Source: a virus. From it: a stretch of DNA of 63,570 nucleotides. Made by a program: the position numbers and the translations under genes. A model generated the notes under the pieces. The model had not been told where the DNA came from. It was given only the letters and a program-made list of their open reading frames with translations, and did not search any database. The DNA lies in IMG/VR virus record IMGVR_UViG_3300025423_000018, positions 1 through 63,570 of that record, one strand, 5' to 3'. Shown here piece after piece: positions 1-63,570 of the stretch (its first letter is position 1; every line of letters begins with the position of its first letter).

Positions 1-729
1 TGCTCCAACACCTGTCAAAGCAATCGTGACATTAGCACCAACTGTACCGACATTACCCTTCGCAGTTGCTGACCCCAGAGGAACCGACAAAGCTCCTACA
101 GCTCCAGTGGCATTATTGCCAGATAAAGCCTGACTTGGGTTTGCCGTAACCGATCCAACCGCACCAGATGCACCAACACCTGAGATGGCTATGGTCAAAT
201 TGGCCGCTACTGAACCGGGGGCTCCAATCGCTACGTTACCAATATCTCCATCGGTATTGTTGGCCACCATTGTGCCAACTGCACCCGCACCTTGAACGCC
301 AGAAATACTGGCCGACTTACCGGCTGAAACTGTACCTACAAACCCGCTTGCCAGAACTCCAGACAACGCCGTAGTGTTGCTGACAAGAACCGATCCTACG
401 CTACCACTCGCTCCTACACCAGATAGGGCGATTGTGATATTGACTGTTTGAGAACCTACTGCCCCAGTTGCCCCAACACCTGTCAAACTGACTGTGATAT
501 TGGATGAAACCGTTCCTGCGTTACCTGCGGCATTAACGCCACTTAAACTTTCAGTATCCGCCTCAGTAACCGACCCTACATTACCAGAAGCACCAACCCC
601 TGATAAAGCAATTGTGATATTTGGGGATGCAGTACCTACCGCACCAGAAGCAGCGTCACCTGTTAGTGGAAGACCACCATAACCCCAAGTGCCGTTACCC
701 CAAGGGCCACTGCCCCACCCAAATGACAT
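1..729 (-). CDS. Glycine-rich repeat virion protein, N-terminal part (runs off the window)
   Basis: This frame is open from an ATG at 729 to base 1 with no stop, giving 243 codons of a partial gene. The first 20 residues are Trp/Gly-rich (MSFGWGSGPWGNGTWGYGG). The rest is built of loose repeats of about 20 residues with the pattern ALSGVxAxGxVGxV, such as IALSGVGASGNVGSV. An AGGTGAG ribosome site sits just upstream, and the gene starts 11 bases after the stop of the 740-1219 gene, so it belongs to the late operon. Its place next to neck and spike genes and its repeats suggest an exposed tail or capsid fibre protein; that is inference. The fragment at 63374-63570 looks like its C-terminus. Confidence 0.75.
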   Translation of the reverse strand, partial: MSFGWGSGPWGNGTWGYGGLPLTGDAASGAVGTASPNITIALSGVGASGNVGSVTEADTESLSGVNAAGNAGTVSSNITVSLTGVGATGAVGSQTVNITIALSGVGASGSVGSVLVSNTTALSGVLASGFVGTVSAGKSASISGVQGAGAVGTMVANNTDGDIGNVAIGAPGSVAANLTIAISGVGASGAVGSVTANPSQALSGNNATGAVGALSVPLGSATAKGNVGTVGANVTIALTGVGA

Positions 730-739
730 AACTCACCTA

Positions 740-1219
740 TTAGGTGGTAGACAAACGCAATAAAGCAGTTGTCGTTGTATTGGAAGGCATTGTCAAAGTG
801 AATGTACCAGCCGTGATGGTCTGTGAACCAAACGTATGAACTGAAACTGCCTTATTGCTCTGTGTTGAGTTATAGATCAAAACAGTATCAAACGCAGTAG
901 TTAAAGTCACTGTGGAGTAAACCAAGTTGGCTGAAGGCGTCCAGTAGCCAACACCAGCTGTAGATGAACTGTTGGTAGATGTTGGGTTGGTTGCATTCGT
1001 GACCGCAATACCGCCTGCCGTATAGCCTGTACCAGATACTTCGTTGGTTGCTGAGTATGCTGTTGTAGCCGCATTGATCGTAGCGGTTGTTACATACAAA
1101 GCTGCCTTGAATGTATCGGCAGTATTTGCTGTATGGGCGGGATTAGAAGAACTAAAGTTGTGCGTAGCGCTCAACAGTTCGCCTAAGAAAGAAGTGCACA
1201 TTGATTGAGTGTTAGCCAA
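740..1219 (-). CDS. Putative virion protein, paralogue of the 1418-1834 product
   Basis: This 159-aa protein has no family I can name. It starts at TTG with a strong AAGGAG site 7 bases upstream. It aligns over most of its length with the 1418-1834 product: both have a TFKAxLY start, a core TTAYSxxNEVSGTGYTAGGI, then IYNxxxSNKxxxxxxFGS, and end in FTxTMPxNxxTTALxRxS. The beta-rich, Thr/Ser/Gly-rich composition and its position in the neck/tail block suggest a structural protein. Confidence 0.75.
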   Translation of the reverse strand: MANTQSMCTSFLGELLSATHNFSSSNPAHTANTADTFKAALYVTTATINAATTAYSATNEVSGTGYTAGGIAVTNATNPTSTNSSSTAGVGYWTPSANLVYSTVTLTTAFDTVLIYNSTQSNKAVSVHTFGSQTITAGTFTLTMPSNTTTTALLRLSTT

Positions 1220-1229
1220 TTTAAGCTCC

Positions 1230-1421
1230 TTATGCCATTGATGCGGCGATTAAATCCATGAAAGGTGATTTCTTTAAAGTCACATGCGCTGAACGGTGCA
1301 CGAGCTCGCCATCCAACCAGTATTCAACCCATGTTGTGTACTCATTTTCATCGTCAACTACGCCTTCTTTTTTCTCAAGAAGGGAGTCATCCATATCGCC
1401 TTTGGTAGTTGTGACAATCAA
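1230..1421 (-). CDS. Small hypothetical protein between two paralogues
   Basis: This acidic 63-aa protein has no recognised domain. The start is TTG, supported by AGGAG 7 bases upstream, and it overlaps the stop of the 1418-1834 gene as TTGA. It contains a WVEYWLDGELVHRSAHV stretch that could form a small beta hairpin. It is co-transcribed with the two flanking paralogues. Function unknown. Confidence 0.6.
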   Translation of the reverse strand: MIVTTTKGDMDDSLLEKKEGVVDDENEYTTWVEYWLDGELVHRSAHVTLKKSPFMDLIAASMA

Positions 1422-1834
1422 TTTGAACTCCTAATTAATGCCGTTGTTGCAGAATTGACTGGCATTGTAATAGTGAAATTTGTTGCTGTCTTGTCAGAAC
1501 CAAAGTCGATTACGCAAATTGATTTATTACTCTTACTTTGGTTGTAAAGCAACCCGCATCTTGCCGTGAAGTTTGAATTAGGCCAGACTATGTTATTGAA
1601 ATTAACATAGGCTATATAACCTGACGTGTTAATCGTAGCCCCAGTGACTTGAATGCCCCCCGCTGTATATCCGGTACCCGTAATCTCATTGGCAGTGGAA
1701 TAAGCTGTTGTTAAGGGCCCCAAGTTAGCATAACCTGTGTAAAGCGCCATGTACAGAGTATCCGTTAAAAGATCATGTACCCCTTGATAGAGCTCAGCTT
1801 TAAACGATGTGGTTTGTGTTTGGATTATGCTCAT
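1418..1834 (-). CDS. Putative virion protein, paralogue of the 740-1219 product
   Basis: This 138-aa protein shares with the 740-1219 product the core TTAYSTANEITGTGYTAGGI, the block YNQSKSNKSICVIDFGS and the ending FTITMPVNSATTALIRSS. The pair therefore looks like a duplication separated by a 63-aa gene. The ATG overlaps the stop of the upstream adaptor gene (ATGA). It is probably a minor structural protein, judged only from its position. Confidence 0.75.
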   Translation of the reverse strand: MSIIQTQTTSFKAELYQGVHDLLTDTLYMALYTGYANLGPLTTAYSTANEITGTGYTAGGIQVTGATINTSGYIAYVNFNNIVWPNSNFTARCGLLYNQSKSNKSICVIDFGSDKTATNFTITMPVNSATTALIRSSN

Positions 1835-2730
1835 GATACAGCCACCCTAACTTGCCCATCACGATAAGCATCCATACGGAGCTTGCCATCGCCCAAATTC
1901 TTGAGAAGAGCAATAGATTGTGTGTATCGATCTTTGTATAACGCTTGCATGTCAGCATCGCCTTTAGTATATGTAACTGCTTCATACAAAACACCATTTA
2001 ACAAAGCTGAATCAAAATTATCACCAAGCCAAGTTTCACCATATTGATTATTAATGGTTGTTACAGTAATGGCTACAGTTCCACCTGTAATTGCCGCTGT
2101 TAATGAGTCCCCAACGGCATAATAGCACCCTTTGGATACAAGGGTAACTGAAGTTACAATCCCGCCCGAAACAACAATAGTGGCACTAGCACTATTGCCA
2201 GTACCGCCAGACAAGCTAACATTGTAATAAGTACCATTTGTAAACCCTGATCCAGCCGTGAAACTAACAGAAGCGATAGCTGCTTGAATAATCGATGTTG
2301 GGTAATAGTAGTAGTGCAGTTCGGCCGTATACGCCATATTTGGCGTTGGCCCAAGAATCAATGTTAGCTCAGCTTCATTATTAGATTGGGGGCCAAAAAT
2401 AGCATAATGCTTAGGTTGCCCCGTGGCATTTGGGTTGGGGTATGCCTCACGAATAAAGTTTACATCTTTATTCAACAAGTACAAGTAATTACCACTTGAA
2501 CCATTAACAGGGAATACAGCTAACGAATATACTGATAAAAAATCAGCAGGGCATGATAGATATTGATTACCTGAAGTAATAGTACCTGTCACATTTCTAC
2601 GCAAACTGGGCAACTGCACTGTGTTATAGATGCGTTGTTCCGTCTGCTCAATCATGCGATTGAGATCAATTGTAGGGAAATTATTCTCTACATAGTCATT
2701 AACGGCAGTGACAAGTTCGCTGTAATACAT
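1831..2730 (-). CDS. Head-tail adaptor-like protein with inserted beta domain
   Basis: The helical N-terminus (YYSELVTAVNDYVENNFP, then MIEQTEQRIYN, residues 1-40) and the C-terminal part ending in ALYKDRYTQSIALLKNLGD resemble adaptor proteins that sit under the portal of short-tailed phages. Residues about 150-225 form an inserted Gly/Ser/Val beta module (SLSGGTGNSASATIVVSGG, then GCYYAVGDSL) of a kind common in phage tail proteins. The start codon overlaps the preceding stop (TAATG). The adaptor role is inferred from sequence pattern and location. Confidence 0.65.
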   Translation of the reverse strand: MYYSELVTAVNDYVENNFPTIDLNRMIEQTEQRIYNTVQLPSLRRNVTGTITSGNQYLSCPADFLSVYSLAVFPVNGSSGNYLYLLNKDVNFIREAYPNPNATGQPKHYAIFGPQSNNEAELTLILGPTPNMAYTAELHYYYYPTSIIQAAIASVSFTAGSGFTNGTYYNVSLSGGTGNSASATIVVSGGIVTSVTLVSKGCYYAVGDSLTAAITGGTVAITVTTINNQYGETWLGDNFDSALLNGVLYEAVTYTKGDADMQALYKDRYTQSIALLKNLGDGKLRMDAYRDGQVRVAVS

Positions 2731-3026
2731 TACGCCATTGGCCCTCTAGCCATCCTACCTTTTGTTTGCGCAGATGTACCACGTACAACAATACCAGAAG
2801 TCTTTGTTGGTGGGTATTCATTGCTACGGCTGTTTGCCACAGATACGTTGGCGTTACGCAAATACTCTTTGTTACTTTCCACACCAGCATGAACGCTAGT
2901 AACACTTACGGGTTTATCATCCATAGTATGTGGGGGCGCGTATTCAGAGGCTGGGCCGTTGAATTTTTTTGCTGGTTTATGAATAGCAGGGCTATTCTTT
3001 TTGGTTGGTTTGACTTGAGTTGCCAT
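2730..3026 (-). CDS. Small basic hypothetical protein
   Basis: This protein has about 98 residues, is Lys/Pro-rich at the N-terminus (MATQVKPTKKNSPAIHKP), and has no recognised domain. I chose the ATG at 3026 because AGAGGTGG lies 5 bases upstream; an in-frame GTG at 3035 would add three residues but would sit on that ribosome site. It lies between the adaptor and a Lys/Gly-rich small gene in the late operon. Confidence 0.6.
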   Translation of the reverse strand: MATQVKPTKKNSPAIHKPAKKFNGPASEYAPPHTMDDKPVSVTSVHAGVESNKEYLRNANVSVANSRSNEYPPTKTSGIVVRGTSAQTKGRMARGPMA

Positions 3027-3027
3027 A

Positions 3028-3255
3028 TTAACCACCTCTGCCAGAAGAACGCTGATTTATGACCTTGGCCATGTTGCGTCCATGCTTTAGCATGTCGGCG
3101 TTGGTTTTACCACCCGCAGCCATTTTGTGAACCTTGCCACCTTTTTTGAGCTTGCTCAAATCAGTATGACTGCCTTTGTGCTCTTGTTTGTCATGCATTT
3201 TGAAAGCCTTTTTGATCAACTTTTTATCTTCTTGAACATCATCATGTTTAGCCAT
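3028..3255 (-). CDS. Lys/His/Gly-rich small late protein (KGG tag)
   Basis: This highly basic 75-aa protein carries LKKGGKVHKMAAGGKTNAD and ends in NQRSSGRGG. The K-x-GG pattern recurs in at least five other late proteins of this window (4964-7524). It is probably unstructured. Its function is unknown; small virion-associated or DNA-binding peptides are possibilities. Confidence 0.65.
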   Translation of the reverse strand: MAKHDDVQEDKKLIKKAFKMHDKQEHKGSHTDLSKLKKGGKVHKMAAGGKTNADMLKHGRNMAKVINQRSSGRGG

Positions 3256-3257
3256 TT

Positions 3258-3692
3258 TTAACTCCCTGTAATAGTCACCGTGCCCACATACGTTGTTGCA
3301 ACCAAATAATTAGGTGTTAACCCCGTATCAAAATTTCTTGCCCCACCAATAGGATTCCAACCCCATTGGGTATCTCTCGAACCGCCTGCCGGTGTGCCTT
3401 GACCTATAACTGTATAGTCATTCGGATTGACTGAATCCACCTGCAAGCCCGTGGTTCCAGACGCTTCATAAGACAAATCGGGCCTTGGTTGCCTAACTGC
3501 CTGCGGATCATCAACTGGATACATACCCAATTGAAGTTGCGGCTGATCAGGATCCCAGCACTCAGGACAAACTTTCAGTTGATATAGTTTAGTCTTAATG
3601 ACCTCCATTTTCAACTGTTTTAATTTATACCGTTGGCCACATCGATCACACTCGGCAATCGAGTATTTACCTGATGCAAACCTATTACCCAC
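3258..3692 (-). CDS. Zinc-ribbon virion protein
   Basis: This 144-aa protein has an N-terminal CxxC pair (CDRCG, residues 15-19) and a second pair (CPECW, residues 42-46), forming a four-cysteine zinc ribbon. A Gly/Thr-rich tail follows. The start is GTG overlapping the TAG of the upstream neck gene (TAGTG), with a G-rich ribosome site in that gene's 3' end. A structural role is inferred from its place between neck genes. Confidence 0.7.
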   Translation of the reverse strand: MGNRFASGKYSIAECDRCGQRYKLKQLKMEVIKTKLYQLKVCPECWDPDQPQLQLGMYPVDDPQAVRQPRPDLSYEASGTTGLQVDSVNPNDYTVIGQGTPAGGSRDTQWGWNPIGGARNFDTGLTPNYLVATTYVGTVTITGS

Positions 3693-4678
3693 TAGGTTCC
3701 CCCACCAATAAACATTTGTCTAGGCACAAAACGGATCGCAGCTTTTTCTCGATCTTCACCTGCGGCCAGTTCAAATTGTTCGTCGTAGGCTTGTTTAAGC
3801 ATCTGTATTCTGGGCATCAACTCAGGCACTTTCATTGCGATATGGTAAGCCAAACCAGCGGCTACCACAGGCAAAAACCTGAAAGTCATATCTCCAGTTT
3901 CTATGCCAGTTCCTGCGTCCTGTATCCTGCGCATACGCCAGTAAACAAACGTATACGTTGTTGAACCATCAGGCGTTGGCCACACAGTGATGGCTGGAAT
4001 TTGCGGGATGTACACGGCTGTGGTTGTGCCACCTCCAGTGTATGCAGTGGCTGTTGTGTTGTTTTGACCTCTAAAACAATTACCTAGGGTATTCCCTGAT
4101 ATGTAAGAGTAATAAATAATTTCACCAGATGTAGATCCAAGTTGTATATACCCTTGGGCTGCCATATCGTACGTACTGGTAAGTGTGATTGACGTATCGG
4201 TTGCACTAATACTATTTGCAAGATAAACCTGCACGGGCTGAGCATTAGAGCCCGGAATGGGGGATGCGTAAAGCGGATTTGTTTCGCCAGAATTTCTTTG
4301 CACCAAAACCTGAATAGGTCTTGCTTGCGTTAATTTATTTGGGATAGTGGCATACGTACTGACACTAATGCGGGTGATGTTTAAGTCAGCTTGGTTGCTC
4401 GTGCTATTAGCATTTGTACGTATAACATGATCTAACAGATCAACGGTATCAGGTGGGATTGGGTAAGTATTTAAACCCTGAACAAAAGTAATGGACTGCT
4501 GTTGGATAGTCCACATGTTAATGCCACGGTTCGACCATTCAATGGTCATTAGGTTCATTGACCTGCGTGCAGTACGCAAGTCATAGCCCGTGCGCATCTC
4601 ACGACCGGCACGCTCCCACGCTTCCTCGGCTAAGTCCGTGAAGTCAAGGTCGAATGCAGAGGTGCCGGAAGTACTCAT
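3692..4678 (-). CDS. Neck / packaged-DNA stabilisation protein (gp4/gp11-like)
   Basis: The N-terminus of this 328-aa protein (FTDLAEEAWERAGREMRTGY, then RTARRSMNLMTIEWSNRG) matches the pattern of phage neck proteins that close the head after packaging. A beta-rich middle with NSISATDTSITLTSTYDMAAQ-like strands and a C-terminal helix (LKQAYDEQFELAAGEDREKA) follow. It sits between a small acidic gene and the zinc-ribbon protein, with 4-base overlaps. The exact neck ring it forms cannot be told from sequence. Confidence 0.65.
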   Translation of the reverse strand: MSTSGTSAFDLDFTDLAEEAWERAGREMRTGYDLRTARRSMNLMTIEWSNRGINMWTIQQQSITFVQGLNTYPIPPDTVDLLDHVIRTNANSTSNQADLNITRISVSTYATIPNKLTQARPIQVLVQRNSGETNPLYASPIPGSNAQPVQVYLANSISATDTSITLTSTYDMAAQGYIQLGSTSGEIIYYSYISGNTLGNCFRGQNNTTATAYTGGGTTTAVYIPQIPAITVWPTPDGSTTYTFVYWRMRRIQDAGTGIETGDMTFRFLPVVAAGLAYHIAMKVPELMPRIQMLKQAYDEQFELAAGEDREKAAIRFVPRQMFIGGGT

Positions 4679-4941
4679 TGTGCGGGGGCCTCAGTAGCTA
4701 CTGGAGTTTCAACTACCGGCTCTACTTCTTCTGGTGCTTCAACAACAGGATCAGCAGGAGTATCAACGACAACAGGTGCAGGATCCTCAGCGGGTGCTGG
4801 AAGACAGCTTTCTAAACCATTGATGATATCCAAAAGTCTATCTTCAACGTGACCATTTGCCATGAGTTGGTGTGTTGCTCTGATATCTAATTCGTCGATT
4901 AGAAATTCAAGATTATTTTGGAGAAAATCAGGTAAGCTCAT
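4675..4941 (-). CDS. Small acidic protein with Pro/Val/Glu tail
   Basis: This 88-aa protein has a helical first half (MSLPDFLQNNLEFLIDELDI) and a second half almost entirely Pro, Val, Glu, Ala and Thr, probably disordered. The ATG follows the Lys-rich gene at 4964-5185 after a 22-base gap, and the gene ends in a 4-base overlap with the neck gene. Function unknown. Confidence 0.6.
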   Translation of the reverse strand: MSLPDFLQNNLEFLIDELDIRATHQLMANGHVEDRLLDIINGLESCLPAPAEDPAPVVVDTPADPVVEAPEEVEPVVETPVATEAPAQ

Positions 4942-4963
4942 TTTGCTGCTCTCATATTGTCAA

Positions 4964-5185
4964 TTAAATTAGGGTAGGGCCTACCTGCTTTTTAGCCGCT
5001 GCTTTTGCTTTGGCTTTCTTAGCAGGGCTAAGCTTTTTGTGCTTTTTGGCTGGGTTAGGGGTATCCCACACCTCACCACCGTGCTTGTACAGCGACACAT
5101 CGTTTGGATGATCCTTACGATGTATTATCTTTTTACCCGGCATCTTTGACGGGTTCATGACGCCCATACCACGGCTCGCCATCAT
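4964..5185 (-). CDS. Small basic protein with KHGG tag
   Basis: This 73-aa protein starts at the ATG at 5185, which overlaps the upstream stop as TAATG and has GGGGGA upstream. An in-frame ATG at 5212 would lie inside the previous gene. It carries LYKHGGEVWDTPNP and then a run of Lys/Ala (KKAKAKAAAKK). It belongs to the cluster of small late genes sharing a K-x-GG pattern. Function unknown. Confidence 0.6.
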   Translation of the reverse strand: MMASRGMGVMNPSKMPGKKIIHRKDHPNDVSLYKHGGEVWDTPNPAKKHKKLSPAKKAKAKAAAKKQVGPTLI

Positions 5186-5379
5186 TACATTTTTCCCCCG
5201 CCACATGCGCACTTGGTATGCCCTTTACGAGCAATACCGTCAGCACGGTGATGTGGAGAAGCCATTCCACCCTTTTTCATGCCCGGCATAGCCCCAGCAG
5301 GGGCTGCCATAGGCGCAGCAGGAGCCATGGGAGCAGCCATTGGCGCTCTCATCATAGGTCTACGCATTAGTGCTCTCAT
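5185..5379 (-). CDS. Met/Ala/Pro-rich small protein with RADGIA motif
   Basis: This 64-aa protein has an N-terminal half of Met/Ala/Pro repeats (APMAAPMAPAAPMAAPAG). The C-terminal half, MKKGGMASPHHRADGIARKG, is followed by HTKCACGGGKM. The segment KGGxxxxxxRADGIAxxGHT is also found at the C-terminus of the 6940-7524 product. Such RADG peptides recur in environmental phage genomes, but their role is not known to me. Confidence 0.65.
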   Translation of the reverse strand: MRALMRRPMMRAPMAAPMAPAAPMAAPAGAMPGMKKGGMASPHHRADGIARKGHTKCACGGGKM

Positions 5380-5396
5380 TTTTTGCTCCTAGGGGC

Positions 5397-5741
5397 TTAT
5401 TTGTGGCCGTGTTTGTGCATTTTTTCGACGTGTTCATGGTGATGAACGTGTCCGCCATGCTTCATGTGGTGACCATCATGGTGTTTTAGGTGTTTTTCCA
5501 CGTGTTCATGGTGATGAATGTGGCCACCGTGAGCGTGATGATGTCCCTCATGCTCTTTCATGTGGTGTGCAACGTGCTCATGGTGGTGTTTTACGTGTCC
5601 ACCGTGCTTCATACCGTGAACATGGTGGTGTTCTTCGGGATGGGGATGCTGAACATGGTGCAATTCGGTCTTTCCGTGGTGTTTTGTACCACCGCTATGG
5701 AAAGGATGCTTGTGGTCGGCGATGTGATCGTGATGTTTCAT
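5397..5741 (-). CDS. Histidine-repeat protein (about 42% His)
   Basis: I count 48 His in 114 residues. The protein has a repeated unit of about 20-25 residues containing MKHGGHVHHHEHVEK, seen about three times with decay towards the N-terminus. No fold is recognised. Such density of His suggests metal or proton binding, but that is inference. It lies between the RADGIA gene and another KHGG protein in the late operon, so it may be a virion-associated peptide. Confidence 0.7.
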   Translation of the reverse strand: MKHHDHIADHKHPFHSGGTKHHGKTELHHVQHPHPEEHHHVHGMKHGGHVKHHHEHVAHHMKEHEGHHHAHGGHIHHHEHVEKHLKHHDGHHMKHGGHVHHHEHVEKMHKHGHK

Positions 5742-5750
5742 GATGTTTCC

Positions 5751-6236
5751 TTACTTTTTATGGTGGGTTTTACCACCGTGCTTCATACCCAAGGGCTTAC
5801 CTGCACCCATTTTAGGCTCCATAGCACGTGTATGGCCCTTTTTCTGGATGCTGTGCTCACCATGTTTGAGCTTGCCGCCCACTTCAGCCTTGCCCATCTT
5901 AGCAGTTGTCATACCGCTTTTCTCAGCAACGCCATGCTTACCAGTGGTCATGCCACCAGAAGCCATTTTTTTAACATGATGCTTAGCGTGACCGCCGTGC
6001 TTCATGCCTTTTGCCTCAGAACGCTCTTCTTTAGCGAGCTTTTCGAGGGTCTTTGCTTGACGCAACTCTTTAGTTTTTTCCGATTTCATAGTTCCACCTT
6101 GTTTAAATGTGCGGCCTTTGTCCGCTTTACTGAACTCTTGCCCCACATTTTGAGGGACTCCTGCTTTCTTGGCGAACGCTGGGGAATGAGCGACCGCCTG
6201 CATAAAATTATGCTGCTTCTTCGATACACTCGGCAT
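5751..6236 (-). CDS. Basic KHGG-repeat protein with conserved phage N-terminus
   Basis: The first 40 residues of this 161-aa protein (MPSVSKKQHNFMQAVAHSP, then FAKKAGVPQNVGQEF) resemble a short domain seen in many small phage proteins. The rest is Lys/His/Gly-rich with three MKHGG copies and a C-terminal THHKK. The 5' end overlaps the HNH gene by 29 bases, suggesting that the HNH gene was inserted at this junction. Confidence 0.65.
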   Translation of the reverse strand: MPSVSKKQHNFMQAVAHSPAFAKKAGVPQNVGQEFSKADKGRTFKQGGTMKSEKTKELRQAKTLEKLAKEERSEAKGMKHGGHAKHHVKKMASGGMTTGKHGVAEKSGMTTAKMGKAEVGGKLKHGEHSIQKKGHTRAMEPKMGAGKPLGMKHGGKTHHKK

Positions 6237-6708
6237 GACGTCTCCTAAGAAATTCTTTGCGCCAATTACAATTTTTGCAGAGTAATTGATAGCGTTGTTT
6301 ATCTATACCTTTTGCCCTAAGAATTGAAACAACATTTTTTCTTTTTGCTTCTTTTCTTTCTTTCGCACCATCATTATGTATGTGATCTATGTCCAACACA
6401 ATAGGATCATTTTCACCACAATGATTACATTCCCCACCCAACTCTTTGATTATTTCAAGCCTTTTTTCTTGCCTCCAATCGTTAGAGTATGCATCAAGTC
6501 TTTGTCGATGTTTTTCATAATACTCTTTTCGATATTTTGCTTTTTCTTCTTTTGTTAATTTTGGCTTACTTGAATAATAATTTTTAATAGCACAAATTCT
6601 ACAGCGATAGTTCAAATGTCTTTCACGATTAACTTCATACTTATTAAAAGTTTTTTCTTTCTGACAATCTAAACAATTCACCGTTAAATCTGAGCTAGTT
6701 GATGGCAT
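6208..6708 (-). CDS. HNH homing-type endonuclease
   Basis: This 166-aa protein has two zinc-binding CxxC pairs near the N-terminus (residues 12-15 and 36-39), a basic coiled middle, then an HNH core: CNHC (94-97), DIDHIH (106-111) and CKNC (144-147). This is the layout of free-standing phage HNH endonucleases, which cleave intron-less or marker-less alleles and spread by copying. The ATG has GGAG 7 bases upstream. The ends overlap both neighbours (29 and 14 bases), as expected for a compact insertion. Confidence 0.85.
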   Translation of the reverse strand: MPSTSSDLTVNCLDCQKEKTFNKYEVNRERHLNYRCRICAIKNYYSSKPKLTKEEKAKYRKEYYEKHRQRLDAYSNDWRQEKRLEIIKELGGECNHCGENDPIVLDIDHIHNDGAKERKEAKRKNVVSILRAKGIDKQRYQLLCKNCNWRKEFLRRRHAECIEEAA

Positions 6709-6940
6709 GGTTACTCTCCATTAACCTATCAATTTTGCTTTCCAACCTGTCCAGTCGATCCAACACACGGTTGATATCGGCATGAACTTCTGCCTTGGTT
6801 ACATACTCTTTCGCCATTTCTTCGCGTGTACGATTGAGCAAAATAGTTACCCGTTGCAATTCTGCGGACTTCTCTCTCAATACCCAGCCTAAAAGCGCGA
6901 CAAGCAAGGAGAGAACTGCATTCCATATTGGCGTGTCCAT
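6695..6940 (-). CDS. Membrane-anchored coiled-coil protein
   Basis: This 81-aa protein has one N-terminal membrane span (residues about 5-21, WNAVLSLLVALLGWVL) followed by a long charged coiled coil with heptads ending in DRLDRLESKIDRL. It could be an accessory lysis protein, but it is far from the lysis genes at 57-59 kb. The start shares one base with the stop of the 6940-7524 gene. Confidence 0.6.
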   Translation of the reverse strand: MDTPIWNAVLSLLVALLGWVLREKSAELQRVTILLNRTREEMAKEYVTKAEVHADINRVLDRLDRLESKIDRLMESNHAIN

Positions 6941-7524
6941 TAGTGTTTATCTCCACGATACCGCGTATGCCCTCTTTGTGCAATACCGTCAGCACGTTTA
7001 GATGCGTGAACTCGACCACCACGTTTCAACATGTTATCGGCGCTTGGCTCTTTGGGGGGCCCAACATCATCTCTAATATCTGGGCCGTAGTCTTTTTCCT
7101 CTTTCATTTGAGGAGCGGGCTCAGCAGATACGGTTGTTCTAGATACTGAACGTTTAACAGGCTTTTTATCCAAATCGCCACGATCAATACGGGACTGGGC
7201 ATCTTTGGTCAACGTGACTCTTTCGCCGGATGTAGCTGCTTTTGCAGCCATGTCACCAAGCCCAGATTTATCAACCATCTTTTTGCCAATACCTGTGGCT
7301 TCATCGAGCGCACGGCCAGCATCATATCCAGTTTGAAGTGAGGCCCCAGCCAATCCTGCTCGGCCAAGTAAACGACTAGCGGCACGACTGCCAGCTTCTT
7401 TCACTGCATCAACTGCAGCACCTCTAAGTTTGGAAGTATCTTTGACGACTTTACGTGCGTCTTCCATGCTGCTTTTTGCAACATCATCGTTGAACTTAGG
7501 TACTCTATCCCATTTAGTTGCCAT
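6940..7524 (-). CDS. Hypothetical late protein with C-terminal RADGIA tag
   Basis: This 194-aa protein is basic, with an Ala-rich helical first half (residues 35-95) and a charged linker. Its C-terminal segment LKRGGRVHASKRADGIAQRG, then HTRYRGDKH, matches the tail of the 5185-5379 product. The tag on two otherwise unrelated proteins suggests a portable sorting or assembly signal. No domain recognised. Confidence 0.65.
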   Translation of the reverse strand: MATKWDRVPKFNDDVAKSSMEDARKVVKDTSKLRGAAVDAVKEAGSRAASRLLGRAGLAGASLQTGYDAGRALDEATGIGKKMVDKSGLGDMAAKAATSGERVTLTKDAQSRIDRGDLDKKPVKRSVSRTTVSAEPAPQMKEEKDYGPDIRDDVGPPKEPSADNMLKRGGRVHASKRADGIAQRGHTRYRGDKH

Positions 7525-7531
7525 GATTACC

Positions 7532-7777
7532 TCAACACTTCCAAGCTCTCAAAGACTTATTAATCCTGCTGTTTGGATCGTTTGCTGTCTTTGATGAAGT
7601 TAATTTCTTTTTCATCCCGCTCATGCGCGCGCAGAAGCTTTTCTTCCTTGATCCGCCCTCTGGTTGGGGAGCTTTTAAATTCATCCCCTCCTTCTTTGCG
7701 GATGCCCGGCCTTTGGCGTTTAAGCCGCCGTTCGGATTCTTCCCTTCTTTGCGCTGCCATGCGGGTGACTTAGCCAT
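7532..7777 (-). CDS. Conserved small basic phage protein
   Basis: This 81-aa protein has the sequence pattern KSPAWQRKEGKNPNGGLNAK, then GRASAKKEGMNLK, SFCARMSGMKKKL, and a C-terminal INKSLRAWKC. I recognise this layout as a short uncharacterised family common in environmental phages (of the DUF6321 type; from memory). It lies just downstream of the 7780-8553 structural gene. Function unknown. Confidence 0.7.
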   Translation of the reverse strand: MAKSPAWQRKEGKNPNGGLNAKGRASAKKEGMNLKAPQPEGGSRKKSFCARMSGMKKKLTSSKTANDPNSRINKSLRAWKC

Positions 7778-7779
7778 GA

Positions 7780-8553
7780 TTAGGTGTTCCCAGAATCTAC
7801 GTTAAAGATCTGATAACCTTCAACCACAATACCAGCAGCTACGGTTCCTGTACTTGCTTTCAATTGCCATTGAATATCAGTCCTTGGGCCAAACTTGAAT
7901 GGGATTGTTTTGGTCACAATGAAGTTATTGATGAATGGCTCTTGCAAAACACTTAATTGAACACCGGTTGCATTGTTGTACGCCACAGCTTGATAAGTCA
8001 AAGTTGTAGACGATGTGTATGCGTTATTGGTGTTGATGGTGATTTGCGTAAAGTCATATTCTGAGTTGTTGGGCACAGAATAAACAGCCATTTGACTTTT
8101 GCCAATACCTGCATTGATATAAGCGTACACACTGCTATTTGAAGCAGTGGCGGTGATCTGGCCTACGTTTGTTTTTTGACCAGAACCGGGAGTGGTTAGT
8201 GTCAATCCATTGATGCGTAAATACTTGCCAACGGTTGTACCACTTGGTGTTGAAGTTGTCATAAGCACTTGCTCAGACAATACGTTGTAGTTTGCGTCCA
8301 GTCCAGTCACTAACACCACTGCATTTTGATCTGATGCAGAAGCGCTAGCAATTGTGAATGTAGAAGCAGTTGTTAGGTATGCAGGATATGCAGAAGTTAC
8401 TTCCCAAATTGGGATAAAACTTGTACCGATAGAGGGCTGGTAACCAAAAATGTTAACGCCATTATGAAACCCAATTTGCCCACGGGCAACTTGCAACTCA
8501 AAAGGCTCATACCTTCCTTGTTGCGTAATCGATTTAGCCTTTGGTGTAGCCAT
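7780..8553 (-). CDS. Virion structural protein (beta-rich)
   Basis: This 257-aa protein starts with YEPFELQVARGQIGFHNGVN, a pattern typical of abundant structural proteins next to capsid genes in aquatic phages. Ser/Thr-rich beta strands follow and it ends IVVEGYQIFNVDSGNT. A good AAGGAGA ribosome site precedes the ATG. Together with the 8601-9302 gene it could form a head decoration or fibre, but the sequence does not decide this. Confidence 0.65.
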   Translation of the reverse strand: MATPKAKSITQQGRYEPFELQVARGQIGFHNGVNIFGYQPSIGTSFIPIWEVTSAYPAYLTTASTFTIASASASDQNAVVLVTGLDANYNVLSEQVLMTTSTPSGTTVGKYLRINGLTLTTPGSGQKTNVGQITATASNSSVYAYINAGIGKSQMAVYSVPNNSEYDFTQITINTNNAYTSSTTLTYQAVAYNNATGVQLSVLQEPFINNFIVTKTIPFKFGPRTDIQWQLKASTGTVAAGIVVEGYQIFNVDSGNT

Positions 8554-8578
8554 GAATAATCTCCTTAAAGTTTAAAGA

Positions 8579-8596
8579 TAGGGGCCGAAGCCCCTA
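8579..8596 (-). terminator. Hairpin terminator with UUCG loop
   Basis: Read on the minus strand, TAGGGGC-TTCG-GCCCCTA gives a 7-bp stem with a UUCG tetraloop, followed by TCTTTAAACTTT. It lies right after the stop of the 8601-9302 gene. The U-tract is interrupted, so termination may be partial, leaving some read-through to the next gene. Confidence 0.65.
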
Positions 8597-8600
8597 GAGA

Positions 8601-9302
8601 TTAATCAAAGTTACCGTAGGGGTAAGCTGTAGTTGTACCGATGTTTCCGTCAGGCTGTGTGTAACGCACAGTCAAGTACAAAGTACCAGCATTGGGAGCA
8701 GGAGTACCTGTACCAGTCAACACCAAAGTCATCACAACTTGTGAGAACGTAGCGGGCTCAACCACACCTGTGGGGTTGGTAAAGTCAGCAGTGGTTGCTT
8801 GGATAGCAGTCAACTGAGCACCAGTGAAAGTTGTAGAGTAACGACCAGCAGTCAATGTGTTCGCACTGGCTGTCAAAGTTACTGAACCGTACTGAGTACC
8901 GTTGAATTGGTTACCAATGTTTACCACACCAGCAGTCAATGTGGAACCAGATGTTCCAATGGCTGTACCAATGTCAACCAAGAAGTCATTGATCTGTGAA
9001 CCTGTGGGGATGTAAAACACAGCGCCGCGATACACGGTTGTAGCTGCGTCAGCAGTGATGGTTGCGGCTGTGGGAGGGTATACAGAACTAGAGTTTGTAT
9101 AAACAACAGCATTAACGTTGGGGATCAAGTTGCCATTAACAAACTGACCAGAACCACCGGGGTAACCAGCAGTACCATTTCCGCCAGTGTTGGCGAAGTT
9201 CATGTCAATGTTTTGAGCGAGATCGGTATATCCTACATCGCGGATGGGGCCAAATCTATTTGAGCCCGATAGAATTGGGCCGGAGAACGTGGAACGAGCC
9301 AT
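8601..9302 (-). CDS. Virion structural / head-associated protein
   Basis: This 233-aa protein begins ARSTFSGPILSGSNRFGPIR, a start I associate with structural proteins encoded near the capsid gene in environmental phages. The rest is Gly/Thr/Ala-rich beta sequence. It is separated from the capsid gene by the GIY-YIG gene and followed by a hairpin terminator. A decoration or head-fibre role is inferred. Confidence 0.6.
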   Translation of the reverse strand: MARSTFSGPILSGSNRFGPIRDVGYTDLAQNIDMNFANTGGNGTAGYPGGSGQFVNGNLIPNVNAVVYTNSSSVYPPTAATITADAATTVYRGAVFYIPTGSQINDFLVDIGTAIGTSGSTLTAGVVNIGNQFNGTQYGSVTLTASANTLTAGRYSTTFTGAQLTAIQATTADFTNPTGVVEPATFSQVVMTLVLTGTGTPAPNAGTLYLTVRYTQPDGNIGTTTAYPYGNFD

Positions 9303-9322
9303 GATAATTCCTTATGCAAAAG

Positions 9323-9373
9323 TCTCTTGTTAATCGTTGCATCGTGACCCCTGGGCGGGCTGGCAACAAGAGA
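9323..9373 (-). promoter_or_regulatory. Inverted repeat with alternative pairing before the 9302 gene
   Basis: TCTCTTGTT (9323-9331) and AACAAGAGA (9365-9373) are perfect 9-base arms. GTTGC (9336-9340) can instead pair with GCAAC (9363-9367), which shares bases with the right arm, so the two stems exclude each other. On the minus strand it lies between the GIY-YIG stop and the ATG at 9302. It may be a weak terminator (followed by CTTTTGC) or a leader structure. Confidence 0.5.
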
Positions 9374-9401
9374 AAAAATCCCAGACAGCCTTCAATATAC
9401 A

Positions 9402-10142
9402 CTATTCCTTGGGTGTGTCAAGAAGTTTTTTCTTGTTTCTTGCAGCCATCATTTTTGATTTCCAAATTGGATCCGCCCACAGTGCTTTGGCTGCGGCTTT
9501 TTTAGCAGCTTTGACTTCCTCACGGTTAGCAATTTCTTTGTTGTTTGCAGTTTGTTTAGCCGCATACTCAGGGTCAGCCCACTGAGTTTTAGCTTGAGCG
9601 CTGGTTTTAGCTTTGGACTTGTCTGTATTACGAGCTTCCTTGATGCTTTTAGCCAGTGTACCCCCTTTTGTTTCCCACATCTTTTTAGAATTGATTGACT
9701 TAGATTCAAGTGCTTCTGGCGTATTCTGAGCTTTGGTTTGCCCTGCAACTACTTTGGCGCGATACTCTGGGTCTTGCCAATGTTCTTTGGTAAATCGTCC
9801 ATCAGCGGCTTTTTGTTCTTCCGATTTAATATATCCGCTTGGGCCTTCGCCACCATCAGTTAAATTAAATAATGTTCCTGTTTTTAAATCTCGACGTCCA
9901 TATAGTTTGATAAGTTCCATCTCTTTGGCAAAAGCTTCTTCTTCATTTTCCGTTTCAAATACACGCTCACAAACGGCAACAAAATTGCGCTGTTTTAAAT
10001 GCGAAATAAAGTCTTGAAACGGTTTATTGTGAGATCCTCTTGACCAATGCGATAAATCACGATCTCCTGTACCTTTACCTACGTACACAGGCTGGCCTAG
10101 TTTAAGAGGGCGCGGGTCACGATAAACATAAACATAAAACAT
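9402..10142 (-). CDS. GIY-YIG homing endonuclease
   Basis: The N-terminus of this 246-aa protein carries the GIY-YIG nuclease pattern: YVYVYRDPR (3-11), VYVGKGTGDR (19-28), then an Arg-rich helix and the Glu in EKEMELIKLYGRR. The C-terminal half has several W-x-DPEY/DPIW repeats and Lys-rich helices like the DNA-binding modules of homing enzymes. It sits between the capsid gene and the next structural gene with its own promoter and good ribosome site (AAAAGGAG), and upstream transcription ends at a hairpin. It therefore looks like a self-contained mobile gene. Confidence 0.88.
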   Translation of the reverse strand: MFYVYVYRDPRPLKLGQPVYVGKGTGDRDLSHWSRGSHNKPFQDFISHLKQRNFVAVCERVFETENEEEAFAKEMELIKLYGRRDLKTGTLFNLTDGGEGPSGYIKSEEQKAADGRFTKEHWQDPEYRAKVVAGQTKAQNTPEALESKSINSKKMWETKGGTLAKSIKEARNTDKSKAKTSAQAKTQWADPEYAAKQTANNKEIANREEVKAAKKAAAKALWADPIWKSKMMAARNKKKLLDTPKE

Positions 10143-10166
10143 AGTTAACTCCTTTTAGAAGTCTCA

Positions 10167-10195
10167 ACTATATATCAATGGATGGAGAATGTCAA
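10167..10195 (-). promoter_or_regulatory. Sigma70 promoter for the GIY-YIG gene
   Basis: On the minus strand TTGACA (10195-10190), a 17-base spacer, and TATAGT (10172-10167) lie about 25 bases before the ATG at 10142. The -35 is perfect. It is the only promoter I found inside the left late arm and sits just after the capsid terminator, so it likely serves the nuclease gene and perhaps the structural genes behind it. Confidence 0.75.
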
Positions 10196-10264
10196 ATATA
10201 TTTTCTAAATACTTTTCGAAAACAAGTTACGATACGGGTGACACATAACAAAATAATATCCAAT

Positions 10265-10286
10265 AAAAAAGGCCCCGAAGGGCCTT
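10265..10286 (-). terminator. Rho-independent terminator after the capsid gene
   Basis: Read on the minus strand, AAGGCCC-TTCG-GGGCCTT gives a 7-bp stem with a UUCG loop followed by TTTTTTATT. It begins about 28 bases after the stop of the major capsid gene. A strong stop here separates the highly expressed head genes from the GIY-YIG cassette. Confidence 0.88.
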
Positions 10287-10314
10287 CTCAAATCGCGCTA
10301 AGTGCTTGATTTTA

Positions 10315-11226
10315 TTAGAAAGAACCTGAAGAACCCCAGATTCCCAATGGATCACTCCATCCAAAAGAGTAACGCTCACGTGATTTATAACGTACGTTAC
10401 CCGTATCAAAATCACCATCCATAGAGTTCTGCAATGGTGTGCGCTCGAAGTGCTTCAAGCCATTGGGAACGTCAGTGGTAAGGAACCAAGCGTTGGGATC
10501 TGTCAAGAAGTGGTTGACAGTGTAGCCCTCTGGGATTGCGCCCATTTGCTTGATGGCGTTGATGTCATTGTTTGTGGTAGCGACGCGGAGTTCGGTATCC
10601 AACAAACGTTTTGCAACAAACATCAATGAGGGAGGAATGACCAATTTCTTGGGCTTTGCAGCGATCAAGAGGCCACGCTCGTCTGTCCAAGCAGCGATCT
10701 GGATCACGGCGGCTTCCAAAGAAGTCTCGTTCAAATCAACTTGGGTAGTAGGAGTGTTAGCGTTGGTACCGCCGTTGACCAAGGGATGGTTAGTTGCAAA
10801 CAATGCAACGCCGTCACCACCAACATAGCTAGAGTTGAAGCCGTTATTTAAAACAGCAGCAGCTTTCACTTGCTTGGTATAAGCCATGGCACGAGCCAAA
10901 CCTTTGGTGTAACGAGCAGACAAGCTGTCGTACAAGTTATCTTCAATCGCCTCTTCAGTGATTGAGAAACCCAAAGCAATGGTTTCGTGGTTATAGCGAG
11001 TTGTCCATGCCTCTTGTGCATTGTCATAAGCGATGGCTGTGCCCTCGTTTTTAACAGGTGCTGCTGAGAAGCCAGACAGTTTGGTCTCTTCCTCGAATGA
11101 ACGCTCAGAGGTCTCTGTTTCATAGATCTCTTTGTGCTCTTCGCCATAACGTGCATACTCCAAACCGAACAAAGCGTTCAAGCCGGGGAGCAGCTCTTTC
11201 AATAATTGTGCGCGTGAAATAGCCAT
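10315..11226 (-). CDS. Major capsid protein (Mu gpT-like)
   Basis: This 303-aa protein has the sequence character of Mu gpT-type major head subunits: SRAQLLKELLPGLNALFG at the start, ETSERSFEEETKLSGF, then HETIALGFSITEEAIEDN, a GTNANTPTT loop, ELRVATTNNDINAIKQMG and a C-terminal SRERYSFGWSDPLGIWG. It is preceded by scaffold and accessory head genes and followed by a strong terminator, as expected for the most abundant virion protein. AAGGAG precedes the ATG. The HK97-type fold is inferred from family knowledge. Confidence 0.88.
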   Translation of the reverse strand: MAISRAQLLKELLPGLNALFGLEYARYGEEHKEIYETETSERSFEEETKLSGFSAAPVKNEGTAIAYDNAQEAWTTRYNHETIALGFSITEEAIEDNLYDSLSARYTKGLARAMAYTKQVKAAAVLNNGFNSSYVGGDGVALFATNHPLVNGGTNANTPTTQVDLNETSLEAAVIQIAAWTDERGLLIAAKPKKLVIPPSLMFVAKRLLDTELRVATTNNDINAIKQMGAIPEGYTVNHFLTDPNAWFLTTDVPNGLKHFERTPLQNSMDGDFDTGNVRYKSRERYSFGWSDPLGIWGSSGSF

Positions 11227-11241
11227 TTGTTAGCTCCTTAA

Positions 11242-12111
11242 TTAAACGCCATTAGCATTGAAGTAACTATGGTAACCAAAGTTCCATGTCACCAACACTT
11301 CGGGATATCCAGTGAATGTGAAGTTAACAGCGGAAGATTGCGCAGAGGCAACAGCCGTATTAATTGTCACGCTAGTACCAGACACAGCGGTTACATAGGT
11401 GTTTGAACCTGCTGTAATGCCGGGGCCAGTGACTGCCATTCCTGGGACGATGCTAGAGTTAGCTGCAGACAATGTGATTGTCGTAGAGCTAGAAGTACCA
11501 GCTTGCACATAAGACACTGCTGTATCAGGGACAATACCCACGATACGCATCGCTGCGCTGGTAGTAATTGGTGTGCTTACAGTAGCGGATGCAGAAATTG
11601 CAACGCCAGCAAGAGAGTCACCAGTGGTTGTAGAACCAGTATTGCCAGCGGCAGCGCCAATGTAATAAGCATTGGAACCAATGAACGCTTGGTTAGCGTA
11701 AGCAATAGTAGTGCTACCACCTGTACCGGCTGGGTTAACGACCACGGCTGATTTGAAAACAGCTTGAGGATCATCAACTACATAGCCAAGGGCGTCAGGA
11801 GCAGTTGTACTAGCTTGCCAGTATTGGTAACGATTCTTACCATAAATGGGGCCGCCAGTGGTGGAGTACTCACAACCAACGAACACACCGATTGTTCCAG
11901 CTACTGCTGAAGAAGCGTTGTATGCCAAGGATGAGACTACGAGATTACCGATGTTTGCACCGGTACCGATTTGAACAACGTCGCCGTTGAACAAGCTTGT
12001 GCCGTAACCATTCACGATGGGGAACATACGAGTAGAACCCGCATATACACGTCCACCGATCAAGTTAACAGGCTTCAGGCCGTAAGGGGCCGAAACTGTA
12101 GGATAAGCCAT
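11242..12111 (-). CDS. Head-associated structural protein with Ig-like insert
   Basis: This 289-aa protein begins AYPTVSAPYGLKPVNLIGGR, then alternates Gly/Thr/Ser-rich strands. Residues about 210-270 form a beta module (VPGMAVTGPGITAGSNTYVT, then AVSGTSVTINTAV) of the kind seen in phage decoration domains. It ends VTWNFGYHSYFNANGV. Its position directly upstream of the capsid gene suggests a decoration or capsid-stabilising protein. Confidence 0.65.
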   Translation of the reverse strand: MAYPTVSAPYGLKPVNLIGGRVYAGSTRMFPIVNGYGTSLFNGDVVQIGTGANIGNLVVSSLAYNASSAVAGTIGVFVGCEYSTTGGPIYGKNRYQYWQASTTAPDALGYVVDDPQAVFKSAVVVNPAGTGGSTTIAYANQAFIGSNAYYIGAAAGNTGSTTTGDSLAGVAISASATVSTPITTSAAMRIVGIVPDTAVSYVQAGTSSSTTITLSAANSSIVPGMAVTGPGITAGSNTYVTAVSGTSVTINTAVASAQSSAVNFTFTGYPEVLVTWNFGYHSYFNANGV

Positions 12112-12127
12112 GTTAATTCCTTAAAGA

Positions 12128-12580
12128 TTAAGAACCAGAACCAAATGTAACCTTCGAACGTTTCTCTGAGAACAGAGGCATTCTAGGGTCGCTGTCTTTC
12201 AAGAAATTGTTATCCACGGAGTCCATTTGAGCTTGGTTTTGTTTTGCGTAATACGCATCACGTTGTTGCAAAAACTCTTCTGGGATTCTGCAGAGTAACA
12301 ATCCGCCTACCTCGATATTGCCTTTGAATCGGCCTTCTTCGGTGGCGTGCATCATCATCTCAGGATAATCTTCCGCTTTGCAGGGTTCATATCCTTCTCT
12401 GAACTTAGAGGAAATGTTACTGGGATCAGACTGCCCCATTGTGCTAATGCGAATGTATCTATGTTTCCAACCGGGCCGGGGGTCGGGCATAGGTAGAGTC
12501 TCAGGCGCCCTCCACATCGTTGGACGTTGGGTGGATGCTCTCGAATCTAGTTCGCGCGATAGTCTACTTTGTGCTGTCAT
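12128..12580 (-). CDS. Conserved head-module protein of unknown function
   Basis: This 150-aa protein has the pattern SRELDSRASTQRPTMWRAPE, then LPMPDPRPGWKHRYIRISTM and a later GNIEVGGLLLCRIPEEF. I recognise this as a widespread uncharacterised protein encoded between scaffold and capsid genes in environmental podovirus-like phages. A role in head assembly is inferred from this constant location. Confidence 0.65.
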   Translation of the reverse strand: MTAQSRLSRELDSRASTQRPTMWRAPETLPMPDPRPGWKHRYIRISTMGQSDPSNISSKFREGYEPCKAEDYPEMMMHATEEGRFKGNIEVGGLLLCRIPEEFLQQRDAYYAKQNQAQMDSVDNNFLKDSDPRMPLFSEKRSKVTFGSGS

Positions 12581-12582
12581 GA

Positions 12583-13512
12583 TTAGTTACTCCTCACTTG
12601 TTCTTCCGCAACCTTTTTGGCATAGAGTTCCAAAGGAACACCAAGCCGCTTGGCGATATTTACCTGAGTCTGAGTCAGCACGATCTTTTTGGGCGCTGTG
12701 CTTCTCGTAGCAGGTGCTACGTTTGATTTGGCTGGCCGCTGAGGGGGTGGCGCATCAGCAGGTTTCTCAGACTCAAACGCATCTGGGAAAACTTGTTTCA
12801 ACCGAGAATTTAACTTCTCGTAATACTCTTCGGACGATGGATTAACGCCAGACTTGAGGAGTTTCGCATGGTACCCCAACGCAAAGCTGGTCATTTCATC
12901 ATCGTTTCCGAACCACGGATTCTTTTCCCGCCACGCTTCCGCTTTGGGATCAACCACTGTAGTTGGAGCCGCTTGAGCCGTTTGTACTTCATTTTTACTA
13001 TCTTGTAAAGGGGTCGGCTTAAAATTGTTAACTTTATCAGCCTTTATCTTTGCAGCCGTTAGCTCTTCTTGTGCAGCCAACAGTGCTTCAGAATCCCCTG
13101 ACTCATAGGCAGTTTTGTACTTGGATTTAGCCTCTTCGATCTCTGTATTGACTACGCGTTTAGCGCTTTCAATCAAAGCTGTTTGGCTTTCGCTCAGTGA
13201 GCCTTTGAGTTTTTTATTCTCTTCGGCAATCACTTGGGCTGCACGAATGGCTTCTTCCCGCTCACGCTGGGCAGCCTCTGCCTTGCGGCGTTCTTCGTGA
13301 TAACCCTTAGTAAAGTGTTGTATCCTTTTTCTGACACTTTCGTCATACTTGGCTAGTTCATCCGCTTGAAAATCCTGTGGAGGTTCATCCATGGGTTTGC
13401 GGTTGCGATCCTCTGGGGGAGTATCGTCTTCGATTTCAATCTCGACTTCCTGTTCAGTTGCTTTATCAACTTCATCAGGGAACTTAAAGTCTTCACCTCT
13501 GTATGTTGCCAT
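12583..13512 (-). CDS. Head scaffolding protein
   Basis: This 309-aa protein is highly charged, with an acidic N-terminus (residues 15-50), a long coiled coil (about 55-165) and a Pro/Ala-rich linker. The basic C-terminal segment IVLTQTQVNIAKRLGVPLEL (277-296) ends YAKK. Coiled coil plus a basic C-terminal helix-turn-helix that docks on capsid protein is the usual layout of podovirus scaffolds, and it is encoded two genes before the accessory head protein. The same C-terminal motif recurs in two early proteins. Confidence 0.78.
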   Translation of the reverse strand: MATYRGEDFKFPDEVDKATEQEVEIEIEDDTPPEDRNRKPMDEPPQDFQADELAKYDESVRKRIQHFTKGYHEERRKAEAAQREREEAIRAAQVIAEENKKLKGSLSESQTALIESAKRVVNTEIEEAKSKYKTAYESGDSEALLAAQEELTAAKIKADKVNNFKPTPLQDSKNEVQTAQAAPTTVVDPKAEAWREKNPWFGNDDEMTSFALGYHAKLLKSGVNPSSEEYYEKLNSRLKQVFPDAFESEKPADAPPPQRPAKSNVAPATRSTAPKKIVLTQTQVNIAKRLGVPLELYAKKVAEEQVRSN

Positions 13513-13522
13513 GTTTTACTCC

Positions 13523-13936
13523 TTATGACGCACGTGTAATCCCACGGGGATCTTCAACCACAGCTTCGACGTTGTCGTCGTTGATTAGACGGAACTCTCT
13601 GCCATGGATCTTCAAGCGGGTGCCTGAATTGGGTCTGACGATTACGAAATCGCCAATCTTGCAACGAGGCCCACTAGGGAACCTTGTTGTATCTGAATAG
13701 GCTTCTGGGCCCATCTTGATGACAAACAACACTGGGGTGAGCATCTCTTCTTTCCAAACTTCTTGGCTAGATTTGATAATCCCAATCTCGCTGTCTGCAT
13801 ACTCTTCCATCGCTTCGGGGACTACAGTTAATAGCATGAATCCCTTGGGGTCTGGAATCTGTTTGGCCTTTTGTTCTGGATCTTTATTCAAAATACCAGA
13901 AAGGTCTACAGCACTTACATCGAAGTTACTCGTCAT
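13523..13936 (-). CDS. GroES-like co-chaperonin fold protein
   Basis: This protein has 137 residues from the ATG at 13936; the ATG at 13942 lies only one base after AAAGGAC, so the inner start is better placed. It reads like a Cpn10 protein: PDPKGFMLLTVVPEA, a mobile-loop-like EIGIIKSS, then FPSGPRCKIGDFVIVRPNSG, GREFRLINDDNVEAVVEDP and a final IT. Phage co-chaperonins such as T4 gp31 help host GroEL fold capsid protein; the position between scaffold and portal fits this. Assignment rests on motif order, not a search. Confidence 0.68.
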   Translation of the reverse strand: MTSNFDVSAVDLSGILNKDPEQKAKQIPDPKGFMLLTVVPEAMEEYADSEIGIIKSSQEVWKEEMLTPVLFVIKMGPEAYSDTTRFPSGPRCKIGDFVIVRPNSGTRLKIHGREFRLINDDNVEAVVEDPRGITRAS

Positions 13937-14126
13937 CTTCATCGTCCTTTAGTTTACGCACGAGGTCGGCTATCTCTCTTTGTGCAAGGGTAAGGCCTCG
14001 GATTACCCCACACATATTTTGGTACTCACCAAAATCCTTCGCAGCACCTTCGCTCATCGGTGCGGTATATGAATCTTTAATCTCTTCGAGTTTTTTAAGC
14101 AAATGTTCCAGCAGTCTGTCATCCAT
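13926..14126 (-). CDS. Small coiled-coil protein of the head module
   Basis: This protein has 66 residues from the ATG at 14126, which has AGGGG about 9 bases upstream; earlier in-frame ATGs lie inside the glycosyltransferase gene. It is helical and charged (LEHLLKKLEEIKDS) and ends in an acidic tail KLKDDEDDE. It overlaps both neighbours by a few bases, so translation is probably coupled. Function unknown. Confidence 0.6.
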   Translation of the reverse strand: MDDRLLEHLLKKLEEIKDSYTAPMSEGAAKDFGEYQNMCGVIRGLTLAQREIADLVRKLKDDEDDE

Positions 14127-15057
14127 TCCAGCACCCCTTTGTAGCTTTGTCGTATACAACTTTATTTTTGTAATCCACACCTGAAAATTCAACAAATTGT
14201 TCTAGTGTTCTATCCGTGCCTAATCCATATATGCCGCGCATATTTCCATGAATCAAATTATTAAATCTTTCTTTGGATTGCCGATCTAATTCCCACCAGC
14301 GAACGCTTCTTACTTTGTCTTCTTCTTCAGACCAATGCTTGGCTCTTGTGCCATCGTTGTTGTCATACAAATGATAGATAGGTAATCTAGGGATATGGAA
14401 AATATCCCACCCATGCGTATACGCGCGAATGGATACAGACTGTTCTTCACCTTGGAAATAAAACAAAGGATCATAGGGAATTTCATTGACAAAATTTCCA
14501 TCTGCAAACACGCAGCCAGCGGCTATGTGAAAGCCTTTTAATGGAGTGTCGGTATCAACAGGAAGCCCAGTAATATTAACAAAAGGACTATCATCGTTGA
14601 ACTTTTGATCTTCTTTTATGTAAGCACAAACTGCCCCATTTGTGACGGGTTCTTTTATAAACTTATCGTCAACTATCTTAAATGGGTGTGGGTAATCTGA
14701 GATAACAAACCTAGGATTTATAGCTGCGCATTCTTCTGCGGCTTCGATCATTCGCTCATCCCAACCGTAGTCAAAGATCATGTGAGAATCAATTTGGAAA
14801 AAATAATCTTCGTCTCTATACAAAGACATGCATAGAGCCCTAGCCCAACAACATCCTCTAGATTCTTCAGGGTTAATACCTAAATACCTCATGTTGTCAC
14901 CGCTAGGAACTCTTAGGCGGTTTGATTCTTTCGTTTGCTCCACAATACCAAACACAATATCTTGTGGATATTTGGCATTTAGTAAGGCATCCAAAACTGT
15001 CCTTGTGAGCATTTTGTCTGCATACGAAGCAATTGATAAGAATATTTTTTTAGCCAT
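14119..15057 (-). CDS. Glycosyltransferase, GlcNAc-transferase (Skp1-type) family
   Basis: This 312-aa protein starts KKIFLSIASYADKMLTRTVL, followed by AKYPQDIVFGIVEQ, GCCWARALCMSLY and the metal/nucleotide-binding FFQIDSHMIF (D90-S91-H92), then WDERMI. This matches the order of motifs in GlcNAc-type transferases that act on hydroxyproline or polysaccharide. The gene lies between portal and GroES-like genes with 8-base overlaps on both sides, so it is expressed late. It may modify a virion protein or host surface glycan; the substrate is unknown. Confidence 0.78.
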   Translation of the reverse strand: MAKKIFLSIASYADKMLTRTVLDALLNAKYPQDIVFGIVEQTKESNRLRVPSGDNMRYLGINPEESRGCCWARALCMSLYRDEDYFFQIDSHMIFDYGWDERMIEAAEECAAINPRFVISDYPHPFKIVDDKFIKEPVTNGAVCAYIKEDQKFNDDSPFVNITGLPVDTDTPLKGFHIAAGCVFADGNFVNEIPYDPLFYFQGEEQSVSIRAYTHGWDIFHIPRLPIYHLYDNNDGTRAKHWSEEEDKVRSVRWWELDRQSKERFNNLIHGNMRGIYGLGTDRTLEQFVEFSGVDYKNKVVYDKATKGCWNG

Positions 15058-17596
15058 TTGCAGGTTCTTGTGGTTGGTTCATCTGAGCATCTGCTTGCTG
15101 CTGTTGAATGTCCATCTTCTCACGAGCTTGTTGAGCCTTTGTCGCCATATCTAAGATATGCTTTTCTTGCTCTTGCTTGAGTTTGGCTTGATGTTCTTTC
15201 TCGGCATGCACTAAGCTTTGTCTGTGCTGGTGCTCAGTGTGGTGCATCTGCTGGGTGGCTTGCGCTACGTCCATGATATGCTGCTGGTTAAGCTGCTCGG
15301 GTGTTTGAACTGCGTTTTGCGCTGGTTGCGCTTGTGCTGCCTGTACCCCAGCTTGCTGTTGTTTCAACTGTAGCTCCGCTTGCTTGAGTGCCAACTCGCC
15401 CTGAACTTTATGAGCTTGTGTCTGAGCTTGCGCTGCCTTGATCTGCAACTCTTGCTGCTGCATTTGAACCAAAGGATCTTGAGCTTGTTGCTGAGCTTGC
15501 TGTTGTGCTGCCATCGCTTGGTGCTGCTGTGTGAGCTGCACTGCGGCTTGGGCCACGAGCCTAGACAACTGAACCTCTTGATCCGGTGGCAACTTGGCAT
15601 CTGGTGCTGGCATCTGCACACCCAACTGCTTCTCAATCTGGCTCCTATACTGGAACGCCAAGTGGTCTGCGATGTGCGCTTGGATCGCTGCTTGCATCTG
15701 TTGCGCCATGGGGTTTTGCCCAATCTGCTGAGCAATCATGGGATCCTGCATGAACGTAGAGTGCACCGCAATGTGCGCATCGTGATCTTGGAAGATAAAG
15801 GCTTTTGTAGGCTTTCCTTTGAGGAAGCCCATGTTCTCACTGATTGGATCTTTGGGCATCTCGTCATCTTCAGTCGGCACCAACTTGTCGGCGTTCTTCA
15901 CACCCAACACCTCGATCATCTGACGGTGCAACATCGGTAGATCATAGATCTGTGGAGCGCTTTGCGACAACTGAATCACAGCTTGGTACTGCATGATCCG
16001 CTGAGCCATTGTGCTTGAGTTGGGATCCGATACTGGGATCACCTCCACCAAGTCGTAGTCAGACTGTTTGGCTTTACGATCTGCTTTGTCTGGGTCGTAT
16101 GCGTAGGATTTCGGAGCATGCTCTCTGATGATTTCTTTCAAGAGCTTGAACTCTTGTCTCATCGAATAGTGCACACGGGCCTGCACAGCAGACATGGTCT
16201 TTAGCTGCCTCTCCAATAGAGCTAGCGTAGTACCCACAGGTGCGTTGGCACCCATGTCAGACACGTTCATATCTGCGATTGAACCAAGTCTTCTACCTTC
16301 GTCTGTGATCTCTTTAAGTAGACCTGCCAGAACCTGACTGGGTTCTTTGTATGGTAAGGGCATGATGTTGTCACGCAGTGCGCCTGACGCAATGTCCACA
16401 TCTCTAAACTCTCCGGGGGCGATCGGTGTATCGTCTCCCTTAGTACGCAGCCCACGGGTCTTCAACCCTCCGGGCAAGTTAGAGAGCGTACCTGCATCAA
16501 CGAGCTGTCTGATGATCGATGTACCTGCACGTGCATAGCCACCAATCAAATGGATGTATCCTAAACCATAAGCGCCAAAACCTGGCACATAGTCGTACTG
16601 AACTAAGTGGTCTCTCTTGAGTTTGAGTGGGTCTTTCTCTTTCCAATTGCGGTAGATTGAGAGAACCTTGCGCGTGCCTTTTTCAATCGAGATGATATAA
16701 GGTCTGGCGATGCCATCCTCATCTTCAAACATCGGCAAGTCATAGTCAACTTGAATTTCACAGATCTGATAGCGCTCATCGTCTGTCAATGAGTAGCCTT
16801 GCTCTTCAGCTTTTTTCTTCTCAACATCAGTGTGGATCTGTGTGGGTTCACCTAACTCAATGTCACGATAGAACCCTGAAACCTGCAGCTTTCTAATGTC
16901 GTTCTTGGTCTTCCTCATGATGTGAGTCACACGCTCAGCCATGCGCGCACCACTGGATCCATAAGGAATAATCACATCTTCTGCGGGGATATAGATTGAA
17001 GTCTGTCTACCAATGTTGGGGTCATAGTAAACTTTCTTGAACGCTGATCCTGTCAAACCTAAGTTGAACAACATCCTCTCATGCTCTGGTCTGTACTCAG
17101 GCATGCCCTCGGTCAACTCATAGTTCATATCAGCGCCAACTCGCTCAGCGGCTTCTTCCTTGAGCTTATCTATCGCACCAATGATCTCAGTCTTAACAGG
17201 GCCAGCAGCAGGAAAAGTCTCAATGATCGTTTCACTTTGAAAACGTACAGCAGCTTCTGTGAGGAGTGGGGAGTAAACGCCACAAGCACCGTTCCATGGC
17301 TCGGTTCTTTCCTCATACTTCATCCCCAATACTTCTAAGCCCTTGACGAGCATCTCAACCCAATCTTTTCTTGAGTTGATATCTGCCTCCACAAGCTCCA
17401 TGAGGCCACTGGAAATTTTCCCAAGCTCACCGTCGTCTAAGTACTCGGCTAAGTTGTCATCAAATTCTGTAGGGCCTAAGTCCTCTTCGCCTTCTGGTTC
17501 CGCTTCCTCACCCGCAATTTCAATTTCGATCTCTCCAACGTCTGGGTCAAGACCCTGCATGATCCCTTGAGGCGCGGCGTATAAACTCTTTTCCAT
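15050..17596 (-). CDS. Portal protein (P22-like, with Gln-rich barrel)
   Basis: This 848-aa protein forms the ring at one head vertex through which DNA enters and leaves. It has an acidic N-terminus, then EADINSRKDWVEMLVKGLE, EPWNGACGVYSPLLTEAAVR and a long alpha/beta core containing PGFGAYGLGYIHLIG. The last 200 residues are a Gln/Ala/His-rich coiled coil (QQQAQQQAQDPLVQMQQQ), equivalent to the extended barrel of P22-type portals. It starts 10 bases after the TerL stop. Length and the Gln-rich tail are typical of large portals in short-tailed phages. Confidence 0.88.
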   Translation of the reverse strand: MEKSLYAAPQGIMQGLDPDVGEIEIEIAGEEAEPEGEEDLGPTEFDDNLAEYLDDGELGKISSGLMELVEADINSRKDWVEMLVKGLEVLGMKYEERTEPWNGACGVYSPLLTEAAVRFQSETIIETFPAAGPVKTEIIGAIDKLKEEAAERVGADMNYELTEGMPEYRPEHERMLFNLGLTGSAFKKVYYDPNIGRQTSIYIPAEDVIIPYGSSGARMAERVTHIMRKTKNDIRKLQVSGFYRDIELGEPTQIHTDVEKKKAEEQGYSLTDDERYQICEIQVDYDLPMFEDEDGIARPYIISIEKGTRKVLSIYRNWKEKDPLKLKRDHLVQYDYVPGFGAYGLGYIHLIGGYARAGTSIIRQLVDAGTLSNLPGGLKTRGLRTKGDDTPIAPGEFRDVDIASGALRDNIMPLPYKEPSQVLAGLLKEITDEGRRLGSIADMNVSDMGANAPVGTTLALLERQLKTMSAVQARVHYSMRQEFKLLKEIIREHAPKSYAYDPDKADRKAKQSDYDLVEVIPVSDPNSSTMAQRIMQYQAVIQLSQSAPQIYDLPMLHRQMIEVLGVKNADKLVPTEDDEMPKDPISENMGFLKGKPTKAFIFQDHDAHIAVHSTFMQDPMIAQQIGQNPMAQQMQAAIQAHIADHLAFQYRSQIEKQLGVQMPAPDAKLPPDQEVQLSRLVAQAAVQLTQQHQAMAAQQQAQQQAQDPLVQMQQQELQIKAAQAQTQAHKVQGELALKQAELQLKQQQAGVQAAQAQPAQNAVQTPEQLNQQHIMDVAQATQQMHHTEHQHRQSLVHAEKEHQAKLKQEQEKHILDMATKAQQAREKMDIQQQQADAQMNQPQEPANG

Positions 17597-17605
17597 GATT
17601 GATCC

Positions 17606-19126
17606 TTAATAATATGATGAACGTCGGCCTGATTTGAAGTAGACTCTTTCTTCCGGCTCGTCACTCGGCAGTCTCAAGAAACCACCTTGCCTAAAACGCA
17701 TGAGTGCAAGTGTTGTCGCGTCCACCAAGTCATCATGTTCTCCTGATGGGAATGCAGCGATCTCATCTACTAACTCTTCGGCCCAACGGGTCTCGGGTAC
17801 CCAAACTTTACCAGACGCAATGATGTCAGCTACCGAGTTTAATCGCGCAATCTTGTCTTGTCCACGACTAGGCGTGTAGTCTTGAACCGGTATTCCCATG
17901 GCTCTTAGCTCATATATTAAGGGTGCTCCAGTCGCTTTTTTCTCAATTAACACCCCATCTGGCTGCCATTCTTGGTATTCTTTGAACACATCGTGCTTCA
18001 AATCTATCCACTCAACACGCCTTCTATATGTGTTTAAAAGGATCAAATTGGGCAAATTATGGTCTTTATTGTTGTAAAAAACGCCCCAAAGTGTGCCCGC
18101 AGAGTAGTCAGCACGCTGAGTTTTCTCATATGCCGTGTCCCAAGTCTGCAAAATATAGTCACATTCAGGCGGTTCTTGCTCTGTCCATATCTTCCACCAG
18201 TCTCTTTTGATGATCGCAGACTCGTTTCCAACAGGATTTTGCTGGTATTGGGCTTGCCATTTTGCATTTGGCAACTCTTCTCTGAGCGCATTTAGCTCAT
18301 TTAATGACCAAAACTCTGGCCATAGGGGGTTTCCCGAGGGCAAAATCGCCGGAAATTCAATGACTTCCCACTCTTCACCACCCCTAGAAGCACTTGCTTT
18401 GATCACTTGCCCAGTCAAATCTCTCATTGACCAACGTGTCATCACGATCACAATTGATCCACCCGGCTGCAAACGCTGCCTTGGGCCAGACGTATACCAT
18501 TCATAAACCTTGTCATAGACTTCTGGGTTCGTCGCCGCCATCGCAGCTTCTTGTTCTGAGTGTGGGTCATCAATAATAAGTATGTCAGCACCCTTACCGG
18601 TCACAGCACCGCCTACACCAATCGCAAAATAATCTCCGCCTTTTGATGTGTTCCAGCGACCAGCCGCCTTGGAGTCTGCTTGTAAGTTCAGATCCGGAAA
18701 GATCTCTTTGTATACTTCGCTATCCACAAGGTTACGGACTTTACGCCCAAAGCCTACCGCCAATTCCGCAGTGTGTGAAGTCTGGATGACTTTTTTGTGT
18801 GGATATTTTCCAAGAAACCATGCAGGTAATAAATAACTAGCAAACTCGGACTTAGTATGACGAGGAGGCATATTAATAATAAGACGCTTACACTCGCCGC
18901 GAGCCACACGCTCAAACGCTTCAGCCATCCTAGCATGGTGTCTCCCTGATATAAATGTTGGCCACACCTTCTGTGTGAACTTTAAAAACTTGGCTCTAGC
19001 AAGTTCTTGCTCTTTGAGCATCTCCAAATGGATGAGCTGTTTCTCCAATACCCGCATCTCCGACTCTGACAGCCTTGGCAGAATCTTGGTTATGTCTTTA
19101 AGAGAGACGTCTTGGACTTCACTCAT
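17606..19126 (-). CDS. terL: Terminase large subunit
   Basis: This 506-aa packaging motor has an ATPase with Walker A MPPRHTKS (86-93) and Walker B ILIIDD (182-187) preceded by the VTGKGAD loop. A RNase-H-like nuclease follows with QTWDTAYEK (first acidic residue) and the C-terminal PSGEHDDLVDAT. The layout and length fit standard TerL proteins. It overlaps the TerS stop by 8 bases. It cuts concatemeric DNA and pumps it through the portal encoded next. Confidence 0.93.
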   Translation of the reverse strand: MSEVQDVSLKDITKILPRLSESEMRVLEKQLIHLEMLKEQELARAKFLKFTQKVWPTFISGRHHARMAEAFERVARGECKRLIINMPPRHTKSEFASYLLPAWFLGKYPHKKVIQTSHTAELAVGFGRKVRNLVDSEVYKEIFPDLNLQADSKAAGRWNTSKGGDYFAIGVGGAVTGKGADILIIDDPHSEQEAAMAATNPEVYDKVYEWYTSGPRQRLQPGGSIVIVMTRWSMRDLTGQVIKASASRGGEEWEVIEFPAILPSGNPLWPEFWSLNELNALREELPNAKWQAQYQQNPVGNESAIIKRDWWKIWTEQEPPECDYILQTWDTAYEKTQRADYSAGTLWGVFYNNKDHNLPNLILLNTYRRRVEWIDLKHDVFKEYQEWQPDGVLIEKKATGAPLIYELRAMGIPVQDYTPSRGQDKIARLNSVADIIASGKVWVPETRWAEELVDEIAAFPSGEHDDLVDATTLALMRFRQGGFLRLPSDEPEERVYFKSGRRSSYY

Positions 19127-19718
19127 CGATGGAATCGTTCTCTAAATCAGATGTACTTATTGCCGTTTCAGAGACTGCACCTAGGTGCGTATCCAGATCG
19201 TCTAGCGGAGTGATGTCGCTGATATCCTCATTGCTATTAAGTAGCCTTTTGACTCTTTCTTTGATCGAGTTCTCAAGCGACTCCGACGACTTATGATTGA
19301 TGGTGATTTCGCTACGGTTGGTAAACAAACCAACGTCCGAGTGCTTACCCAGCAGTTCAAGGGCTTTGATTTCAATTTTGTAATCTCCGCAATCAGCTAA
19401 CTGAACCAATTTATTGGTGATGAAATTTCTAGCTTGCTGCGCATCCTCGAATGTCTGGTAGTCGTGTTGACTAATGATATTGAGAGCGGCTTTGGCAACA
19501 CCGGGGTTGCTAATGTGTTTGGGAGTGTTGGTGGGCTGAGTGGTTAACTCAACTGCTTTCTTTGCGTCGTCTGCAGTGAAGTCGATTGCCCCGCCTAGTT
19601 GTTCCAAGAGCTTCGCAGTATTGACAGCGACAGCTATAGCATCCGTCTGAGTCGCAGGCTCCTCATCGGACATATCGAAAGGGATTGGGTATTCCCTAGA
19701 AGGTTCAACTTTAAGCAT
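19119..19718 (-). CDS. terS: Terminase small subunit (putative)
   Basis: This protein has 199 residues from the ATG at 19718. A longer in-frame start at 19808 is excluded because it lies upstream of the predicted transcription start of the 19749-19777 promoter. The first part contains EYPIPFD and a helical region; the centre reads KIEIKALELLGKHSDVGLF, then NRSEITINHKSSESLENS, and an acidic tail follows. DNA-binding small terminase subunits are encoded directly before TerL, and this pattern fits one. It is the first gene of the late arm. Confidence 0.7.
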   Translation of the reverse strand: MLKVEPSREYPIPFDMSDEEPATQTDAIAVAVNTAKLLEQLGGAIDFTADDAKKAVELTTQPTNTPKHISNPGVAKAALNIISQHDYQTFEDAQQARNFITNKLVQLADCGDYKIEIKALELLGKHSDVGLFTNRSEITINHKSSESLENSIKERVKRLLNSNEDISDITPLDDLDTHLGAVSETAISTSDLENDSIDE

Positions 19719-19748
19719 CGGGTAAACGCACCGAGTAGTGATGGCTGA

Positions 19749-19777
19749 AATATACCATAGATATATTTTTTTTGCAA
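19749..19777 (-). promoter_or_regulatory. Late-arm promoter (sigma70, extended -10)
   Basis: On the minus strand TTGCAA (19777-19772), 17 bases, then TATATT (19754-19749), with TGG directly before the -10 giving an extended -10. An A/T tract fills the spacer. Transcription would start near 19742, about 24 bases before the TerS ATG at 19718. This is the likely main entry for the late arm. Confidence 0.75.
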
Positions 19778-20002
19778 GGGGGATCCTTTTTTGATACCGG
19801 GGGGTCACCTAATATAAAGGGGGTGGGGTCTTGGTTGTGGCGAAATTTTAAAAATGGGTATCGGGTGTGCAGAACACAGTGTAGAGATATCTAGGATTCC
19901 TTTCCTACATTTCGGGGGGTGGCACTCGGGTGGGTCTTTGCTTTGAACCCATAACATTGTTAGCCCTAGGTCAATACAGTTTAATTTTCGTGTGAACACA
20001 AT
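19778..20002. promoter_or_regulatory. Divergent control region between late and early arms
   Basis: About 225 non-coding bases separate the two divergent promoters. The part at 19798-19835 is G-rich (several runs of four to six G), and 19910-19935 holds another G-rich stretch. A one-mismatch copy of the early palindrome lies at 19951-19963, about 40 bases before the early -35. I see no gene here. It may hold regulator or packaging sites, but none can be named. Confidence 0.5.
19951..19963. promoter_or_regulatory. Early palindrome, near copy (ATAACATTGTTAG)
   Basis: This site matches the 13-base palindrome at 12 of 13 positions (A for the first C). It lies between the divergent promoters, 40 bases upstream of the -35 at 20003, a position suited to a regulator acting on the first early promoter. 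Confidence 0.5.
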
Positions 20003-20031
20003 TTGATTTTGATTCTTTTTTGTGGTACAAT
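20003..20031 (+). promoter_or_regulatory. First early promoter (sigma70, TGTGGTACAAT box)
   Basis: TTGATT (20003-20008), 17 bases, TACAAT (20026-20031), with TGG before the -10 (extended -10). The box TGTGGTACAAT is identical in the promoters at 21304 and 22576. It drives the 20097 gene and the two tiny membrane genes that end at the 20809 terminator. Confidence 0.8.
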
Positions 20032-20096
20032 ATAGTCATGCAAACGAAGAAACGATTGCATACATTGTTCAACATTAACTAACGAAGGGTTTCATT

Positions 20097-20573
20097 ATGA
20101 CAACAACTATCACTACACACGAAGACGCAACGGTGTTAGACCTTATTAATAACGTCGCTGATGCAGTTAAACGCAAGTACGGCGCAACCAAGGCGCTCGC
20201 AGTTAAGTTGTGCGACACTTTACCCGCAGAGTGGTACAACGTCGAGCATTCGGATCAATCCGAAGAAGCTAAGCCCACGCTCGCAGTTGCACAGTTATTC
20301 CGTGACACACTGCGCAACGCCGGACACAAAAACCCGTCGGTCGAGTGGACACGTGTTCGCAACGAAGGCAGAGTATTCGCCGAAGGCGCTCCCGAATCCG
20401 AAGGCGCCGGTGCAAAGAAGCGCACTCTTAAACTGCGTTTAATTGAGGAGTTGACCAAATTGCACAAAGCCGGTCTCGCTGAGAAGTTCGTTAACGAAGA
20501 CGAAGCCGAAGCATTGACTAGCATTGCTAGCGCATTGATAGCGCTCAATGTTGACCTCAATATGATTAAGTAA
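20097..20573 (+). CDS. First early protein, function unknown
   Basis: This 158-aa protein has no recognised family. It has a helical N-terminal half (VLDLINNVADAVKRKYGATK), an acidic-basic middle and a Lys/Arg-rich helix (KKRTLKLRLIEELTKLHK), and ends ALIALNVDLNMIK. It is the first gene after the divergent control region, with AAGGGT upstream and a promoter 65 bases away, so it should be made immediately on infection. A host-takeover or DNA-binding role is possible but not shown. Confidence 0.75.
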   Translation: MTTTITTHEDATVLDLINNVADAVKRKYGATKALAVKLCDTLPAEWYNVEHSDQSEEAKPTLAVAQLFRDTLRNAGHKNPSVEWTRVRNEGRVFAEGAPESEGAGAKKRTLKLRLIEELTKLHKAGLAEKFVNEDEAEALTSIASALIALNVDLNMIK

Positions 20574-20582
20574 ACGTGAGAA

Positions 20583-20601
20583 GCCCTAACAATGTTAGGG
20601 C
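20583..20601. promoter_or_regulatory. Early palindrome, longest arms (GCCCTAACAATGTTAGGGC)
   Basis: Nine-base arms are perfect around a single central A. It lies 9 bases after the stop of the 20097 gene and 24 bases before the next ATG. No U-tract follows, so it is not a terminator. Confidence 0.75.
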
Positions 20602-20625
20602 ACTCTTCAACCCAAGGGGAAAATT

Positions 20626-20724
20626 ATGGATTATCAAGTATGTCTAGGTTTGTTATTTATTGTGACTATCGTTGCATGGATAAGCGCAGAAGTCACATAC
20701 TATCGGAGCACTAAAAATGATTGA
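20626..20724 (+). CDS. Tiny single-span membrane peptide (32 aa)
   Basis: The ATG at 20626 has AAGGGGA upstream. The product begins MDYQVCLGLLFIVTIVAWIS and ends in a short charged tail, so it is almost wholly one membrane helix (residues 5-22). Its last codons overlap the next tiny gene by 8 bases. No homologue is recognised; early membrane peptides of this size may act on host membrane functions. Confidence 0.6.
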   Translation: MDYQVCLGLLFIVTIVAWISAEVTYYRSTKND

Positions 20725-20788
20725 ATTATTTTGCGCAGTGGTTATTGGTATCGTCGCATCAGCAATAATTATATTAACCTCACCCTAA
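20717..20788 (+). CDS. Tiny membrane peptide (23 aa)
   Basis: The ATG at 20717 has GGAG about 8 bases upstream. The product is nearly all hydrophobic (IELFCAVVIGIVASAIIILT, then SP). The TAA stop lies inside the palindrome at 20783-20799, and a strong terminator follows. The overlap with the previous gene suggests coupled translation and a two-peptide unit. Function unknown. Confidence 0.5.
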   Translation: MIELFCAVVIGIVASAIIILTSP

Positions 20789-20799
20789 CATTGTTAGGC
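20783..20799. promoter_or_regulatory. Early palindrome overlapping a stop codon
   Basis: CTAACATTGTTAG at 20785-20797 is an exact copy, covering the TAA stop of the 23-aa gene. It lies 10 bases before the terminator stem at 20809. Confidence 0.7.
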
Positions 20800-20808
20800 T
20801 TCCCTAGG

Positions 20809-20840
20809 TGCTACACTGAACTCAGTGTAGCATTTTTTTT
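20809..20840 (+). terminator. Rho-independent terminator of the first early operon
   Basis: GCTACACTG (20810-20818), an AACT loop, CAGTGTAGC (20823-20831), then eight T after one A. The T/A flanks extend the stem to 10 bp. It closes the unit made of the 20097 gene and the two membrane peptides. Confidence 0.93.
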
Positions 20841-21303
20841 GCGCTTTTGTCAAGCGCATTTATGCCAGTTCCCATAAGAATGTGCATTGTTACGCCTAAT
20901 GTTACGAAAATTGTGTCTTTGTTATACAACACATCGCTGGAAACCCGCATGAATCCTAGATTGTTACATGTTACGTTTTTTTTGATAATTGAATGAAACT
21001 TTGGGAGCACGAACATGAGGAAGCCCTCGGCAAGAGCATTCTGTGCTACATTTGATTTTCCAAGATCATATAAAAATGAGTATAACAATATAACTTACAT
21101 AACATTTAATTTTTTTTAGTTTAGAATCAAGTACTTACAAGCGTTATGTTTTTTTTCTGCCTATTTTTTAAGCATAACATTGCGAAACACTGTACCACAA
21201 ATAGCGCAACGACACTTCCGATGTAATTCTAGAGCTTGCAGTAATACCCAAGTATTCACTTTTTCAATTCAGTCCCACCCAAGACCAACGAGAGACCAAA
21301 GAG
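20841..21303. other. Gene-free A/T-rich region with TGTTAC repeats
   Basis: No convincing gene lies here. WTGTTAC(G/A) occurs four times within 90 bases: 20887-20894, 20899-20906, 20961-20968 and 20968-20975. A long A/T-rich stretch runs from 21060 to 21180, with GTTATG and CATAAC arms around it. The minus strand at 21191-21200 carries TTGTGGTACA, matching the shared promoter box. A replication origin or regulator-binding array is possible, but neither can be shown from sequence. Confidence 0.45.
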
Positions 21304-21332
21304 TTGACATAGGTATAACATTGTGGTACAAT
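21304..21332 (+). promoter_or_regulatory. Second early promoter (consensus -35, extended -10)
   Basis: TTGACA (21304-21309), a 17-base spacer, TACAAT (21327-21332), with TGG before the -10. The spacer contains TATAACATTGTGG, which includes a half-site of the early palindrome. It opens the operon starting at 21411. Confidence 0.88.
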
Positions 21333-21376
21333 ATAGGCTGAAGACAAAAATCTTCTACTCAACAACACTCTCAACC

Positions 21377-21391
21377 CCTAACAATGTTAGG
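21377..21391. promoter_or_regulatory. Early palindrome in the 5' leader of the second operon
   Basis: CCTAACAATGTTAGG lies about 45 bases after the -10 at 21327 and 20 bases before the ATG at 21411, inside the transcribed leader. Confidence 0.7.
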
Positions 21392-21410
21392 CAACAACGA
21401 AAGGTTACTT

Positions 21411-21632
21411 ATGGACTGGAAAGAATGTCTTGCGTGCGGTGACGATATCCGCATCGAGCGTTGGCAACTCGGCTATCGCTTCTGTTTATTCTGTGGTGAA
21501 GATCAAGCACGTGCTGAGCGTGCATCGTGGACTATCATTCAAGAGTATACCAAGGGCAACTACATGTTAGTTACACCTGCCAACGTACACACAACACTCA
21601 AGCAGACTAACCCAAAGGAGAATAGAGCGTGA
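21411..21632 (+). CDS. Small zinc-ribbon early protein
   Basis: This protein has 73 residues from the ATG at 21411, which has AAGG 7 bases upstream; the ATG at 21384 lies inside the palindrome and lacks a ribosome site. It has CLACG (5-9) and CLFCG (24-28), a four-Cys zinc ribbon, then a helix and NYMLVTPANVHTTLKQTNPK. I recognise the pattern as a conserved uncharacterised phage protein. It overlaps the next gene by 4 bases (GTGA). Confidence 0.72.
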   Translation: MDWKECLACGDDIRIERWQLGYRFCLFCGEDQARAERASWTIIQEYTKGNYMLVTPANVHTTLKQTNPKENRA

Positions 21633-21964
21633 GTAAAGATATCCCCAACTATAAAGCACGTGACTACGTGCAACGCAAAGAGCGTTTTGATGGTGCTAAT
21701 GTATACGCAAGATGGCACAGGCGCAGTGATTCACTGCAAAGCAAGCAGACCATATACGTGGTTTACTCGTATGGGAATCACTTCCCCATGTTTGTTTACG
21801 ATGCCGACGCTGACGTATGGGTAGAGAATTCCGATAAGTTCTCGGCAACAACATCAAAACAACGAACACAACTGCATCCATTGTGTGACACATTAAAGCG
21901 TCCGTTAGAAGACGTAAAGTTAGTTGCGGCTTATGGTATCTGTGGACTATTAAATAAGGAGTAA
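21629..21964 (+). CDS. Hypothetical early protein
   Basis: This 111-aa protein starts at GTG with AAAGGAG upstream and overlaps the previous stop. It is mixed alpha/beta, with TIYVVYSYGNHFPMFVYDAD in the middle and a C-terminal helix. No family recognised. It is the second gene of the 21304 operon. Confidence 0.65.
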   Translation: MSKDIPNYKARDYVQRKERFDGANVYARWHRRSDSLQSKQTIYVVYSYGNHFPMFVYDADADVWVENSDKFSATTSKQRTQLHPLCDTLKRPLEDVKLVAAYGICGLLNKE

Positions 21965-21967
21965 AAA

Positions 21968-22129
21968 ATGACTGAAGGCGACTACTTAAAAGCACTCGAA
22001 CTCATCAAAGATGCTGAGCGCAACATCAGGGAAGGAGATTATGACCTTGCTCATATTGCAGTAATCGAAGCCCTAACATTGCTTGACGAGCGTGAGCGAG
22101 TCATGGGTGAAGAAGATGAGCGAGTTTGA
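21968..22129 (+). CDS. Small helical early protein (53 aa)
   Basis: The ATG at 21968 lies 4 bases after the previous stop. The product (MTEGDYLKALELIKDAERNI, then a second helix with ALTLLDERERVMGEED) looks like a helical hairpin. A half palindrome (CCCTAACATTG) lies in its coding sequence at 22071-22081. Function unknown. Confidence 0.55.
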   Translation: MTEGDYLKALELIKDAERNIREGDYDLAHIAVIEALTLLDERERVMGEEDERV

Positions 22130-22313
22130 TGATCGGCCTGAATGGATTGTGTACAGAATAATTGGACATCCGTTCAGTTTATTAGCCACGACCAAGCCAG
22201 TGTGGGACTCGATGATGGAGTATTCACGAAATGAGTACAGGTTCGAAATTGTTGCCGAGAATTTAACGTTCGAAACTGCAACGAAGATGATAAGACTAAC
22301 GAAGGGAGAATAA
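22116..22313 (+). CDS. Hypothetical early protein
   Basis: This protein has 65 residues from the ATG at 22116; the ATG at 22083 lies deeper inside the previous gene. The product begins MSEFDDRPEWIVYRIIGHPF and ends KMIRLTKGE, a small alpha/beta protein of unknown family. It overlaps its upstream neighbour by 14 bases. Confidence 0.55.
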   Translation: MSEFDDRPEWIVYRIIGHPFSLLATTKPVWDSMMEYSRNEYRFEIVAENLTFETATKMIRLTKGE

Positions 22314-22314
22314 C

Positions 22315-22413
22315 ATGAGCTATAACCGACGGAGCGAATTGATATCACGCGTGATCTTTCTGATTGCGGTTATTGTGATATGTGCAGATTTATTTATCTG
22401 GAGGAGAGGATGA
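22315..22413 (+). CDS. Tiny single-span membrane peptide (32 aa)
   Basis: The ATG at 22315 has AAGGGAG upstream. A basic start (MSYNRRSELISR) is followed by one span (VIFLIAVIVICADLFIW) and RRG. The TGA overlaps the ATG of the next gene. The charge pattern (positive on both sides) resembles the other tiny early membrane peptides here. Confidence 0.55.
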   Translation: MSYNRRSELISRVIFLIAVIVICADLFIWRRG

Positions 22414-22571
22414 AGCTAACCAAGTACTACGTGACCGGATACAACCCACGGTTCGGCAACTGGAGTGCACAAGTGTACGAATGTGCAACGATGGAGAATG
22501 CGAAACTTAGATTTTCCCTTGAGTTTCCATACCTCAAAACAATTAAGGCTTACGCCCTACGGACAGACTAA
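22410..22571 (+). CDS. Hypothetical early protein (53 aa)
   Basis: I chose the ATG at 22410 because GGAGGAG stands just upstream and it overlaps the previous stop (ATGA). The product contains KYYVTGYNPRFGNWSAQVYE, a likely beta meander. It is the last gene of the 21304 operon; the next promoter starts 4 bases after its stop. Confidence 0.6.
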   Translation: MKLTKYYVTGYNPRFGNWSAQVYECATMENAKLRFSLEFPYLKTIKAYALRTD

Positions 22572-22575
22572 ATGC

Positions 22576-22604
22576 TTGACTCAGGTATTATTCTGTGGTA
22601 CAAT
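22576..22604 (+). promoter_or_regulatory. Third early promoter, driving the MoxR-VWA genes
   Basis: TTGACT (22576-22581), 17 bases, TACAAT (22599-22604), with TGG before the -10. The box TGTGGTACAAT is shared with two other early promoters. A palindrome follows at 22654-22670. Confidence 0.85.
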
Positions 22605-22653
22605 GTTATTAAAAAAGCTCAATGAGCGAAGTGAATTGTGTTTGTCAGCAACC

Positions 22654-22670
22654 CCCTAACAATGTTAGGG
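22654..22670. promoter_or_regulatory. Early palindrome in the MoxR leader
   Basis: CCCTAACAATGTTAGGG lies in the transcribed leader, 50 bases after the -10 and 24 bases before the MoxR ATG at 22695. Confidence 0.75.
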
Positions 22671-22694
22671 ATATTAACCTAGAAGGAACTAAAA

Positions 22695-23759
22695 ATGTCA
22701 GAAGTAAATTTCGGTAAGTCAATTACATTGAAGCAAGCATCAAAGCTCATTCAATCCAACCCTGAGACTCGTTTTCTACTTGAAGGTGAGCCGGGCATTG
22801 GGAAGTCATCCCTATTAGAGAGTATAGCCAACGGTATGGGCTACGACTATGCCTACATCGATGTGCCGAACATGGACTTGGGCGATATCGCCATGCCTGT
22901 GATCGACCACGACACCAAGACTACCAAGTATTACCCTAATGCTAGGTTCAAGATTCACGAAGGCAAACCACTGGTGATCATGCTCGACGAGTTCACCAAA
23001 GGTGCAGACCCTGTGAAGAACATGCTTCACCCCATGCTAGAGAAGGCAAACCCAAGACTCGGTGACATTCCAATACCCAAGGAGACCATTGTGTTTTTGA
23101 CTGGTAATCTTTCGACCGACGGTGTGGGTGACTCCCTGAAAGCACATAGCCGTAATCGTTTGGTTCCCGTGCGTATCCGCAAACCCGATGCCGATGAGTG
23201 GATCGAGTGGGCGATGGGCAAAGGTATCGAGCCCGAGGTGATTGCATGGGTGAATCGGTTCCCTCATGTGTTGGCTAGCTATACCGATGGTGGATCCGGA
23301 GATAACCCATACATCTATTCACCTAAGAGTAATCAGAAGGCGTTTGTTTCCCCTCGTTCGCTAGAGACTGCATCTAACATTGTTAGGACTCGTAAGGACA
23401 ACGATCCTGATACGGTGATATCCGCATTGACTGGTGCGATCGGTGAAGCAGGTGCTCGGGATATGCAAGCGTACATCGAGTTCTCAGATCAACTGCCGAC
23501 ATGGGAAGCGACGATTGCTAACCCTAAGACTACGCAGATACCAACATCAGCCGGTGCCTGTGCGATTGTGGTATTCGGTGCGATTGCACGGATGACCAAG
23601 GAGAGCATCACTCCATTCATGGAGTATCTACAACGGTTCGATGCCGAGTGGCAAGCCGTGTTTGCGATCAACATTGCGAAGACACCGAGCAAGCAAGCGA
23701 TAGCGTTCAGTTGCAAGGCGTTCAGTGATTGGGTTGCGAAGAATCAAGACTTACTTTAA
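22695..23759 (+). CDS. MoxR/CobS-like AAA+ ATPase
   Basis: This 354-aa protein has Walker A GEPGIGKSS (31-39), Walker B VIMLDEF (94-100), then IVFLTGNLSTDG (sensor 1), SRNRLVPVRIRKPDADEW (the MoxR-type box after the Arg finger), and a helical lid. MoxR ATPases remodel proteins or insert metals together with a VWA partner; the VWA gene follows after 12 bases, so the two likely work as a pair. An exact palindrome copy sits inside the coding region at 23374. Confidence 0.88.
   Translation: MSEVNFGKSITLKQASKLIQSNPETRFLLEGEPGIGKSSLLESIANGMGYDYAYIDVPNMDLGDIAMPVIDHDTKTTKYYPNARFKIHEGKPLVIMLDEFTKGADPVKNMLHPMLEKANPRLGDIPIPKETIVFLTGNLSTDGVGDSLKAHSRNRLVPVRIRKPDADEWIEWAMGKGIEPEVIAWVNRFPHVLASYTDGGSGDNPYIYSPKSNQKAFVSPRSLETASNIVRTRKDNDPDTVISALTGAIGEAGARDMQAYIEFSDQLPTWEATIANPKTTQIPTSAGACAIVVFGAIARMTKESITPFMEYLQRFDAEWQAVFAINIAKTPSKQAIAFSCKAFSDWVAKNQDLL
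23374..23386. promoter_or_regulatory. Early palindrome inside the MoxR gene
   Basis: CTAACATTGTTAG, an exact copy, encodes part of the peptide SNIVR. Its presence inside a coding region argues for roadblock-type or RNA-level action rather than only promoter repression. Confidence 0.65.
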
Positions 23760-23765
23760 TAGGAG

Positions 23766-23778
23766 CTAACAATGTTAG
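23766..23778. promoter_or_regulatory. Early palindrome covering the VWA start codon
   Basis: CTAACAATGTTAG is exact. Its ATG (23772-23774) is the start codon of the VWA gene, and the AGGAG ribosome site (23761-23765) abuts it. A protein or hairpin here could block translation. Confidence 0.7.
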
Positions 23779-24962
23779 AGGAACGAAAAATACAGAAGGC
23801 CAAGATCAGCTTGATGCGTAACCCCAAGTTCGCATTGCTCAGTGGTATCTTGATGGTGGGACGTACGTTTGTTGACGATAACACACCGACTGCTAGGACT
23901 AACGGACGTGACGAGTGGTATGGGCGTAAGTTCATCAACGAGTTGACCGAGAAGGAGCTTGCGTTTGTGATTGCACACGAAGCGTCGCACAAGATGTATC
24001 GTCACTTGACTACGTATAAGAAGCTACATGAAGAGAATGCAATGCTGGCGAATGGTGCGTGTGACTACGTGATCAACCTGATGCTACAAGATACAGACCC
24101 CGAGCAAACCGTGATCACCATGCCACGGTGGAAGAGTGGCGAGAAGAAAGGTGAGCCGATGGGCTTGATCGATGAGAAGTATCGAGGTATGAATTCCAAG
24201 CAAGTGTTCGACCTACTGAAGCAGAACGATGATGGATCGGGCGGAGATGGGTTCGATGAGCATGACTGGGAAGAAGCAACGAAAGGCATGACAGAGCAAG
24301 AGAAACGTGAGTTGGCTAGGGATATTGACCAAGCCATAAGACAAGGACTCATGGCACAACACAAAGTTGCCGGTAAGGGTAGAAGTGGTGGTGACCGAGA
24401 GCTTGAAGATCTACTCAATCCCAAGGTGGATTGGCGTGAAGTCTTGCGTGAGTTCGTGAAAGCCACATGCAATGCCAAGGATACTTCATCATGGCGCAGG
24501 GTTAACCGACGTTATCTATCGACTGGTATGTACATGCCGAGCATGATCGGTGAGCGAGTTGGTCATATCGTGATAGCCGTAGATACATCGGGGTCAGTAG
24601 GACAACAAGAATTATCTGAGTTCCTTGGTGAAGTCAAAGGTGTAGCAGAGGAGGTGCATCCTGAGAAAGTTGACTTGATCTACTGGGGTTCAGATGTTGC
24701 AGGTCACGAAGAGTACGAAGGCAATGCGGTGGCTAACATTGTTAGTTCTACAAAGCCCAAGGGCGGTGGAGGTACATCGCCGAGTTGCGTGTCCGAGTAT
24801 CTCGAAGAGAAGAAGATCGTGCCCGAGTGCATCATTGTTCTTACCGACGGATACGTAGGCAGTGACTGGGGTGGCAACTGGACTGCACCAATTCTGTGGA
24901 CTATCGTAGGAGGTAATGATGTCGTTTCACCGAATGGCAAAACAATTCACATCAACAATTAA
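23772..24962 (+). CDS. Metallopeptidase-like / VWA protein, partner of MoxR
   Basis: This 396-aa protein has a zinc-site pattern HEASH (69-73) in an N-terminal putative metallopeptidase domain (DUF2201-like), a charged linker (about 150-215), then a VWA domain with MIDAS DTSGS (D271, S273, S275) and a later LTDGYVG. VWA proteins paired with MoxR ATPases act as substrate or metal-ion adaptors, as in CobS/CobT cobalt chelation. The extra HExxH-like site suggests an enzyme rather than a simple adaptor, but activity is inference. A palindrome copy lies inside at 24733. Confidence 0.83.
   Translation: MLEERKIQKAKISLMRNPKFALLSGILMVGRTFVDDNTPTARTNGRDEWYGRKFINELTEKELAFVIAHEASHKMYRHLTTYKKLHEENAMLANGACDYVINLMLQDTDPEQTVITMPRWKSGEKKGEPMGLIDEKYRGMNSKQVFDLLKQNDDGSGGDGFDEHDWEEATKGMTEQEKRELARDIDQAIRQGLMAQHKVAGKGRSGGDRELEDLLNPKVDWREVLREFVKATCNAKDTSSWRRVNRRYLSTGMYMPSMIGERVGHIVIAVDTSGSVGQQELSEFLGEVKGVAEEVHPEKVDLIYWGSDVAGHEEYEGNAVANIVSSTKPKGGGGTSPSCVSEYLEEKKIVPECIIVLTDGYVGSDWGGNWTAPILWTIVGGNDVVSPNGKTIHINN
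24733..24745. promoter_or_regulatory. Early palindrome inside the VWA gene
   Basis: CTAACATTGTTAG, an exact copy, encodes part of the peptide ANIVS. Confidence 0.65.
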
Positions 24963-24993
24963 TATTAACCGAGCACTAATGAGGAGAGATGAA

Positions 24994-25245
24994 ATGATGA
25001 TTGTAACTATTGGCTATCAAGACTATGCGTTACCAACCAAGGACGCCATAACATTGTTAGAGTTACTGAGCAAGGCAGAGAGGTACGAGGACAGGTACGT
25101 ATCAAAAGATTCCAAGGAGAACACAACAGGCGAAGCGTATCACACGTTTCATGTGTATGAGAATGACACGGTGTTCAATGCCAAGGTTATCCCTAACGAG
25201 AAATACCGAATGGCTAAGCTAGCGGGTAAACCCGAGCGTTCATAA
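24994..25245 (+). CDS. Small protein between VWA and DUF3150-like genes
   Basis: This protein has 83 residues from the ATG at 24994, which has GAGGAG upstream; earlier ATGs lie inside the VWA gene. The product begins MMIVTIGYQDYALPTKDAIT and ends KLAGKPERS. A near copy of the palindrome lies in its codons for AITLLEL. Function unknown; the context ties it to the MoxR-VWA cassette. Confidence 0.6.
   Translation: MMIVTIGYQDYALPTKDAITLLELLSKAERYEDRYVSKDSKENTTGEAYHTFHVYENDTVFNAKVIPNEKYRMAKLAGKPERS
25048..25060. promoter_or_regulatory. Early palindrome, near copy (ATAACATTGTTAG)
   Basis: This site matches 12 of 13 bases, with the same first-base change as the copy at 19951. It is read in a different frame from the two copies in MoxR and VWA, so peptide conservation cannot explain it. 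Confidence 0.5.
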
Positions 25246-25263
25246 TTTAACAGGAGAAATCAA

Positions 25264-26115
25264 ATGAGTATTAGTTCATCAGCAGTATTAGTAGAGTTGA
25301 ATATCAGCGTATGGCCAGCCAGTAAAGTTGACCGTGAAACAACTGATCTTGTGAATAGCAACGCATCAGCAGTGCGAGATGCCAGCCAGACCAAGAAGAA
25401 TCTTTTTGCAGGTACGAGCATGCGTAAGGATATCGACAAGTTCGCCGCCCGAGTGCGTCTGTATCACAACCAACACACATTGCCTTGGGCAGACAAGGGT
25501 CAACGACTTCTACCTACTAAGCTATTCATGGAATACAAGCAGACCATGGATGCACACGAGCACACATTCAATATGATGTGCAATAACTTCTATGCCATGT
25601 ATCCTCAGTTGGTACAGGATGCGAGCGTAAGTCTAGGTTCACTCTACAAAGCAAGCGACTATCCCGATATCGAGGAAGTCAAGGGTAAGTTCGGGTTCAG
25701 AAGATCCGTCGATCCAATCCCTGAGAGTGGCGACTTTAGATTAGATGTATCAGCAGAGGACTTAGCGGATTTGAAAAACCACTATGAACAACAATATAGC
25801 AATAGGATAGCCGAAGCGATGCGTGCACCGTGGGAACGTCTGCATACTACGTTAACTGCAATGTCTGAGAAGCTCACCGAACGAGCTAGTGATCAGAAGG
25901 TTCGGTATCACGACAGTCTACTAACGAATGCGCAAGACTTGTGCTCGCTGTTGACCAAGCTCAATGTGACCAATGATCCGAAGTTAGAGGAAGCTAGGCA
26001 AGACCTTGAGCGTGCGTTGGTAGGTGCAGACATGGACGGACTGAAAGAAGATTCGTTCGAGCGTCATGCCTTGAAGAACAAAGTGGATGCCATCATTGGC
26101 AAGTTCAACTGGTAA
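25264..26115 (+). CDS. DUF3150-like protein of the MoxR-VWA cassette
   Basis: This 283-aa protein is mostly helical. It has the pattern VELNISVWPASKVDRETTDL, then LYHNQHTLPWADKGQRLLP, LFMEYKQTMDAHEH and a mid-protein ASDYPDIEEVKGKFGF. I recognise this as the DUF3150 type, whose genes stand beside CobS/MoxR ATPase and CobT/VWA genes in some integrative elements and phages (from memory). Its role is unknown; a structural or substrate subunit of the complex is likely. AGGAGA precedes the ATG. Confidence 0.68.
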   Translation: MSISSSAVLVELNISVWPASKVDRETTDLVNSNASAVRDASQTKKNLFAGTSMRKDIDKFAARVRLYHNQHTLPWADKGQRLLPTKLFMEYKQTMDAHEHTFNMMCNNFYAMYPQLVQDASVSLGSLYKASDYPDIEEVKGKFGFRRSVDPIPESGDFRLDVSAEDLADLKNHYEQQYSNRIAEAMRAPWERLHTTLTAMSEKLTERASDQKVRYHDSLLTNAQDLCSLLTKLNVTNDPKLEEARQDLERALVGADMDGLKEDSFERHALKNKVDAIIGKFNW

Positions 26116-26124
26116 GGGGTATGT

Positions 26125-26289
26125 ATGAAAGCATGGACTAAGTATCCGAACACATTTGATTCGGATGTTCTTGAGAAGGTTCCACATATTGTGGAAGACC
26201 GAGATGGTAATCAAGTTGAGGTGATGGCGCTTGATCCAATCAACGCTATCGTATTGGTAACTGAAATGATAATGGAGAATTTTAAATGA
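26125..26289 (+). CDS. Hypothetical early protein (54 aa)
   Basis: The ATG at 26125 has AAGGGG just upstream. The product begins MKAWTKYPNTFDSDVLEKVP and ends in a hydrophobic helix (AIVLVTEMIM, then ENFK). Its TGA overlaps the next ATG (ATGA). Function unknown. Confidence 0.55.
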   Translation: MKAWTKYPNTFDSDVLEKVPHIVEDRDGNQVEVMALDPINAIVLVTEMIMENFK

Positions 26290-27101
26290 TTGATGCAATG
26301 ATGCTATCCAGTGTTTACATGGAGAAGAATAAGAGTAAGACCGACGTAAAGATGGACTCCAATCTATCTGAGATTGTGGTTGCGTTAGCTACTACTAATC
26401 CGACGTGGTCATTCGAGTGCATACCTCATCAGTTCAGAGATCGTATTGGTAAGGTTTACGTATATGCAGAGGGGCAACAGATTGGTTACCTTAACCGTGA
26501 GTATTCTAACCGAGCCGGTGGTAATGCAACTAGAGTTAGTAAGCCCAATGAGTATAGACGCAACGGAGAATTCACAGTCACGTCCGACAACAAGAAGGCC
26601 ATTCGTGAAGCGAAGAAACGTTTCACGGTTAAGTCTATTAAAGAAATAATAGGCGAGAAGTATAGAGAAGCTAGAGATATAGTGCAACAACAACGATACC
26701 GCAAGGGTAGCAGGGCAGGGGATTGTGTAGGTTCGTTGAGAGATGTTATGCATAAGTACACATTTGAAGAATATCGGGAGCAGTTCGTTTCGTTCTTGAC
26801 CAAGCAACATAACAGTTCACAACTATTAAGTAAGCTCAAGGAGTTTGATGAGATAACTGCGGAGTTCAACGCAATCGACGCAATCGAGGAAAAGGTGAAG
26901 ACAGACGACCATGTACTTATCCATATCAATGGGAGTAAATATATTGTTAAGACTATTGACAATGTACAATCTTATGATGATAATACACTCCCCGAAGAAT
27001 ACAGAGGTAAGCTCGGTATGCTGAAGTTGGTGGAGGTGAACCAGTGTGTATCGGATGTGGGATGCAGAACACATGACGATACGTTCTTAATTGTTACCTA
27101 A
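26286..27101 (+). CDS. Hypothetical early protein (271 aa)
   Basis: No family is recognised. It has an N-terminal helical part, a beta region with RDRIGKVYVYAEGQQIGYLN, a Lys/Arg-rich middle (KKAIREAKKRFTVKSIKEII) and an acidic C-terminal half. The basic centre could bind nucleic acid. The TAA stop lies within the palindrome at 27098. It is probably the last gene of the 22576 transcript segment that includes MoxR and VWA. Confidence 0.65.
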   Translation: MIDAMMLSSVYMEKNKSKTDVKMDSNLSEIVVALATTNPTWSFECIPHQFRDRIGKVYVYAEGQQIGYLNREYSNRAGGNATRVSKPNEYRRNGEFTVTSDNKKAIREAKKRFTVKSIKEIIGEKYREARDIVQQQRYRKGSRAGDCVGSLRDVMHKYTFEEYREQFVSFLTKQHNSSQLLSKLKEFDEITAEFNAIDAIEEKVKTDDHVLIHINGSKYIVKTIDNVQSYDDNTLPEEYRGKLGMLKLVEVNQCVSDVGCRTHDDTFLIVT

Positions 27102-27110
27102 CAATGTTAG
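27098..27110. promoter_or_regulatory. Early palindrome overlapping a stop codon
   Basis: CTAACAATGTTAG is exact (CC...GG flanks at 27097-27111). It includes the TAA stop of the 26286 gene and lies 16 bases before the next ATG at 27127. Confidence 0.7.
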
Positions 27111-27126
27111 GGGTTGAAAGGTATAT

Positions 27127-27312
27127 ATGAATACAGAGATGTTAAAACGTGCAAGGAAACTGTGGGCGGTGGAGTACATGTCCCACTACGAGAACAGGAC
27201 GAACATGCGCAAGTGGGTGAAGGCGGTGCGTGTGGTCAGAGACAATGGGAACTGGCTTTTGTTGAAAAAGGTGGGGAGGGCAAATGAAAATGCAAGCAAC
27301 ACTATCGTTTAA
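27127..27312 (+). CDS. Small basic early protein
   Basis: This 61-aa protein is rich in Arg/Lys/Trp (MLKRARKLWAVEYMSHYENR, then RKWVKAVRVVRDNGNWLL). GAAAGG lies upstream. It overlaps the next gene by 29 bases. A nucleic-acid-binding role is possible. Function unknown. Confidence 0.55.
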   Translation: MNTEMLKRARKLWAVEYMSHYENRTNMRKWVKAVRVVRDNGNWLLLKKVGRANENASNTIV

Positions 27313-27487
27313 TTACCCCGAGGATGAAGGTAGGTTGGAAGACGCAATGCGTGCAACTGAGTACAAGGAAGCGTTACAACGTGTGGAGAAACGTATACAA
27401 GAACACTTTGACCATGACGACAGTCCTGAGTTCACCATAGCAAGTATCAACACAATAGTAAAGCTAGCATTGAAGGGGCACTTATGA
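27284..27487 (+). CDS. Hypothetical early protein (67 aa)
   Basis: The ATG at 27284 has GGGAGGG upstream. The product is acidic and helical, with ATEYKEALQRVEKRIQEHF, and ends IVKLALKGHL. It overlaps the following membrane peptide gene by 4 bases. Function unknown. Confidence 0.55.
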   Translation: MKMQATLSFNYPEDEGRLEDAMRATEYKEALQRVEKRIQEHFDHDDSPEFTIASINTIVKLALKGHL

Positions 27488-27579
27488 GAACGTTTTGGCT
27501 ATTCTTAATTTGGCTTGAGTTGTGCATCGTCAACTGGAATCTCAAGGACATCGTTCACGTACTGGAGAAAACGACATGA
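27484..27579 (+). CDS. Tiny membrane peptide (31 aa)
   Basis: ATG at 27484 overlaps the previous stop (ATGA). The product begins MRTFWLFLIWLELCIVNWNL, a single hydrophobic helix, then a short charged tail. Its stop overlaps the next ATG. It is one of five tiny membrane genes in the early arm. Confidence 0.5.
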   Translation: MRTFWLFLIWLELCIVNWNLKDIVHVLEKTT

Positions 27580-27845
27580 CTGAACAAGAAATGATTGGGA
27601 TTACCAATCAAGCTAGCAAAGAATGGCTTAAAGAATTTCCAACGCCGCAAGAAACGGCGCACCCAGTGCCTAAACGCTTTTTGGAAATCTTTGCCAAACT
27701 AATAGCAGAAAAAGAACGTGAGGCGTGTGCTGAAATTTGTGATGGTTTTTACTTATCATGGATAGACATACAAGGTAGATATGAATTCATGGGTGAGGGA
27801 GCAAGCGAATGTGCTGGTGCAATCCGAGCAAGGGGACAAGAATGA
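27576..27845 (+). CDS. Conserved phage protein with ACAEIC motif
   Basis: This protein has 89 residues from the ATG at 27576 (ATGA overlap); the earlier ATG at 27522 lies inside the membrane peptide gene. It contains RFLEIFAKLIAEKEREACAE, then ICDGFYLSWID, and ends IRARGQE. The 32693-32908 product shares FAKLxAEKERxACAxIC and the RGQE end, so they are paralogues. Such EREACA proteins are common in phages; function unknown. Confidence 0.6.
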   Translation: MTEQEMIGITNQASKEWLKEFPTPQETAHPVPKRFLEIFAKLIAEKEREACAEICDGFYLSWIDIQGRYEFMGEGASECAGAIRARGQE

Positions 27846-27982
27846 CTAACGAAGAAATCATAGCCAAAATTATGGCTAACCAATGGTGGCCGTTCGACCG
27901 AGTGGATCCCAAGATACTTGAGGAGATACAACGTAGGGATAAGCAGAAAACCGTCGCTGAGATGGAGGAAGCACCGCTATGA
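27842..27982 (+). CDS. Small early protein (46 aa)
   Basis: ATG at 27842 overlaps the previous stop. The product begins MTNEEIIAKIMANQWWPFDR and ends KTVAEMEEAPL, amphipathic and charged. It is followed with a 4-base overlap by a membrane peptide gene. Function unknown. Confidence 0.5.
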   Translation: MTNEEIIAKIMANQWWPFDRVDPKILEEIQRRDKQKTVAEMEEAPL

Positions 27983-28092
27983 CTGAACTTGGATTTTTTG
28001 TAGTTATGTTTGCGTTTGTATGCGCAATGATGAACGCAGGTTTGGTGATGTTTTTAATATGGATGATTTACAGGAGCATGAACAATGATTGA
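27979..28092 (+). CDS. Tiny membrane peptide (37 aa)
   Basis: ATG at 27979 overlaps the previous TGA. The product (MTELGFFVVMFAFVCAMMNA, then GLVMFLIWMIYRSMNND) is Met-rich and hydrophobic over about 30 residues, enough for one long or two short membrane segments. It overlaps the next gene by 8 bases. Confidence 0.5.
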   Translation: MTELGFFVVMFAFVCAMMNAGLVMFLIWMIYRSMNND

Positions 28093-28276
28093 ATTTACAC
28101 TTACGGAGATAGTCCTATTGGCATGGGCGGGCATTGCCACAGGCATGGCACTGCATTATTGGGAGGAAGATAGGGGTCACAGAAGATTTGTGACTACCTT
28201 GATTGAGAACAAGGGGTTGCGAGAAGAGTTTTATAGCAAGATTGATAAACACATTGAGGAGCACAAAGAATGTTAA
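28085..28276 (+). CDS. Membrane-anchored small protein (63 aa)
   Basis: An N-terminal span (residues about 5-24, LTEIVLLAWAGIATGMALHY) is followed by a charged cytoplasmic helix ending KIDKHIEEHKEC. GGAG lies upstream. Part of the chain of overlapping small early genes; function unknown. Confidence 0.55.
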   Translation: MIEFTLTEIVLLAWAGIATGMALHYWEEDRGHRRFVTTLIENKGLREEFYSKIDKHIEEHKEC

Positions 28277-28533
28277 ATAGTATAAAACAACTGATAAGTG
28301 CAAGTAAATCACAAGAAGTTTTACATGCAAGAAACCCCAACGAATTACGCACAGATACCAACGTGAAGTTTGGTGTAATCCAAGCGTTGAATGGCAAGAT
28401 CATTGAGATCAGTACGTACAAACCCAACCACAATGGGCCTGACTGGACACACCAATGCTATATCGTAAAAGACGAAGAGACGCTAGCAGAAGCTATGGCG
28501 ACTGTGATTACGATGAAAGGGCTAGAGCAATGA
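28270..28533 (+). CDS. Hypothetical early protein (87 aa)
   Basis: The product has a helical start, then a beta region (NVKFGVIQALNGKIIEISTY, then HQCYIVKDEETLAEAM). GAGG lies upstream within the previous gene. No family recognised. Confidence 0.55.
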   Translation: MLNSIKQLISASKSQEVLHARNPNELRTDTNVKFGVIQALNGKIIEISTYKPNHNGPDWTHQCYIVKDEETLAEAMATVITMKGLEQ

Positions 28534-28775
28534 AGAAATGGGATGGATTCGACGAAGCGATTCTTGGGCCAGCAAGCGTTTGGAATGGCAATACTAGAGT
28601 AGAGGTATTGGTTTACGATGGCGATGCTATGCGAGATATTTTGATGAAGCGTGACTCCATGAGCATGGAAGATGCACGTGAGTTTATTGAATACAATCTT
28701 GAGGGCGCCTACATCGGTGAGGATACGCCTGTTATCGTATGGACAAATGATTTATATTGGGAGGAGGAAGAATGA
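28530..28775 (+). CDS. Hypothetical acidic early protein
   Basis: This protein has 81 residues from the ATG at 28530 (ATGA overlap). It contains KKWDGFDEAILGPASVW, then DAREFIEYNLEGAYIGEDTP and ends WEEEE. I recognise the DAREFIEYNxEGAYxGExTP pattern as recurring in phages; function unknown. Confidence 0.6.
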   Translation: MKKWDGFDEAILGPASVWNGNTRVEVLVYDGDAMRDILMKRDSMSMEDAREFIEYNLEGAYIGEDTPVIVWTNDLYWEEEE

Positions 28776-28987
28776 TATTCGACCGTATCGACGAGTTGAA
28801 GACTGGAATAGAAAAGAAAAAGCATGGGCGGGGTCTTGGTAAGAAACCTGCGCTTGTGCACTTGAGCTTGCGCTTGCCGAAAGATGTGATGGATTTTTTT
28901 GATTCACGCTATCCGTATGCAAAGCAAGCCAAGATACGAGAAATTCTTACTGATTATGTAAACAAGGAACTAACCAATGAAAAGTAG
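28772..28987 (+). CDS. Ribbon-helix-helix-like DNA-binding protein
   Basis: This protein has 71 residues from the ATG at 28772, overlapping the previous TGA. The C-terminal half (VHLSLRLPKDVMDFFDSRYP, then KQAKIREILTDYVNK) has the strand-helix-helix order of BrnA-type or Arc-type ribbon-helix-helix repressors. Such proteins bind short inverted repeats as dimers, making it one candidate for the early palindrome. That link is inference. Confidence 0.6.
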   Translation: MIFDRIDELKTGIEKKKHGRGLGKKPALVHLSLRLPKDVMDFFDSRYPYAKQAKIREILTDYVNKELTNEK

Positions 28988-29480
28988 AGCACAAATCGTA
29001 CGTGAGTACATAAACGCAAACCCCGAAGCTACAACTGCGGAAGTAGCCAAGAAGTGCAAAGTCACGACTCAGTACGTGTATCAAGTCAAGTCTGACGAGA
29101 AGAAAAGACTAGCGAAAAAGCGAGTGAAGATCACTGCAACCCAAGCTGAAGTGGCTAAGAGAATGGGTGTACCTCTTTCGGTATACGCAAATAATTTATT
29201 ACCCAACGGAAAATTAAAAACAAGAATGCAAGCGTCATTCGATAGAGAACCGCCTACCATTACGATGGAAGAGCCAAAGGCCGACCCAGTCAATCACCCA
29301 CCGCATTACAAGACTGGCGGTATTGAGACTATCGACTTTATTGAAGCGAAAGAGTTAGGCTATCACTTGGGCAACGTTATCAAGTACGTTACTAGAGCCA
29401 AGCACAAGGGCAATGAACTTGAAGATCTTAAGAAAGCACAATGGTATCTCGAACGTGCTATTATGAAGCTACATATTTGA
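28977..29480 (+). CDS. HTH plus DUF3310 protein (T7 gp1.7-like domain)
   Basis: Residues 5-40 of this 167-aa protein form a helix-turn-helix (IVREYINANPEATTAEVAKK). Residues 51-71 (KITATQAEVAKRMGVPLSVY) match the C-terminal motif of the scaffold. Residues 103-165 are a DUF3310 domain (DPVNHPPHYKTGGIETIDFI, then VIKYVTRAKHKGN and LKKAQWYLERA). DUF3310 occurs in T7 gp1.7, a nucleotide kinase; catalysis here is not shown. It ends the chain of overlapping early genes. Confidence 0.72.
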   Translation: MKSRAQIVREYINANPEATTAEVAKKCKVTTQYVYQVKSDEKKRLAKKRVKITATQAEVAKRMGVPLSVYANNLLPNGKLKTRMQASFDREPPTITMEEPKADPVNHPPHYKTGGIETIDFIEAKELGYHLGNVIKYVTRAKHKGNELEDLKKAQWYLERAIMKLHI

Positions 29481-29555
29481 AGCGGGTTGCTTAAATCACG
29501 TGTAAGGAAACCTTGCAGATGCGAACTTATACGTGCTACGTACGTCCCCGCTTTA
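29478..29555 (+). ncRNA. Structured RNA candidate (two-stem, about 78 nt)
   Basis: TGAAGCGGG (29478-29486) pairs with CCCGCTTTA (29547-29555). Inside, CACGTGTAAG (29497-29506) pairs with CTTATACGTG (29526-29535), a 10-bp stem with one G-U pair, capped by a 19-base loop. It begins in the stop region of the DUF3310 gene and is followed by AAGATTTTTG. It could be a terminator-like 3' end or a small RNA; it does not fit a tRNA. Confidence 0.5.
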
Positions 29556-29591
29556 AAGATTTTTGACGTATGTAGACCTTTCCAACCATGA

Positions 29592-29619
29592 GGGGGGCGT
29601 GGAATCTGCATAACCCCCC
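29592..29619 (+). repeat. G6/C6 hairpin
   Basis: GGGGGG (29592-29597) and CCCCCC (29614-29619) with a 16-base loop lie 7 bases before the palindrome at 29626. Its role is unknown; it may insulate the next promoter. Confidence 0.45.
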
Positions 29620-29625
29620 AACCAC

Positions 29626-29642
29626 CCCTAACAATGTTAGGG
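29626..29642. promoter_or_regulatory. Early palindrome upstream of the replication block
   Basis: CCCTAACAATGTTAGGG lies 21 bases before the -35 at 29664. It is the rightmost copy found; none was seen beyond this point. Confidence 0.75.
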
Positions 29643-29663
29643 TAAATATTTTATATAATACTA

Positions 29664-29691
29664 TTGACAAAGTCTAATGTACCACTATACT
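29664..29691 (+). promoter_or_regulatory. Promoter of the replication block, with overlapping inverted repeat
   Basis: TTGACA (29664-29669), 16 bases, TATACT (29686-29691). ATGTACC (29677-29683) and GGTACAT (29694-29700) form a perfect 7-base inverted repeat around the -10. The expected start of transcription (about 29698) coincides with the ATG at 29699, so the first message is probably leaderless. Confidence 0.78.
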
Positions 29692-29698
29692 ACGGTAC

Positions 29699-30007
29699 AT
29701 GGCACAAACCCCCGAAGCAAAAGTTAAAAAGCAAATCAAGGCCACCCTTGAAAAGCATGGTGTGTATTACGCTATGCCTATCGGCACAGGCTTTGGTAAT
29801 TCAGGCGTACCCGATTTTCTTTGTTGCGTGAACGGCAAGTTCTTGGCGATTGAAGCCAAGGCAGGGAACAATCAACCGACTGCGTTACAAATAAAACACC
29901 TCAACGATATTACTAGAGCAGGGGGACAGTCACTTGTTGCCAACGAGAACAGTTTGTTTGTGTTAGAAACTGTAATTGAAAACTTAAAAGGAACTAATCA
30001 TGAGTGA
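29699..30007 (+). CDS. VRR-NUC nuclease
   Basis: This 102-aa stand-alone PD-(D/E)xK nuclease has GVPD (36-39), IEAK (51-54) and a Gln in PTALQ (64) as the catalytic pattern. Phage VRR-NUC proteins are stand-alone nucleases thought to process DNA junctions or flaps. No ribosome site precedes the ATG, consistent with a leaderless transcript. It opens the replication block and overlaps the next gene by 8 bases. Confidence 0.83.
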   Translation: MAQTPEAKVKKQIKATLEKHGVYYAMPIGTGFGNSGVPDFLCCVNGKFLAIEAKAGNNQPTALQIKHLNDITRAGGQSLVANENSLFVLETVIENLKGTNHE

Positions 30008-30296
30008 AATATCTGCAGGAGTACAGGCATTGGTAAGTAGGATGGGGACGCACCCCGAAGAATTCTTTGACCCCAAAGAGAATAGCGAGTGGGCTTTCAT
30101 TTACAAAGAAACATTTAGAGACGTGATGACTGAGCCTGAGAAAGCCGCCATTCACACTGCGCTTAAGGCAGTACGCAGAAAAGAGTTTGAGTCCAAAGTA
30201 TTAAAACAAATTCTCCGTGCGGACGTACAAGATAGCGTACCACCCAACGCTTCCCTAGCATACAAAATGCTGACAACGGAGGGATCATGGAAGTAA
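30000..30296 (+). CDS. Hypothetical protein, paralogue of the next gene
   Basis: This 98-aa helical protein begins SAGVQALVSRMGTHPEEFFD and later has AALKAVRRKEFESKVLKQIL-like text (ALKAVRRKEFESKVLKQIL). The 30287-30763 product has the same order (MVTMLAERMRTNPEDF, then RDLCRKRFEDRCLEKLL), so the two are tandem copies. Function unknown. Confidence 0.65.
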   Translation: MSEISAGVQALVSRMGTHPEEFFDPKENSEWAFIYKETFRDVMTEPEKAAIHTALKAVRRKEFESKVLKQILRADVQDSVPPNASLAYKMLTTEGSWK

Positions 30297-30763
30297 TTTC
30301 CCCAATGGTGACGATGCTCGCCGAGCGTATGCGCACGAATCCCGAAGACTTTGTTTCTATCGATAATAAAAATTTGGTTGGTAGTACTCCCCCTAAGTTT
30401 TATGAGATCTCGCAGTTGCTCGCTGACATGATTGCTGACCCTAATGCAAAATACTATTGGTTTCTTAACGACACCGAAAGGGGAATGCTGATGGATGCGT
30501 ATCGTGATCTGTGCCGAAAGCGTTTTGAAGACAGGTGTTTGGAAAAATTACTTGGGGATAAACAAGAACATGAAGGCCCCGCCAGTGTGAAATACAAAGC
30601 GCAAGGTAGGTATGGACAAGCACAAGTTACAGGTCAAGGGCAACCAGTGAGTTACTGGAATGACCCAAGAATACACCTCAATGGTACGCAAATTGAGTAC
30701 TGCGCAAAATACGGTATTGACCCCGAATCATATGCAAAACTAATGGCAACAACACATATATGA
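30287..30763 (+). CDS. Hypothetical protein with C-terminal GIDPESYAK motif
   Basis: The first 90 residues of this 158-aa protein are a divergent copy of the preceding protein. The C-terminal LNGTQIEYCAKYGIDPESYA (131-150) resembles the scaffold C-terminus and residues 51-71 of the DUF3310 protein. It directly precedes the polymerase gene with a 4-base overlap, suggesting a replication accessory role. Confidence 0.62.
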   Translation: MEVISPMVTMLAERMRTNPEDFVSIDNKNLVGSTPPKFYEISQLLADMIADPNAKYYWFLNDTERGMLMDAYRDLCRKRFEDRCLEKLLGDKQEHEGPASVKYKAQGRYGQAQVTGQGQPVSYWNDPRIHLNGTQIEYCAKYGIDPESYAKLMATTHI

Positions 30764-32574
30764 GCATAATTACAATTGACTTTGAAACTTTTTACTCTAG
30801 AGAGTTCAGTCTTACCAAGATGACAACCGAGGAGTACGTAAGAAGCGAGCAGTTCGAGGTGATCGGCGTGGCGGTGCAAGTGGATGATGGTGAGCCCAAG
30901 TGGTTCACCGGAAACATGAGCCTGACCAAACTGTTTCTCGATAGCTTTGAGATGCACAAACACATGGTGCTCGCCCACAATGCTCAATTCGATGGCGCCA
31001 TATTGACTTGGCTATTCGATATTAAGCCTAAGAAGTGGTTGGATACGCTGAGCATGGCACGGGCGATTCATGGTACTGAGGTAGGCGGTAGCTTGAAGAA
31101 GCTGGCTGAGTATTACGACGTAGGGATCAAGGGCGAAGAAGTGGTCAATGCACTGGGTTTGCGCCGAGAGGATTTCCCCTCCGACCAACTGGCACGCTAC
31201 GGAGAATACTGTCGAAACGACGTGGCGCTAACTTATGCAATCTTCAACTTGATGATGCAGGACTTCCCAACGTTTGAGCTAAGCCTGATTGATCAGACCT
31301 TGCGTATGTTCACCGAGCCAGTATTGGTATTGTCCACAGACCACTTGCACTGGCATTTACTTAGAGTTCGCCAACACAAAGAAGAGCTATTGCAAAACTT
31401 TGATAAAGATACCTTGATGAGCAATCCCAAGTTTGCCGAGTTGCTTAAATCATTTCGTGTTAAACCCCCAATGAAGACTAGCCCCGCCACAGGTAAGCAG
31501 ACGTTTGCGTTTTCTAAAACCGATGAGGAATTCAAGGCATTGCTTGAACACGAGATTCCACAGGTGCAAGCTCTAGTGGCAGCGAGACTAGGCACTAAGT
31601 CTACGCTAGAAGAAACAAGAACCGCTCGGTTTCTGGAAATGTCAAAGCGTGGTGCTATGCCAGTTCCCCTAAGATACTACGCCGCTCACACAGGACGGTG
31701 GGGTGGTGATGACAAAGTTAACCTCCAAAATTTGCCACGTCAATCGCCCATCAAGAATGCAATCTTAGCACCCGAGGGTTTTTTGCTGATTGACTCAGAC
31801 AGTTCACAGATTGAAGCAAGAACTTTAGCATGGCTAGCCGAACAAAACGATTTAGTGGAGGCATTTGAAAATGGACAGGACGTATACAAGATCATGGCAT
31901 CTGCTATCTATGCTAAAGGAGAAGCAGAAATCACAAAAGACGAGAGGTTCGTTGGTAAGACAACGATTCTCGGTGCGGGGTACGGCATGGGGGCGACTAA
32001 GTTTAAAGCGCAACTTAAAACGTTTGGAGTGGAGATCGAGGAGGAGGAATCAAAAAGAATTATTACGACGTATCGAGAAACGTACCCGTCTATTGTTGAA
32101 TTATGGAGACAAGGGGCAATAGCCCTCAAAGCCATCATGAATGACCAAACCAGTCAACTGGGGAGAACAGGGGTTTTGATGGTTGAGGGTAAAAAAGGAA
32201 TCAAACTTCCCAACGGGTTGTACTTGAAGTATCCCAATCTACGTGTGGTTAGCAACGGCGATAAATCTGAACTCGTGTACGATACCAAAAAAGGAAAAGC
32301 CACAATCCCTACCCGTATCTATGGAGGTAAAGTCATTGAAAATGTTTGTCAGGCATTGGCTAGAATCATTATCGGTGAGCAGATGCTGATGATCGCTAAG
32401 AAGTATAAAGTAGTCATGACAGTGCATGATGCGATTGCTTGTATCGTCCCGGAGCAGGAAGTTGAGACTGCTAAAGAATATGTTGAATTGTGTATGCGTA
32501 TACGCCCACAGTGGGCCCCCGACTTACCATTAAATTGCGAATCGGGTTTTGGTAAAAGTTATGGAGATTGCTGA
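30760..32574 (+). CDS. Family-A DNA polymerase with 3'-5' exonuclease
   Basis: This 604-aa protein is short against bacterial Pol I because it lacks the 5' nuclease. The exonuclease has DFETF (D7, E9), an AHNAQFD block and YCRND. The polymerase has motif A DSSQIEAR (D347; the usual Tyr is Ser), motif B with K400 and GAGYG (Y408), and motif C VHDA (H556, D557). The position matching E. coli Phe762 is Leu404. It replicates the phage genome together with the primase-helicase at 38064. Confidence 0.93.
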   Translation: MSIITIDFETFYSREFSLTKMTTEEYVRSEQFEVIGVAVQVDDGEPKWFTGNMSLTKLFLDSFEMHKHMVLAHNAQFDGAILTWLFDIKPKKWLDTLSMARAIHGTEVGGSLKKLAEYYDVGIKGEEVVNALGLRREDFPSDQLARYGEYCRNDVALTYAIFNLMMQDFPTFELSLIDQTLRMFTEPVLVLSTDHLHWHLLRVRQHKEELLQNFDKDTLMSNPKFAELLKSFRVKPPMKTSPATGKQTFAFSKTDEEFKALLEHEIPQVQALVAARLGTKSTLEETRTARFLEMSKRGAMPVPLRYYAAHTGRWGGDDKVNLQNLPRQSPIKNAILAPEGFLLIDSDSSQIEARTLAWLAEQNDLVEAFENGQDVYKIMASAIYAKGEAEITKDERFVGKTTILGAGYGMGATKFKAQLKTFGVEIEEEESKRIITTYRETYPSIVELWRQGAIALKAIMNDQTSQLGRTGVLMVEGKKGIKLPNGLYLKYPNLRVVSNGDKSELVYDTKKGKATIPTRIYGGKVIENVCQALARIIIGEQMLMIAKKYKVVMTVHDAIACIVPEQEVETAKEYVELCMRIRPQWAPDLPLNCESGFGKSYGDC

Positions 32575-32693
32575 TGCGTGTACTGTGGAAGTACATCAAT
32601 AAACGCACAAGGGACGTACATTTTTCATGGAAAAGATGGAGCCGAGGCGATGCTTATGGCTTTTGGGAATTTAGATTACCTCCGGAGGAATAA
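32574..32693 (+). CDS. Small basic protein (39 aa)
   Basis: The ATG at 32574 overlaps the polymerase stop by one base. The product begins MRVLWKYINKRTRDVHFSWK, then RWSRGDAYGFWEF, Arg/Trp-rich. Its stop overlaps the next ATG (TAATG), with CCGGAGGAA upstream of that start. Function unknown. Confidence 0.5.
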   Translation: MRVLWKYINKRTRDVHFSWKRWSRGDAYGFWEFRLPPEE

Positions 32694-32908
32694 TGACTGA
32701 TGATATTGTAGAGATGGCTAAACAAGCAGGTTTTGAAAGGCTTGGTGTATATGCTCAATTTGGCAATGATTGGGTGGGTTTTACTAAAGACCTTGAGACT
32801 TTTGCCAAACTAGTAGCAGAAAAAGAACGTAGGGCATGTGCAAGGATATGTGCTGAAGTTGGCATGTGGGATTTAGTACATGAAATTGAAGGAAGGGGAC
32901 AAGAATGA
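32693..32908 (+). CDS. EREACA-type small protein, paralogue of 27576-27845
   Basis: This 71-aa protein contains TFAKLVAEKERRACARICAE and ends EGRGQE, matching the 27576 product. Both copies are followed by an ATGA-coupled gene. GGAGG gives a strong ribosome site. Function unknown. Confidence 0.6.
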   Translation: MTDDIVEMAKQAGFERLGVYAQFGNDWVGFTKDLETFAKLVAEKERRACARICAEVGMWDLVHEIEGRGQE

Positions 32909-33306
32909 CTAAAGATGAAGCATTACGCCTTGCATTAGAGGCGTTGGAAATAAATTTAGTTTTTCTGAGAAAAGTAAAACCGTTCAAAGGGCAAGAAGAT
33001 TTGGCATCCGATTGTGTGGCTATGACAGAAGAAACCATCACCGCCATTAAAGCCGCACTAGAAGCAAAAGATGAGCCTGTTGCGTGGGGCATGAAAAAAA
33101 ACGGCGTTATTATTGATGTAATCTGCCCTGATGAACATGATCTTGAAGAAGGTAGCTATACAGTACCTCTTTACACCACACCACAACGCACATGGGTAGG
33201 ATTGACAAAAATGGAACTTGTAAAGTGTGGAGTTTTTCCTTGGGGGAATTCGTATCAACTTTATCAAGCAATTGAATCCAAGCTGAAGGAAAAAAATCAT
33301 GGCTAA
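32905..33306 (+). CDS. Conserved phage protein of unknown function
   Basis: This 133-aa protein has a helical first half (EALRLALEALEINLVFLRKV), then DEPVAWG and TVPLYTTPQRTWVGLT. The pairing of an ALxALE helix with xPVAW and PLYTTPQ is a recurrent pattern in phage early proteins. It overlaps both neighbours. Confidence 0.65.
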   Translation: MTKDEALRLALEALEINLVFLRKVKPFKGQEDLASDCVAMTEETITAIKAALEAKDEPVAWGMKKNGVIIDVICPDEHDLEEGSYTVPLYTTPQRTWVGLTKMELVKCGVFPWGNSYQLYQAIESKLKEKNHG

Positions 33307-33976
33307 TATCATATGGTCATTCAGTAGCCTTAAGACATTTCAACAGTGTCCTAAAAAGTATTACCACTTAAAGGTAGCCAAGGATGTTAAAGATACAACA
33401 GGTGAAGCGGCGCTGTACGGTACAGAGATGCACCTAGCGGCAGAGGAGTATATCCGTGACGGTAAAGACTTACCGCCAAAGTTTGAGTATCTGCGTTCTT
33501 CTTTAGATAGATTAAATGCAATTGAGGGAGAAAAATATTGCGAAGTAGAGCTTGGTTTGACGAAGAACTTAGAAGAGTGCACGTTCGATGCTCCGAATGT
33601 GTGGTGGCATGGGGTGGCCGACCTAGTGATTATCAATCGGAAGTCGGGGACGTGCTATTCGATAGATTACAAGACCAGCAAGAATGCGAGATATGCGGAC
33701 GTGACGCAACTAGATCTCGTCGCTTGTGGGCTATTCGCAAAATTTCCGGAAGTGAAGAGGATAAAGTCGGCGCTTATGTTTGTAGTGAGCAAGGAGTTTA
33801 TTAAGGCTGAGCACGTAGCAGAAACAAAACAAAAGTACATAGACAAAGTACTGCCCCACATCGAAAGACTAGAGGGGGCGTTTGAGAGCGGAGTATGGAA
33901 CGCCAAACAAGGCGCACTGTGCGGGTGGTGTCCAGTCACCCATTGTGAACATTATGTAAACAGGAGTAGAAAATGA
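33299..33976 (+). CDS. Cas4/RecB-like PD-(D/E)xK exonuclease
   Basis: This 225-aa protein has SFSSLKTFQQCPKKYYHLK at the start (C17), H45, D108 in HGVADLV, D123 and K125 in IDYKTSK, and Q137. The C-terminus has three more Cys (208, 211, 216). One N-terminal plus three C-terminal Cys is the layout that holds a 4Fe-4S cluster in Cas4/AddB-type nucleases. In phages such enzymes act in recombination or replication. No Cas genes are nearby. Confidence 0.83.
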   Translation: MANIIWSFSSLKTFQQCPKKYYHLKVAKDVKDTTGEAALYGTEMHLAAEEYIRDGKDLPPKFEYLRSSLDRLNAIEGEKYCEVELGLTKNLEECTFDAPNVWWHGVADLVIINRKSGTCYSIDYKTSKNARYADVTQLDLVACGLFAKFPEVKRIKSALMFVVSKEFIKAEHVAETKQKYIDKVLPHIERLEGAFESGVWNAKQGALCGWCPVTHCEHYVNRSRK

Positions 33977-34254
33977 CAAAGAAAAAACTAACCAATGAAG
34001 ATGAACAAGCGGCGTTAGCTTATTTAAAACTGCAAGAGGATGCAAGGAAATTGATTCGAGATGTTATTTTTGATTTACTATTGGTCAAAGATGACCCTGC
34101 ATCTGAGATCGTTCACAGTGTGCTTATTGACATCATTCGGACTGCAATTGAGGACAAAATAGATGTGAGTAGTAACGATGTCAATCCCATAAAACTTCCG
34201 CAACATAAACTTCAAGATGCAATCCTTAAATTAGCATTTCCATACAGGAGTTAA
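33973..34254 (+). CDS. Helical protein, copy 1 of a three-gene paralogue set
   Basis: This 93-aa protein contains DEQAALAYLKLQEDARKLIR, then DVIFDLLL. The same opening recurs in the next two genes. The rest is divergent. ATGA overlap with the nuclease gene suggests coupled expression. Function unknown. Confidence 0.62.
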   Translation: MTKKKLTNEDEQAALAYLKLQEDARKLIRDVIFDLLLVKDDPASEIVHSVLIDIIRTAIEDKIDVSSNDVNPIKLPQHKLQDAILKLAFPYRS

Positions 34255-34255
34255 C

Positions 34256-34453
34256 ATGACTGGAGAACAACAAGCGGAGGCTTATTTAAAACTGCACGAG
34301 GACGTGAAACAACTGATAATTGACACCATATATAAAGAATTACAAAACTATGGTAGCCCTTTACATAGCCACATTACCACTGCAGTGCTTGGCAATTATT
34401 CAACAGACCAAAAAATTAAAGACGTTGTCAAGAAACAAATGGAGAAATTTTAA
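34256..34453 (+). CDS. Helical protein, copy 2 of the paralogue set
   Basis: This 65-aa protein begins TGEQQAEAYLKLHEDVKQLI, then IDTIYKEL. It is the shortest of the three copies, starts 1 base after the previous stop and shares one base with the next start. Function unknown. Confidence 0.6.
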   Translation: MTGEQQAEAYLKLHEDVKQLIIDTIYKELQNYGSPLHSHITTAVLGNYSTDQKIKDVVKKQMEKF

Positions 34454-34824
34454 TGACTGAAGAAGAACAACAAGCAACACTAGCGTACATCAAACTGCAA
34501 GACGATGTAAAGGGAATGATCGTAGACGTAGTAACCAAAGAGCTAACAGGCAAAGATAGTAGACTTAATGGTTTCATCAAAGGTTTAATTGAGCGTACCG
34601 TGGTCAATGTAATTGGCAAAACAATCCATGAAGAACTTGACAAGTACAAACAGGAAATGATAATGGAGATCTGCATAGCAGTAGGCAGAACAATCCAAGT
34701 TGCTGATAAACAAGGCCGTGCTCCTTTATGGGAAACCGACCCCGCAGAATTTGGATTGGGTGAAGCGGATTTAAATAGCCACATGATCGAAGGAAGTCAA
34801 AATGCCATACGTAAACAAACCTAG
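34453..34824 (+). CDS. Helical protein, copy 3 of the paralogue set
   Basis: This 123-aa protein begins EEEQQATLAYIKLQDDVKGM, then IVDVVTKEL. The C-terminal half is unique, with GRAPLWETDPAEFGLGEADL. It overlaps the HNH gene by 23 bases. Function unknown. Confidence 0.62.
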   Translation: MTEEEQQATLAYIKLQDDVKGMIVDVVTKELTGKDSRLNGFIKGLIERTVVNVIGKTIHEELDKYKQEMIMEICIAVGRTIQVADKQGRAPLWETDPAEFGLGEADLNSHMIEGSQNAIRKQT

Positions 34825-35077
34825 ACCGTACAAAAAAGAATATCAGCAACAGAAAGCCCGTGGTGAACACGAAGACCGCATGGAGCGTCAGCGTGCTCGC
34901 AATGAGATGGATAAGAAGGGTATTGACCGCAAAGGTAAAGACATCGACCACACCATCCCTTTATCCAAAGGTGGCACAAATGCTCCGTCGAACTTGAAAC
35001 TCAAAAGCCCAAGTGCCAACCGATCTTTCAGTAGAAACAGTGATCACACGGTCAAAAAGAACAAACCCAAGAAATGA
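34802..35077 (+). CDS. Small HNH-type nuclease
   Basis: This 91-aa protein has a very basic first half followed by DIDHTIPLSKGGTNAPSNLK, the H-N-H core (HTIPLSKGG, then N in NLK). It has the size of small phage HNH proteins that assist packaging or mobility. In the replication block, next to the SNF2 helicase, its role is open. It overlaps both neighbours. Confidence 0.75.
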   Translation: MPYVNKPRPYKKEYQQQKARGEHEDRMERQRARNEMDKKGIDRKGKDIDHTIPLSKGGTNAPSNLKLKSPSANRSFSRNSDHTVKKNKPKK

Positions 35078-36483
35078 CTTTAGCTACATACAACTGGCCC
35101 CGACCACACGGATACACTCCGTTCGCCCATCAAGTTCAGACTGCGGATTTCTTGACTAAACACCGAAAGGCGTTCTGCTTTAATGAGCAAGGTACAGGTA
35201 AGACTGCGTCAGTTATTTGGGCAACCGACTACCTCATGACACGGGGTATCTTGAAGCGGGTCTTGATTGTTTGTCCACTCTCGGTGATGAAGGCCGCATG
35301 GCAGGAAGACTTATTTAAGTTTGCCATACACCGCAGAGTCAGCGTTGCGCATGGAAGTGCGAGCAAGCGCAAAGAGATTATTCTTGGTGGTGCTGAGTAT
35401 GTCATCATCAACTTTGACGGCGTTGAGATTGTTAAAAACGAGATCATTCAAGGTGAGTTTGATTTGATTGTGGTTGACGAAGCGTCAGCCTATAAGAATG
35501 CGCAGACCAAACGATGGAAAGCGATGAGGGATTTGGGTAAACATGTGTTTGGCTTGTGGATGTTGACAGGAACGCCAGCCGCCCAAAGCCCTGCGGATGC
35601 TTACGGATTGGCAAAGCTCGTGAACCCCAAGGGTGTACCGATGTTCTTTGGTCAGTTCAAAGATACAGTCATGGTGAAGGTCAGTGAATTCCGGTGGGTA
35701 CCTAGGCCGACTGCCGACAAGGTTGTGCACCAAGTTCTTCAGCCCGCCATCAGGTTTGAGAAAGCTCAATGTCTGGATCTGCCACCGCTTACATATATTG
35801 ATCGAGATGCACCACTTACACCGCAGCAGTCGGTGTATTACAAGAAACTGAAGAGTCAGATGCTTATCGAAGCAGCCGGTGAAGAAGTCAGTGCCGTCAA
35901 CGCCGCATCAATGTTGACTAAATTACTGCAGATTTCATGCGGTTCAGTGTACACGGACACTGGAGAGGTGGTTGACTTTGACGTATCGAGTCGGATGAAA
36001 GTGGTCAAGGAAGTGATTGACGAGTCGAGCCACAAGGTTTTGATCTTTGTACCGTTCAATCACACGATTGATTTGTTAACCAAATACCTAACCAAGCAAG
36101 GTATTACGAACGATATTATTAATGGCAACGTGAGCGCCAATAGACGTGCAGAGATTGTCAGAGAGTTCCAAAGCAATGCAGAGCCAAAGGTACTTGTCAT
36201 TCAGCCACAAGCCGCATCTCATGGTTTAACCTTAACTGCCGCAAACACAATCATATGGTATGCTCCATGCACGAGTGTTGAAACGTATCTTCAAGCAAAC
36301 GCAAGGATCGATAGACCCGGACAGAAGAATCCGATGACTATCGTACACGTAAGAGGTAGCGCTGTTGAAACCAAGCTCTATCAAATGTTGCGCAACAAGA
36401 TCACCGACCACTCCAAAATAATTGATCTTTATAAAGAAGAAATTTTACAAGAAGACTTGACAATGTCTAATCAAGACATATAA
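35074..36483 (+). CDS. SNF2-type DNA helicase/translocase
   Basis: This 469-aa protein has a Q-like AHQ (18-20), Walker A GTGKT (40-44), motif II DEAS (135-138), motif III LTGTP (164-168), and C-terminal motifs IIWYAPCTSVETYLQANARI and RPGQ. These are the marks of SF2 Snf2 helicases, which move along double-stranded DNA. It probably serves phage replication or recombination, or displaces host proteins. The promoter for the next operon lies in its last codons. Confidence 0.88.
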   Translation: MTLATYNWPRPHGYTPFAHQVQTADFLTKHRKAFCFNEQGTGKTASVIWATDYLMTRGILKRVLIVCPLSVMKAAWQEDLFKFAIHRRVSVAHGSASKRKEIILGGAEYVIINFDGVEIVKNEIIQGEFDLIVVDEASAYKNAQTKRWKAMRDLGKHVFGLWMLTGTPAAQSPADAYGLAKLVNPKGVPMFFGQFKDTVMVKVSEFRWVPRPTADKVVHQVLQPAIRFEKAQCLDLPPLTYIDRDAPLTPQQSVYYKKLKSQMLIEAAGEEVSAVNAASMLTKLLQISCGSVYTDTGEVVDFDVSSRMKVVKEVIDESSHKVLIFVPFNHTIDLLTKYLTKQGITNDIINGNVSANRRAEIVREFQSNAEPKVLVIQPQAASHGLTLTAANTIIWYAPCTSVETYLQANARIDRPGQKNPMTIVHVRGSAVETKLYQMLRNKITDHSKIIDLYKEEILQEDLTMSNQDI

Positions 36484-36484
36484 T
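36457..36484 (+). promoter_or_regulatory. Perfect-consensus sigma70 promoter
   Basis: TTGACA (36457-36462), 16 bases, TATAAT (36479-36484). The -10 overlaps the stop codon of the helicase gene. It opens the group of 36517 (Gam-like), SSB-like, HTH and primase-helicase genes. Confidence 0.88.
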
Positions 36485-36516
36485 ATCAAGACCATAACAA
36501 AGAAAGGAACTAAATT

Positions 36517-36942
36517 ATGGACGATACTGTTCAGGAGGAAAGACCCCCCGTCGATGTTGACAAACTTGCACAAGCGTATATCAAGATGCGTGATGCACGT
36601 TCTGTTATCAAGCGGGAGTGGGAAGAGAAAGATAAAGAGATCCAAGCACAGATGGATCTGATCGAGCAAGCACTGCTTGATCTTTGCAAAGACCTAAACA
36701 CCAACACACTTGGCACAAGTCACGGCACTGTTATTCGTTCGGTTAAGTCACGGTACTGGACGAATGACTGGGATTCTATGTATCGGTTCATCAAAGAACA
36801 TGGTGCGTATGGCCTATTGGAGAAACGAATTCAGCAAACGCATATGAAAGAGTTTTTGCAAGAGAATCCTGATGTTTACCCCGAAGGGTTGAATGTTGAG
36901 AATCAGTTTACCGTGGTTGTTAGACGTAAAAAGGAAGAATGA
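36517..36942 (+). CDS. Conserved phage protein with coiled coil (Gam-like?)
   Basis: This 141-aa protein has a long charged helix (residues 12-60), then GTVIRSVKSRYWTNDWDSMY, FIKEHGAYGLLEKRIQQTHM and ENPDVYPEGLNVENQF. I recognise the RYWTxDW and LLExRIxQ blocks as a conserved family next to SSB-like genes. A role as a nuclease inhibitor like Gam is possible but weakly supported. AAAGGAAC lies upstream. Confidence 0.62.
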   Translation: MDDTVQEERPPVDVDKLAQAYIKMRDARSVIKREWEEKDKEIQAQMDLIEQALLDLCKDLNTNTLGTSHGTVIRSVKSRYWTNDWDSMYRFIKEHGAYGLLEKRIQQTHMKEFLQENPDVYPEGLNVENQFTVVVRRKKEE

Positions 36943-36943
36943 A

Positions 36944-37822
36944 ATGAGTAACGTAGCATTATTTAACCAAGACTTACCCGACTTTCTGCAATCTGCACCA
37001 GTCAGTGAGTTAACCAAAAACTTGGCCGGTAAATCCGGCGTCCCCCGCATTGTGCCTAAGAACGGAATCTTCCGTAAGATGCTCGGCACTGATGAGCAAG
37101 GCAAAGTTAAAGGCGATTTGGAAGTTGTGATCATCAACGCTTCACCAAAAGTGGGACGTATTTTCTATGCGAAAGCATGGAATCCTGAGTCAGAGCCAAC
37201 ATCTCCCGACTGCTTTTCCAACGACGGTCAAACACCCGACAAAGGTTCAACCAACCCACAATCTGAGCGTTGCGATTCTTGTCCCAATAACATCAAAGGT
37301 TCAGGTCAAGGCACATCCAAGGCTTGCAGATACACACGCCGTATCGCAGTGGTTCTTGAAGAAGACTTTGGTACTTCACTAGAAGGCCGAGTCTATCAAA
37401 TGAACTTGGCATCCAAGTCTTTGTTTGGCGAGAGCGTCGGAGACAACAAGTTTGTTTTTGAAGACTACACAAAACATTTGGCAAACAACGGCAAGAGCAT
37501 CGAGCACATTGTCACCTCGTTGAGCTTCAATGAGAACAACGACAATCAATCTATTTTGTTCACGCCTATGCGCTATATCACTAAAGATATTCACGCAGTC
37601 ACAAGTAAGGCCGCCGCTAAACCCGAAGTGCAGAAGATGGTCATCATGACGCCATACGAAGCACAGGCAAGTGGTATGAAACCTTTGGCTAAACCCGAAG
37701 TCAAAGCTGAGCCCAAATCCGAAGTGGTGGAGGAGCCAGTCAAACGACCCAAGGCAGAAGCCCCAACAGTTGCGCCCAAGAAAGACTTGGACGATGTTCT
37801 TAAAGCATGGAGTGAGGAGTAA
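36944..37822 (+). CDS. Single-stranded-DNA-binding-like protein
   Basis: This protein has 292 residues from the ATG at 36944, preceded by AAGGA; the ATG at 36893 lies inside the previous gene. It has a beta-rich core with a four-Cys patch (DCFSN, CDSCPNN, ACRY), a basic loop, and a Pro/Glu/Lys linker leading to the acidic tail LDDVLKAWSEE. A short acidic tail is the hallmark of phage SSBs such as T7 gp2.5. Its place between polymerase and primase-helicase supports this. Confidence 0.62.
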   Translation: MSNVALFNQDLPDFLQSAPVSELTKNLAGKSGVPRIVPKNGIFRKMLGTDEQGKVKGDLEVVIINASPKVGRIFYAKAWNPESEPTSPDCFSNDGQTPDKGSTNPQSERCDSCPNNIKGSGQGTSKACRYTRRIAVVLEEDFGTSLEGRVYQMNLASKSLFGESVGDNKFVFEDYTKHLANNGKSIEHIVTSLSFNENNDNQSILFTPMRYITKDIHAVTSKAAAKPEVQKMVIMTPYEAQASGMKPLAKPEVKAEPKSEVVEEPVKRPKAEAPTVAPKKDLDDVLKAWSEE

Positions 37823-37824
37823 TT

Positions 37825-38061
37825 ATGAGCTACGGCTACAGTCAACGTTTAATTGAAGCGAATAAAGTAGCGGGTGATTCGTTGGGTGTAGCCCTTGGCC
37901 GTCTATGTATTGAACGGGACATATCGGTTAATCATGTTTCTAATGATCTAGGTGTGAGTCGTGCCACGATTTACAATTGGTTTTGGGGCCTAACAATCCC
38001 TGCTAAGAAATACGAAGAGTCGATTGCCACGTTTATGCGTCAGCACAAGAAACGGAAGTAA
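37825..38061 (+). CDS. XRE-type helix-turn-helix regulator
   Basis: This 78-aa protein has a helix-turn-helix at residues about 28-58 (ISVNHVSNDLGVSRATIYNW, then FWGLTIPAKKYEESI). This resembles Cro/CI-like DNA-binding folds. It is one candidate for the protein that recognises the early palindromes; the alternative is the 28772 product. It is translated between the SSB-like and primase-helicase genes. Confidence 0.72.
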   Translation: MSYGYSQRLIEANKVAGDSLGVALGRLCIERDISVNHVSNDLGVSRATIYNWFWGLTIPAKKYEESIATFMRQHKKRK

Positions 38062-38063
38062 AC

Positions 38064-40898
38064 ATGTTCGATCTACTGAATGCTGTTCTACCAGCAGAGG
38101 GTAGGTACTGCGTGTTCGGTTTGGGTAAGTTCCCAGACCAACGCTTTTGCGATACACGTGCTGAAGTCGAAGCAATAGCCCAAGAATTCGTCAAGAACAA
38201 CGTCAATGCTTTTTATGGTTGTGCCAAGTATGGGGAGCAAAACAACCGCACCCATGCCAACGCTAAATACTTTAGGGCATTGTGGATTGACGTCGATTGT
38301 GGTGAAGCTAAAGCGGCTGAAGGCAAGGGCTACCGCACCCAAGCAGAAGGGTTGAAGAAGTTCAAAGAGTTTTGCAAAACTGTTAAGTTACCCGCACCGG
38401 TCATTGTCGATTCAGGCTACGGCATCCATGCCTACTGGCTACTAGAAGAAACAATCGAGCGTCGTGAGTGGGAGCCATTGGCCGACAGGCTTCATGAGTT
38501 GTGCAAAGAGAATGAATTCATAGTTGACCCTGCTGTTTTTGAAGCATCACGAGTACTGAGGATACCTGGGACTTTTAACTTCAAAGGCGATACACCTGTT
38601 GAAGTAAGAGTAATCAACGAAGTTTCTGAACGTATTCCCTACGCTCAGATGAAAGAACTACTCGGCGCACCCGAGCCTAAAGAACTACCGCCTGACTTTA
38701 TCCCCAAGGGCTTGAGCCCCCTGATGAGCCAGTTGGTATCGAATCGAGTCAAACGGTTCAAGACAATCATGATGAAATCGGTTGAGGGTAAAGGCTGTGC
38801 ACAGTTACTGCATTGCTTCCAAAACCAAGACACGATTGAATATAACCTTTGGCGCAGCGCGTTATCGATTGCTGCTTTTTGCGTAGACAGAGACACCGCT
38901 ATCCACAAGATATCGAAGAATCACCCTGATTATGATGAACGGGAAACTGAACGCAAAGCCGACAACTTGGTCGCTACCGGAGCCCCGCATCATTGCCTAA
39001 CATTTGAAAAGAACAACAAAGGATTTTGTGATGGATGCACACACCGTGGAAAGATTAAGTCGCCTATTGTATTGGGCGAAGAGATTGCTGAAGCTGATGA
39101 CGAAGACAATACCATCGAAGTTGAAACCGAAGAAGGCATTGTAGAGACGCACAACATACCGGAGTACCCATTCCCATTTTTCCGTGGTAAGAACGGTGGC
39201 ATCTATCGCCGAGGCGATGACGAAGAGGATGAAGTCGTCCAAGTGTACGAGCATGACTTGTACGTATTAAAGCGACTGGTTGATCCTGATGCTGGCGAAG
39301 TTGCACTCATCAAACTGCACCTACCGAGGGATGGAGTAAAAGAGTTTGTGGTTCCCCTAACCTCAATCACGGTTAAGGAAGAACTCAGAAAAACATTGGC
39401 GCACTACGGTGTGGTCTTGTTTACCAAGCAATTAGACCAAATGTACATCTACATGATGACATTTATTAAGAACATGCAAGTAGAAAGAAGAGCAGATATT
39501 ATGAGAACACAATTTGGTTGGGCTGATAATGACAGCAAGTTCATCATTGGCGAGCGTGAGATTACCAAAGACGGCGTGTTTTATAGCCCGCCATCCATCG
39601 CTACACGGGGTATCGTGGAGCACATTCACCCCAAAGGTACATTTGAGAAGTGGAAGCAAGTATTTAATATGTACGGCCGACCCGGTCTTGAACCCCATGC
39701 GTTTGCCGCATTGACTGCGTTTGGTTCGCCCTTGCTGAAGTTCACCGGCATGAGCGGTGCGATCATTAACTTAATCCATGAGAAATCAGGGTCAGGCAAG
39801 TCAACGGCTTTGTTTATGTGTAACAGCGTATACGGACATCCTGTTAAGCTGGCGTCGCAGTGGAAAGATACTGCTCAGTCCAAGATGCACCGACTGGGTA
39901 TCATGAACAACCTGCCCAACACAATTGACGAGATTACAAACACGTCACCCGCAGAGTTCTCTGACTTGGCTTACAGTATTTCTCAAGGCCGTGGCAAGGA
40001 CAAGATGAAGGCACAGACGAATGAGATGCGCATCAATAACACGGTGTGGAACAACATGACTTTGGCTTCATCCAACGCTAGCTTCTATCAGAAACTTGGG
40101 GCGTTAAAGAATTCACCCGACGGTGAGTCCATGCGCTTGATTGAGTACAAGATTGAGCCTAACAACATCCTCGATATAGCCGTCGCCAAAGAGATGTTTG
40201 ATCATCAGCTTAGAGAAAACTATGGCCATGCCGGTGAGATTTACTGCCAGTGGCTTGTTAATAATCTTGAAGAAGCCAAGTCTTTGATTCGGGAAGTCCA
40301 AGCAAGGATTGACAAGGAAGTTCAGTTCACCGCACGTGAGCGCTTTTGGTCTGCAGTTTGTGCCTGTAATATCGCCGGTGGGCTGATCGCCAAGAGCCTA
40401 GGGCTGCACGACTACGACATGAAACTTGTGTACAAGTGGCTGGTTAAAATGCTCGGCGAAATGCGTGAAGACGTTAAGCCTCCAGCAGATGTACCGTTCA
40501 CGATCTTGGGTGACTATATCAACTCTCACGTGGCTAATACTTTGGTTGTGAATGGAGAAGTTGATTCACGCAGCGGGCTAAGCACTATGCCTATGCTAGA
40601 ACCTAGAAACGAACTATTAATCCGTTACGAACCGGACAACAAAATACTTTATGTGGTCGCTAAACCATTTAGAGATTATTGTGTGCGTAACCAAATTAAC
40701 CATAAAGAACTACTTATCAAGCTGAAAGAGGTAGGTATTTATAAAGAAACCATGAATAAACGCATGGCCAAGGGCATGAAGGTTGTGTCTCCTGCCGTAC
40801 GGGTATTGATGTTTGATGCTTCAACCACTGAGTTTTTACAAATCGAACCCAATGAAAATAGAAACGGTGAGTTATCAGATAAACTGGAAACGGTTTAA
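38064..40898 (+). CDS. Primase-helicase (AEP-like primase plus DUF927-type ATPase)
   Basis: The N-terminal part of this 944-aa protein has the archaeo-eukaryotic primase marks: LWIDVDCGE (D76, D78) and SGYGIHAYWLL (117-127, H122). Residues about 310-330 hold a Cys-rich HHCLTF...CDGC segment that may bind zinc. The C-terminal half is a P-loop ATPase with GSGKS (576-580), followed by NTIDEITN (Walker B-like), as in DUF927 helicases. The fusion provides priming and unwinding. It is the last large gene of the early arm. Confidence 0.82.
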   Translation: MFDLLNAVLPAEGRYCVFGLGKFPDQRFCDTRAEVEAIAQEFVKNNVNAFYGCAKYGEQNNRTHANAKYFRALWIDVDCGEAKAAEGKGYRTQAEGLKKFKEFCKTVKLPAPVIVDSGYGIHAYWLLEETIERREWEPLADRLHELCKENEFIVDPAVFEASRVLRIPGTFNFKGDTPVEVRVINEVSERIPYAQMKELLGAPEPKELPPDFIPKGLSPLMSQLVSNRVKRFKTIMMKSVEGKGCAQLLHCFQNQDTIEYNLWRSALSIAAFCVDRDTAIHKISKNHPDYDERETERKADNLVATGAPHHCLTFEKNNKGFCDGCTHRGKIKSPIVLGEEIAEADDEDNTIEVETEEGIVETHNIPEYPFPFFRGKNGGIYRRGDDEEDEVVQVYEHDLYVLKRLVDPDAGEVALIKLHLPRDGVKEFVVPLTSITVKEELRKTLAHYGVVLFTKQLDQMYIYMMTFIKNMQVERRADIMRTQFGWADNDSKFIIGEREITKDGVFYSPPSIATRGIVEHIHPKGTFEKWKQVFNMYGRPGLEPHAFAALTAFGSPLLKFTGMSGAIINLIHEKSGSGKSTALFMCNSVYGHPVKLASQWKDTAQSKMHRLGIMNNLPNTIDEITNTSPAEFSDLAYSISQGRGKDKMKAQTNEMRINNTVWNNMTLASSNASFYQKLGALKNSPDGESMRLIEYKIEPNNILDIAVAKEMFDHQLRENYGHAGEIYCQWLVNNLEEAKSLIREVQARIDKEVQFTARERFWSAVCACNIAGGLIAKSLGLHDYDMKLVYKWLVKMLGEMREDVKPPADVPFTILGDYINSHVANTLVVNGEVDSRSGLSTMPMLEPRNELLIRYEPDNKILYVVAKPFRDYCVRNQINHKELLIKLKEVGIYKETMNKRMAKGMKVVSPAVRVLMFDASTTEFLQIEPNENRNGELSDKLETV

Positions 40899-41046
40899 AA
40901 AGGGAACTTCTTTCTTCGTGCCCTGCATCGACCCAAAGGCCGCACGTAAATCATTGCACGTGGTTACAAAGCGGCTAAATATCGACACGATCTCAAAATG
41001 TGTCGTCGAGGATGGGATAAGAGGATTGCGGGTCTGGCGTGTTTGA
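40852..41046 (+). CDS. Small basic protein at the end of the early arm
   Basis: This protein has 64 residues from the ATG at 40852, overlapping the primase-helicase gene by 47 bases. It contains NWKRFKKGTSFFVPCIDPKA, then VVEDGIRGLRVWRV. The GTSFFVPC and GxxGLRVWR blocks look conserved, which supports a real gene despite the overlap. It is likely DNA- or RNA-binding. Confidence 0.6.
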   Translation: MKIETVSYQINWKRFKKGTSFFVPCIDPKAARKSLHVVTKRLNIDTISKCVVEDGIRGLRVWRV

Positions 41047-41116
41047 ACTACAATAGACCCATCGGCTTCCTGCAGTTGCCGATTTCTGAAGAAAGTTAGT
41101 TCCTTTCTTTGCACTT

Positions 41117-41145
41117 AAAACCCCGCCTATGTGCGGGGTCTTTTT
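41117..41145. terminator. Bidirectional terminator where the two arms converge
   Basis: CCCCGC (41121-41126), a CTATGT loop, GCGGGG (41133-41138), flanked by AAAA on the left and TCTTTTT on the right; A41120-T41139 adds a pair. It ends the plus-strand early arm and, read in reverse with TTTT after the stem, the minus-strand late arm whose last stop is at 41144. Confidence 0.9.
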
Positions 41146-44100
41146 ATGGGTTAGGGCTAACCCTATGTGATGGCCCGAGAACTTGCCCTGCCATTGGCAT
41201 ATTTTTCTCGTTGAGCTGAGCACCTCTCCAATTAAGCCCCAAGGCATCCATCTTAGATTTGTAAGATGCATCAATGCTGTCGATTGTGATGGCACTGTCT
41301 GGGTATGTGGCCGAGTACTTCTTATTGAACTCACCCATTTGCTTAGCAGCCTTTTGGATATTGGCCTTGTTGTTCTTCACCAAGGCATCCGTCATGCTGG
41401 TTATTACTTTGGATCTTTCACTCTCACGCTCTTTATCTAGTTGATACCACATGCGGTTGGCATCCTGCAATTCCTCTAAGCGCATAGGACGTAGGCCGAT
41501 TGCTTGGCCCAGAATCTCACCACGTCTAAAGTCTTTGTCAGTACGTGTAGCACCCGGAGGTGTCATGATTGTTTGATTGTATTTGGTTGTCTCACCTTGC
41601 GTTGAATAACGGTAGGCTTGTAACAAGTGGCGCATAGACGCTGCAGGATAAAGTTTCTCGATACCTTTTAAGTATTCACCGTCGGACAAATGCTGAAGAC
41701 CTTGCGCCATGGATTGAATCATAGACGGTACAGGCGGCAGAATAGCCGTCAAGTAATTCACAATCTGATCCCGCATGGTGCGGCCTTCAACCACACTGCT
41801 GGGGTTAAAGAATATATCGGACATATTGGTGTGGCTACCGATGTCGAGCCCACTGAATGCGTTGACTGGGCCATCTCTAACGATTGAGCCTAAGTCGCTA
41901 TTACCAATCCTAACGTCAGCCAAGTTCTTGAGCCAGTTGTGCTTGTACCATTCAAACCCTTCTAGCTGGCGCATATCGGCGGGTAACTTATCTCTTTCTC
42001 TGTTGTAGAGTGCGCTGAGGAAACCAATCAGCAAGGATCCACCAGCCATGTTGGTCACACCGCCGAGAGTCCATGAAGTAAACATGGAGCCAAAGAACGC
42101 ACGCATTGCTTCGGCGCGAGTGCTGTCATCCAAAGGCTTGACCATGCCGATCAAGTTTCTGAGTTGGAATTGCAGAATGTTGAGCTTGTACACCGCAAAC
42201 TGGAACATCAACCGACCGCCGGTTGACTTGAGGAATGCAGGACGGTTGGCAGGATTGTAGTTAAACAATGATTGACGCACATCTTTAGCGGCCTGAGCCA
42301 CTAGATCATCCATGTGGTCTTTAACAAACTGATGCTCTGCCGCATGTCTTTCCTCATCGGTCTTCAATGCTTTGTATCTAGGGCTATTTTTAAGACCATT
42401 TAAGAGTTTTTCCCTACCCAATCTAAACGATGAGTAATAAATCATTTCACGAGAGATACGCTCGGACGCATGGATGATATCAAACGTTGCCAAAGTACCG
42501 ATCGTTTTGGCAGTGCGCAATGCCTTGTCAAGATCGCTATCGCTGGGAGTCTCAGCCCTGTGGAATAGATTTCTGATCGCAGTGTTCTCGCTAACCCCAA
42601 GGTTAACCATTTGATTCAGAGCCATGCGCTCTTCTTCTTTTCTATTCGCTACATCAGGCGTATCTTTTTTATTTGCCTGTATGGTATTGAGTATGGTCGG
42701 CATAGTCCAGCCACCATCTTCATTGCGAACTCCGGTTAGACCAAACACTTTCATCGACCTACCAAGCTCAGCAGCGGCAGCGGCAGGAGAATGCTTCTTC
42801 GACAGTTGTGGTAAGCCGACTTCGTATGCACTCAATACGTTAGTGATTGCAGTAGCCTGAGATAGATAATATATCGACGACAGGTTGGTGAAGAACCGAG
42901 CAATCGTGCTGATCTTGCCTTCCTTCTCAGGAGTCATTGCGTTCGTAACCCGTTGATCCATCTGCTTAACGTATGGAGTCAACTCAAGCTGATCCTTGGT
43001 GTTTGCTCTAGCCGCAGACACAGCCAACCGAGCTGCTCGGCCATATTTCAGCCTTGGAATCTGCAATGAGAACTTACTGCCTTGGATGGCCAGCCCTTGC
43101 AAAAGATCAACGTTGTATCCGGGTATTGTCTTACGGTTAATGAAGTTCTTGCGGATGCTGTTCTCAGGTTGTAGATGCAGCCACATTTGGAAGATGTCTT
43201 CTTTAATCGCTTCTTGGTAAGACTTGTTGCGGATTGGGTCGCCCGTGTTGAAACTTGACTTATCAATCAATGTGAAGATGCGCTGAAGCAATGGGCTTGT
43301 TTCCAATGTGTCTTTGCGCAAAGAGGCCAAGTCATTACCTTGGCGAACATCACCATCTTTTATAAGTTGGTCAACTGTTTTATTCTTTTCCTTGGCAAAG
43401 AACTCCAATAATTTCCTGCGGTCGGCTTGGGTTTTAGCAGTCCAAAAACCACCGCTTTTTTCAGCCACCCAGAATTGGCCATTTTGATCACGCAACAAAG
43501 GCACATAGGAATCAATTCTGTTTTGCGAATTGATCGTAGCCCGCACTTGATCGAGCACGTGTTTTGTTTCTGAGCTGTCCCCTCCGAGAGCTTGCAGATT
43601 CTGTTCTAGGATTAACCCCATGTAATCAAACATGCGGGCGTAATATTTTGTGATCTTCTTAAACGCAGACTGGCCTTTTGCCCCAAGCGCATTCCATGCA
43701 TTCTTAACATTTTGCGCCCCAGTTGTTTCAGGGTTAATGCCCTGCACAGCAAATGTAAACTGAGTCCATTCTTTTTTCAGTTCGTCATCGTCACCTAGGT
43801 CATTCTCAATTGATTCAATTAGGTTTGACACGTCGGACATCATTTGTTTCTGCATGCCACCCATGCGCTCTAAGTGCATGTTGGCGTCTTTCAAAGACTG
43901 GATACCGGATACTTCAGCCACAAAGTCGGTTGTGGGGAAGTTAAGGATAAAGTCCTTGTTGGCGTAAGTCATATCCTTGAATCCGTACTTAAACGCACCC
44001 AAAGCCTTAGATGGATTCTTTATAATTTGAATGGTTTGATTGGCCTTGAGAATCTCCGCACCTGTATTGCTACGGTCGTAGATCTTTGTTTGCGCTTCAA

Positions 44101-47100
44101 ATTGCTGGGCATCACGCTTAGCTTCATCAGCCGCATTCTGCTGTGTCGGCAATGCCGACTTCAATGGTGGCATACCATACTCCACCAAACGCATCAATGG
44201 AGTTTTCTTGGCATCAAGAATCTTATCGGTGACATCAATCAAGTCGTGCAGTGCGCTGTAATTATCTTTGCCAATATTAAATAGGTTTAGGATTTTGCGA
44301 ACAAATTCACCAAAGGCGCTTTTCTCTGCTTTAGTAGATGGAATGATCTCCAAGAAGTTTTGGAACGTAGGGTCGGTTAAACCATAAGCTAAGAACTCTT
44401 GGGGTTCATCAAAAATTTTGTAGTAGGGCGTGCCGTCGTCATGGAACTCTAATGTAGATTCCACCACTTGCTTGAGCTCTTTGGATACCAAACCCCTGCG
44501 GTCTAAGGCATCGTATATCTTAGATGCACGCATTCCAAGATTGGTCAAATCCCGTACAAACCCAGTGAGTTTGGCGTCGCTTAATCCTTTGTGCAGGGCA
44601 TTGAGGCCGAGCACAATCTTTTGATTGGTTGCAGCATGGAGCAATTCATGCAGCACAGTGATGTTGTTGATACCATGGTCATTGCCGTAGCTATCGCCTT
44701 TGAGGTATACCGTGTTGGTGTCGGGCATGTACAAGCCACGAGCCGCATCAAAGTCTTGGATATGTTGCTGGAGTTCTTCAGGTAACTCTTGACCAACCTC
44801 AATGACATGGATCTTAACCCCGTTGACAAACCCACGAATTCTTCCAGCAATCAGTTTCTCAAATATGGTTCCGGTCTTCATGATGCGAGCCAACGCTTGG
44901 GCCGCATTTGGAACTCTGCTGAAACTTCTGTCTGCTTTGCCGACTGGACTGCTAGACTGCTTCAATGGTTTCTGAGCAATCTTCAAACCCGCATCAATGT
45001 CGCTCTTTTCTTTTTCCGTAATTGATGGATGAGCCAGAGCAGACTTAACACGCTTCCATGCTTCAGTACCCCTAATCTTGGGGTTGTTGAAGTGTATCAG
45101 TAGTTCTCTGACGATCGCTCTCTTTTTAGCCGCATGTGCTGCGACCATTTCTTTGGCTGCATCTTCATCTGCAGCTTCCGACGTATCAACAGGCTGAGCA
45201 AGTTGATCTAAAAGAGGCAACGCCTTTTTGACTGTGTAGTTGGCTTTATCAGTAGCAGCCCGAGTTTCCTTAGCTGCCGCAGCTTTTTTGTCCTTTACTT
45301 CCGCAGGTGCTGCTGGTCTTCCGGCGGCTGATTTTGTTTTCTGTTCTTGCGGTTTTGCTTGGACGGTTTCAAGGGTCGAAGGGCCACTGGGTTCTCCTGT
45401 TGTTAAAGCTTTCTGAGTTTCCTCGGGTGTTTTGGGTTGCTCTTTAGTTTCAGTTGGGGTTATCTCCCCAGTCTCCTGATCTACTGTAGCGGGCTTCGCT
45501 TCTTCTCCAGCAACAGGCTGTCCAGCATTCGGCTCAGTAGAAACCACTCCATTTCCTGCAGGTGCTCCAGCTCCTGTGGGGGCGCCTCCGGCAGAGGGTT
45601 TGCTAGGTGTTGTAGTGCTAACTCCACTTGGTGTACTGACAGGTTGTCCAGCATTTTCAGTTCCTTTTACTTCTCTTTCAGCTAATACTTGGGCATCCTC
45701 TTCTGGGATACCGCTCTTTACATGTTCTTCAGTAAGCTGTTTAATCTGTGTTGCTTGATCTACTGCAGGGGCTGGTGCTGGTGTTTCTGTAGTAGTCGTA
45801 GGTTTTAATTCTTCGCTTGGTCTAACTTCACCGATTGGCCCTAAATCAGTTGGTGTAGTGACAGCAGCGGCTGGTGCATTGATATTGGTTTCGCCGTATC
45901 CTTTTTGATACGTGGCGTTTTGCACACCATAATTTGGTGCAGGGGCTGGTGGGGCAGCTTCCTCTTTCTTAGGCGTTGGAACCAAGAACCCCTTTTGCTC
46001 AGCAATATCTTGTGCGCTAAGTTGTTGGTCTGGCGCTGCTGGCGCCGCCGCAGATGTGGCTTTTTGCACTGCTTTATTTATCGCAGCCCCACCCATCGTC
46101 ATTGCTCCACCTTGGGCAACCGTGGCCAACATTGTGTCAACCGCACCTTTGAGGAATCCTTTGAAATCCATATCGGGGTTTAAACCCAGAACCTTATCTA
46201 CTGCGGATTGGCCAGCATATGTAAACTCTTCACCGGGGATTTCACGTGCTAATGCTTTTGTGTAGTAAGCAACTAACTCGCTAGTGGGCATTCCTTTGGT
46301 AGAAGCACGAATGGCTTTCATTTCTGAGCCGAGTCCAGCTTTTTCACCAAGCACTTCAAATGCAGCATTGAGGGTAGAACGGATTGTGCTGTCTTCTACA
46401 CTCAGACCGTTTCGGCGAGCTTCTTCATAGTTCTGACCAAATGAGTTGGAGAACATTGGCATCAACACCGCAGCCTCAGAACCTGTGGCAACACCTGCTA
46501 TTAAATAAGGCAATTGCTGGGCAATCGAAGAAATTGCGCCCTCAACAATTTGTAAGGGTTTGTACTTATTCTCCCCCATGCCTTGGAGGTTTTCGTTAAG
46601 CGTGTCTAGCCGATTCTTGGTGTTCGACATGTCAAGGCCGAGCATGTCCCCAAGGAATAAATGAGTACCCCTAACAGCTTGCTCACTACCAATAAGCGCT
46701 TGCTTGCCACCACGTTGCAAAGCATTGATCGTCTGTTCAATTGGTGTAGCGTTATCAGGCAGTTTGTATTTTTCGCCTTCTATTACTGACTGCGGTGTTT
46801 CTTTTGCTTCCGCTAGGCCGGGGCCAATTTGACCTCTTCGTGCTTGTCTTTCTGCTTCCCCTTCAGCAGTTTCTGCACTGTAACCTTTATCCATGAAACG
46901 TTTTGTTTGCGCTTCAAGCCTAGGGTCAAATGTCTTTTTCTCAGTATCGGTTTTGAGAGCGTCGTAATTTTTATAGCGTTGCTGAATTAACTTAGCTGCA
47001 CGGCCATAAGCATCCGTACGTTTGGCAAGATTATCCAATGCGGCTTGGCGTTCTTCTTCAGGTAAAGCATTAAGTTGGGCTTCTATGCTATTGGTAAACT

Positions 47101-47419
47101 TAGGATTAAGTACAAACTTATCTTCAGTCGGTGCAGTGGGAGGAAGCTGTTTACCCTGCAATACACTTACAGGTTTAGGCTGTGCAACGTTGGTAATCTC
47201 AGTACCAAGACTTTCCCCCATGGGGGAGCCAAGATCAGCTAATGGGGCTGATGTAGGTGTCGGTGCAACTACGGGTGCGCTGGCTTTAACAATTGGGGCT
47301 GGCGCAGTAGCTTCTTCGATAGGTACAAACTTAGGCCCAGTGCTCTCTTCAAGAGGCACAAATTTAGGCCCCGTGGTAGTTGGCTGTTCTGCTGCATCCT
47401 CAATAGGTACAAAGCGCAT
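41144..47419 (-). CDS. Giant polyvalent-type virion protein with metallopeptidase motif
   Basis: The N-terminus of this 2091-aa protein repeats KFVPxEE three times. A Pro/Thr/Ala-rich linker covers about residues 480-750. A zinc-peptidase pattern VLHELLHAAT lies at about 922-931 (H924, E925, H928). A long helical region follows with a hydrophobic part near 1780-1820 (FTSWTLGGVTNMAGGSLLIG). This matches the polyvalent proteins that phages inject with their DNA, carrying several effector domains. It is the last gene of the late arm, after the other internal proteins. Activity is inferred from the motif alone. Confidence 0.78.
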   Translation of the reverse strand: MRFVPIEDAAEQPTTTGPKFVPLEESTGPKFVPIEEATAPAPIVKASAPVVAPTPTSAPLADLGSPMGESLGTEITNVAQPKPVSVLQGKQLPPTAPTEDKFVLNPKFTNSIEAQLNALPEEERQAALDNLAKRTDAYGRAAKLIQQRYKNYDALKTDTEKKTFDPRLEAQTKRFMDKGYSAETAEGEAERQARRGQIGPGLAEAKETPQSVIEGEKYKLPDNATPIEQTINALQRGGKQALIGSEQAVRGTHLFLGDMLGLDMSNTKNRLDTLNENLQGMGENKYKPLQIVEGAISSIAQQLPYLIAGVATGSEAAVLMPMFSNSFGQNYEEARRNGLSVEDSTIRSTLNAAFEVLGEKAGLGSEMKAIRASTKGMPTSELVAYYTKALAREIPGEEFTYAGQSAVDKVLGLNPDMDFKGFLKGAVDTMLATVAQGGAMTMGGAAINKAVQKATSAAAPAAPDQQLSAQDIAEQKGFLVPTPKKEEAAPPAPAPNYGVQNATYQKGYGETNINAPAAAVTTPTDLGPIGEVRPSEELKPTTTTETPAPAPAVDQATQIKQLTEEHVKSGIPEEDAQVLAEREVKGTENAGQPVSTPSGVSTTTPSKPSAGGAPTGAGAPAGNGVVSTEPNAGQPVAGEEAKPATVDQETGEITPTETKEQPKTPEETQKALTTGEPSGPSTLETVQAKPQEQKTKSAAGRPAAPAEVKDKKAAAAKETRAATDKANYTVKKALPLLDQLAQPVDTSEAADEDAAKEMVAAHAAKKRAIVRELLIHFNNPKIRGTEAWKRVKSALAHPSITEKEKSDIDAGLKIAQKPLKQSSSPVGKADRSFSRVPNAAQALARIMKTGTIFEKLIAGRIRGFVNGVKIHVIEVGQELPEELQQHIQDFDAARGLYMPDTNTVYLKGDSYGNDHGINNITVLHELLHAATNQKIVLGLNALHKGLSDAKLTGFVRDLTNLGMRASKIYDALDRRGLVSKELKQVVESTLEFHDDGTPYYKIFDEPQEFLAYGLTDPTFQNFLEIIPSTKAEKSAFGEFVRKILNLFNIGKDNYSALHDLIDVTDKILDAKKTPLMRLVEYGMPPLKSALPTQQNAADEAKRDAQQFEAQTKIYDRSNTGAEILKANQTIQIIKNPSKALGAFKYGFKDMTYANKDFILNFPTTDFVAEVSGIQSLKDANMHLERMGGMQKQMMSDVSNLIESIENDLGDDDELKKEWTQFTFAVQGINPETTGAQNVKNAWNALGAKGQSAFKKITKYYARMFDYMGLILEQNLQALGGDSSETKHVLDQVRATINSQNRIDSYVPLLRDQNGQFWVAEKSGGFWTAKTQADRRKLLEFFAKEKNKTVDQLIKDGDVRQGNDLASLRKDTLETSPLLQRIFTLIDKSSFNTGDPIRNKSYQEAIKEDIFQMWLHLQPENSIRKNFINRKTIPGYNVDLLQGLAIQGSKFSLQIPRLKYGRAARLAVSAARANTKDQLELTPYVKQMDQRVTNAMTPEKEGKISTIARFFTNLSSIYYLSQATAITNVLSAYEVGLPQLSKKHSPAAAAAELGRSMKVFGLTGVRNEDGGWTMPTILNTIQANKKDTPDVANRKEEERMALNQMVNLGVSENTAIRNLFHRAETPSDSDLDKALRTAKTIGTLATFDIIHASERISREMIYYSSFRLGREKLLNGLKNSPRYKALKTDEERHAAEHQFVKDHMDDLVAQAAKDVRQSLFNYNPANRPAFLKSTGGRLMFQFAVYKLNILQFQLRNLIGMVKPLDDSTRAEAMRAFFGSMFTSWTLGGVTNMAGGSLLIGFLSALYNRERDKLPADMRQLEGFEWYKHNWLKNLADVRIGNSDLGSIVRDGPVNAFSGLDIGSHTNMSDIFFNPSSVVEGRTMRDQIVNYLTAILPPVPSMIQSMAQGLQHLSDGEYLKGIEKLYPAASMRHLLQAYRYSTQGETTKYNQTIMTPPGATRTDKDFRRGEILGQAIGLRPMRLEELQDANRMWYQLDKERESERSKVITSMTDALVKNNKANIQKAAKQMGEFNKKYSATYPDSAITIDSIDASYKSKMDALGLNWRGAQLNEKNMPMAGQVLGPSHRVSPNP

Positions 47420-47421
47420 AA

Positions 47422-49080
47422 TTAATCTCGCATATAGCCGATTACTTTACCATCTTTCAGCACTTCTTGCCCTTTGCCTTCAACATGTCTTCCTAATGTT
47501 GTACCGGGGGGCTGAGCAGAATTAGCCCCTCCTCCAGTACTGCCACCACTTGATGTTGCAGAAGGCATAGCACCAGCCATATATTTCTCTATGTACGCAT
47601 GCTCTTCATCTTCTGTCATTGGGGGTTGACTATTTATTGATCGGTTCAATTTTTCTTTCTGCAATGCAGTCATTGCATCTTTGTGCGAACGTGCAAATAC
47701 CCCAGTTAGTGTACCTTGTTGTTTGCCCATTTGATACTGTCTTAAAGCTTCGGCATTTATTCTGTCATCATCCCATGCGGGGTCATCTTTATGTTGACGT
47801 TTTAAGTCTTTGGCAAAGATTGCAATACCCTCGGCTTGATCTTTAAGCGGCTTTGTTTTATCAGCAGCGGCGAGTCTAGATCTAGCATTAATATCTGCGG
47901 CGTTCTCAGTAGCCTCAGCTCTACGTTCAGCAGCCTTAACTGAGCCAGCGGTTGTAGCCAAATGGCCGACCAATGTGGCTTTGGATACTTGCAAGTCTTT
48001 AGCAATCTTATCAAGATCAGACTGAGCTTTCTGAATACCCTGTACGTCGTTATTGGCAGTGGCACGTTGTAATTCTTCGACGGTATGCCTAGCATCAGCC
48101 ATCGTGGATTTTTGTTTGATCTCAGCCGTGGACAACGCCATCTGCTGACCAAATTGAGATTCTTGGCCTTGATCGATTGCACTACCCAGTTGGCCTAGGA
48201 AAGCACCAAGACCTCTTTGCCCTGTAACTTGACCTGCTTGTGTCAATGCTTTAAATAACGCAGGGAGACCTTGCTGTTGTTGGAGATGTTCTCTTTGGGC
48301 AAGGAATTGCTTTTGCTGCAAATCATTGATGTCGTTTTGATCTTGAAGATAATTAGCACCCGGTGCAACGGCCGCAGCGCTTTGTGCCCATTGAGGCATG
48401 GTCTTTAAGATGTCAGCTTTACTCTGCACATTTGTTGTGGGCTGATAGTTAATCAAATCCTGTGCTTGCTGTTGTGCTTGGGCCAATGCAGAATCTGCAT
48501 TGTATGGCTGAACTTCTGGCGCATTAGCAGCGGGTGCATTGGCTGCAGGGGCATTCGGATCTTTTACTTGGCTATTATTGTTATCAGGTGTTGGCCCCGA
48601 GAACGCAATAATCCCACCACCATGGAAATGCAAGTTAGATGGAACGTGCGTAATTCCACCATGAGCCATAGGCATCGTCGGTTGTTGCGGTGCTTGTTGT
48701 TGAGCCATCGCTTGTTGTTGAGCCGCAGCTTGTATCTGTGCTTGGTTTGCTTGCTGTTGACTTGGTGCTTGCACTTGTAATGGGCCAGCTTGTGGGCCGC
48801 CCTGCGGTGCACTTTGGGGAGCGCCTTGTGGAACTGGCATTCCTTGAGCAATACCTTGGGATGGTTGAGCAGGTTTTGGCGTCAACGCAGATTGAATTCC
48901 TTCAAGCGTTTGATCGAGCACAGTGCTCTTGGCCACATCTTTAGGATTTTTTCCTTGCTTAAGCGCCATGTCAATTTGCTGCAACTTCATCATGGCTTGA
49001 ATAGGCGTAAGAGGAGAAGCAGGATTCATCCCATGCGCCGTGGCTACCAAGTCGCCAATGGTTCTATTTAAGTCAAACAT
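47422..49080 (-). CDS. Ala/Gln-rich internal virion protein
   Basis: The first 60 residues of this 552-aa protein are helical. Residues 70-130 are Gln/Ala/Pro-rich (QQQANQAQIQAAAQQQAMAQ). A MAHGGITHVPSNLHFHGGGI segment at about 137-156 resembles a GG tag shared by other late proteins. A long helical C-terminal half follows. Position directly before the giant polyvalent gene suggests an ejected internal protein. Confidence 0.65.
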   Translation of the reverse strand: MFDLNRTIGDLVATAHGMNPASPLTPIQAMMKLQQIDMALKQGKNPKDVAKSTVLDQTLEGIQSALTPKPAQPSQGIAQGMPVPQGAPQSAPQGGPQAGPLQVQAPSQQQANQAQIQAAAQQQAMAQQQAPQQPTMPMAHGGITHVPSNLHFHGGGIIAFSGPTPDNNNSQVKDPNAPAANAPAANAPEVQPYNADSALAQAQQQAQDLINYQPTTNVQSKADILKTMPQWAQSAAAVAPGANYLQDQNDINDLQQKQFLAQREHLQQQQGLPALFKALTQAGQVTGQRGLGAFLGQLGSAIDQGQESQFGQQMALSTAEIKQKSTMADARHTVEELQRATANNDVQGIQKAQSDLDKIAKDLQVSKATLVGHLATTAGSVKAAERRAEATENAADINARSRLAAADKTKPLKDQAEGIAIFAKDLKRQHKDDPAWDDDRINAEALRQYQMGKQQGTLTGVFARSHKDAMTALQKEKLNRSINSQPPMTEDEEHAYIEKYMAGAMPSATSSGGSTGGGANSAQPPGTTLGRHVEGKGQEVLKDGKVIGYMRD

Positions 49081-49089
49081 GGTTAGCCT

Positions 49090-50013
49090 TTAACTAAGTT
49101 TAATACCTAAGTTGCTTAGGTTTGTAGCCAATGTGCCCAAACCACCGATTGCAGTAGAAAGACCTTGGATACCAGTCTGTTGTGTTGGTGTGTTGGTCAC
49201 TGTAGAAATTGGCAAACCTTGCAGCATAGATTGCTCAAACTGCAACTGAGTCATTGGATAGTTACGTTGGTTCAAGAACTCATTGTAGTCGGCAGTGACC
49301 CCAGCTTGGTTGATACCTTGCTGAGTCTGACCAATTGTGTTCATTGTGTTGGCCAAAGTGTTTGCATTGGCTTGCTCTTGGTTGTATTGACTTAGTGCTT
49401 GGTTATATGCAGTGTTGTAGCCTTGGCCGATTTGTGCGGCTTGTTGGGCTAACAGATTGCCTTGGTCAATACCTTGCATTACGGCTTGGCGTGAGCCGCC
49501 GTACGCACCTGCTTGGGTTAGCTTGCTCAAATCACCTTGCTCATTGATACCGGCGGTATAAGCCAATTGGTTTAATTGTGGCTGAAGAGACTGCTGCAAG
49601 TATGGGTTCATGTACTGGGCAGCCATGCTAGTACCAGAAGTATCCAATTGTGCGGGCTGGCCGAATCCTGCAGTCTGTCCTTGACCGGCTTGGCTGATTA
49701 AAGATGTTTCACTGGGTACGTTGGTAGCTGCACTGGGTAGCGCAGGAGCGCCTGTATTAGTCCAGCTCTGCCCAAGATTTTGAGGAAGAGTTAATCCACC
49801 AATCCCAGAGAATAAGTTTTGTTGTACGCTAGAAGGGCCAGCAGTCAAGGGCCCTTGGTAAACTTGGTAGGGTTGGTTGGCAACAGCTTGTGCTTGCCCC
49901 AACATGGTCGTGACATACGGCCCCGCCCAGTCCGACAGTGTGGAACTTGATGATCCGCCAATTGAAGGAAGCGCAGATGCTGCTGTTCCTGATGTAGCTG
50001 CCGTAGTTGTCAT
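49090..50013 (-). CDS. DNA-ejection-type virion protein
   Basis: This 307-aa protein is Gln/Ala/Gly-rich. The block YLQQSLQPQLNQLAYTAGIN, then LTQAGAYGGSRQAVMQGID and AYNQALSQYNQEQANANTL is a pattern I associate with phage ejection or internal core proteins of environmental podovirus-like phages. Helical throughout. AAGGATAT lies upstream. It precedes the larger internal proteins in the transcript. Confidence 0.65.
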   Translation of the reverse strand: MTTTAATSGTAASALPSIGGSSSSTLSDWAGPYVTTMLGQAQAVANQPYQVYQGPLTAGPSSVQQNLFSGIGGLTLPQNLGQSWTNTGAPALPSAATNVPSETSLISQAGQGQTAGFGQPAQLDTSGTSMAAQYMNPYLQQSLQPQLNQLAYTAGINEQGDLSKLTQAGAYGGSRQAVMQGIDQGNLLAQQAAQIGQGYNTAYNQALSQYNQEQANANTLANTMNTIGQTQQGINQAGVTADYNEFLNQRNYPMTQLQFEQSMLQGLPISTVTNTPTQQTGIQGLSTAIGGLGTLATNLSNLGIKLS

Positions 50014-50022
50014 GATATATCC

Positions 50023-51135
50023 TTATGCGGGTAAATATTTTTCTGCTTTGGTATCAGCAGCGACATTTTTAGTTGTCTTTTTTCTGGCATGTTGAATACG
50101 CTCCATCATAGCGTATAACTTGCGTGCTCCAGCATCGCTAGAGCCGTTGCCAATTTCGGAAACGATGCGGGCTGGGATAACAAACTCACCGTCGGCTAAC
50201 GCAGCTTTTTGGTGGCCGCCTATGGTTGCTGGAATAGAGTCAGATACTCCGTCGCCTGGGCCTTTAAGCATTCTACCTCCGTCAGAATACGTACCGAGCG
50301 ATCCAATACCACCACCTTCAGCATAACCATGCATAATCCCACCTGCTTTTGCAGTGGGCGCTGGAGTTGTAACAGGAGGCGCAGTTGTGCTTGGTGCGGT
50401 AGCTAACTGAGATGTGGGTTGATAAACCATAGGACTAAAGTATGTAATTCCACCTTGTCCGGGTCTATAGTTAGAACCTAATTGTGCATTTGGGCCCATG
50501 GCTGCGCTATATGCTTGCTGAACTACATTAGGATCAACGTTCAACGCTGTTGCTGCTTGCTGAGGAGTAATACCGTAGCGATTCATTTGATCAGCTATTT
50601 GCGCATGGCTTAGATTACTTCCTGCGTTTTGGAAGTAATTGGCAAATTGATTTGGAGTTATAGCGGAGGCTCGTTGTGCGGGTGTGGCATTTGAAGGCAA
50701 ATTTGCAGAGTAAGTACCAACTTGTTGTTGGGGTATGGCGTATTGTTCTCTTGAAGCTTGGAACGTGGGAATACCACCTTGATATCCTTTGTAAACACTT
50801 CCACCGCTTCCGCCCAAAGCGTTATTTAAAAGAGAAGCAATCCCTGCAAGGCTGGCCAATTGCCCGGGCACACCAAGAGAGCTATTACCGCTAAGCAAGT
50901 TTTTAATACTTGTGCCCAAATCAGTACTTGGGGTCTGCACATTTTGTGCGCCTTGCGTAATGTTATTTGCAGCTTGAGTCGAGGTTGATCCATCAGACCA
51001 AACAGTCGTAACAGACCCATCGCTATTTTGAATTTGATCGACAACCGATGCTTTACCCACATTTGTGTCGTTGCCGGGGTCTGAGGTACCTGTAAAGAAT
51101 GAATCTAAACTATCACCAAAACTAGCGTCCGCCAT
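50023..51135 (-). CDS. Tail/internal protein with conserved GPGDGxSD C-terminus
   Basis: This 370-aa protein has a helical repeat IADQMNRYGITPQQAATALN at about 180-200, related to repeats in the next upstream protein. The C-terminal GGRMLKGPGDGVSDSIPATI, then LADGEFVIPARIVSEIGNGS is a strongly conserved phage pattern, usually on tail or internal virion proteins. It ends in a basic tail. Confidence 0.72.
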   Translation of the reverse strand: MADASFGDSLDSFFTGTSDPGNDTNVGKASVVDQIQNSDGSVTTVWSDGSTSTQAANNITQGAQNVQTPSTDLGTSIKNLLSGNSSLGVPGQLASLAGIASLLNNALGGSGGSVYKGYQGGIPTFQASREQYAIPQQQVGTYSANLPSNATPAQRASAITPNQFANYFQNAGSNLSHAQIADQMNRYGITPQQAATALNVDPNVVQQAYSAAMGPNAQLGSNYRPGQGGITYFSPMVYQPTSQLATAPSTTAPPVTTPAPTAKAGGIMHGYAEGGGIGSLGTYSDGGRMLKGPGDGVSDSIPATIGGHQKAALADGEFVIPARIVSEIGNGSSDAGARKLYAMMERIQHARKKTTKNVAADTKAEKYLPA

Positions 51136-51136
51136 G

Positions 51137-54100
51137 TTATTCCCCTCTTACAATTTTCAAAATATCGTTGATGGACACAGAATTGTCTGTGCCCCCTAAA
51201 AGCTTTGCCACTGGGTCTTCAGTAGTATTTTCGCTGGTTTGGTCAGATTTAGCAACTGGAAGATCTCCTCCCAAATAATCGCTTTCATCCCCTTCAGCAC
51301 CGGGTTTTGTCACGCTCAATGGCTTGTATGGCTCTTCAATCAAGTGTCCATACTTGTCCACTTTTTCAAACTTAGCACCAAACTGTTTGCCGTAATAGAA
51401 CACATTTGCCAGTGCAGGGATACCCAACGCCGTAGCCAAAGCTTGCGCTTGGGGCTGTGTCAGTCCTGTTGGCCCAGTTGTTGGTGCTGGAGCTTTGGTT
51501 GTAACTATTGGTGGTACTGTTGTAACTAGAACAGTAGTTGGCGGCGCAGTTGTAAGCACCGTTGTGGGCGGTACTGTGGTGGGTGGTAGCGTAGTTGGCG
51601 GAATTGTTGTAGGTGGCACCGTAGTTGACGGCACAGTTGAAGTTGGTGTGGGCGTGGGTGTTGGTGTTGGCTTAAGAGTAGCCGTTGAAGTCGGAGTTGG
51701 GGTTGGGGTTGGTGTGGGCGTAGCTGTACCTGTGGCCGTTGGGGTAGGCGTGGGTGTTGGTGTTGGCTTAAGAGTAGCCGTTGAAGTTGGAGTTGGTGTT
51801 GGCGTAGGCTTGGGCGTACCTGTGGCCGTTGGAGTAGGCGTAGGCGTAGGCGTTGTAGTGGGCGTAGGCGTAGCTGTACCTGTGGCCGTTGGAGTAGGCG
51901 TAGGCGTTGGAGTTGGGGTTGGGGTTGGAGTAGGCGTAGGCGTAGCTGTACCTGTGGCCGTTGGGGTAGGCGTGGGTGTGGGCGTAGCTGTACCTGTGGC
52001 CGTTGGGGTAGGCGTGGGTGTGGGCGTAGCTGTACCTGTAGGCGTAGGTGTAGGCGTAAGTGTTGGGGGCGCTGTTGTAGCCGGTTTTGTTGACGGTGGC
52101 GCAGTTGTCCATGTGCTTGGGTCTAATGGATCAAACGGCTTAGTTGTAGCCGGAGCTTCAGATGTCTTTGGCGGTGCTGTTGTGGCTGGCTCAGTTTTGG
52201 GTGGCGAAGTCGTCCATGTGTTTGGATCGGTTGGATCAAACGGCAAACTTACAGGAGGAGCAGTTGTGGCTGGCACCTTAGATGTCTCTGGCGGCGCAGT
52301 TGTCTCAATAGGTACAGTTAGGGGTGGCTCAGTTGTTTCAGGTGGCTCTGTGCTCGGAGATTCAGTTGTTTGAGGAGGCGCAGTTGTTTCAGGGGGCGCA
52401 GTTGTGGGTTCCTCAGTTGTTTGGGGAGGCGCAGTCGTCTTTGGAACTTGGGTTGTAGCGGGAGCTTGGGTTGTAGCTGGGGGCTGAGTAATCGCAGGAG
52501 GTACTCCGGGGGGTACAAACCCAACAGTTTTTAAAGCATCTAATTTAGCTTGTTCGTTTGGATCTATACCACCAGTAAAAGTTAAAAACTTTAATGCGGC
52601 TGAAAATGGTGTGGCCCCCAGCACCGATTGTGCTTTGCTTAGCAGGTCAGCAAACTTACTTGGGTTAAAGTTTGGATCATTAGCAGCGGCCTCCAAAGTG
52701 CTCATTACGGGTTGGATATAGCCTTGTACTATATTACCCACGTTTGGCACAAAATTAGGAAGCGCAGAAGCTGTACTTGAATCCGTGTATAAGTCATGGC
52801 TGATAGCCGCCATTTGCGCAGTGTAATCAGTTGCGTCCGCACTATTGGTATATGGAGTGTATGCAGTTTGAGTCGGCGCTGCTGTAGTGCTAGGTGGCGC
52901 TGTTGTAGATGTATCGGCTAACGCTACATTTGCTGCGCCAGCCAGATTTTTAAATGCTGTAAAAATTGAATTTTGGTTGCCGCTGTTAAGGGCATTTTGC
53001 AATTGTGTTGCTGCCGCAGCGGTCTTGGCATCTTGGCTTCCGGTCAAATTACTGACAGCCAACAATAGAGATGTTGTATCTCCCTTCTGCATTGCAGTGG
53101 CTGCCGAGGCTAAATTGAGCGCAGTATTAACATCTTTGTTAACACCAGTATTAAATACATTTGCCGCAGCAGTTAAGGCTCCTACATAGTTACCTTTGTC
53201 TACTGCATTGATACCAGAAACCACATTTGCTGCCGTTTTTAAATTACCGGCATTAGAAGCAAGCCATGAATTGGCCTGATCGAGAATACTGGCTGCACCT
53301 ACGGTATCCCCAGCAGCGGCAGCGGCATTGGCAGCGGCTAATTGTTGCTGACCCCAAGCACCGGCAGCAGAAAGAGCACTGATGACACCTTGGACAATAT
53401 TGCCACTCTTAAATGAAGAGTATGCGCTGGCAGCGGCCATGAACGGAGCAGTGGCCGGATTCATTGACAATGCCATAGCAACAGCAGGTTCGGCTGCATT
53501 GAACATAGCTACAAGACCTTGTCCCACTGCGGTTTTTATTCCACCAATAACCGAACCGGGTTGACCTGCTGACCATTTATAAGTAGAAGCTATATCTGTG
53601 GGGACAATAACATTGCCATTTGTGTCTGTTGTAAACGTAAGGCTATCCCCACCACCACGGGTTGGATTACCTGTTGCGTAAGAATAGGAACCGTCAGGGT
53701 TTTTAGTAACTGAAATACCGTTTAATGCGTACTGTGGAGTACCGTCATCATTTGTGCCAACTTGTGTTACTTGCCCACCTTTTGTGATGGCGTTGATACC
53801 TTGAGTTAAATTAGAGTTTTGTTGCTGTAGTTGGTCTAAAGTTAAATAGTTTTCTCTGGCAGTCTTACTGTCAACTCCCGTAACTGCAGCCGCTTGATCA
53901 GTCGTAATCCCATATTGGCCCACAGCTTGGCCAATTTCAGCATTTGTAGCATTTGGGTGCGCAGCGTACCAATTGGCAAACCCATCTGTGCCTGTTGGTG
54001 CATCGACTGTTTGAATGCCATTTGCAAACATACTGTTTGTTTGGGCTGCACTTAACCCAAATTCAGATTGCAGTTGGCTAGTAGTAACGTTGTTGTCTTT

Positions 54101-54709
54101 AAGTAATTTGTTTAATGTAGCCGTATCCCCAGATGCATATGCTGCTTCCATTTGCGTCATAACATTAGCAGACAAACCCTGTGCAGAAGTAGGGGCTGGC
54201 GTTGTTGTAGGAGGTTGAGCTGTAGCTACCTGAGTTATAGGGGGTTGAGTTGTAGCTACCTGAGTTATAGGGGGTTGAGTTGTAGCTACCTGAGTTGTAA
54301 AGGGTTGTGTGGTTGTTGGTACAGGTGTGGTAATAACTGTGGCAATCCCAGTTGGAATTGTTGGCGCAGGGGAGTCTGTTGGCGTAGGAGTCGTACTAAC
54401 GGCGGAGCTAATCCCAGTAGCAATTGTAGGTGCAGGTGTGGTTATAACCGAAGCAATTCCAGATGTAGTTACTATGGGTGCACTAGTAGCTGGAGGCACA
54501 TAATATGTTCCAGTCGGATTGACTTTGTTATATATGCCTTGAATAGTACCGGTATCAGACCCAATCGCAGAAGCTACTTGCGCAGGTGTAACTCCATACT
54601 GATCCATGGCAGCAGCAACGGCTGCTTGAGACTGTGCATTATTCCCACCATATTGCGCTTCGGTGTTCTGAATAAAACTAACAATCTGATCCGAGGATAT
54701 ATCTGCCAT
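51137..54709 (-). CDS. Giant low-complexity Thr/Pro virion protein
   Basis: The N-terminal third of this 1190-aa protein has three to four helical modules of about 40 residues with [13 protein letters not shown]-type cores. An Ala-rich helical middle covers about 380-720. PPxTT repeats (about 740-880) and a [12 protein letters not shown] tract (about 880-1030) follow, then PPTTxPPTT again and a short C-terminal domain. Pro/Thr repeats are expected to be extended and flexible. Virion location is inferred from neighbours. Confidence 0.72.
51642..52060 (-). repeat. Minisatellite-like PT/TATGT coding repeat
   Basis: Degenerate hexamers encoding Pro-Thr alternate with blocks encoding ATGTA (GGTGTGGGCGTAGC-type on the plus strand). 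Several longer blocks are near identical, for example around 51721-51780, 51881-51950 and 51941-52040. Such tracts are prone to slippage and to assembly collapse, so the copy number in the contig should be treated with caution. Confidence 0.8.
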
Positions 54710-55059
54710 TACACAGCTTCCCCACCGCTAATTGTTATGGTCAACCCTGTAGTTGAAGCTTTAGCTGATATGAACGAGCTGGTCGGCAAAACCTGCACAC
54801 CAGCGTAAGAAAACGTGGTATTTGCAGGGACATTCTGCGTGTAAAACAAAGCATTTTGAGTGCCCGCACTAAATGTTGCAGGGACAATGTGCAAGTTAAA
54901 AGTAATCGCCGAACCGGTTGTATTGCACACATCAATCTGTTTGAGGTATGTGCGAGTCGGTGTAGTCGGATTTGTTGGGACAGTGTAAAGCGTTGCGTAG
55001 CTGGTTGTTAGAGCAGCTTGTGCAATCTGTACTGGAGTGACGTTTTGATAATTAGCCAT
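54709..55059 (-). CDS. Small beta-sandwich virion protein
   Basis: This protein has 116 residues from the ATG at 55059, where GGGGG lies upstream and the start overlaps the previous stop (TAATG). It contains [20 protein letters not shown], then [18 protein letters not shown] and a Gly-rich end. Such short beta proteins lie between neck and fibre genes in related phages. Function unknown. Confidence 0.62.
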
Positions 55060-55241
55060 TAAACCCCCAGCCAAATAAGTGCTTGGTTGGTTGATACTTG
55101 GTTGCTAATGACTTGGTTAAAATTATCATTACTCGCAAAATACAAACGAAGAACTTTAGTCAACGCATCAAAATAGGCTTGACTATATTGCGCAGGGGGA
55201 AGGGGTAAATTAGGTGCTACGTTAATAATTGGAATACTCAT
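55059..55241 (-). CDS. Small conserved late protein (60 aa)
   Basis: The product begins MSIPIINVAPNLPLPPAQYS, then QAYFDALTKVLRLYFASND, a helical segment. It overlaps both neighbours by a few bases. Its presence between nozzle and small beta genes suggests a minor tail component. Confidence 0.6.
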   Translation of the reverse strand: MSIPIINVAPNLPLPPAQYSQAYFDALTKVLRLYFASNDNFNQVISNQVSTNQALIWLGV

Positions 55242-57166
55242 GTGTTCCCCCTTCTACCATCAGGTTTTACTTCAATCCTAGGCGTACCAATTTGCCACTG
55301 CAGATTAAGCTGGTTGCCTTCAATTTGGAAAATCAACTGACGTCCACGTAAACGAATAAATACTTGCCCTGTGAACTGCTCAATTGGAGATGTTGCAGTA
55401 CGACTAACCGAAGCAATGTTTGTGCCGCCTTGAGTCTGGGGCGTATTGTATCCTGAACCTGAGTTTTGCAATGGGATCAACGTCATCGTAACTTGTGGGT
55501 TAGATGCAGTGGATTTTCTAAATGTTACATCGGGCAAAATGCGATTGATAAACGCAAAATTAGTACCATACTGGAGATCAAATTCAGAAGACTGAATATA
55601 AGAATCCATAGGGTTGTCAGTTCCAGTTGTATTGTCGTTCAACCCATATTCATGGTAAACAAGCGTATTGTTATAGGTAGCAGCTAAAGGATATGTCAAT
55701 TCGGTTGAATCAATCCAAGCAGTTCTGCCCATCTGTCCGTAATACCAAATGTCGTCCTTGTAGTTATAAATCACATAACTATCAATTGTTGTGCTATTGG
55801 CTGAACAATAGAACCACCATACTTCGTTGTATCCTTCATTGGTTCCAGAAAAGATTTGTTGGCTTTGGTTTAAATTGATGTTTGAAAATATGTACTCTCT
55901 AAGGTCACAACGAAGAGTATCGGTTGTACCGTTGTATTTGTAGAATTTATCAATACCCATCCAATACGTTGTACCTGCAGCAAGAATAGCTGCATTTTGA
56001 CTGACGATTGAAACGTTATCCCCAACAATGTTTGAGCCCCAAACACCCGGCGTGCCTATATATTGGAAAGAATACACAGACGTATCCGTCCAAACAATAA
56101 TCTCCTGCCTATTCTGCACGCAACTGATAATTTGCGAACCACGTGATAGCCTAATGTCTCCAGCTTGATTGGTGGCTGCAGGTGTCCACATGGTCACAGA
56201 TTCTTGATCAGACCAACGAACCAACATAGGATCCTGAGTGCTGGTTCCCAAAGCGTTAGTGCCAAATGCAAACACAAAGCGACTAGCATCGGAGACAAAG
56301 ATAAAATTAGCAATAGTCGGTACATCAGACGCTCCCGACAAAGTTGAAATATTTACCGCAGGAGTAGAAATACTTGAGCTGTAGGCCCAATAATATATGC
56401 CACCACCCCTAGGACAAAAGATTAAATCTTGTCCAAAATTGGATTGGCTCCAAAGCCTCAAAGCTATGGTTGTGGTAACACCTGTACCCCAAGGCCCAGC
56501 ACCCCATGTTCCAGTGCCCCAACCAAACAAAGGTACTTCAATAGCAGGGCCAGTATTGATTTGATATGTAGCAGTTACTGTTCCACCTCCGGGTGAACCC
56601 GCTACGTCGGTTGAATTTGCCGTAGCAGTAGCTACAAATGTATAAGTGTTTGCACTTGTAACTGTAATTTGGTATTGTTGGTTAAGAACACCAGCAGTGA
56701 TGTTTCCACCTAGTCCTGTAGCCCCGCTAAAAGTTACGAAGTCACCTGTGACTGCACCATGTGCAGTAGCTGAAACAGTAATCGTTGCTTGTCCATTAAT
56801 TGCTGTGAATGGATTTGTTAGCGTTGCAGTACCACGTATGGGCGTGATATCAAAATAAGTCCCATTTTTGCTAATATAAAACTTTAAATTGGTTCCTACT
56901 CCAACTAAGCTTGTACCATCTAATGCGGCCCAATTAAATAAAGAACGGCAAATACCCAAGTATGTAATCGTACTGTATGGGTACCAGCCACCTAGTTTTT
57001 CAGGAAATCCTTGTCTAAACCTGACCAATTGGGATTTATACCAACCCCCAGCAATTGAATAGCTGGCCGAGCTTGTGCCTACTTGCGTTGCAGTATATTG
57101 GGTTTGCTCTCGGTTTACTCCGGGGCGAAATACCACCGGCAGCATTTGGTAGGGTTGTGTGGCCAT
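55238..57166 (-). CDS. Tail nozzle / stabilisation protein (P22 gp10 or T7 gp12-like)
   Basis: This 642-aa beta-rich protein begins ATQPYQMLPVVFRPGVNREQ, then YKSQLVRFRQGFPEKLGGWY. A domain of about 100 residues (120-220) has Ig-like TVSATAHGAVTGDFVTFSG. A Trp/Gly stretch FGWGTGTWGAGPWGTG resembles the N-terminus of the repeat protein at 729. The later part shows propeller-like repeats. Together these fit the nozzle of short-tailed phages. Confidence 0.68.
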   Translation of the reverse strand: MATQPYQMLPVVFRPGVNREQTQYTATQVGTSSASYSIAGGWYKSQLVRFRQGFPEKLGGWYPYSTITYLGICRSLFNWAALDGTSLVGVGTNLKFYISKNGTYFDITPIRGTATLTNPFTAINGQATITVSATAHGAVTGDFVTFSGATGLGGNITAGVLNQQYQITVTSANTYTFVATATANSTDVAGSPGGGTVTATYQINTGPAIEVPLFGWGTGTWGAGPWGTGVTTTIALRLWSQSNFGQDLIFCPRGGGIYYWAYSSSISTPAVNISTLSGASDVPTIANFIFVSDASRFVFAFGTNALGTSTQDPMLVRWSDQESVTMWTPAATNQAGDIRLSRGSQIISCVQNRQEIIVWTDTSVYSFQYIGTPGVWGSNIVGDNVSIVSQNAAILAAGTTYWMGIDKFYKYNGTTDTLRCDLREYIFSNINLNQSQQIFSGTNEGYNEVWWFYCSANSTTIDSYVIYNYKDDIWYYGQMGRTAWIDSTELTYPLAATYNNTLVYHEYGLNDNTTGTDNPMDSYIQSSEFDLQYGTNFAFINRILPDVTFRKSTASNPQVTMTLIPLQNSGSGYNTPQTQGGTNIASVSRTATSPIEQFTGQVFIRLRGRQLIFQIEGNQLNLQWQIGTPRIEVKPDGRRGNT

Positions 57167-57180
57167 GCCTTATTCTCTCA

Positions 57181-57777
57181 TTAGGCGCTTAAAACGGCAA
57201 GCGCTTTGCGGGTCAAATCAATCCGCTCATTCAAGCCAAAAAGACCCCCATTTATGCGTTTACAAAGCCCCTCTTCATTACCTGATTCAGCCAGTTGATT
57301 GCATCCATGCGTACCCCAGAACCAGCCCGCACTCATAGCGGCCCACATTGGAGTTGCCACCAATTGGGGATTCATCACAAAATCTTGACCAAGAGCTTGT
57401 CCACAGTGCCAGTAATTATCATGAAAGGTAAGTTGGATGCAGCCTCGTCCGTGGAAGCGATGCCCATCGCCTGACGCCTCGTCTCGATTGCCGCCTCGAT
57501 TGGCGTAAATTCTGTTTGCAATCTTTTCGGGATTGTGGGCGTAAAGATCAATTTCTCCGGGCTTGAATTTATGACCGAACAGCTTTTGAAGGGTCTCGGC
57601 TCGATAGTTGAGGTTTTCTTCCAGTGTTTTGAAATGGTTGCACTCGTGAGAGCACTGTCCGATAAATGCGGCCTGTTCTTTGACGGTAAAAATGGTGAAC
57701 TTTTGGATAGTTGCATTCAGTGGTTCCACCCATTCTGGCCCAATTTGAAGAGCATGAAGTTTCTCTGCTGTAATCAT
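57181..57777 (-). CDS. GH19-type endolysin
   Basis: This 198-aa protein has QCSHECNHFKTLEENLNY (41-58; E45 as acid, E53/E54 nearby), RIYANRGGN, GRGCIQLTFHDNY and WAAMSAGWFW, the order of motifs in chitinase-class (GH19) phage endolysins that cut peptidoglycan. No signal peptide is visible, so it needs a holin to reach the wall. The start overlaps the spanin stop by 4 bases. Confidence 0.9.
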   Translation of the reverse strand: MITAEKLHALQIGPEWVEPLNATIQKFTIFTVKEQAAFIGQCSHECNHFKTLEENLNYRAETLQKLFGHKFKPGEIDLYAHNPEKIANRIYANRGGNRDEASGDGHRFHGRGCIQLTFHDNYWHCGQALGQDFVMNPQLVATPMWAAMSAGWFWGTHGCNQLAESGNEEGLCKRINGGLFGLNERIDLTRKALAVLSA

Positions 57778-58346
57778 TTCACACCTTCATTCACGGTTTC
57801 CATCACTTGGTTGTAGCGGGCGATGCAGGAGTTGTAGCTGACGATGGCGCTGTCTCCGTCGGCTGCGATTTGGACAATATCTTTAATAGCCTGTCGCTCA
57901 GATTCGGCTCTAGCGGCTCCATCCCCAGAGGTGGCACCTGAATTGGCTTGTACACCACAGGAGGTGGGGAGGCGCAGCTCGCCAGAGTCAATGCGAGCAT
58001 TAATGCTAGCTTGCTTTGTTTTGATATCATCTTTGGCCTTCTTCAGTTGGGTGGCTGCTTTGGCGAGTCGTCCGTTGAGTTCTGCTTCTTTTGCGCGAGC
58101 TTCTGTATTAAGTCGCTCAATTTCTGCTTTATCTTCTGCAACTCTTCTTTCATAGCCGTGAATATTAGAAACATAACTTGCTCCTGTAAAAGATAAAAGA
58201 ACCCCACCGATTTGAATCAGCAGGGCATAAGTTGCCACAACGGGCAAGATTCTGGCGAAAAAACTCAAAAAGTAAAGTACCGCGCCACCAAACAAAGCGC
58301 CAAGCGCCAAGTAATAAAGGATATTCCCAAATAGCAAACCGATCAT
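57774..58346 (-). CDS. Rz: Inner-membrane spanin (Rz-like)
   Basis: This 190-aa protein has two N-terminal membrane spans (about 6-28 and 33-54) and a long periplasmic coiled coil (YERRVAEDKAEIERLNTEAR onwards). One span is usual for Rz, so the extra one is unusual and might add holin-like function. A lipoprotein gene is nested inside it in another frame, the classic Rz/Rz1 arrangement. Confidence 0.8.
   Translation of the reverse strand: MIGLLFGNILYYLALGALFGGAVLYFLSFFARILPVVATYALLIQIGGVLLSFTGASYVSNIHGYERRVAEDKAEIERLNTEARAKEAELNGRLAKAATQLKKAKDDIKTKQASINARIDSGELRLPTSCGVQANSGATSGDGAARAESERQAIKDIVQIAADGDSAIVSYNSCIARYNQVMETVNEGVK
57803..58030 (-). CDS. Rz1: Outer-membrane lipoprotein spanin (Rz1-like), nested in Rz
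   Basis: This 75-aa protein begins MISKQSKLALMLALTLASCA: a basic start, a hydrophobic stretch and the lipobox LASC (C19), then the Pro-rich SPPPVVYKPIQVPP. It is wholly embedded in the Rz gene in a different frame. Together with Rz it would bridge inner and outer membranes and fuse them at lysis, implying a Gram-negative host. Confidence 0.83.
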   Translation of the reverse strand: MISKQSKLALMLALTLASCASPPPVVYKPIQVPPLGMEPLEPNLSDRLLKILSKSQPTETAPSSATTPASPATTK

Positions 58347-58816
58347 ATTGCCTCCCGTCGGGCAGCCGCCATGCGCTCACGTTCTTCTTCGTGCTCTAGC
58401 GTCGGCGGTGTTGTGGGTGGGGGAGGTGGTGTCCAAGCTGTTCCGGGGTCAATGCTGTAGCCCGCCATCGAGTTGTTGCCCGATTGGTTAAATTGCGTGG
58501 CCATAGGGGAATACCCTATAGACTGCCCCATCATGGGTTGCCCCATGCATGGATTGTATGGTGGTTGTATGGGTGCGGGGGGCGTTGGAGATTTGCCTGT
58601 CAATACTAAGCTCAGCACTGTGAATATTTGCGCCATCGTCATGGATAGAATCGCAATGATGGCTTTATCAGCAGGGGCCTCAATGAACAAAGGCTGTTCA
58701 GTAAACACAATACCGTAGGCAAGAAGCGTTGCCACCATCACCATCACAAAACACATGGTTTTGAGAATGAAGGACTTGGTTTCGTAGTCCAGTTGTTCAG
58801 GGGTTTTGTGTGCCAT
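58343..58816 (-). CDS. Two-span membrane protein, holin candidate
   Basis: This protein has 157 residues from the ATG at 58816; the in-frame GTG at 58933 would lie within the small lipoprotein gene and has no ribosome site. Spans are at about 14-37 (LKTMCFVMVMVATLLAYGIV) and 50-71. The C-terminal half is Pro/Met/Gln-rich, ending in a charged helix. Position next to spanin and endolysin genes suggests a holin, but the long tail is unusual. Confidence 0.6.
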   Translation of the reverse strand: MAHKTPEQLDYETKSFILKTMCFVMVMVATLLAYGIVFTEQPLFIEAPADKAIIAILSMTMAQIFTVLSLVLTGKSPTPPAPIQPPYNPCMGQPMMGQSIGYSPMATQFNQSGNNSMAGYSIDPGTAWTPPPPPTTPPTLEHEEERERMAAARREAI

Positions 58817-58970
58817 TTTTCGGTTTGTTGAAATATTCCGGACAATTCTGCGCAGCCACGCAATAAGGCGGTTTGCAGTCCTCTTGCTCCCAGTTTTTAG
58901 GATCCTGACAATGGTATCTGTAGCGGTCTTCACAGGACACCAACAAAAGAGTTAAAAGTAGCCACTTCAT
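58797..58970 (-). CDS. Small Cys-rich lipoprotein in the lysis cluster
   Basis: This is a 57-aa protein. ATG at 58970 overlaps the TGA of the preceding gene (ATGA), with AAGGAA upstream. The product begins MKWLLLTLLLVSCEDRYRYH: a short signal and lipobox LVSC (C13), then four Cys and Pro-rich text (CKPPYCVAAQNCPEY). It could be an extra outer-membrane spanin or a surface-exclusion lipoprotein. The next gene starts inside its 3' end. Confidence 0.62.
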   Translation of the reverse strand: MKWLLLTLLLVSCEDRYRYHCQDPKNWEQEDCKPPYCVAAQNCPEYFNKPKNGTQNP

Positions 58971-59128
58971 TTTCCTTCAATCCTTGTCAAAGCTTTGTTG
59001 ACCCTGAGTTCCATTTGCCTCACATCCACATACATCCAAGCGATCAGTGGAATCAACAATAACAAAATAACCAACAGAAGAATAATCAGTAGGATGGCGA
59101 GTGAGTCAGACTTATTATCATCAGCCAT
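58967..59128 (-). CDS. Small single-span membrane protein
   Basis: This protein has 53 residues from the ATG at 59128; an ATG at 59209 with AGGG upstream would add 27 polar residues overlapping the previous gene. The span ILLIILLLVILLLLIPLIAW is very hydrophobic, followed by YVDVRQMELRVNKALTRIEG. It may be a holin or antiholin, given the lysis genes that follow. Confidence 0.58.
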   Translation of the reverse strand: MADDNKSDSLAILLIILLLVILLLLIPLIAWMYVDVRQMELRVNKALTRIEGK

Positions 59129-59802
59129 ATCCACATTAGCATCAGCACTGTAATTGCTGAAGCCACCATTCTTCCCCTGATTAGATCTGCCTTTTGCCGC
59201 CGTTGCCATTTTGCCCTACGCTCCTTCAGCATTTCTTCCCGTCTTGCAAGCGCCTGCACATTGGCAATGTGACCGATTTGCTGATTGACCCGAGTATACA
59301 AGTCCTTTAATTCATGTGGGACGTGGTACACCATGTAGTCACTCAGCTCCTGATTCAGCTTCTCCATCTGCAAATTGGCAATCGTGATCTTGATTGCAGC
59401 CTCTTGGCCTTCATCGTTATTTGCATGGAGAGCAAATTCTTCCTGTTCTTTGACGTAATTCTTCAGCGAGTTATACGCTTGGAAGAACTTGATGAGAGCA
59501 TCACTGACCTGTTGGTAAATGAGGTTCTCATCAAACTCTGGAGGAGGCTCTTTCTTTTTCTTGACCTTCTTGGCGGGTTGAGCAACTTGTGGCTGCTCTT
59601 CCTCTTTCTTGCCAAATACGGCGCTCAAGAACCCAAGAAGACCTTTGGCTTTCTTTTGTACTGCCTTAACGTCTTTGACAACTCCATCAATTTCATGGGC
59701 AACGTCAGTAATAATCTGGCGCCCTTCTTTGTACATCTCGCAAGCATCTTTGCAGAGCTTGAAAGCCCCGCTTGCAAGTGCGACAAGTGTGAAGGGATCC
59801 AC
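59086..59802 (-). CDS. Coiled-coil protein with C-terminal membrane span
   Basis: This 238-aa protein starts at GTG. It has an N-terminal hydrophobic-helical part, a Lys/Pro-rich linker (KKVKKKKEPPPEFDEN, about 79-94), a long coiled coil, and a C-terminal span (MVASAITVLMLMWIWLMIIS). No family is recognised; it resembles uncharacterised proteins near phage lysis genes. Confidence 0.62.
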   Translation of the reverse strand: MDPFTLVALASGAFKLCKDACEMYKEGRQIITDVAHEIDGVVKDVKAVQKKAKGLLGFLSAVFGKKEEEQPQVAQPAKKVKKKKEPPPEFDENLIYQQVSDALIKFFQAYNSLKNYVKEQEEFALHANNDEGQEAAIKITIANLQMEKLNQELSDYMVYHVPHELKDLYTRVNQQIGHIANVQALARREEMLKERRAKWQRRQKADLIRGRMVASAITVLMLMWIWLMIISLTHSPSY

Positions 59803-59805
59803 ATA

Positions 59806-59991
59806 TTACTTCTTCAGCTTGCCCAAAGTCTTGGCCAGATTTGCCATCTTTGCCACTTTAGGGTTTGTTGATTTGGCGGCTTTTGCCATTTTCTTAGCGG
59901 GGATTTTCTCCCCTTCAGGCACGCCCAGCGCTTTGTGAAGAGCGCCTTTGTGCTTGGGATTGATGGCTTTCTGTATCCACTTAGTTGCCAT
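59806..59991 (-). CDS. Small basic conserved phage protein
   Basis: This protein has 61 residues from the ATG at 59991, with GAGG upstream; the ATG at 60048 lies inside the preceding gene. The product begins MATKWIQKAINPKHKGALHK, then ALGVPEGEKIPAKKMAKAAK, and ends LAKTLGKLKK. This pattern is very common in environmental phages, often near tail or lysis genes; its function is unknown. Confidence 0.68.
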   Translation of the reverse strand: MATKWIQKAINPKHKGALHKALGVPEGEKIPAKKMAKAAKSTNPKVAKMANLAKTLGKLKK

Positions 59992-60139
59992 TTGGGGCCT
60001 CAGCTGGAGCAGTTTGTTGCGCTTGAGCTTCTTTTTCAATTGCGCCAATCAAACCAGCCACTTCTTGGAAAGGACGAGTGGCAAGGTATGCAACGAGATT
60101 GTTGATGAGTTGTGAGGATAAAGTGATTTTGTCCATCAT
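59981..60139 (-). CDS. Small late protein (52 aa)
   Basis: ATG at 60139 overlaps the previous stop (ATGA), with AAAGG upstream. The product begins MMDKITLSSQLINNLVAYLA, then TRPFQEVAGLIGAIEKEA and a Pro/Ala tail. The NYLxxRPxxEV-type core recurs in phage genes next to the previous family. Function unknown. Confidence 0.58.
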   Translation of the reverse strand: MMDKITLSSQLINNLVAYLATRPFQEVAGLIGAIEKEAQAQQTAPAEAPNGN

Positions 60140-60366
60140 GCTACCTTTGCAATCGCTGCGTGGAATGGAGACAAGTCTTGGGTTGTCCAGTAGGTTTTAG
60201 CTACCATGATTTCTAAATGTGTTTTGTTTCTTTGCAAAGTGGCTGCCCAGTCTGCGTCGGTTTCGTTCTCGGGCTTTGCGCCGTTGATGAGGTTTACGGA
60301 GTCCATTGCGGCGCTATAGTGCTTGGCAATCTCTTCTGCGGTTGGTTGTTCTACGATGTCTGTCAT
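60136..60366 (-). CDS. Small hypothetical late protein (76 aa)
   Basis: The product has EQPTAEEIAKHYSAAMDSVN, then DADWAATLQRNKTHLEIMVA and ends HAAIAKVA. It directly follows the spike gene (1-base gap). It may be a spike accessory or assembly protein, but no family is recognised. Confidence 0.6.
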   Translation of the reverse strand: MTDIVEQPTAEEIAKHYSAAMDSVNLINGAKPENETDADWAATLQRNKTHLEIMVAKTYWTTQDLSPFHAAIAKVA

Positions 60367-60367
60367 T

Positions 60368-63300
60368 TTAAGCTCCTACTTTCTGTTTAAGGGAATTAAC
60401 TTCTGCCGAGAGTTCTTTTACTGCGTTGATCAGATGCCAAGTGATGTTACTTGTATCTACAGACAAAACCCCTGTGCTTTCTTGCTTTACGCAGTCTGGT
60501 AATACTTGTTGAAGTTCTTGAGCTATTACGCCCAACTGTGTGCCAGTAATGTTAACTGCATTTTGTTTAGGTAAATCCGTTACCTCATCCTCGGTACGAT
60601 ACTCAAAGTTACGGACACGAACTTGATTGATTGCGTCTAGTCCAACTGTGTTGTCTACGATGTTTTTCTTTAGGCGTTGGTCTGATGTGGTTGACCATGT
60701 GGATGAGTTGTTGCCTTGATATACACCACCAGTTCCAGGTGCTATAAATCCTGTGTTAGAACCTTTGCCAGATTGTGAGTTTGTACCAATTACAATTTCA
60801 TTTGTAACATTGGAAGCATTTGCTTGAACGCCACTTCCAACATAAACACCATAATATCCTGTGTTTAAATTTGAACCAGCATTTGCTCCAACACAAACTA
60901 CTGAACCTACTGTTGAATTTAATCCTGCACCTTGTCCAATATAAGTTCCTGAACCACCTGTTTGGTTGTAATATCCAGCTTGAAATCCTACTGCTACATT
61001 GTTAGATGCTGTAGTATTGCCAAATAATGCTTGATTTCCAATAGCAGTGTTATAACTGCCTGTTGTAGCATAAACCAAAGCAGCTGCGCCAAAAGCAGCG
61101 TTATAGGTGCCAGTTGTAATTTTTTGTGCGGCAATTGCACCAAAAAATGTTGAATCACTTGCGGTTGTTACAGCGGTTCCAGCATTATAACCAAAAAACG
61201 TAGAACCATAATTATCGGATGTGTTGTTGTACGCATAACCAGCTTTATAACCAACTGATGTAATTGGGCCACCTGTTGTATTACTATAACCAGCCTGATA
61301 CCCTACAGCTGTGTTATTAGATGCTGTGGTGTTGGCTTGAAGTGCGCTTGTGCCCAATGCAACATTATTGCCACCACTTGTATTGTAAATACCAGCAGAA
61401 TCACCTACATAAGTATTATTGCTTCCAGAATTGGTTGAGCCATAACCTACACCAGCATTTCTACCTATCAATACATTTTGATTGCCTGATGTTGCATTTT
61501 GACCAGCACCATAACCAACAAACACAGAACTACCACCAGTTGCGTTATACCCTGCTAGATAACCAAGTGCGGTACTATAAGATGCTGTGGTGTTGGAAAC
61601 AAGAGCTTGATAGCCTACAGCAATGTTATTATTGCCTGTGGTGTTGTATTCAAGAGCATCTGTTCCTATGGCAACATTGTACGAACCAGTGGTATTGTAA
61701 TAAAGTGCAGAATTACCAAAAGCCTGATTAAAGCCACCAGTTGTATTTGTTCTTAATGCGCCAGTACCGAATGCTTCATTGCTAGAAGTTCCAGTAGTGT
61801 TTGAATATAACGCTTGATAACCTACTGCTGTATTATTAGAAGATGTGGTGTTGTTTCTTAAAGAATCTTTACCAATAGCAGTATTATATGAACCTGTTGT
61901 ATTTGGGTATAAAGCACCTAGGCCCATCGCCACATTGTATGTGCCTGTAGTGTTTGAATATAAAGCAACAGCACCAAAAGCACTATTTCCATCTACTGTG
62001 CTTGAATAACCAGCTTGATAACCAAAAAATGCTGAAGCTGTGCCTGTTTGGTTTGAATATCCCGCCTGATAACCTACTGCTGTGTTGTTAGATGCTGTGG
62101 TGTTTGATGCTAAAGCACCATTACCTAAACCTGTGTTATAAGAACCTGTGGTTGTGCTGTAACCAGTTGACAAAGCAGAACCATATAAACCACTACCAAA
62201 AAACGCATTTGCACTACCAGTAGTAATTTTATTTCCTGCAAAATAACCAACAACAGTATTATCTGTTCCTGTTGTTGCTGTATATAAAGCTCCACTACCA
62301 ATTGCAGTTGAACGACCTGTTCCAGTTGTAACAGAAAATCCTGATTGATACCCAACAAATACATTATCTGATGATGTGGTTATACTGTAACCAGATGTAT
62401 AGCCAAGAGCCGTATTGTTTGATGCAGTAGTACTAGAAGTTAATGCTTGATATCCAACAGCTACAGCATAATTACCACTTGAGTTAATTGCCAAAGCATT
62501 TGTGCCTATTGCAGTATTACTTGCTACCGCACCACCACCCAATCCAACAGTCAATCCATGAATGGACGCATCATTAGCCATCGTAACTGTACCTGCGCTG
62601 CTGATCGTCATAGCGTCAGTTGTGCCGCTATTTGTTACAAAGTGAATTGCGTTGGATGTTGTTGTACCAATCGCCAAATCGCCAGAGGTGGATGTCAAAT
62701 ACACCGCGTTGGCAGCGTTGAATGCACCGGAGCCTGTAAACCCAGATGAGTTCATACCAAAGTCACCGTAATAAGTGGTGGCCGTGGTGTTGTTGTTGCC
62801 TACGATGAAGTCTGAAGAAGCTGTAGAACCAGAGTTTGAGTTCTGGTTAACGATCTGTGAGTATGTGTTAACGCTGGTCTGAAAAGACGCAAGGATGTTT
62901 GTGTCTGTGAATGTTAAGTTACCAACAACAGTGGACACGCCTTGGAAATCAGAACCATTCCAAATCAAAGTGGCTGAAGCACCGGGAGGAATAGATACAC
63001 CTGTTGTGGCTGATCCGTTGACGATTGTGTTGTATCCACCAGTGGTCTGGTTGATGACTCGGTAAATGCGGCTTGAACTTGGCGCAGTAATTGTGCGAAG
63101 CGCTGTTCTGGCTCCCGTCAAAATCAAAGTGGGATATTGAGCAACACCGCTAGAAGTTGATGTCGTGGTTGTCGAGCCAAAGCTTGACGCATTGCTTCCG
63201 TTAGAAACAGACAGTGTTACATTGCCGTCGTACGAAATGGTATTAGAGCCAACGATTGAAACCTCAATAAGCTGAGTTGTTCCGTTGTTGATGTCGTCGC

Positions 63301-63370
63301 CCCAGACGCCACTCTCAGAACCTGTGGCCGGTTGGTTTAAACCCAATAGCGTTGTGTTTGCGTATGTCAT
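60368..63370 (-). CDS. Tail spike/fibre with YadA-like repeats and S74 chaperone
   Basis: Residues about 290-880 of this 1000-aa protein are a long array of repeats of about 22-26 residues with NTAVGYQALYSNTTG-type text, similar to left-handed trimeric adhesin heads. The C-terminus (TSDQRLKKNIVDNTVGLDAI, then GVIAQELQQVLPD and a final coiled coil) is a Peptidase_S74 intramolecular chaperone, which trims itself off after trimer assembly. It is the probable receptor-binding protein. Confidence 0.88.
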   Translation of the reverse strand: MTYANTTLLGLNQPATGSESGVWGDDINNGTTQLIEVSIVGSNTISYDGNVTLSVSNGSNASSFGSTTTTSTSSGVAQYPTLILTGARTALRTITAPSSSRIYRVINQTTGGYNTIVNGSATTGVSIPPGASATLIWNGSDFQGVSTVVGNLTFTDTNILASFQTSVNTYSQIVNQNSNSGSTASSDFIVGNNNTTATTYYGDFGMNSSGFTGSGAFNAANAVYLTSTSGDLAIGTTTSNAIHFVTNSGTTDAMTISSAGTVTMANDASIHGLTVGLGGGAVASNTAIGTNALAINSSGNYAVAVGYQALTSSTTASNNTALGYTSGYSITTSSDNVFVGYQSGFSVTTGTGRSTAIGSGALYTATTGTDNTVVGYFAGNKITTGSANAFFGSGLYGSALSTGYSTTTGSYNTGLGNGALASNTTASNNTAVGYQAGYSNQTGTASAFFGYQAGYSSTVDGNSAFGAVALYSNTTGTYNVAMGLGALYPNTTGSYNTAIGKDSLRNNTTSSNNTAVGYQALYSNTTGTSSNEAFGTGALRTNTTGGFNQAFGNSALYYNTTGSYNVAIGTDALEYNTTGNNNIAVGYQALVSNTTASYSTALGYLAGYNATGGSSVFVGYGAGQNATSGNQNVLIGRNAGVGYGSTNSGSNNTYVGDSAGIYNTSGGNNVALGTSALQANTTASNNTAVGYQAGYSNTTGGPITSVGYKAGYAYNNTSDNYGSTFFGYNAGTAVTTASDSTFFGAIAAQKITTGTYNAAFGAAALVYATTGSYNTAIGNQALFGNTTASNNVAVGFQAGYYNQTGGSGTYIGQGAGLNSTVGSVVCVGANAGSNLNTGYYGVYVGSGVQANASNVTNEIVIGTNSQSGKGSNTGFIAPGTGGVYQGNNSSTWSTTSDQRLKKNIVDNTVGLDAINQVRVRNFEYRTEDEVTDLPKQNAVNITGTQLGVIAQELQQVLPDCVKQESTGVLSVDTSNITWHLINAVKELSAEVNSLKQKVGA

Positions 63371-63373
63371 GTT

Positions 63374-63570
63374 TTATCCTGTTGAAATCACTGTCCAATT
63401 CGGCGTTTCACTGTCATCAATTGTAGACCAGCCGGGAGTCTGTGCGTCCCCAATATTTTGCCACGAAGGAGTCTGGCTGTCATCAATTAAACTCCAGTAA
63501 ACTGCAACCATATTACCCACTTGGCCAGATACCGTGACCCCTACAAGTTGAGCTGTTCTAGCCCCCATCG
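63374..63570 (-). CDS. Repeat protein, C-terminal part (runs off the window)
   Basis: The frame is open to the window end; the apparent ATG at 63568 is probably internal. The first residues (ARTAQLVGVTVSGQVGNMVA) follow the pattern of the repeats in the gene at 1-729. The rest is a WxxIDDSQTPSWQNI-type tandem repeat (SLIDDSQTPSWQNIGDAQTP, then STIDDSETPNWTVI). It stops 3 bases before the spike ATG. The two fragments do not join in frame if the window ends are simply abutted; a gap of 1 base modulo 3 is needed. Confidence 0.7.
   Translation of the reverse strand, partial: MGARTAQLVGVTVSGQVGNMVAVYWSLIDDSQTPSWQNIGDAQTPGWSTIDDSETPNWTVISTG

Follow-up and report, generated by a model that had tools for sequence, protein, structure and literature searches.

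The 63,570-nucleotide stretch of freshwater phage DNA analysed here (the window) carries, on the plus strand, a three-gene cassette for a MoxR-type ATPase, a metallopeptidase fused to a VWA-like domain, and a DUF3150-family protein. We think it somewhat probable that the trio would form an ATP-driven machine made early, and that it would belong to an early regulon controlled by a roadblock regulator, R. A wider proposal is offered more tentatively. In this apparently virulent podovirus family, the early genes may be governed by R, a new all-helical protein that would bind DNA and block polymerase at 10-20 palindromes lying shortly 3' of promoters and within genes; the whole site set may have been switched repeatedly with R, in one kind of switch by a turn insertion of 2-4 residues that corresponds to one extra base between the half-sites; and the regulon may include a DUF3150 chaperone-protease known from mobile elements.

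The cassette genes

The original prediction placed these three genes at 22695-26115. Open reading frames lie at exactly those positions, with the motifs that had been named for them. The genes discussed below are as follows.

20097-20573, plus strand: gene R, 158 aa, first early protein and candidate operator-binding regulator, all-helical model
21384-21632, plus strand: conserved early gene product of 82 aa, weak zinc-ribbon similarity
22695-23759, plus strand: gene 1, MoxR-type AAA+ ATPase, 354 aa (phrog_1297; GEPGIGKSS, VIMLDEF)
23772-24962, plus strand: gene 2, HExxH metallopeptidase (DUF2201_N) fused to a MIDAS VWA-like domain (DUF2201), 396 aa (phrog_1314; HEASH, DTSGS)
24994-25245, plus strand: small protein of 83 aa, phrog_4367-like, frequent between genes 2 and 3
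25264-26115, plus strand: gene 3, divergent DUF3150-family protein, 283 aa, mostly helical
26286-27101, plus strand: fast-evolving protein of 271 aa, no family assigned, 3' of the cassette

Gene 1 matches the Pfam families AAA and AAA_5, and in an alignment of five homologues P33, G34, G36, K37, D98 and R155 are invariant. Gene 2, which adjoins it, matches DUF2201_N (E-value 7e-27) and the DUF2201 VWA-like domain (9e-17), and exceeds the Pfam cut-offs for PF13203 and PF09967 with 95.1 and 61.8 bits. Its HExxH motif is kept in all six aligned gene 2 proteins and its MIDAS residues (D271, S273, S275, T335 and D359) are invariant; both sets are unchanged across the window protein, N4 gp25 and the protein of a Cupriavidus plasmid.

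Gene 3 has no Pfam match at E 0.1 and scores below the gathering threshold of PF11348; a genome search likewise gave no PF11348 match, but its controls were also silent. It is nevertheless related to DUF3150, because it is homologous to a DUF3150-annotated protein of cyanophage MinM2 (29% identity, 3e-26) and to a protein, from L057, that passes PF11348 with 26.6 bits against a cut-off of 24.9. A single profile family joins gene 3 to the MinM2 and Tunturi_3 proteins at E < 1e-68, and the predicted DUF3150 affiliation of the 25264 product therefore stands. In a fold search of the PDB with the gene 3 model, the matches listed were generic helical bundles (Z < 9). Pfam scans of the three cassette proteins found no VMAP, iSTAND, FtsH or beta-propeller domain, PADLOC gave nothing beyond weak P-loop matches for gene 1, and the window has no Rfam match and no tRNA.

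Spread of the trio

A survey of gene neighbourhoods agreed with the expectation that the three genes occur together in phages and mobile elements. Practically all of the 59 related viral contigs with sufficient sequence have genes 1 and 3 alongside gene 2, which makes DUF3150 a constant third partner of the MoxR-metallopeptidase pair in this phage group; in distant relatives gene 3 is relocated upstream. MinM2 has all three genes. DSL-LC04 and HTVC023P, both close relatives, lack the cassette in their annotations. Among plasmids bearing a DUF3150 gene, the trio is contiguous on 41 of 42. These are mostly from Burkholderiales and several are conjugative (examples are Cupriavidus pRK1-1 and Burkholderia ambifaria pBMC401); the order is AAA-DUF3150-VWA, and PRTRC and type IV secretion genes are among those nearby. 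At the plasmid loci, a search for repeated palindromes found no array. Our literature search found no paper using the term DUF3150 and, for N4 and the Schitoviridae, nothing on an ATPase and metallopeptidase-VWA pair.

Two other roles for the cassette have to be considered. It could encode a virion-assembly chaperone and processing protease, the role put forward in print for the same pair in group 2.2 jumbo phages (PMC7824862), in a paper which also cites an archaeal virus that requires a MoxR-vWA system to assemble its tail; lytic N4-like phages have the pair as well. Recurrence of the trio in viral contigs, in MinM2 and on plasmids argues against a purely virion-assembly role, since conjugative plasmids that carry it contiguously and in full produce no virions. 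In addition, the cassette lies on the plus strand with the replication genes, while the terminase, portal and capsid genes lie on the minus strand, and two close relatives are annotated without it. We regard virion assembly as improbable. The promoter and operators described below support the suggestion that the cassette is tightly regulated, and its placement is with the replication genes, not the late genes. No direct sign of the suggested host takeover, defence or anti-defence emerged from the searches, and these are no more than candidate roles. Hardly credible is a cobaltochelatase-like CobS/CobT pair aiding host cobalamin synthesis: the AAA and VWA proteins are similar at the level of fold, and gene 1 has a weak match to phrog_249 (porphyrin biosynthesis, E 0.013), but gene 2 contains the DUF2201 metallopeptidase with its invariant HExxH, and, judged by ORF size, no early ORF is as large as CobN except the DUF927 primase.

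An operator array in the early region

Palindromes had been predicted at or inside the first two genes, and exact copies are present there, starting at 22656, 23374, 23766 and 24733. The local view of them did not hold: they belong to a regulon-wide array with a probable regulator at 20097-20573. The palindrome CTAACAWTGTTAG has nine exact copies and 11 cores in the window, confined to 19.9-29.7 kb, with all nine exact copies within the early region at 20586-29640. The array and its promoters are listed below, operators without strand.

19951-19963: predicted operator ATAACATTGTTAG, with an intact TAACA-T-TGTTA core, 5' of the R promoter
20003-20031, plus strand: promoter P1 of gene R, TTGATT-17-TACAAT, TGTGG extended -10
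20586-20598: predicted operator CTAACAATGTTAG, directly 3' of R
20785-20797: predicted operator CTAACATTGTTAG
20806-20835, plus strand: intrinsic terminator closing the R unit, 13 pairs and a T tract
21304-21332, plus strand: promoter P2, TTGACA-17-TACAAT, TGTGG extended -10
21378-21390: predicted operator, centre at about +44 of P2, spanning the start codon of 21384-21632
22576-22604, plus strand: promoter P3 of the cassette, TTGACT-17-TACAAT, TGTGG extended -10
22656-22668: predicted operator, exact CTAACAWTGTTAG, centre at about +50 of P3, 27 bp before gene 1
23374-23386: predicted operator, exact CTAACAWTGTTAG, within gene 1, encoding SNIVR
23766-23778: predicted operator, exact CTAACAWTGTTAG, spanning the gene 2 start codon
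24733-24745: predicted operator, exact CTAACAWTGTTAG, within gene 2
25048-25060: predicted operator, core-intact copy ATAACATTGTTAG, within the small gene 24994-25245
27098-27110: predicted operator, spanning the stop codon of 26286-27101
29628-29640: predicted operator, last in the array (29626-29642 scores as a weak terminator)

As had been claimed, the cassette has one promoter, a single sigma-70 type with an extended -10 ahead of gene 1, and no comparable promoter was found between the three cassette genes.

Relatives have counterpart arrays built from different site types, among them TAACA-N2-TGTTA and CTGACA-N2-TGTCAG, with 11-20 cores in each near-complete relative and a single spacer class dominating each genome. 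Those of other lineages exceeded dinucleotide shuffles in 10 of the 12 loci tested. The operator centre falls at +32 to +60 in 30 of 37 extended -10 promoters, where 1.4 would be expected; other promoters with a nearby site have it at -66 to -90, and none of the 37 has an operator over the -35/-10 elements. The site within gene 1 is nucleotide-invariant in 13 of 13 same-type relatives, and only in that type: it is the best conserved of 1050 13-mers in same-type phages and ranks 673 in other-type phages. Marine lineages and MinM2 also have arrays, the MinM2 sites being dispersed across the whole genome.

A candidate regulator that changes with its sites

R is likely, judging from these sequence comparisons, to be the DNA-binding regulator of the array. 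It sits among operators in all 20 sequences listed, nearly always with a close site on each side, and an operator lies upstream of R in nearly all relatives. Of nine genes compared, only R diverges in step with site type (partial r 0.58, p 0.001, corrected for gene 2 identity; other genes at most 0.26). The window R is 62% identical to that of a same-type relative and 26% identical to that of an other-type relative, while genes 1-3 are equally distant in the two. R proteins of phages with two-bp spacers carry a turn insertion of 2-4 residues that is missing from those with one-bp spacers; the length of the turn agrees with that of the spacer in 21 of 21 cases (18 of 18 in a first set and 3 of 3 R proteins found later), a correlation that depends on two changes in the R tree, where branches are long. 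Among related phages, the site set and R have changed type in concert on several occasions; the gene 2 tree requires at least five spacer changes and the R tree two.

No recognised DNA-binding family was found for R, and a PDB fold search with its model (pLDDT 81, pTM 0.53) gave no significant match. Other candidates were set aside. A search for a single gene restricted to spacer-1 phages turned up mostly spurious ORFs, and R occurs in both spacer classes, as two deep types. The ribbon-helix-helix-like protein at 28772-28987 has no Pfam match and weak PHROGs antitoxin similarity, and R fits better.

Three other accounts of the palindromes differ from control by R. The operators could be real and R a linked early neighbour, the binding being done by some other protein of phage or host. 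In favour of this are the lack of a known DNA-binding fold in R, the arrays of the marine lineages and MinM2, where searches yielded no R homologue, and the scope of the comparison, which covered nine genes. The account carries some weight but is unlikely, since R alone follows site type, lies among the sites in every sequence listed and has a turn that fits the spacer. The palindromes could also act as RNA hairpins, bound by a translational repressor or processed. They are able to form short stems, the last one has the weak terminator score mentioned above, and two of the nine exact sites each contain a gene's start codon. However, flanking bases show no covariation beyond chance, the arms are fixed in sequence and the central base is A or T about equally often (90:85), which points to a DNA site; site position is also fixed relative to promoters, not genes. 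We have set the hairpin reading aside as rather improbable. Finally, the sites could be centromere- or origin-like, serving partition, replication or DNA condensation, or be recombination signals. Dispersed centromere sites of phage-plasmids are similar in number and spread to the 10-20 sites over 10-15 kb found here. We consider this quite doubtful, given that the sites fall at +32 to +60 from promoters, that in-codon sites are conserved in same-type phages only, and that about 30 ORFs scanned with Pfam included no ParA/ParB or integrase.

Proposed mechanism

We propose that the three genes encode one ATP-driven complex, in which a MoxR-type AAA+ ring would work with a putative metalloprotease fused to a peptide-binding VWA domain, and the helical DUF3150 partner probably bridges the two or presents substrate. 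Made early, this machine would remodel or cleave a protein needed at DNA entry or cell takeover, not in the virion; a host, defence or replication complex is a possible target. If this reading is right, the presence of the trio on conjugative plasmids as well would shift its likely function from virion assembly to a need of incoming DNA.

The cassette would be one unit of the early regulon under R. A dimer of R is predicted to bind about 11 dispersed 13-bp palindromes and, at sites 32-60 bp 3' of early promoters and within genes, to halt elongating RNA polymerase, much as mycobacteriophage stoperators do. The turn before the fourth helix of R may set the spacer at 1 or 2 bp, and relatives would repeatedly have exchanged R together with all its sites. 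If this is true, such natural pairs of close relatives, with a regulator and all its sites switched, offer a system for studying the joint change of a regulator and a dozen sites.

Comparison with known systems

The group 2.2 jumbo phages carry the same phage-borne pair, with the protease N-terminal to the VWA domain; the DUF3150 partner that is constant here goes unmentioned in the portion of that account drawn on (PMC7824862), and the cassette here is early-located, with a trio common to conjugative plasmids. In N4 (gp24/gp25) and other N4-like phages (phrog_1297, phrog_1314) the ATPase and VWA-metallopeptidase genes are also adjacent and within the replication-gene block, and retain all catalytic and MIDAS residues. 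Their identity to the cassette proteins is 17-25%, gp25, unlike gene 2, is annotated as an HNH endonuclease, and no DUF3150 homologue was detected in the N4 stretch searched. The Burkholderiales plasmid operon has the same three families, contiguous, and differs in gene order and in having no palindrome array that we could find. The MoxR-vWA ternary conflict systems (VMAP, iSTAND, FtsH and beta-propeller types; PMC7159879) likewise join a MoxR-vWA couple to a constant third protein, but they occur in multicellular bacteria, whereas the trio here is in phages and plasmids and its third component is DUF3150, with no effector domains seen.

For the array, the closest likeness is to the stoperators of Cluster A mycobacteriophages (L5, Bxb1), 13-bp dispersed sites that lie mostly off promoters (PMC6550527). 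Many short dispersed sites, most of them clear of promoters, are found here too, at about 11-23 per near-complete genome, and in both systems the motif diverges between relatives together with the repressor (here R). Stoperators are asymmetric and oriented with transcription, while the sites described here are palindromes with no orientation, found solely in the early region and set at a fixed distance 3' of promoters. The stoperator repressor has a known DNA-binding fold; R has no recognised fold, though it covaries with its sites. Stoperator phages are temperate, and the ORFs scanned here included no integrase or partition gene. If the proposed role of R is true, this array would show that control through dispersed operators has a second, unrelated form beyond the actinobacteriophages.

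Genes of the cassette and their families

The analysis concerns the three genes of the cassette and R, the gene with which the early region opens:

22695-23759 (+), gene 1, AAA+ ATPase
23772-24962 (+), gene 2, putative metallopeptidase with VWA-like domain
25264-26115 (+), gene 3, divergent DUF3150 relative
20097-20573 (+), gene R, 158 aa, candidate operator-binding regulator

The reading frames of genes 1 to 3 lie exactly where the original prediction had put them. The gene 1 product carries Walker A (GEPGIGKSS) and Walker B (VIMLDEF) motifs and matches Pfam AAA and AAA_5 and phrog_1297. In the gene 2 product, Pfam identifies a DUF2201_N putative metallopeptidase (HEASH) fused with a DUF2201 VWA-like domain (DTSGS). 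No catalytic H-E-H or MIDAS residue varies across a range that extends from the window to N4 gp25 and a Cupriavidus plasmid; selection thus seems to act on the gene 2 product as an enzyme. PHROGs and many phage records call the family phrog_1314, including N4 gp25 (L096:11164-12306), an HNH endonuclease; its members actually bear a DUF2201 HExxH metallopeptidase and a VWA domain.

Searches of Pfam and PHROGs gave no direct match for the gene 3 product. By iterated profile it forms one family with 67 other open frames (redundant loci counted), among them a protein of the isolate MinM2 annotated as DUF3150 (E 4e-82) and a relative from locus L057 that passes the Pfam DUF3150 cut-off (26.6 vs 24.9 bits). 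The earlier description of gene 3 as DUF3150-like is therefore correct, in the sense of a divergent relative.

The three genes travel together. Among 59 IMG/VR loci retrieved via gene 2, gene 1 was detected with six exceptions, the majority of which have too little upstream sequence, and gene 3 with a few exceptions, mostly truncated loci. In close relatives gene 3 follows gene 2, and in distant ones it precedes gene 1; the association thus persists through rearrangement. In the cyanophage MinM2 the equivalent genes fall inside 4.5 kb. On plasmids, a DUF3150 homologue occurs in 42 records and the ATPase and VWA genes adjoin it in 41 (read from three match tables), usually arranged as ATPase-DUF3150-VWA and separated by short gaps. 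Two of the four plasmid neighbourhoods read in detail are near PRTRC genes, and one of these two also adjoins type IV secretion genes. On the conjugative plasmids pRK1-1 (L114) and pBMC401 (L116), PRTRC system genes (protein A, ThiF family) are found within a few kb of an AAA-DUF3150-VWA operon.

Elsewhere in the window, 28977-29480 encodes a protein with an N-terminal HTH-like part and a C-terminal DUF3310 domain. Two proteins encoded among the late genes (6208-6708 and 9402-10142) show weak similarity to endonuclease VII and GIY-YIG proteins and are possibly homing endonucleases, and two long repeat-rich proteins (51137-54709 and 60368-63370; Pro/Thr repeats, recurring NTAVGYQA-like units) are probably virion or tail-fibre components.

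A probable regulon of dispersed palindromes

The 13-bp palindrome CTAACAWTGTTAG has nine exact copies in the window, and two further copies retain the 11-bp core; all are confined to 19951-29640. These palindromes probably form a regulon. Near-complete relatives have about 11-20 cores each, with one base between the half-sites (spacer 1, TAACA-N-TGTTA) or two (spacer 2, TAACA-N2-TGTTA), rarely both (19 and 4 in genome G001). Flanking bases covary no more than their column composition predicts, and A and T are equally frequent at the centre, which fits a symmetric DNA site, not an RNA stem.

Other trio-bearing lineages have arrays of CTGACA-N2-TGTCAG, TTATCA-N2-TGATAA, GTATGGG-N4-CCCATAC, GTAGT-N5-ACTAC, TATAGG-N2-CCTATA or GTGTAT-N5-ATACAC. 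The best repeat exceeded dinucleotide shuffles in 10 of the 12 loci tested, and was no higher than shuffles in the other two, L035 and L029. MinM2 (OQ594354; L119/L120) has 21 copies of GTTCAG-N-CTGAAC spread across its whole 65-kb genome. In DSL-LC04 and HTVC023P, relatives annotated without the trio, no array of this kind is present in the 50 kb examined. Each trio lineage among loci L047-L054, L006, L026, L036, L042, L043-L046 and L057 has its own dispersed inverted repeat, and some of these again overlap start codons. All 10 copies of GTATGGG-N4-CCCATAC in genome G012 lie inside 1.7-10 kb, and in MinM2, a Synechococcus phage, several GTTCAG-N-CTGAAC copies sit in gaps around the MoxR, DUF3150 and VWA genes.

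The motif TTGANN-17-TACAAT, together with the extended element TGTGGTACAATR, recurs in three promoters of the window. Among 37 promoters of this kind in 19 sequences, the operator centre lies at +32 to +60 in 30 (expected 1.4), and in none does an operator cover the promoter; other nearby operators are found at -66 to -90, in most cases at the gene R promoter. With sites downstream of promoters, none over them and further sites inside genes, the layout is that of a putative roadblock, not of classical promoter occlusion. The site inside gene 1, coding Ser-Asn-Ile-Val-Arg, is invariant at all 13 bases in 13 same-type relatives (best of 1050 windows), and the same position ranks 673 in 12 phages of other site types. 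The gene 2 site behaves alike, less strictly (rank 30 vs 735). In four loci whose arrays are spacer-2 or whose sites are too few for typing (L010, L012, L029, L031), the gene 1 position retains a spacer-1 core, which may be left over from an earlier site type.

A candidate regulator

Homologues of R occur in spacer-1, spacer-2 and CTGACA phages; R sits amid operators in the 20 sequences examined, and in almost every one an operator is close to it on both the upstream and the downstream side. Once gene 2 identity is corrected for, the pairwise identity of R tracks site type (partial r 0.58, permutation p 0.001), R having been picked out in part from the very genomes used for this test; none of eight other genes shows the pattern (largest partial r 0.26, p 0.09). 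Genes 1, 2 and 3 of the window are equally distant from same-type genome G008 and other-type locus L006 (92/92%, 80/80% and 84/82% identity), yet R is 62% identical to the former and 26% to the latter.

In two alignments, 17 residues separate the end of helix 3 from the invariant tryptophan of helix 4 in 11 of 11 spacer-1 R proteins, and 19 or 21 in 7 of 7 spacer-2 proteins. Three R proteins found later agree: two spacer-2 proteins have two extra residues and one spacer-1 protein lacks them. Spacer class changes at least five times on the gene 2 tree and twice on the R tree, the second time at G003, which clusters with spacer-1 R proteins and has its own 4-residue insertion. R and its site set therefore seem to have moved jointly against the backbone, as judged from few independent R-tree changes on long branches. 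In genome G006, gene R is split across two frames (L094:5256-5778), by a broken gene or sequence error, yet 20 spacer-2 sites are kept.

The AlphaFold model of R has six helices (pLDDT 81, pTM 0.53), with no PDB relative found and no recognised fold. From these sequence patterns we infer that R binds the operators and acts by roadblock. No R homologue was found in the marine lineages or MinM2, so another protein must serve there.

Likely function of the cassette

In MoxR-vWA couples, the VWA domain captures a client peptide and the ATPase ring remodels the client (PMC7159879). By analogy, the cassette would do the same with a protease fused in, acting on a putative client; DUF3150 is the constant third partner. 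For phage pairs of this type, virion assembly is the role guessed at in the literature (PMC7824862). Two observations count against it as a general role: the cassette shares strand and block with replication genes, opposite the late genes, and the trio also occurs on conjugative plasmids, which form no virion. A function common to incoming phage and plasmid DNA is the more probable reading: the cassette may serve early takeover, counter defence, or remodel a host or replication complex.

Comparison with known systems

The cassette adds a new member to the MoxR-vWA kind, with DUF3150 as a constant partner that is new in this group; the ATPase-VWA pair without DUF3150 is far more widespread (N4-like phages, actinobacterial and cyanobacterial plasmids). 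The control system would work like the stoperators of Cluster A mycobacteriophages (PMC6550527). However, asymmetric, oriented sites are one defining feature of those stoperators, which the window sites do not share, and the candidate protein R is without a known DNA-binding fold. For these reasons stoperator-like is a more fitting name for it than stoperator system.
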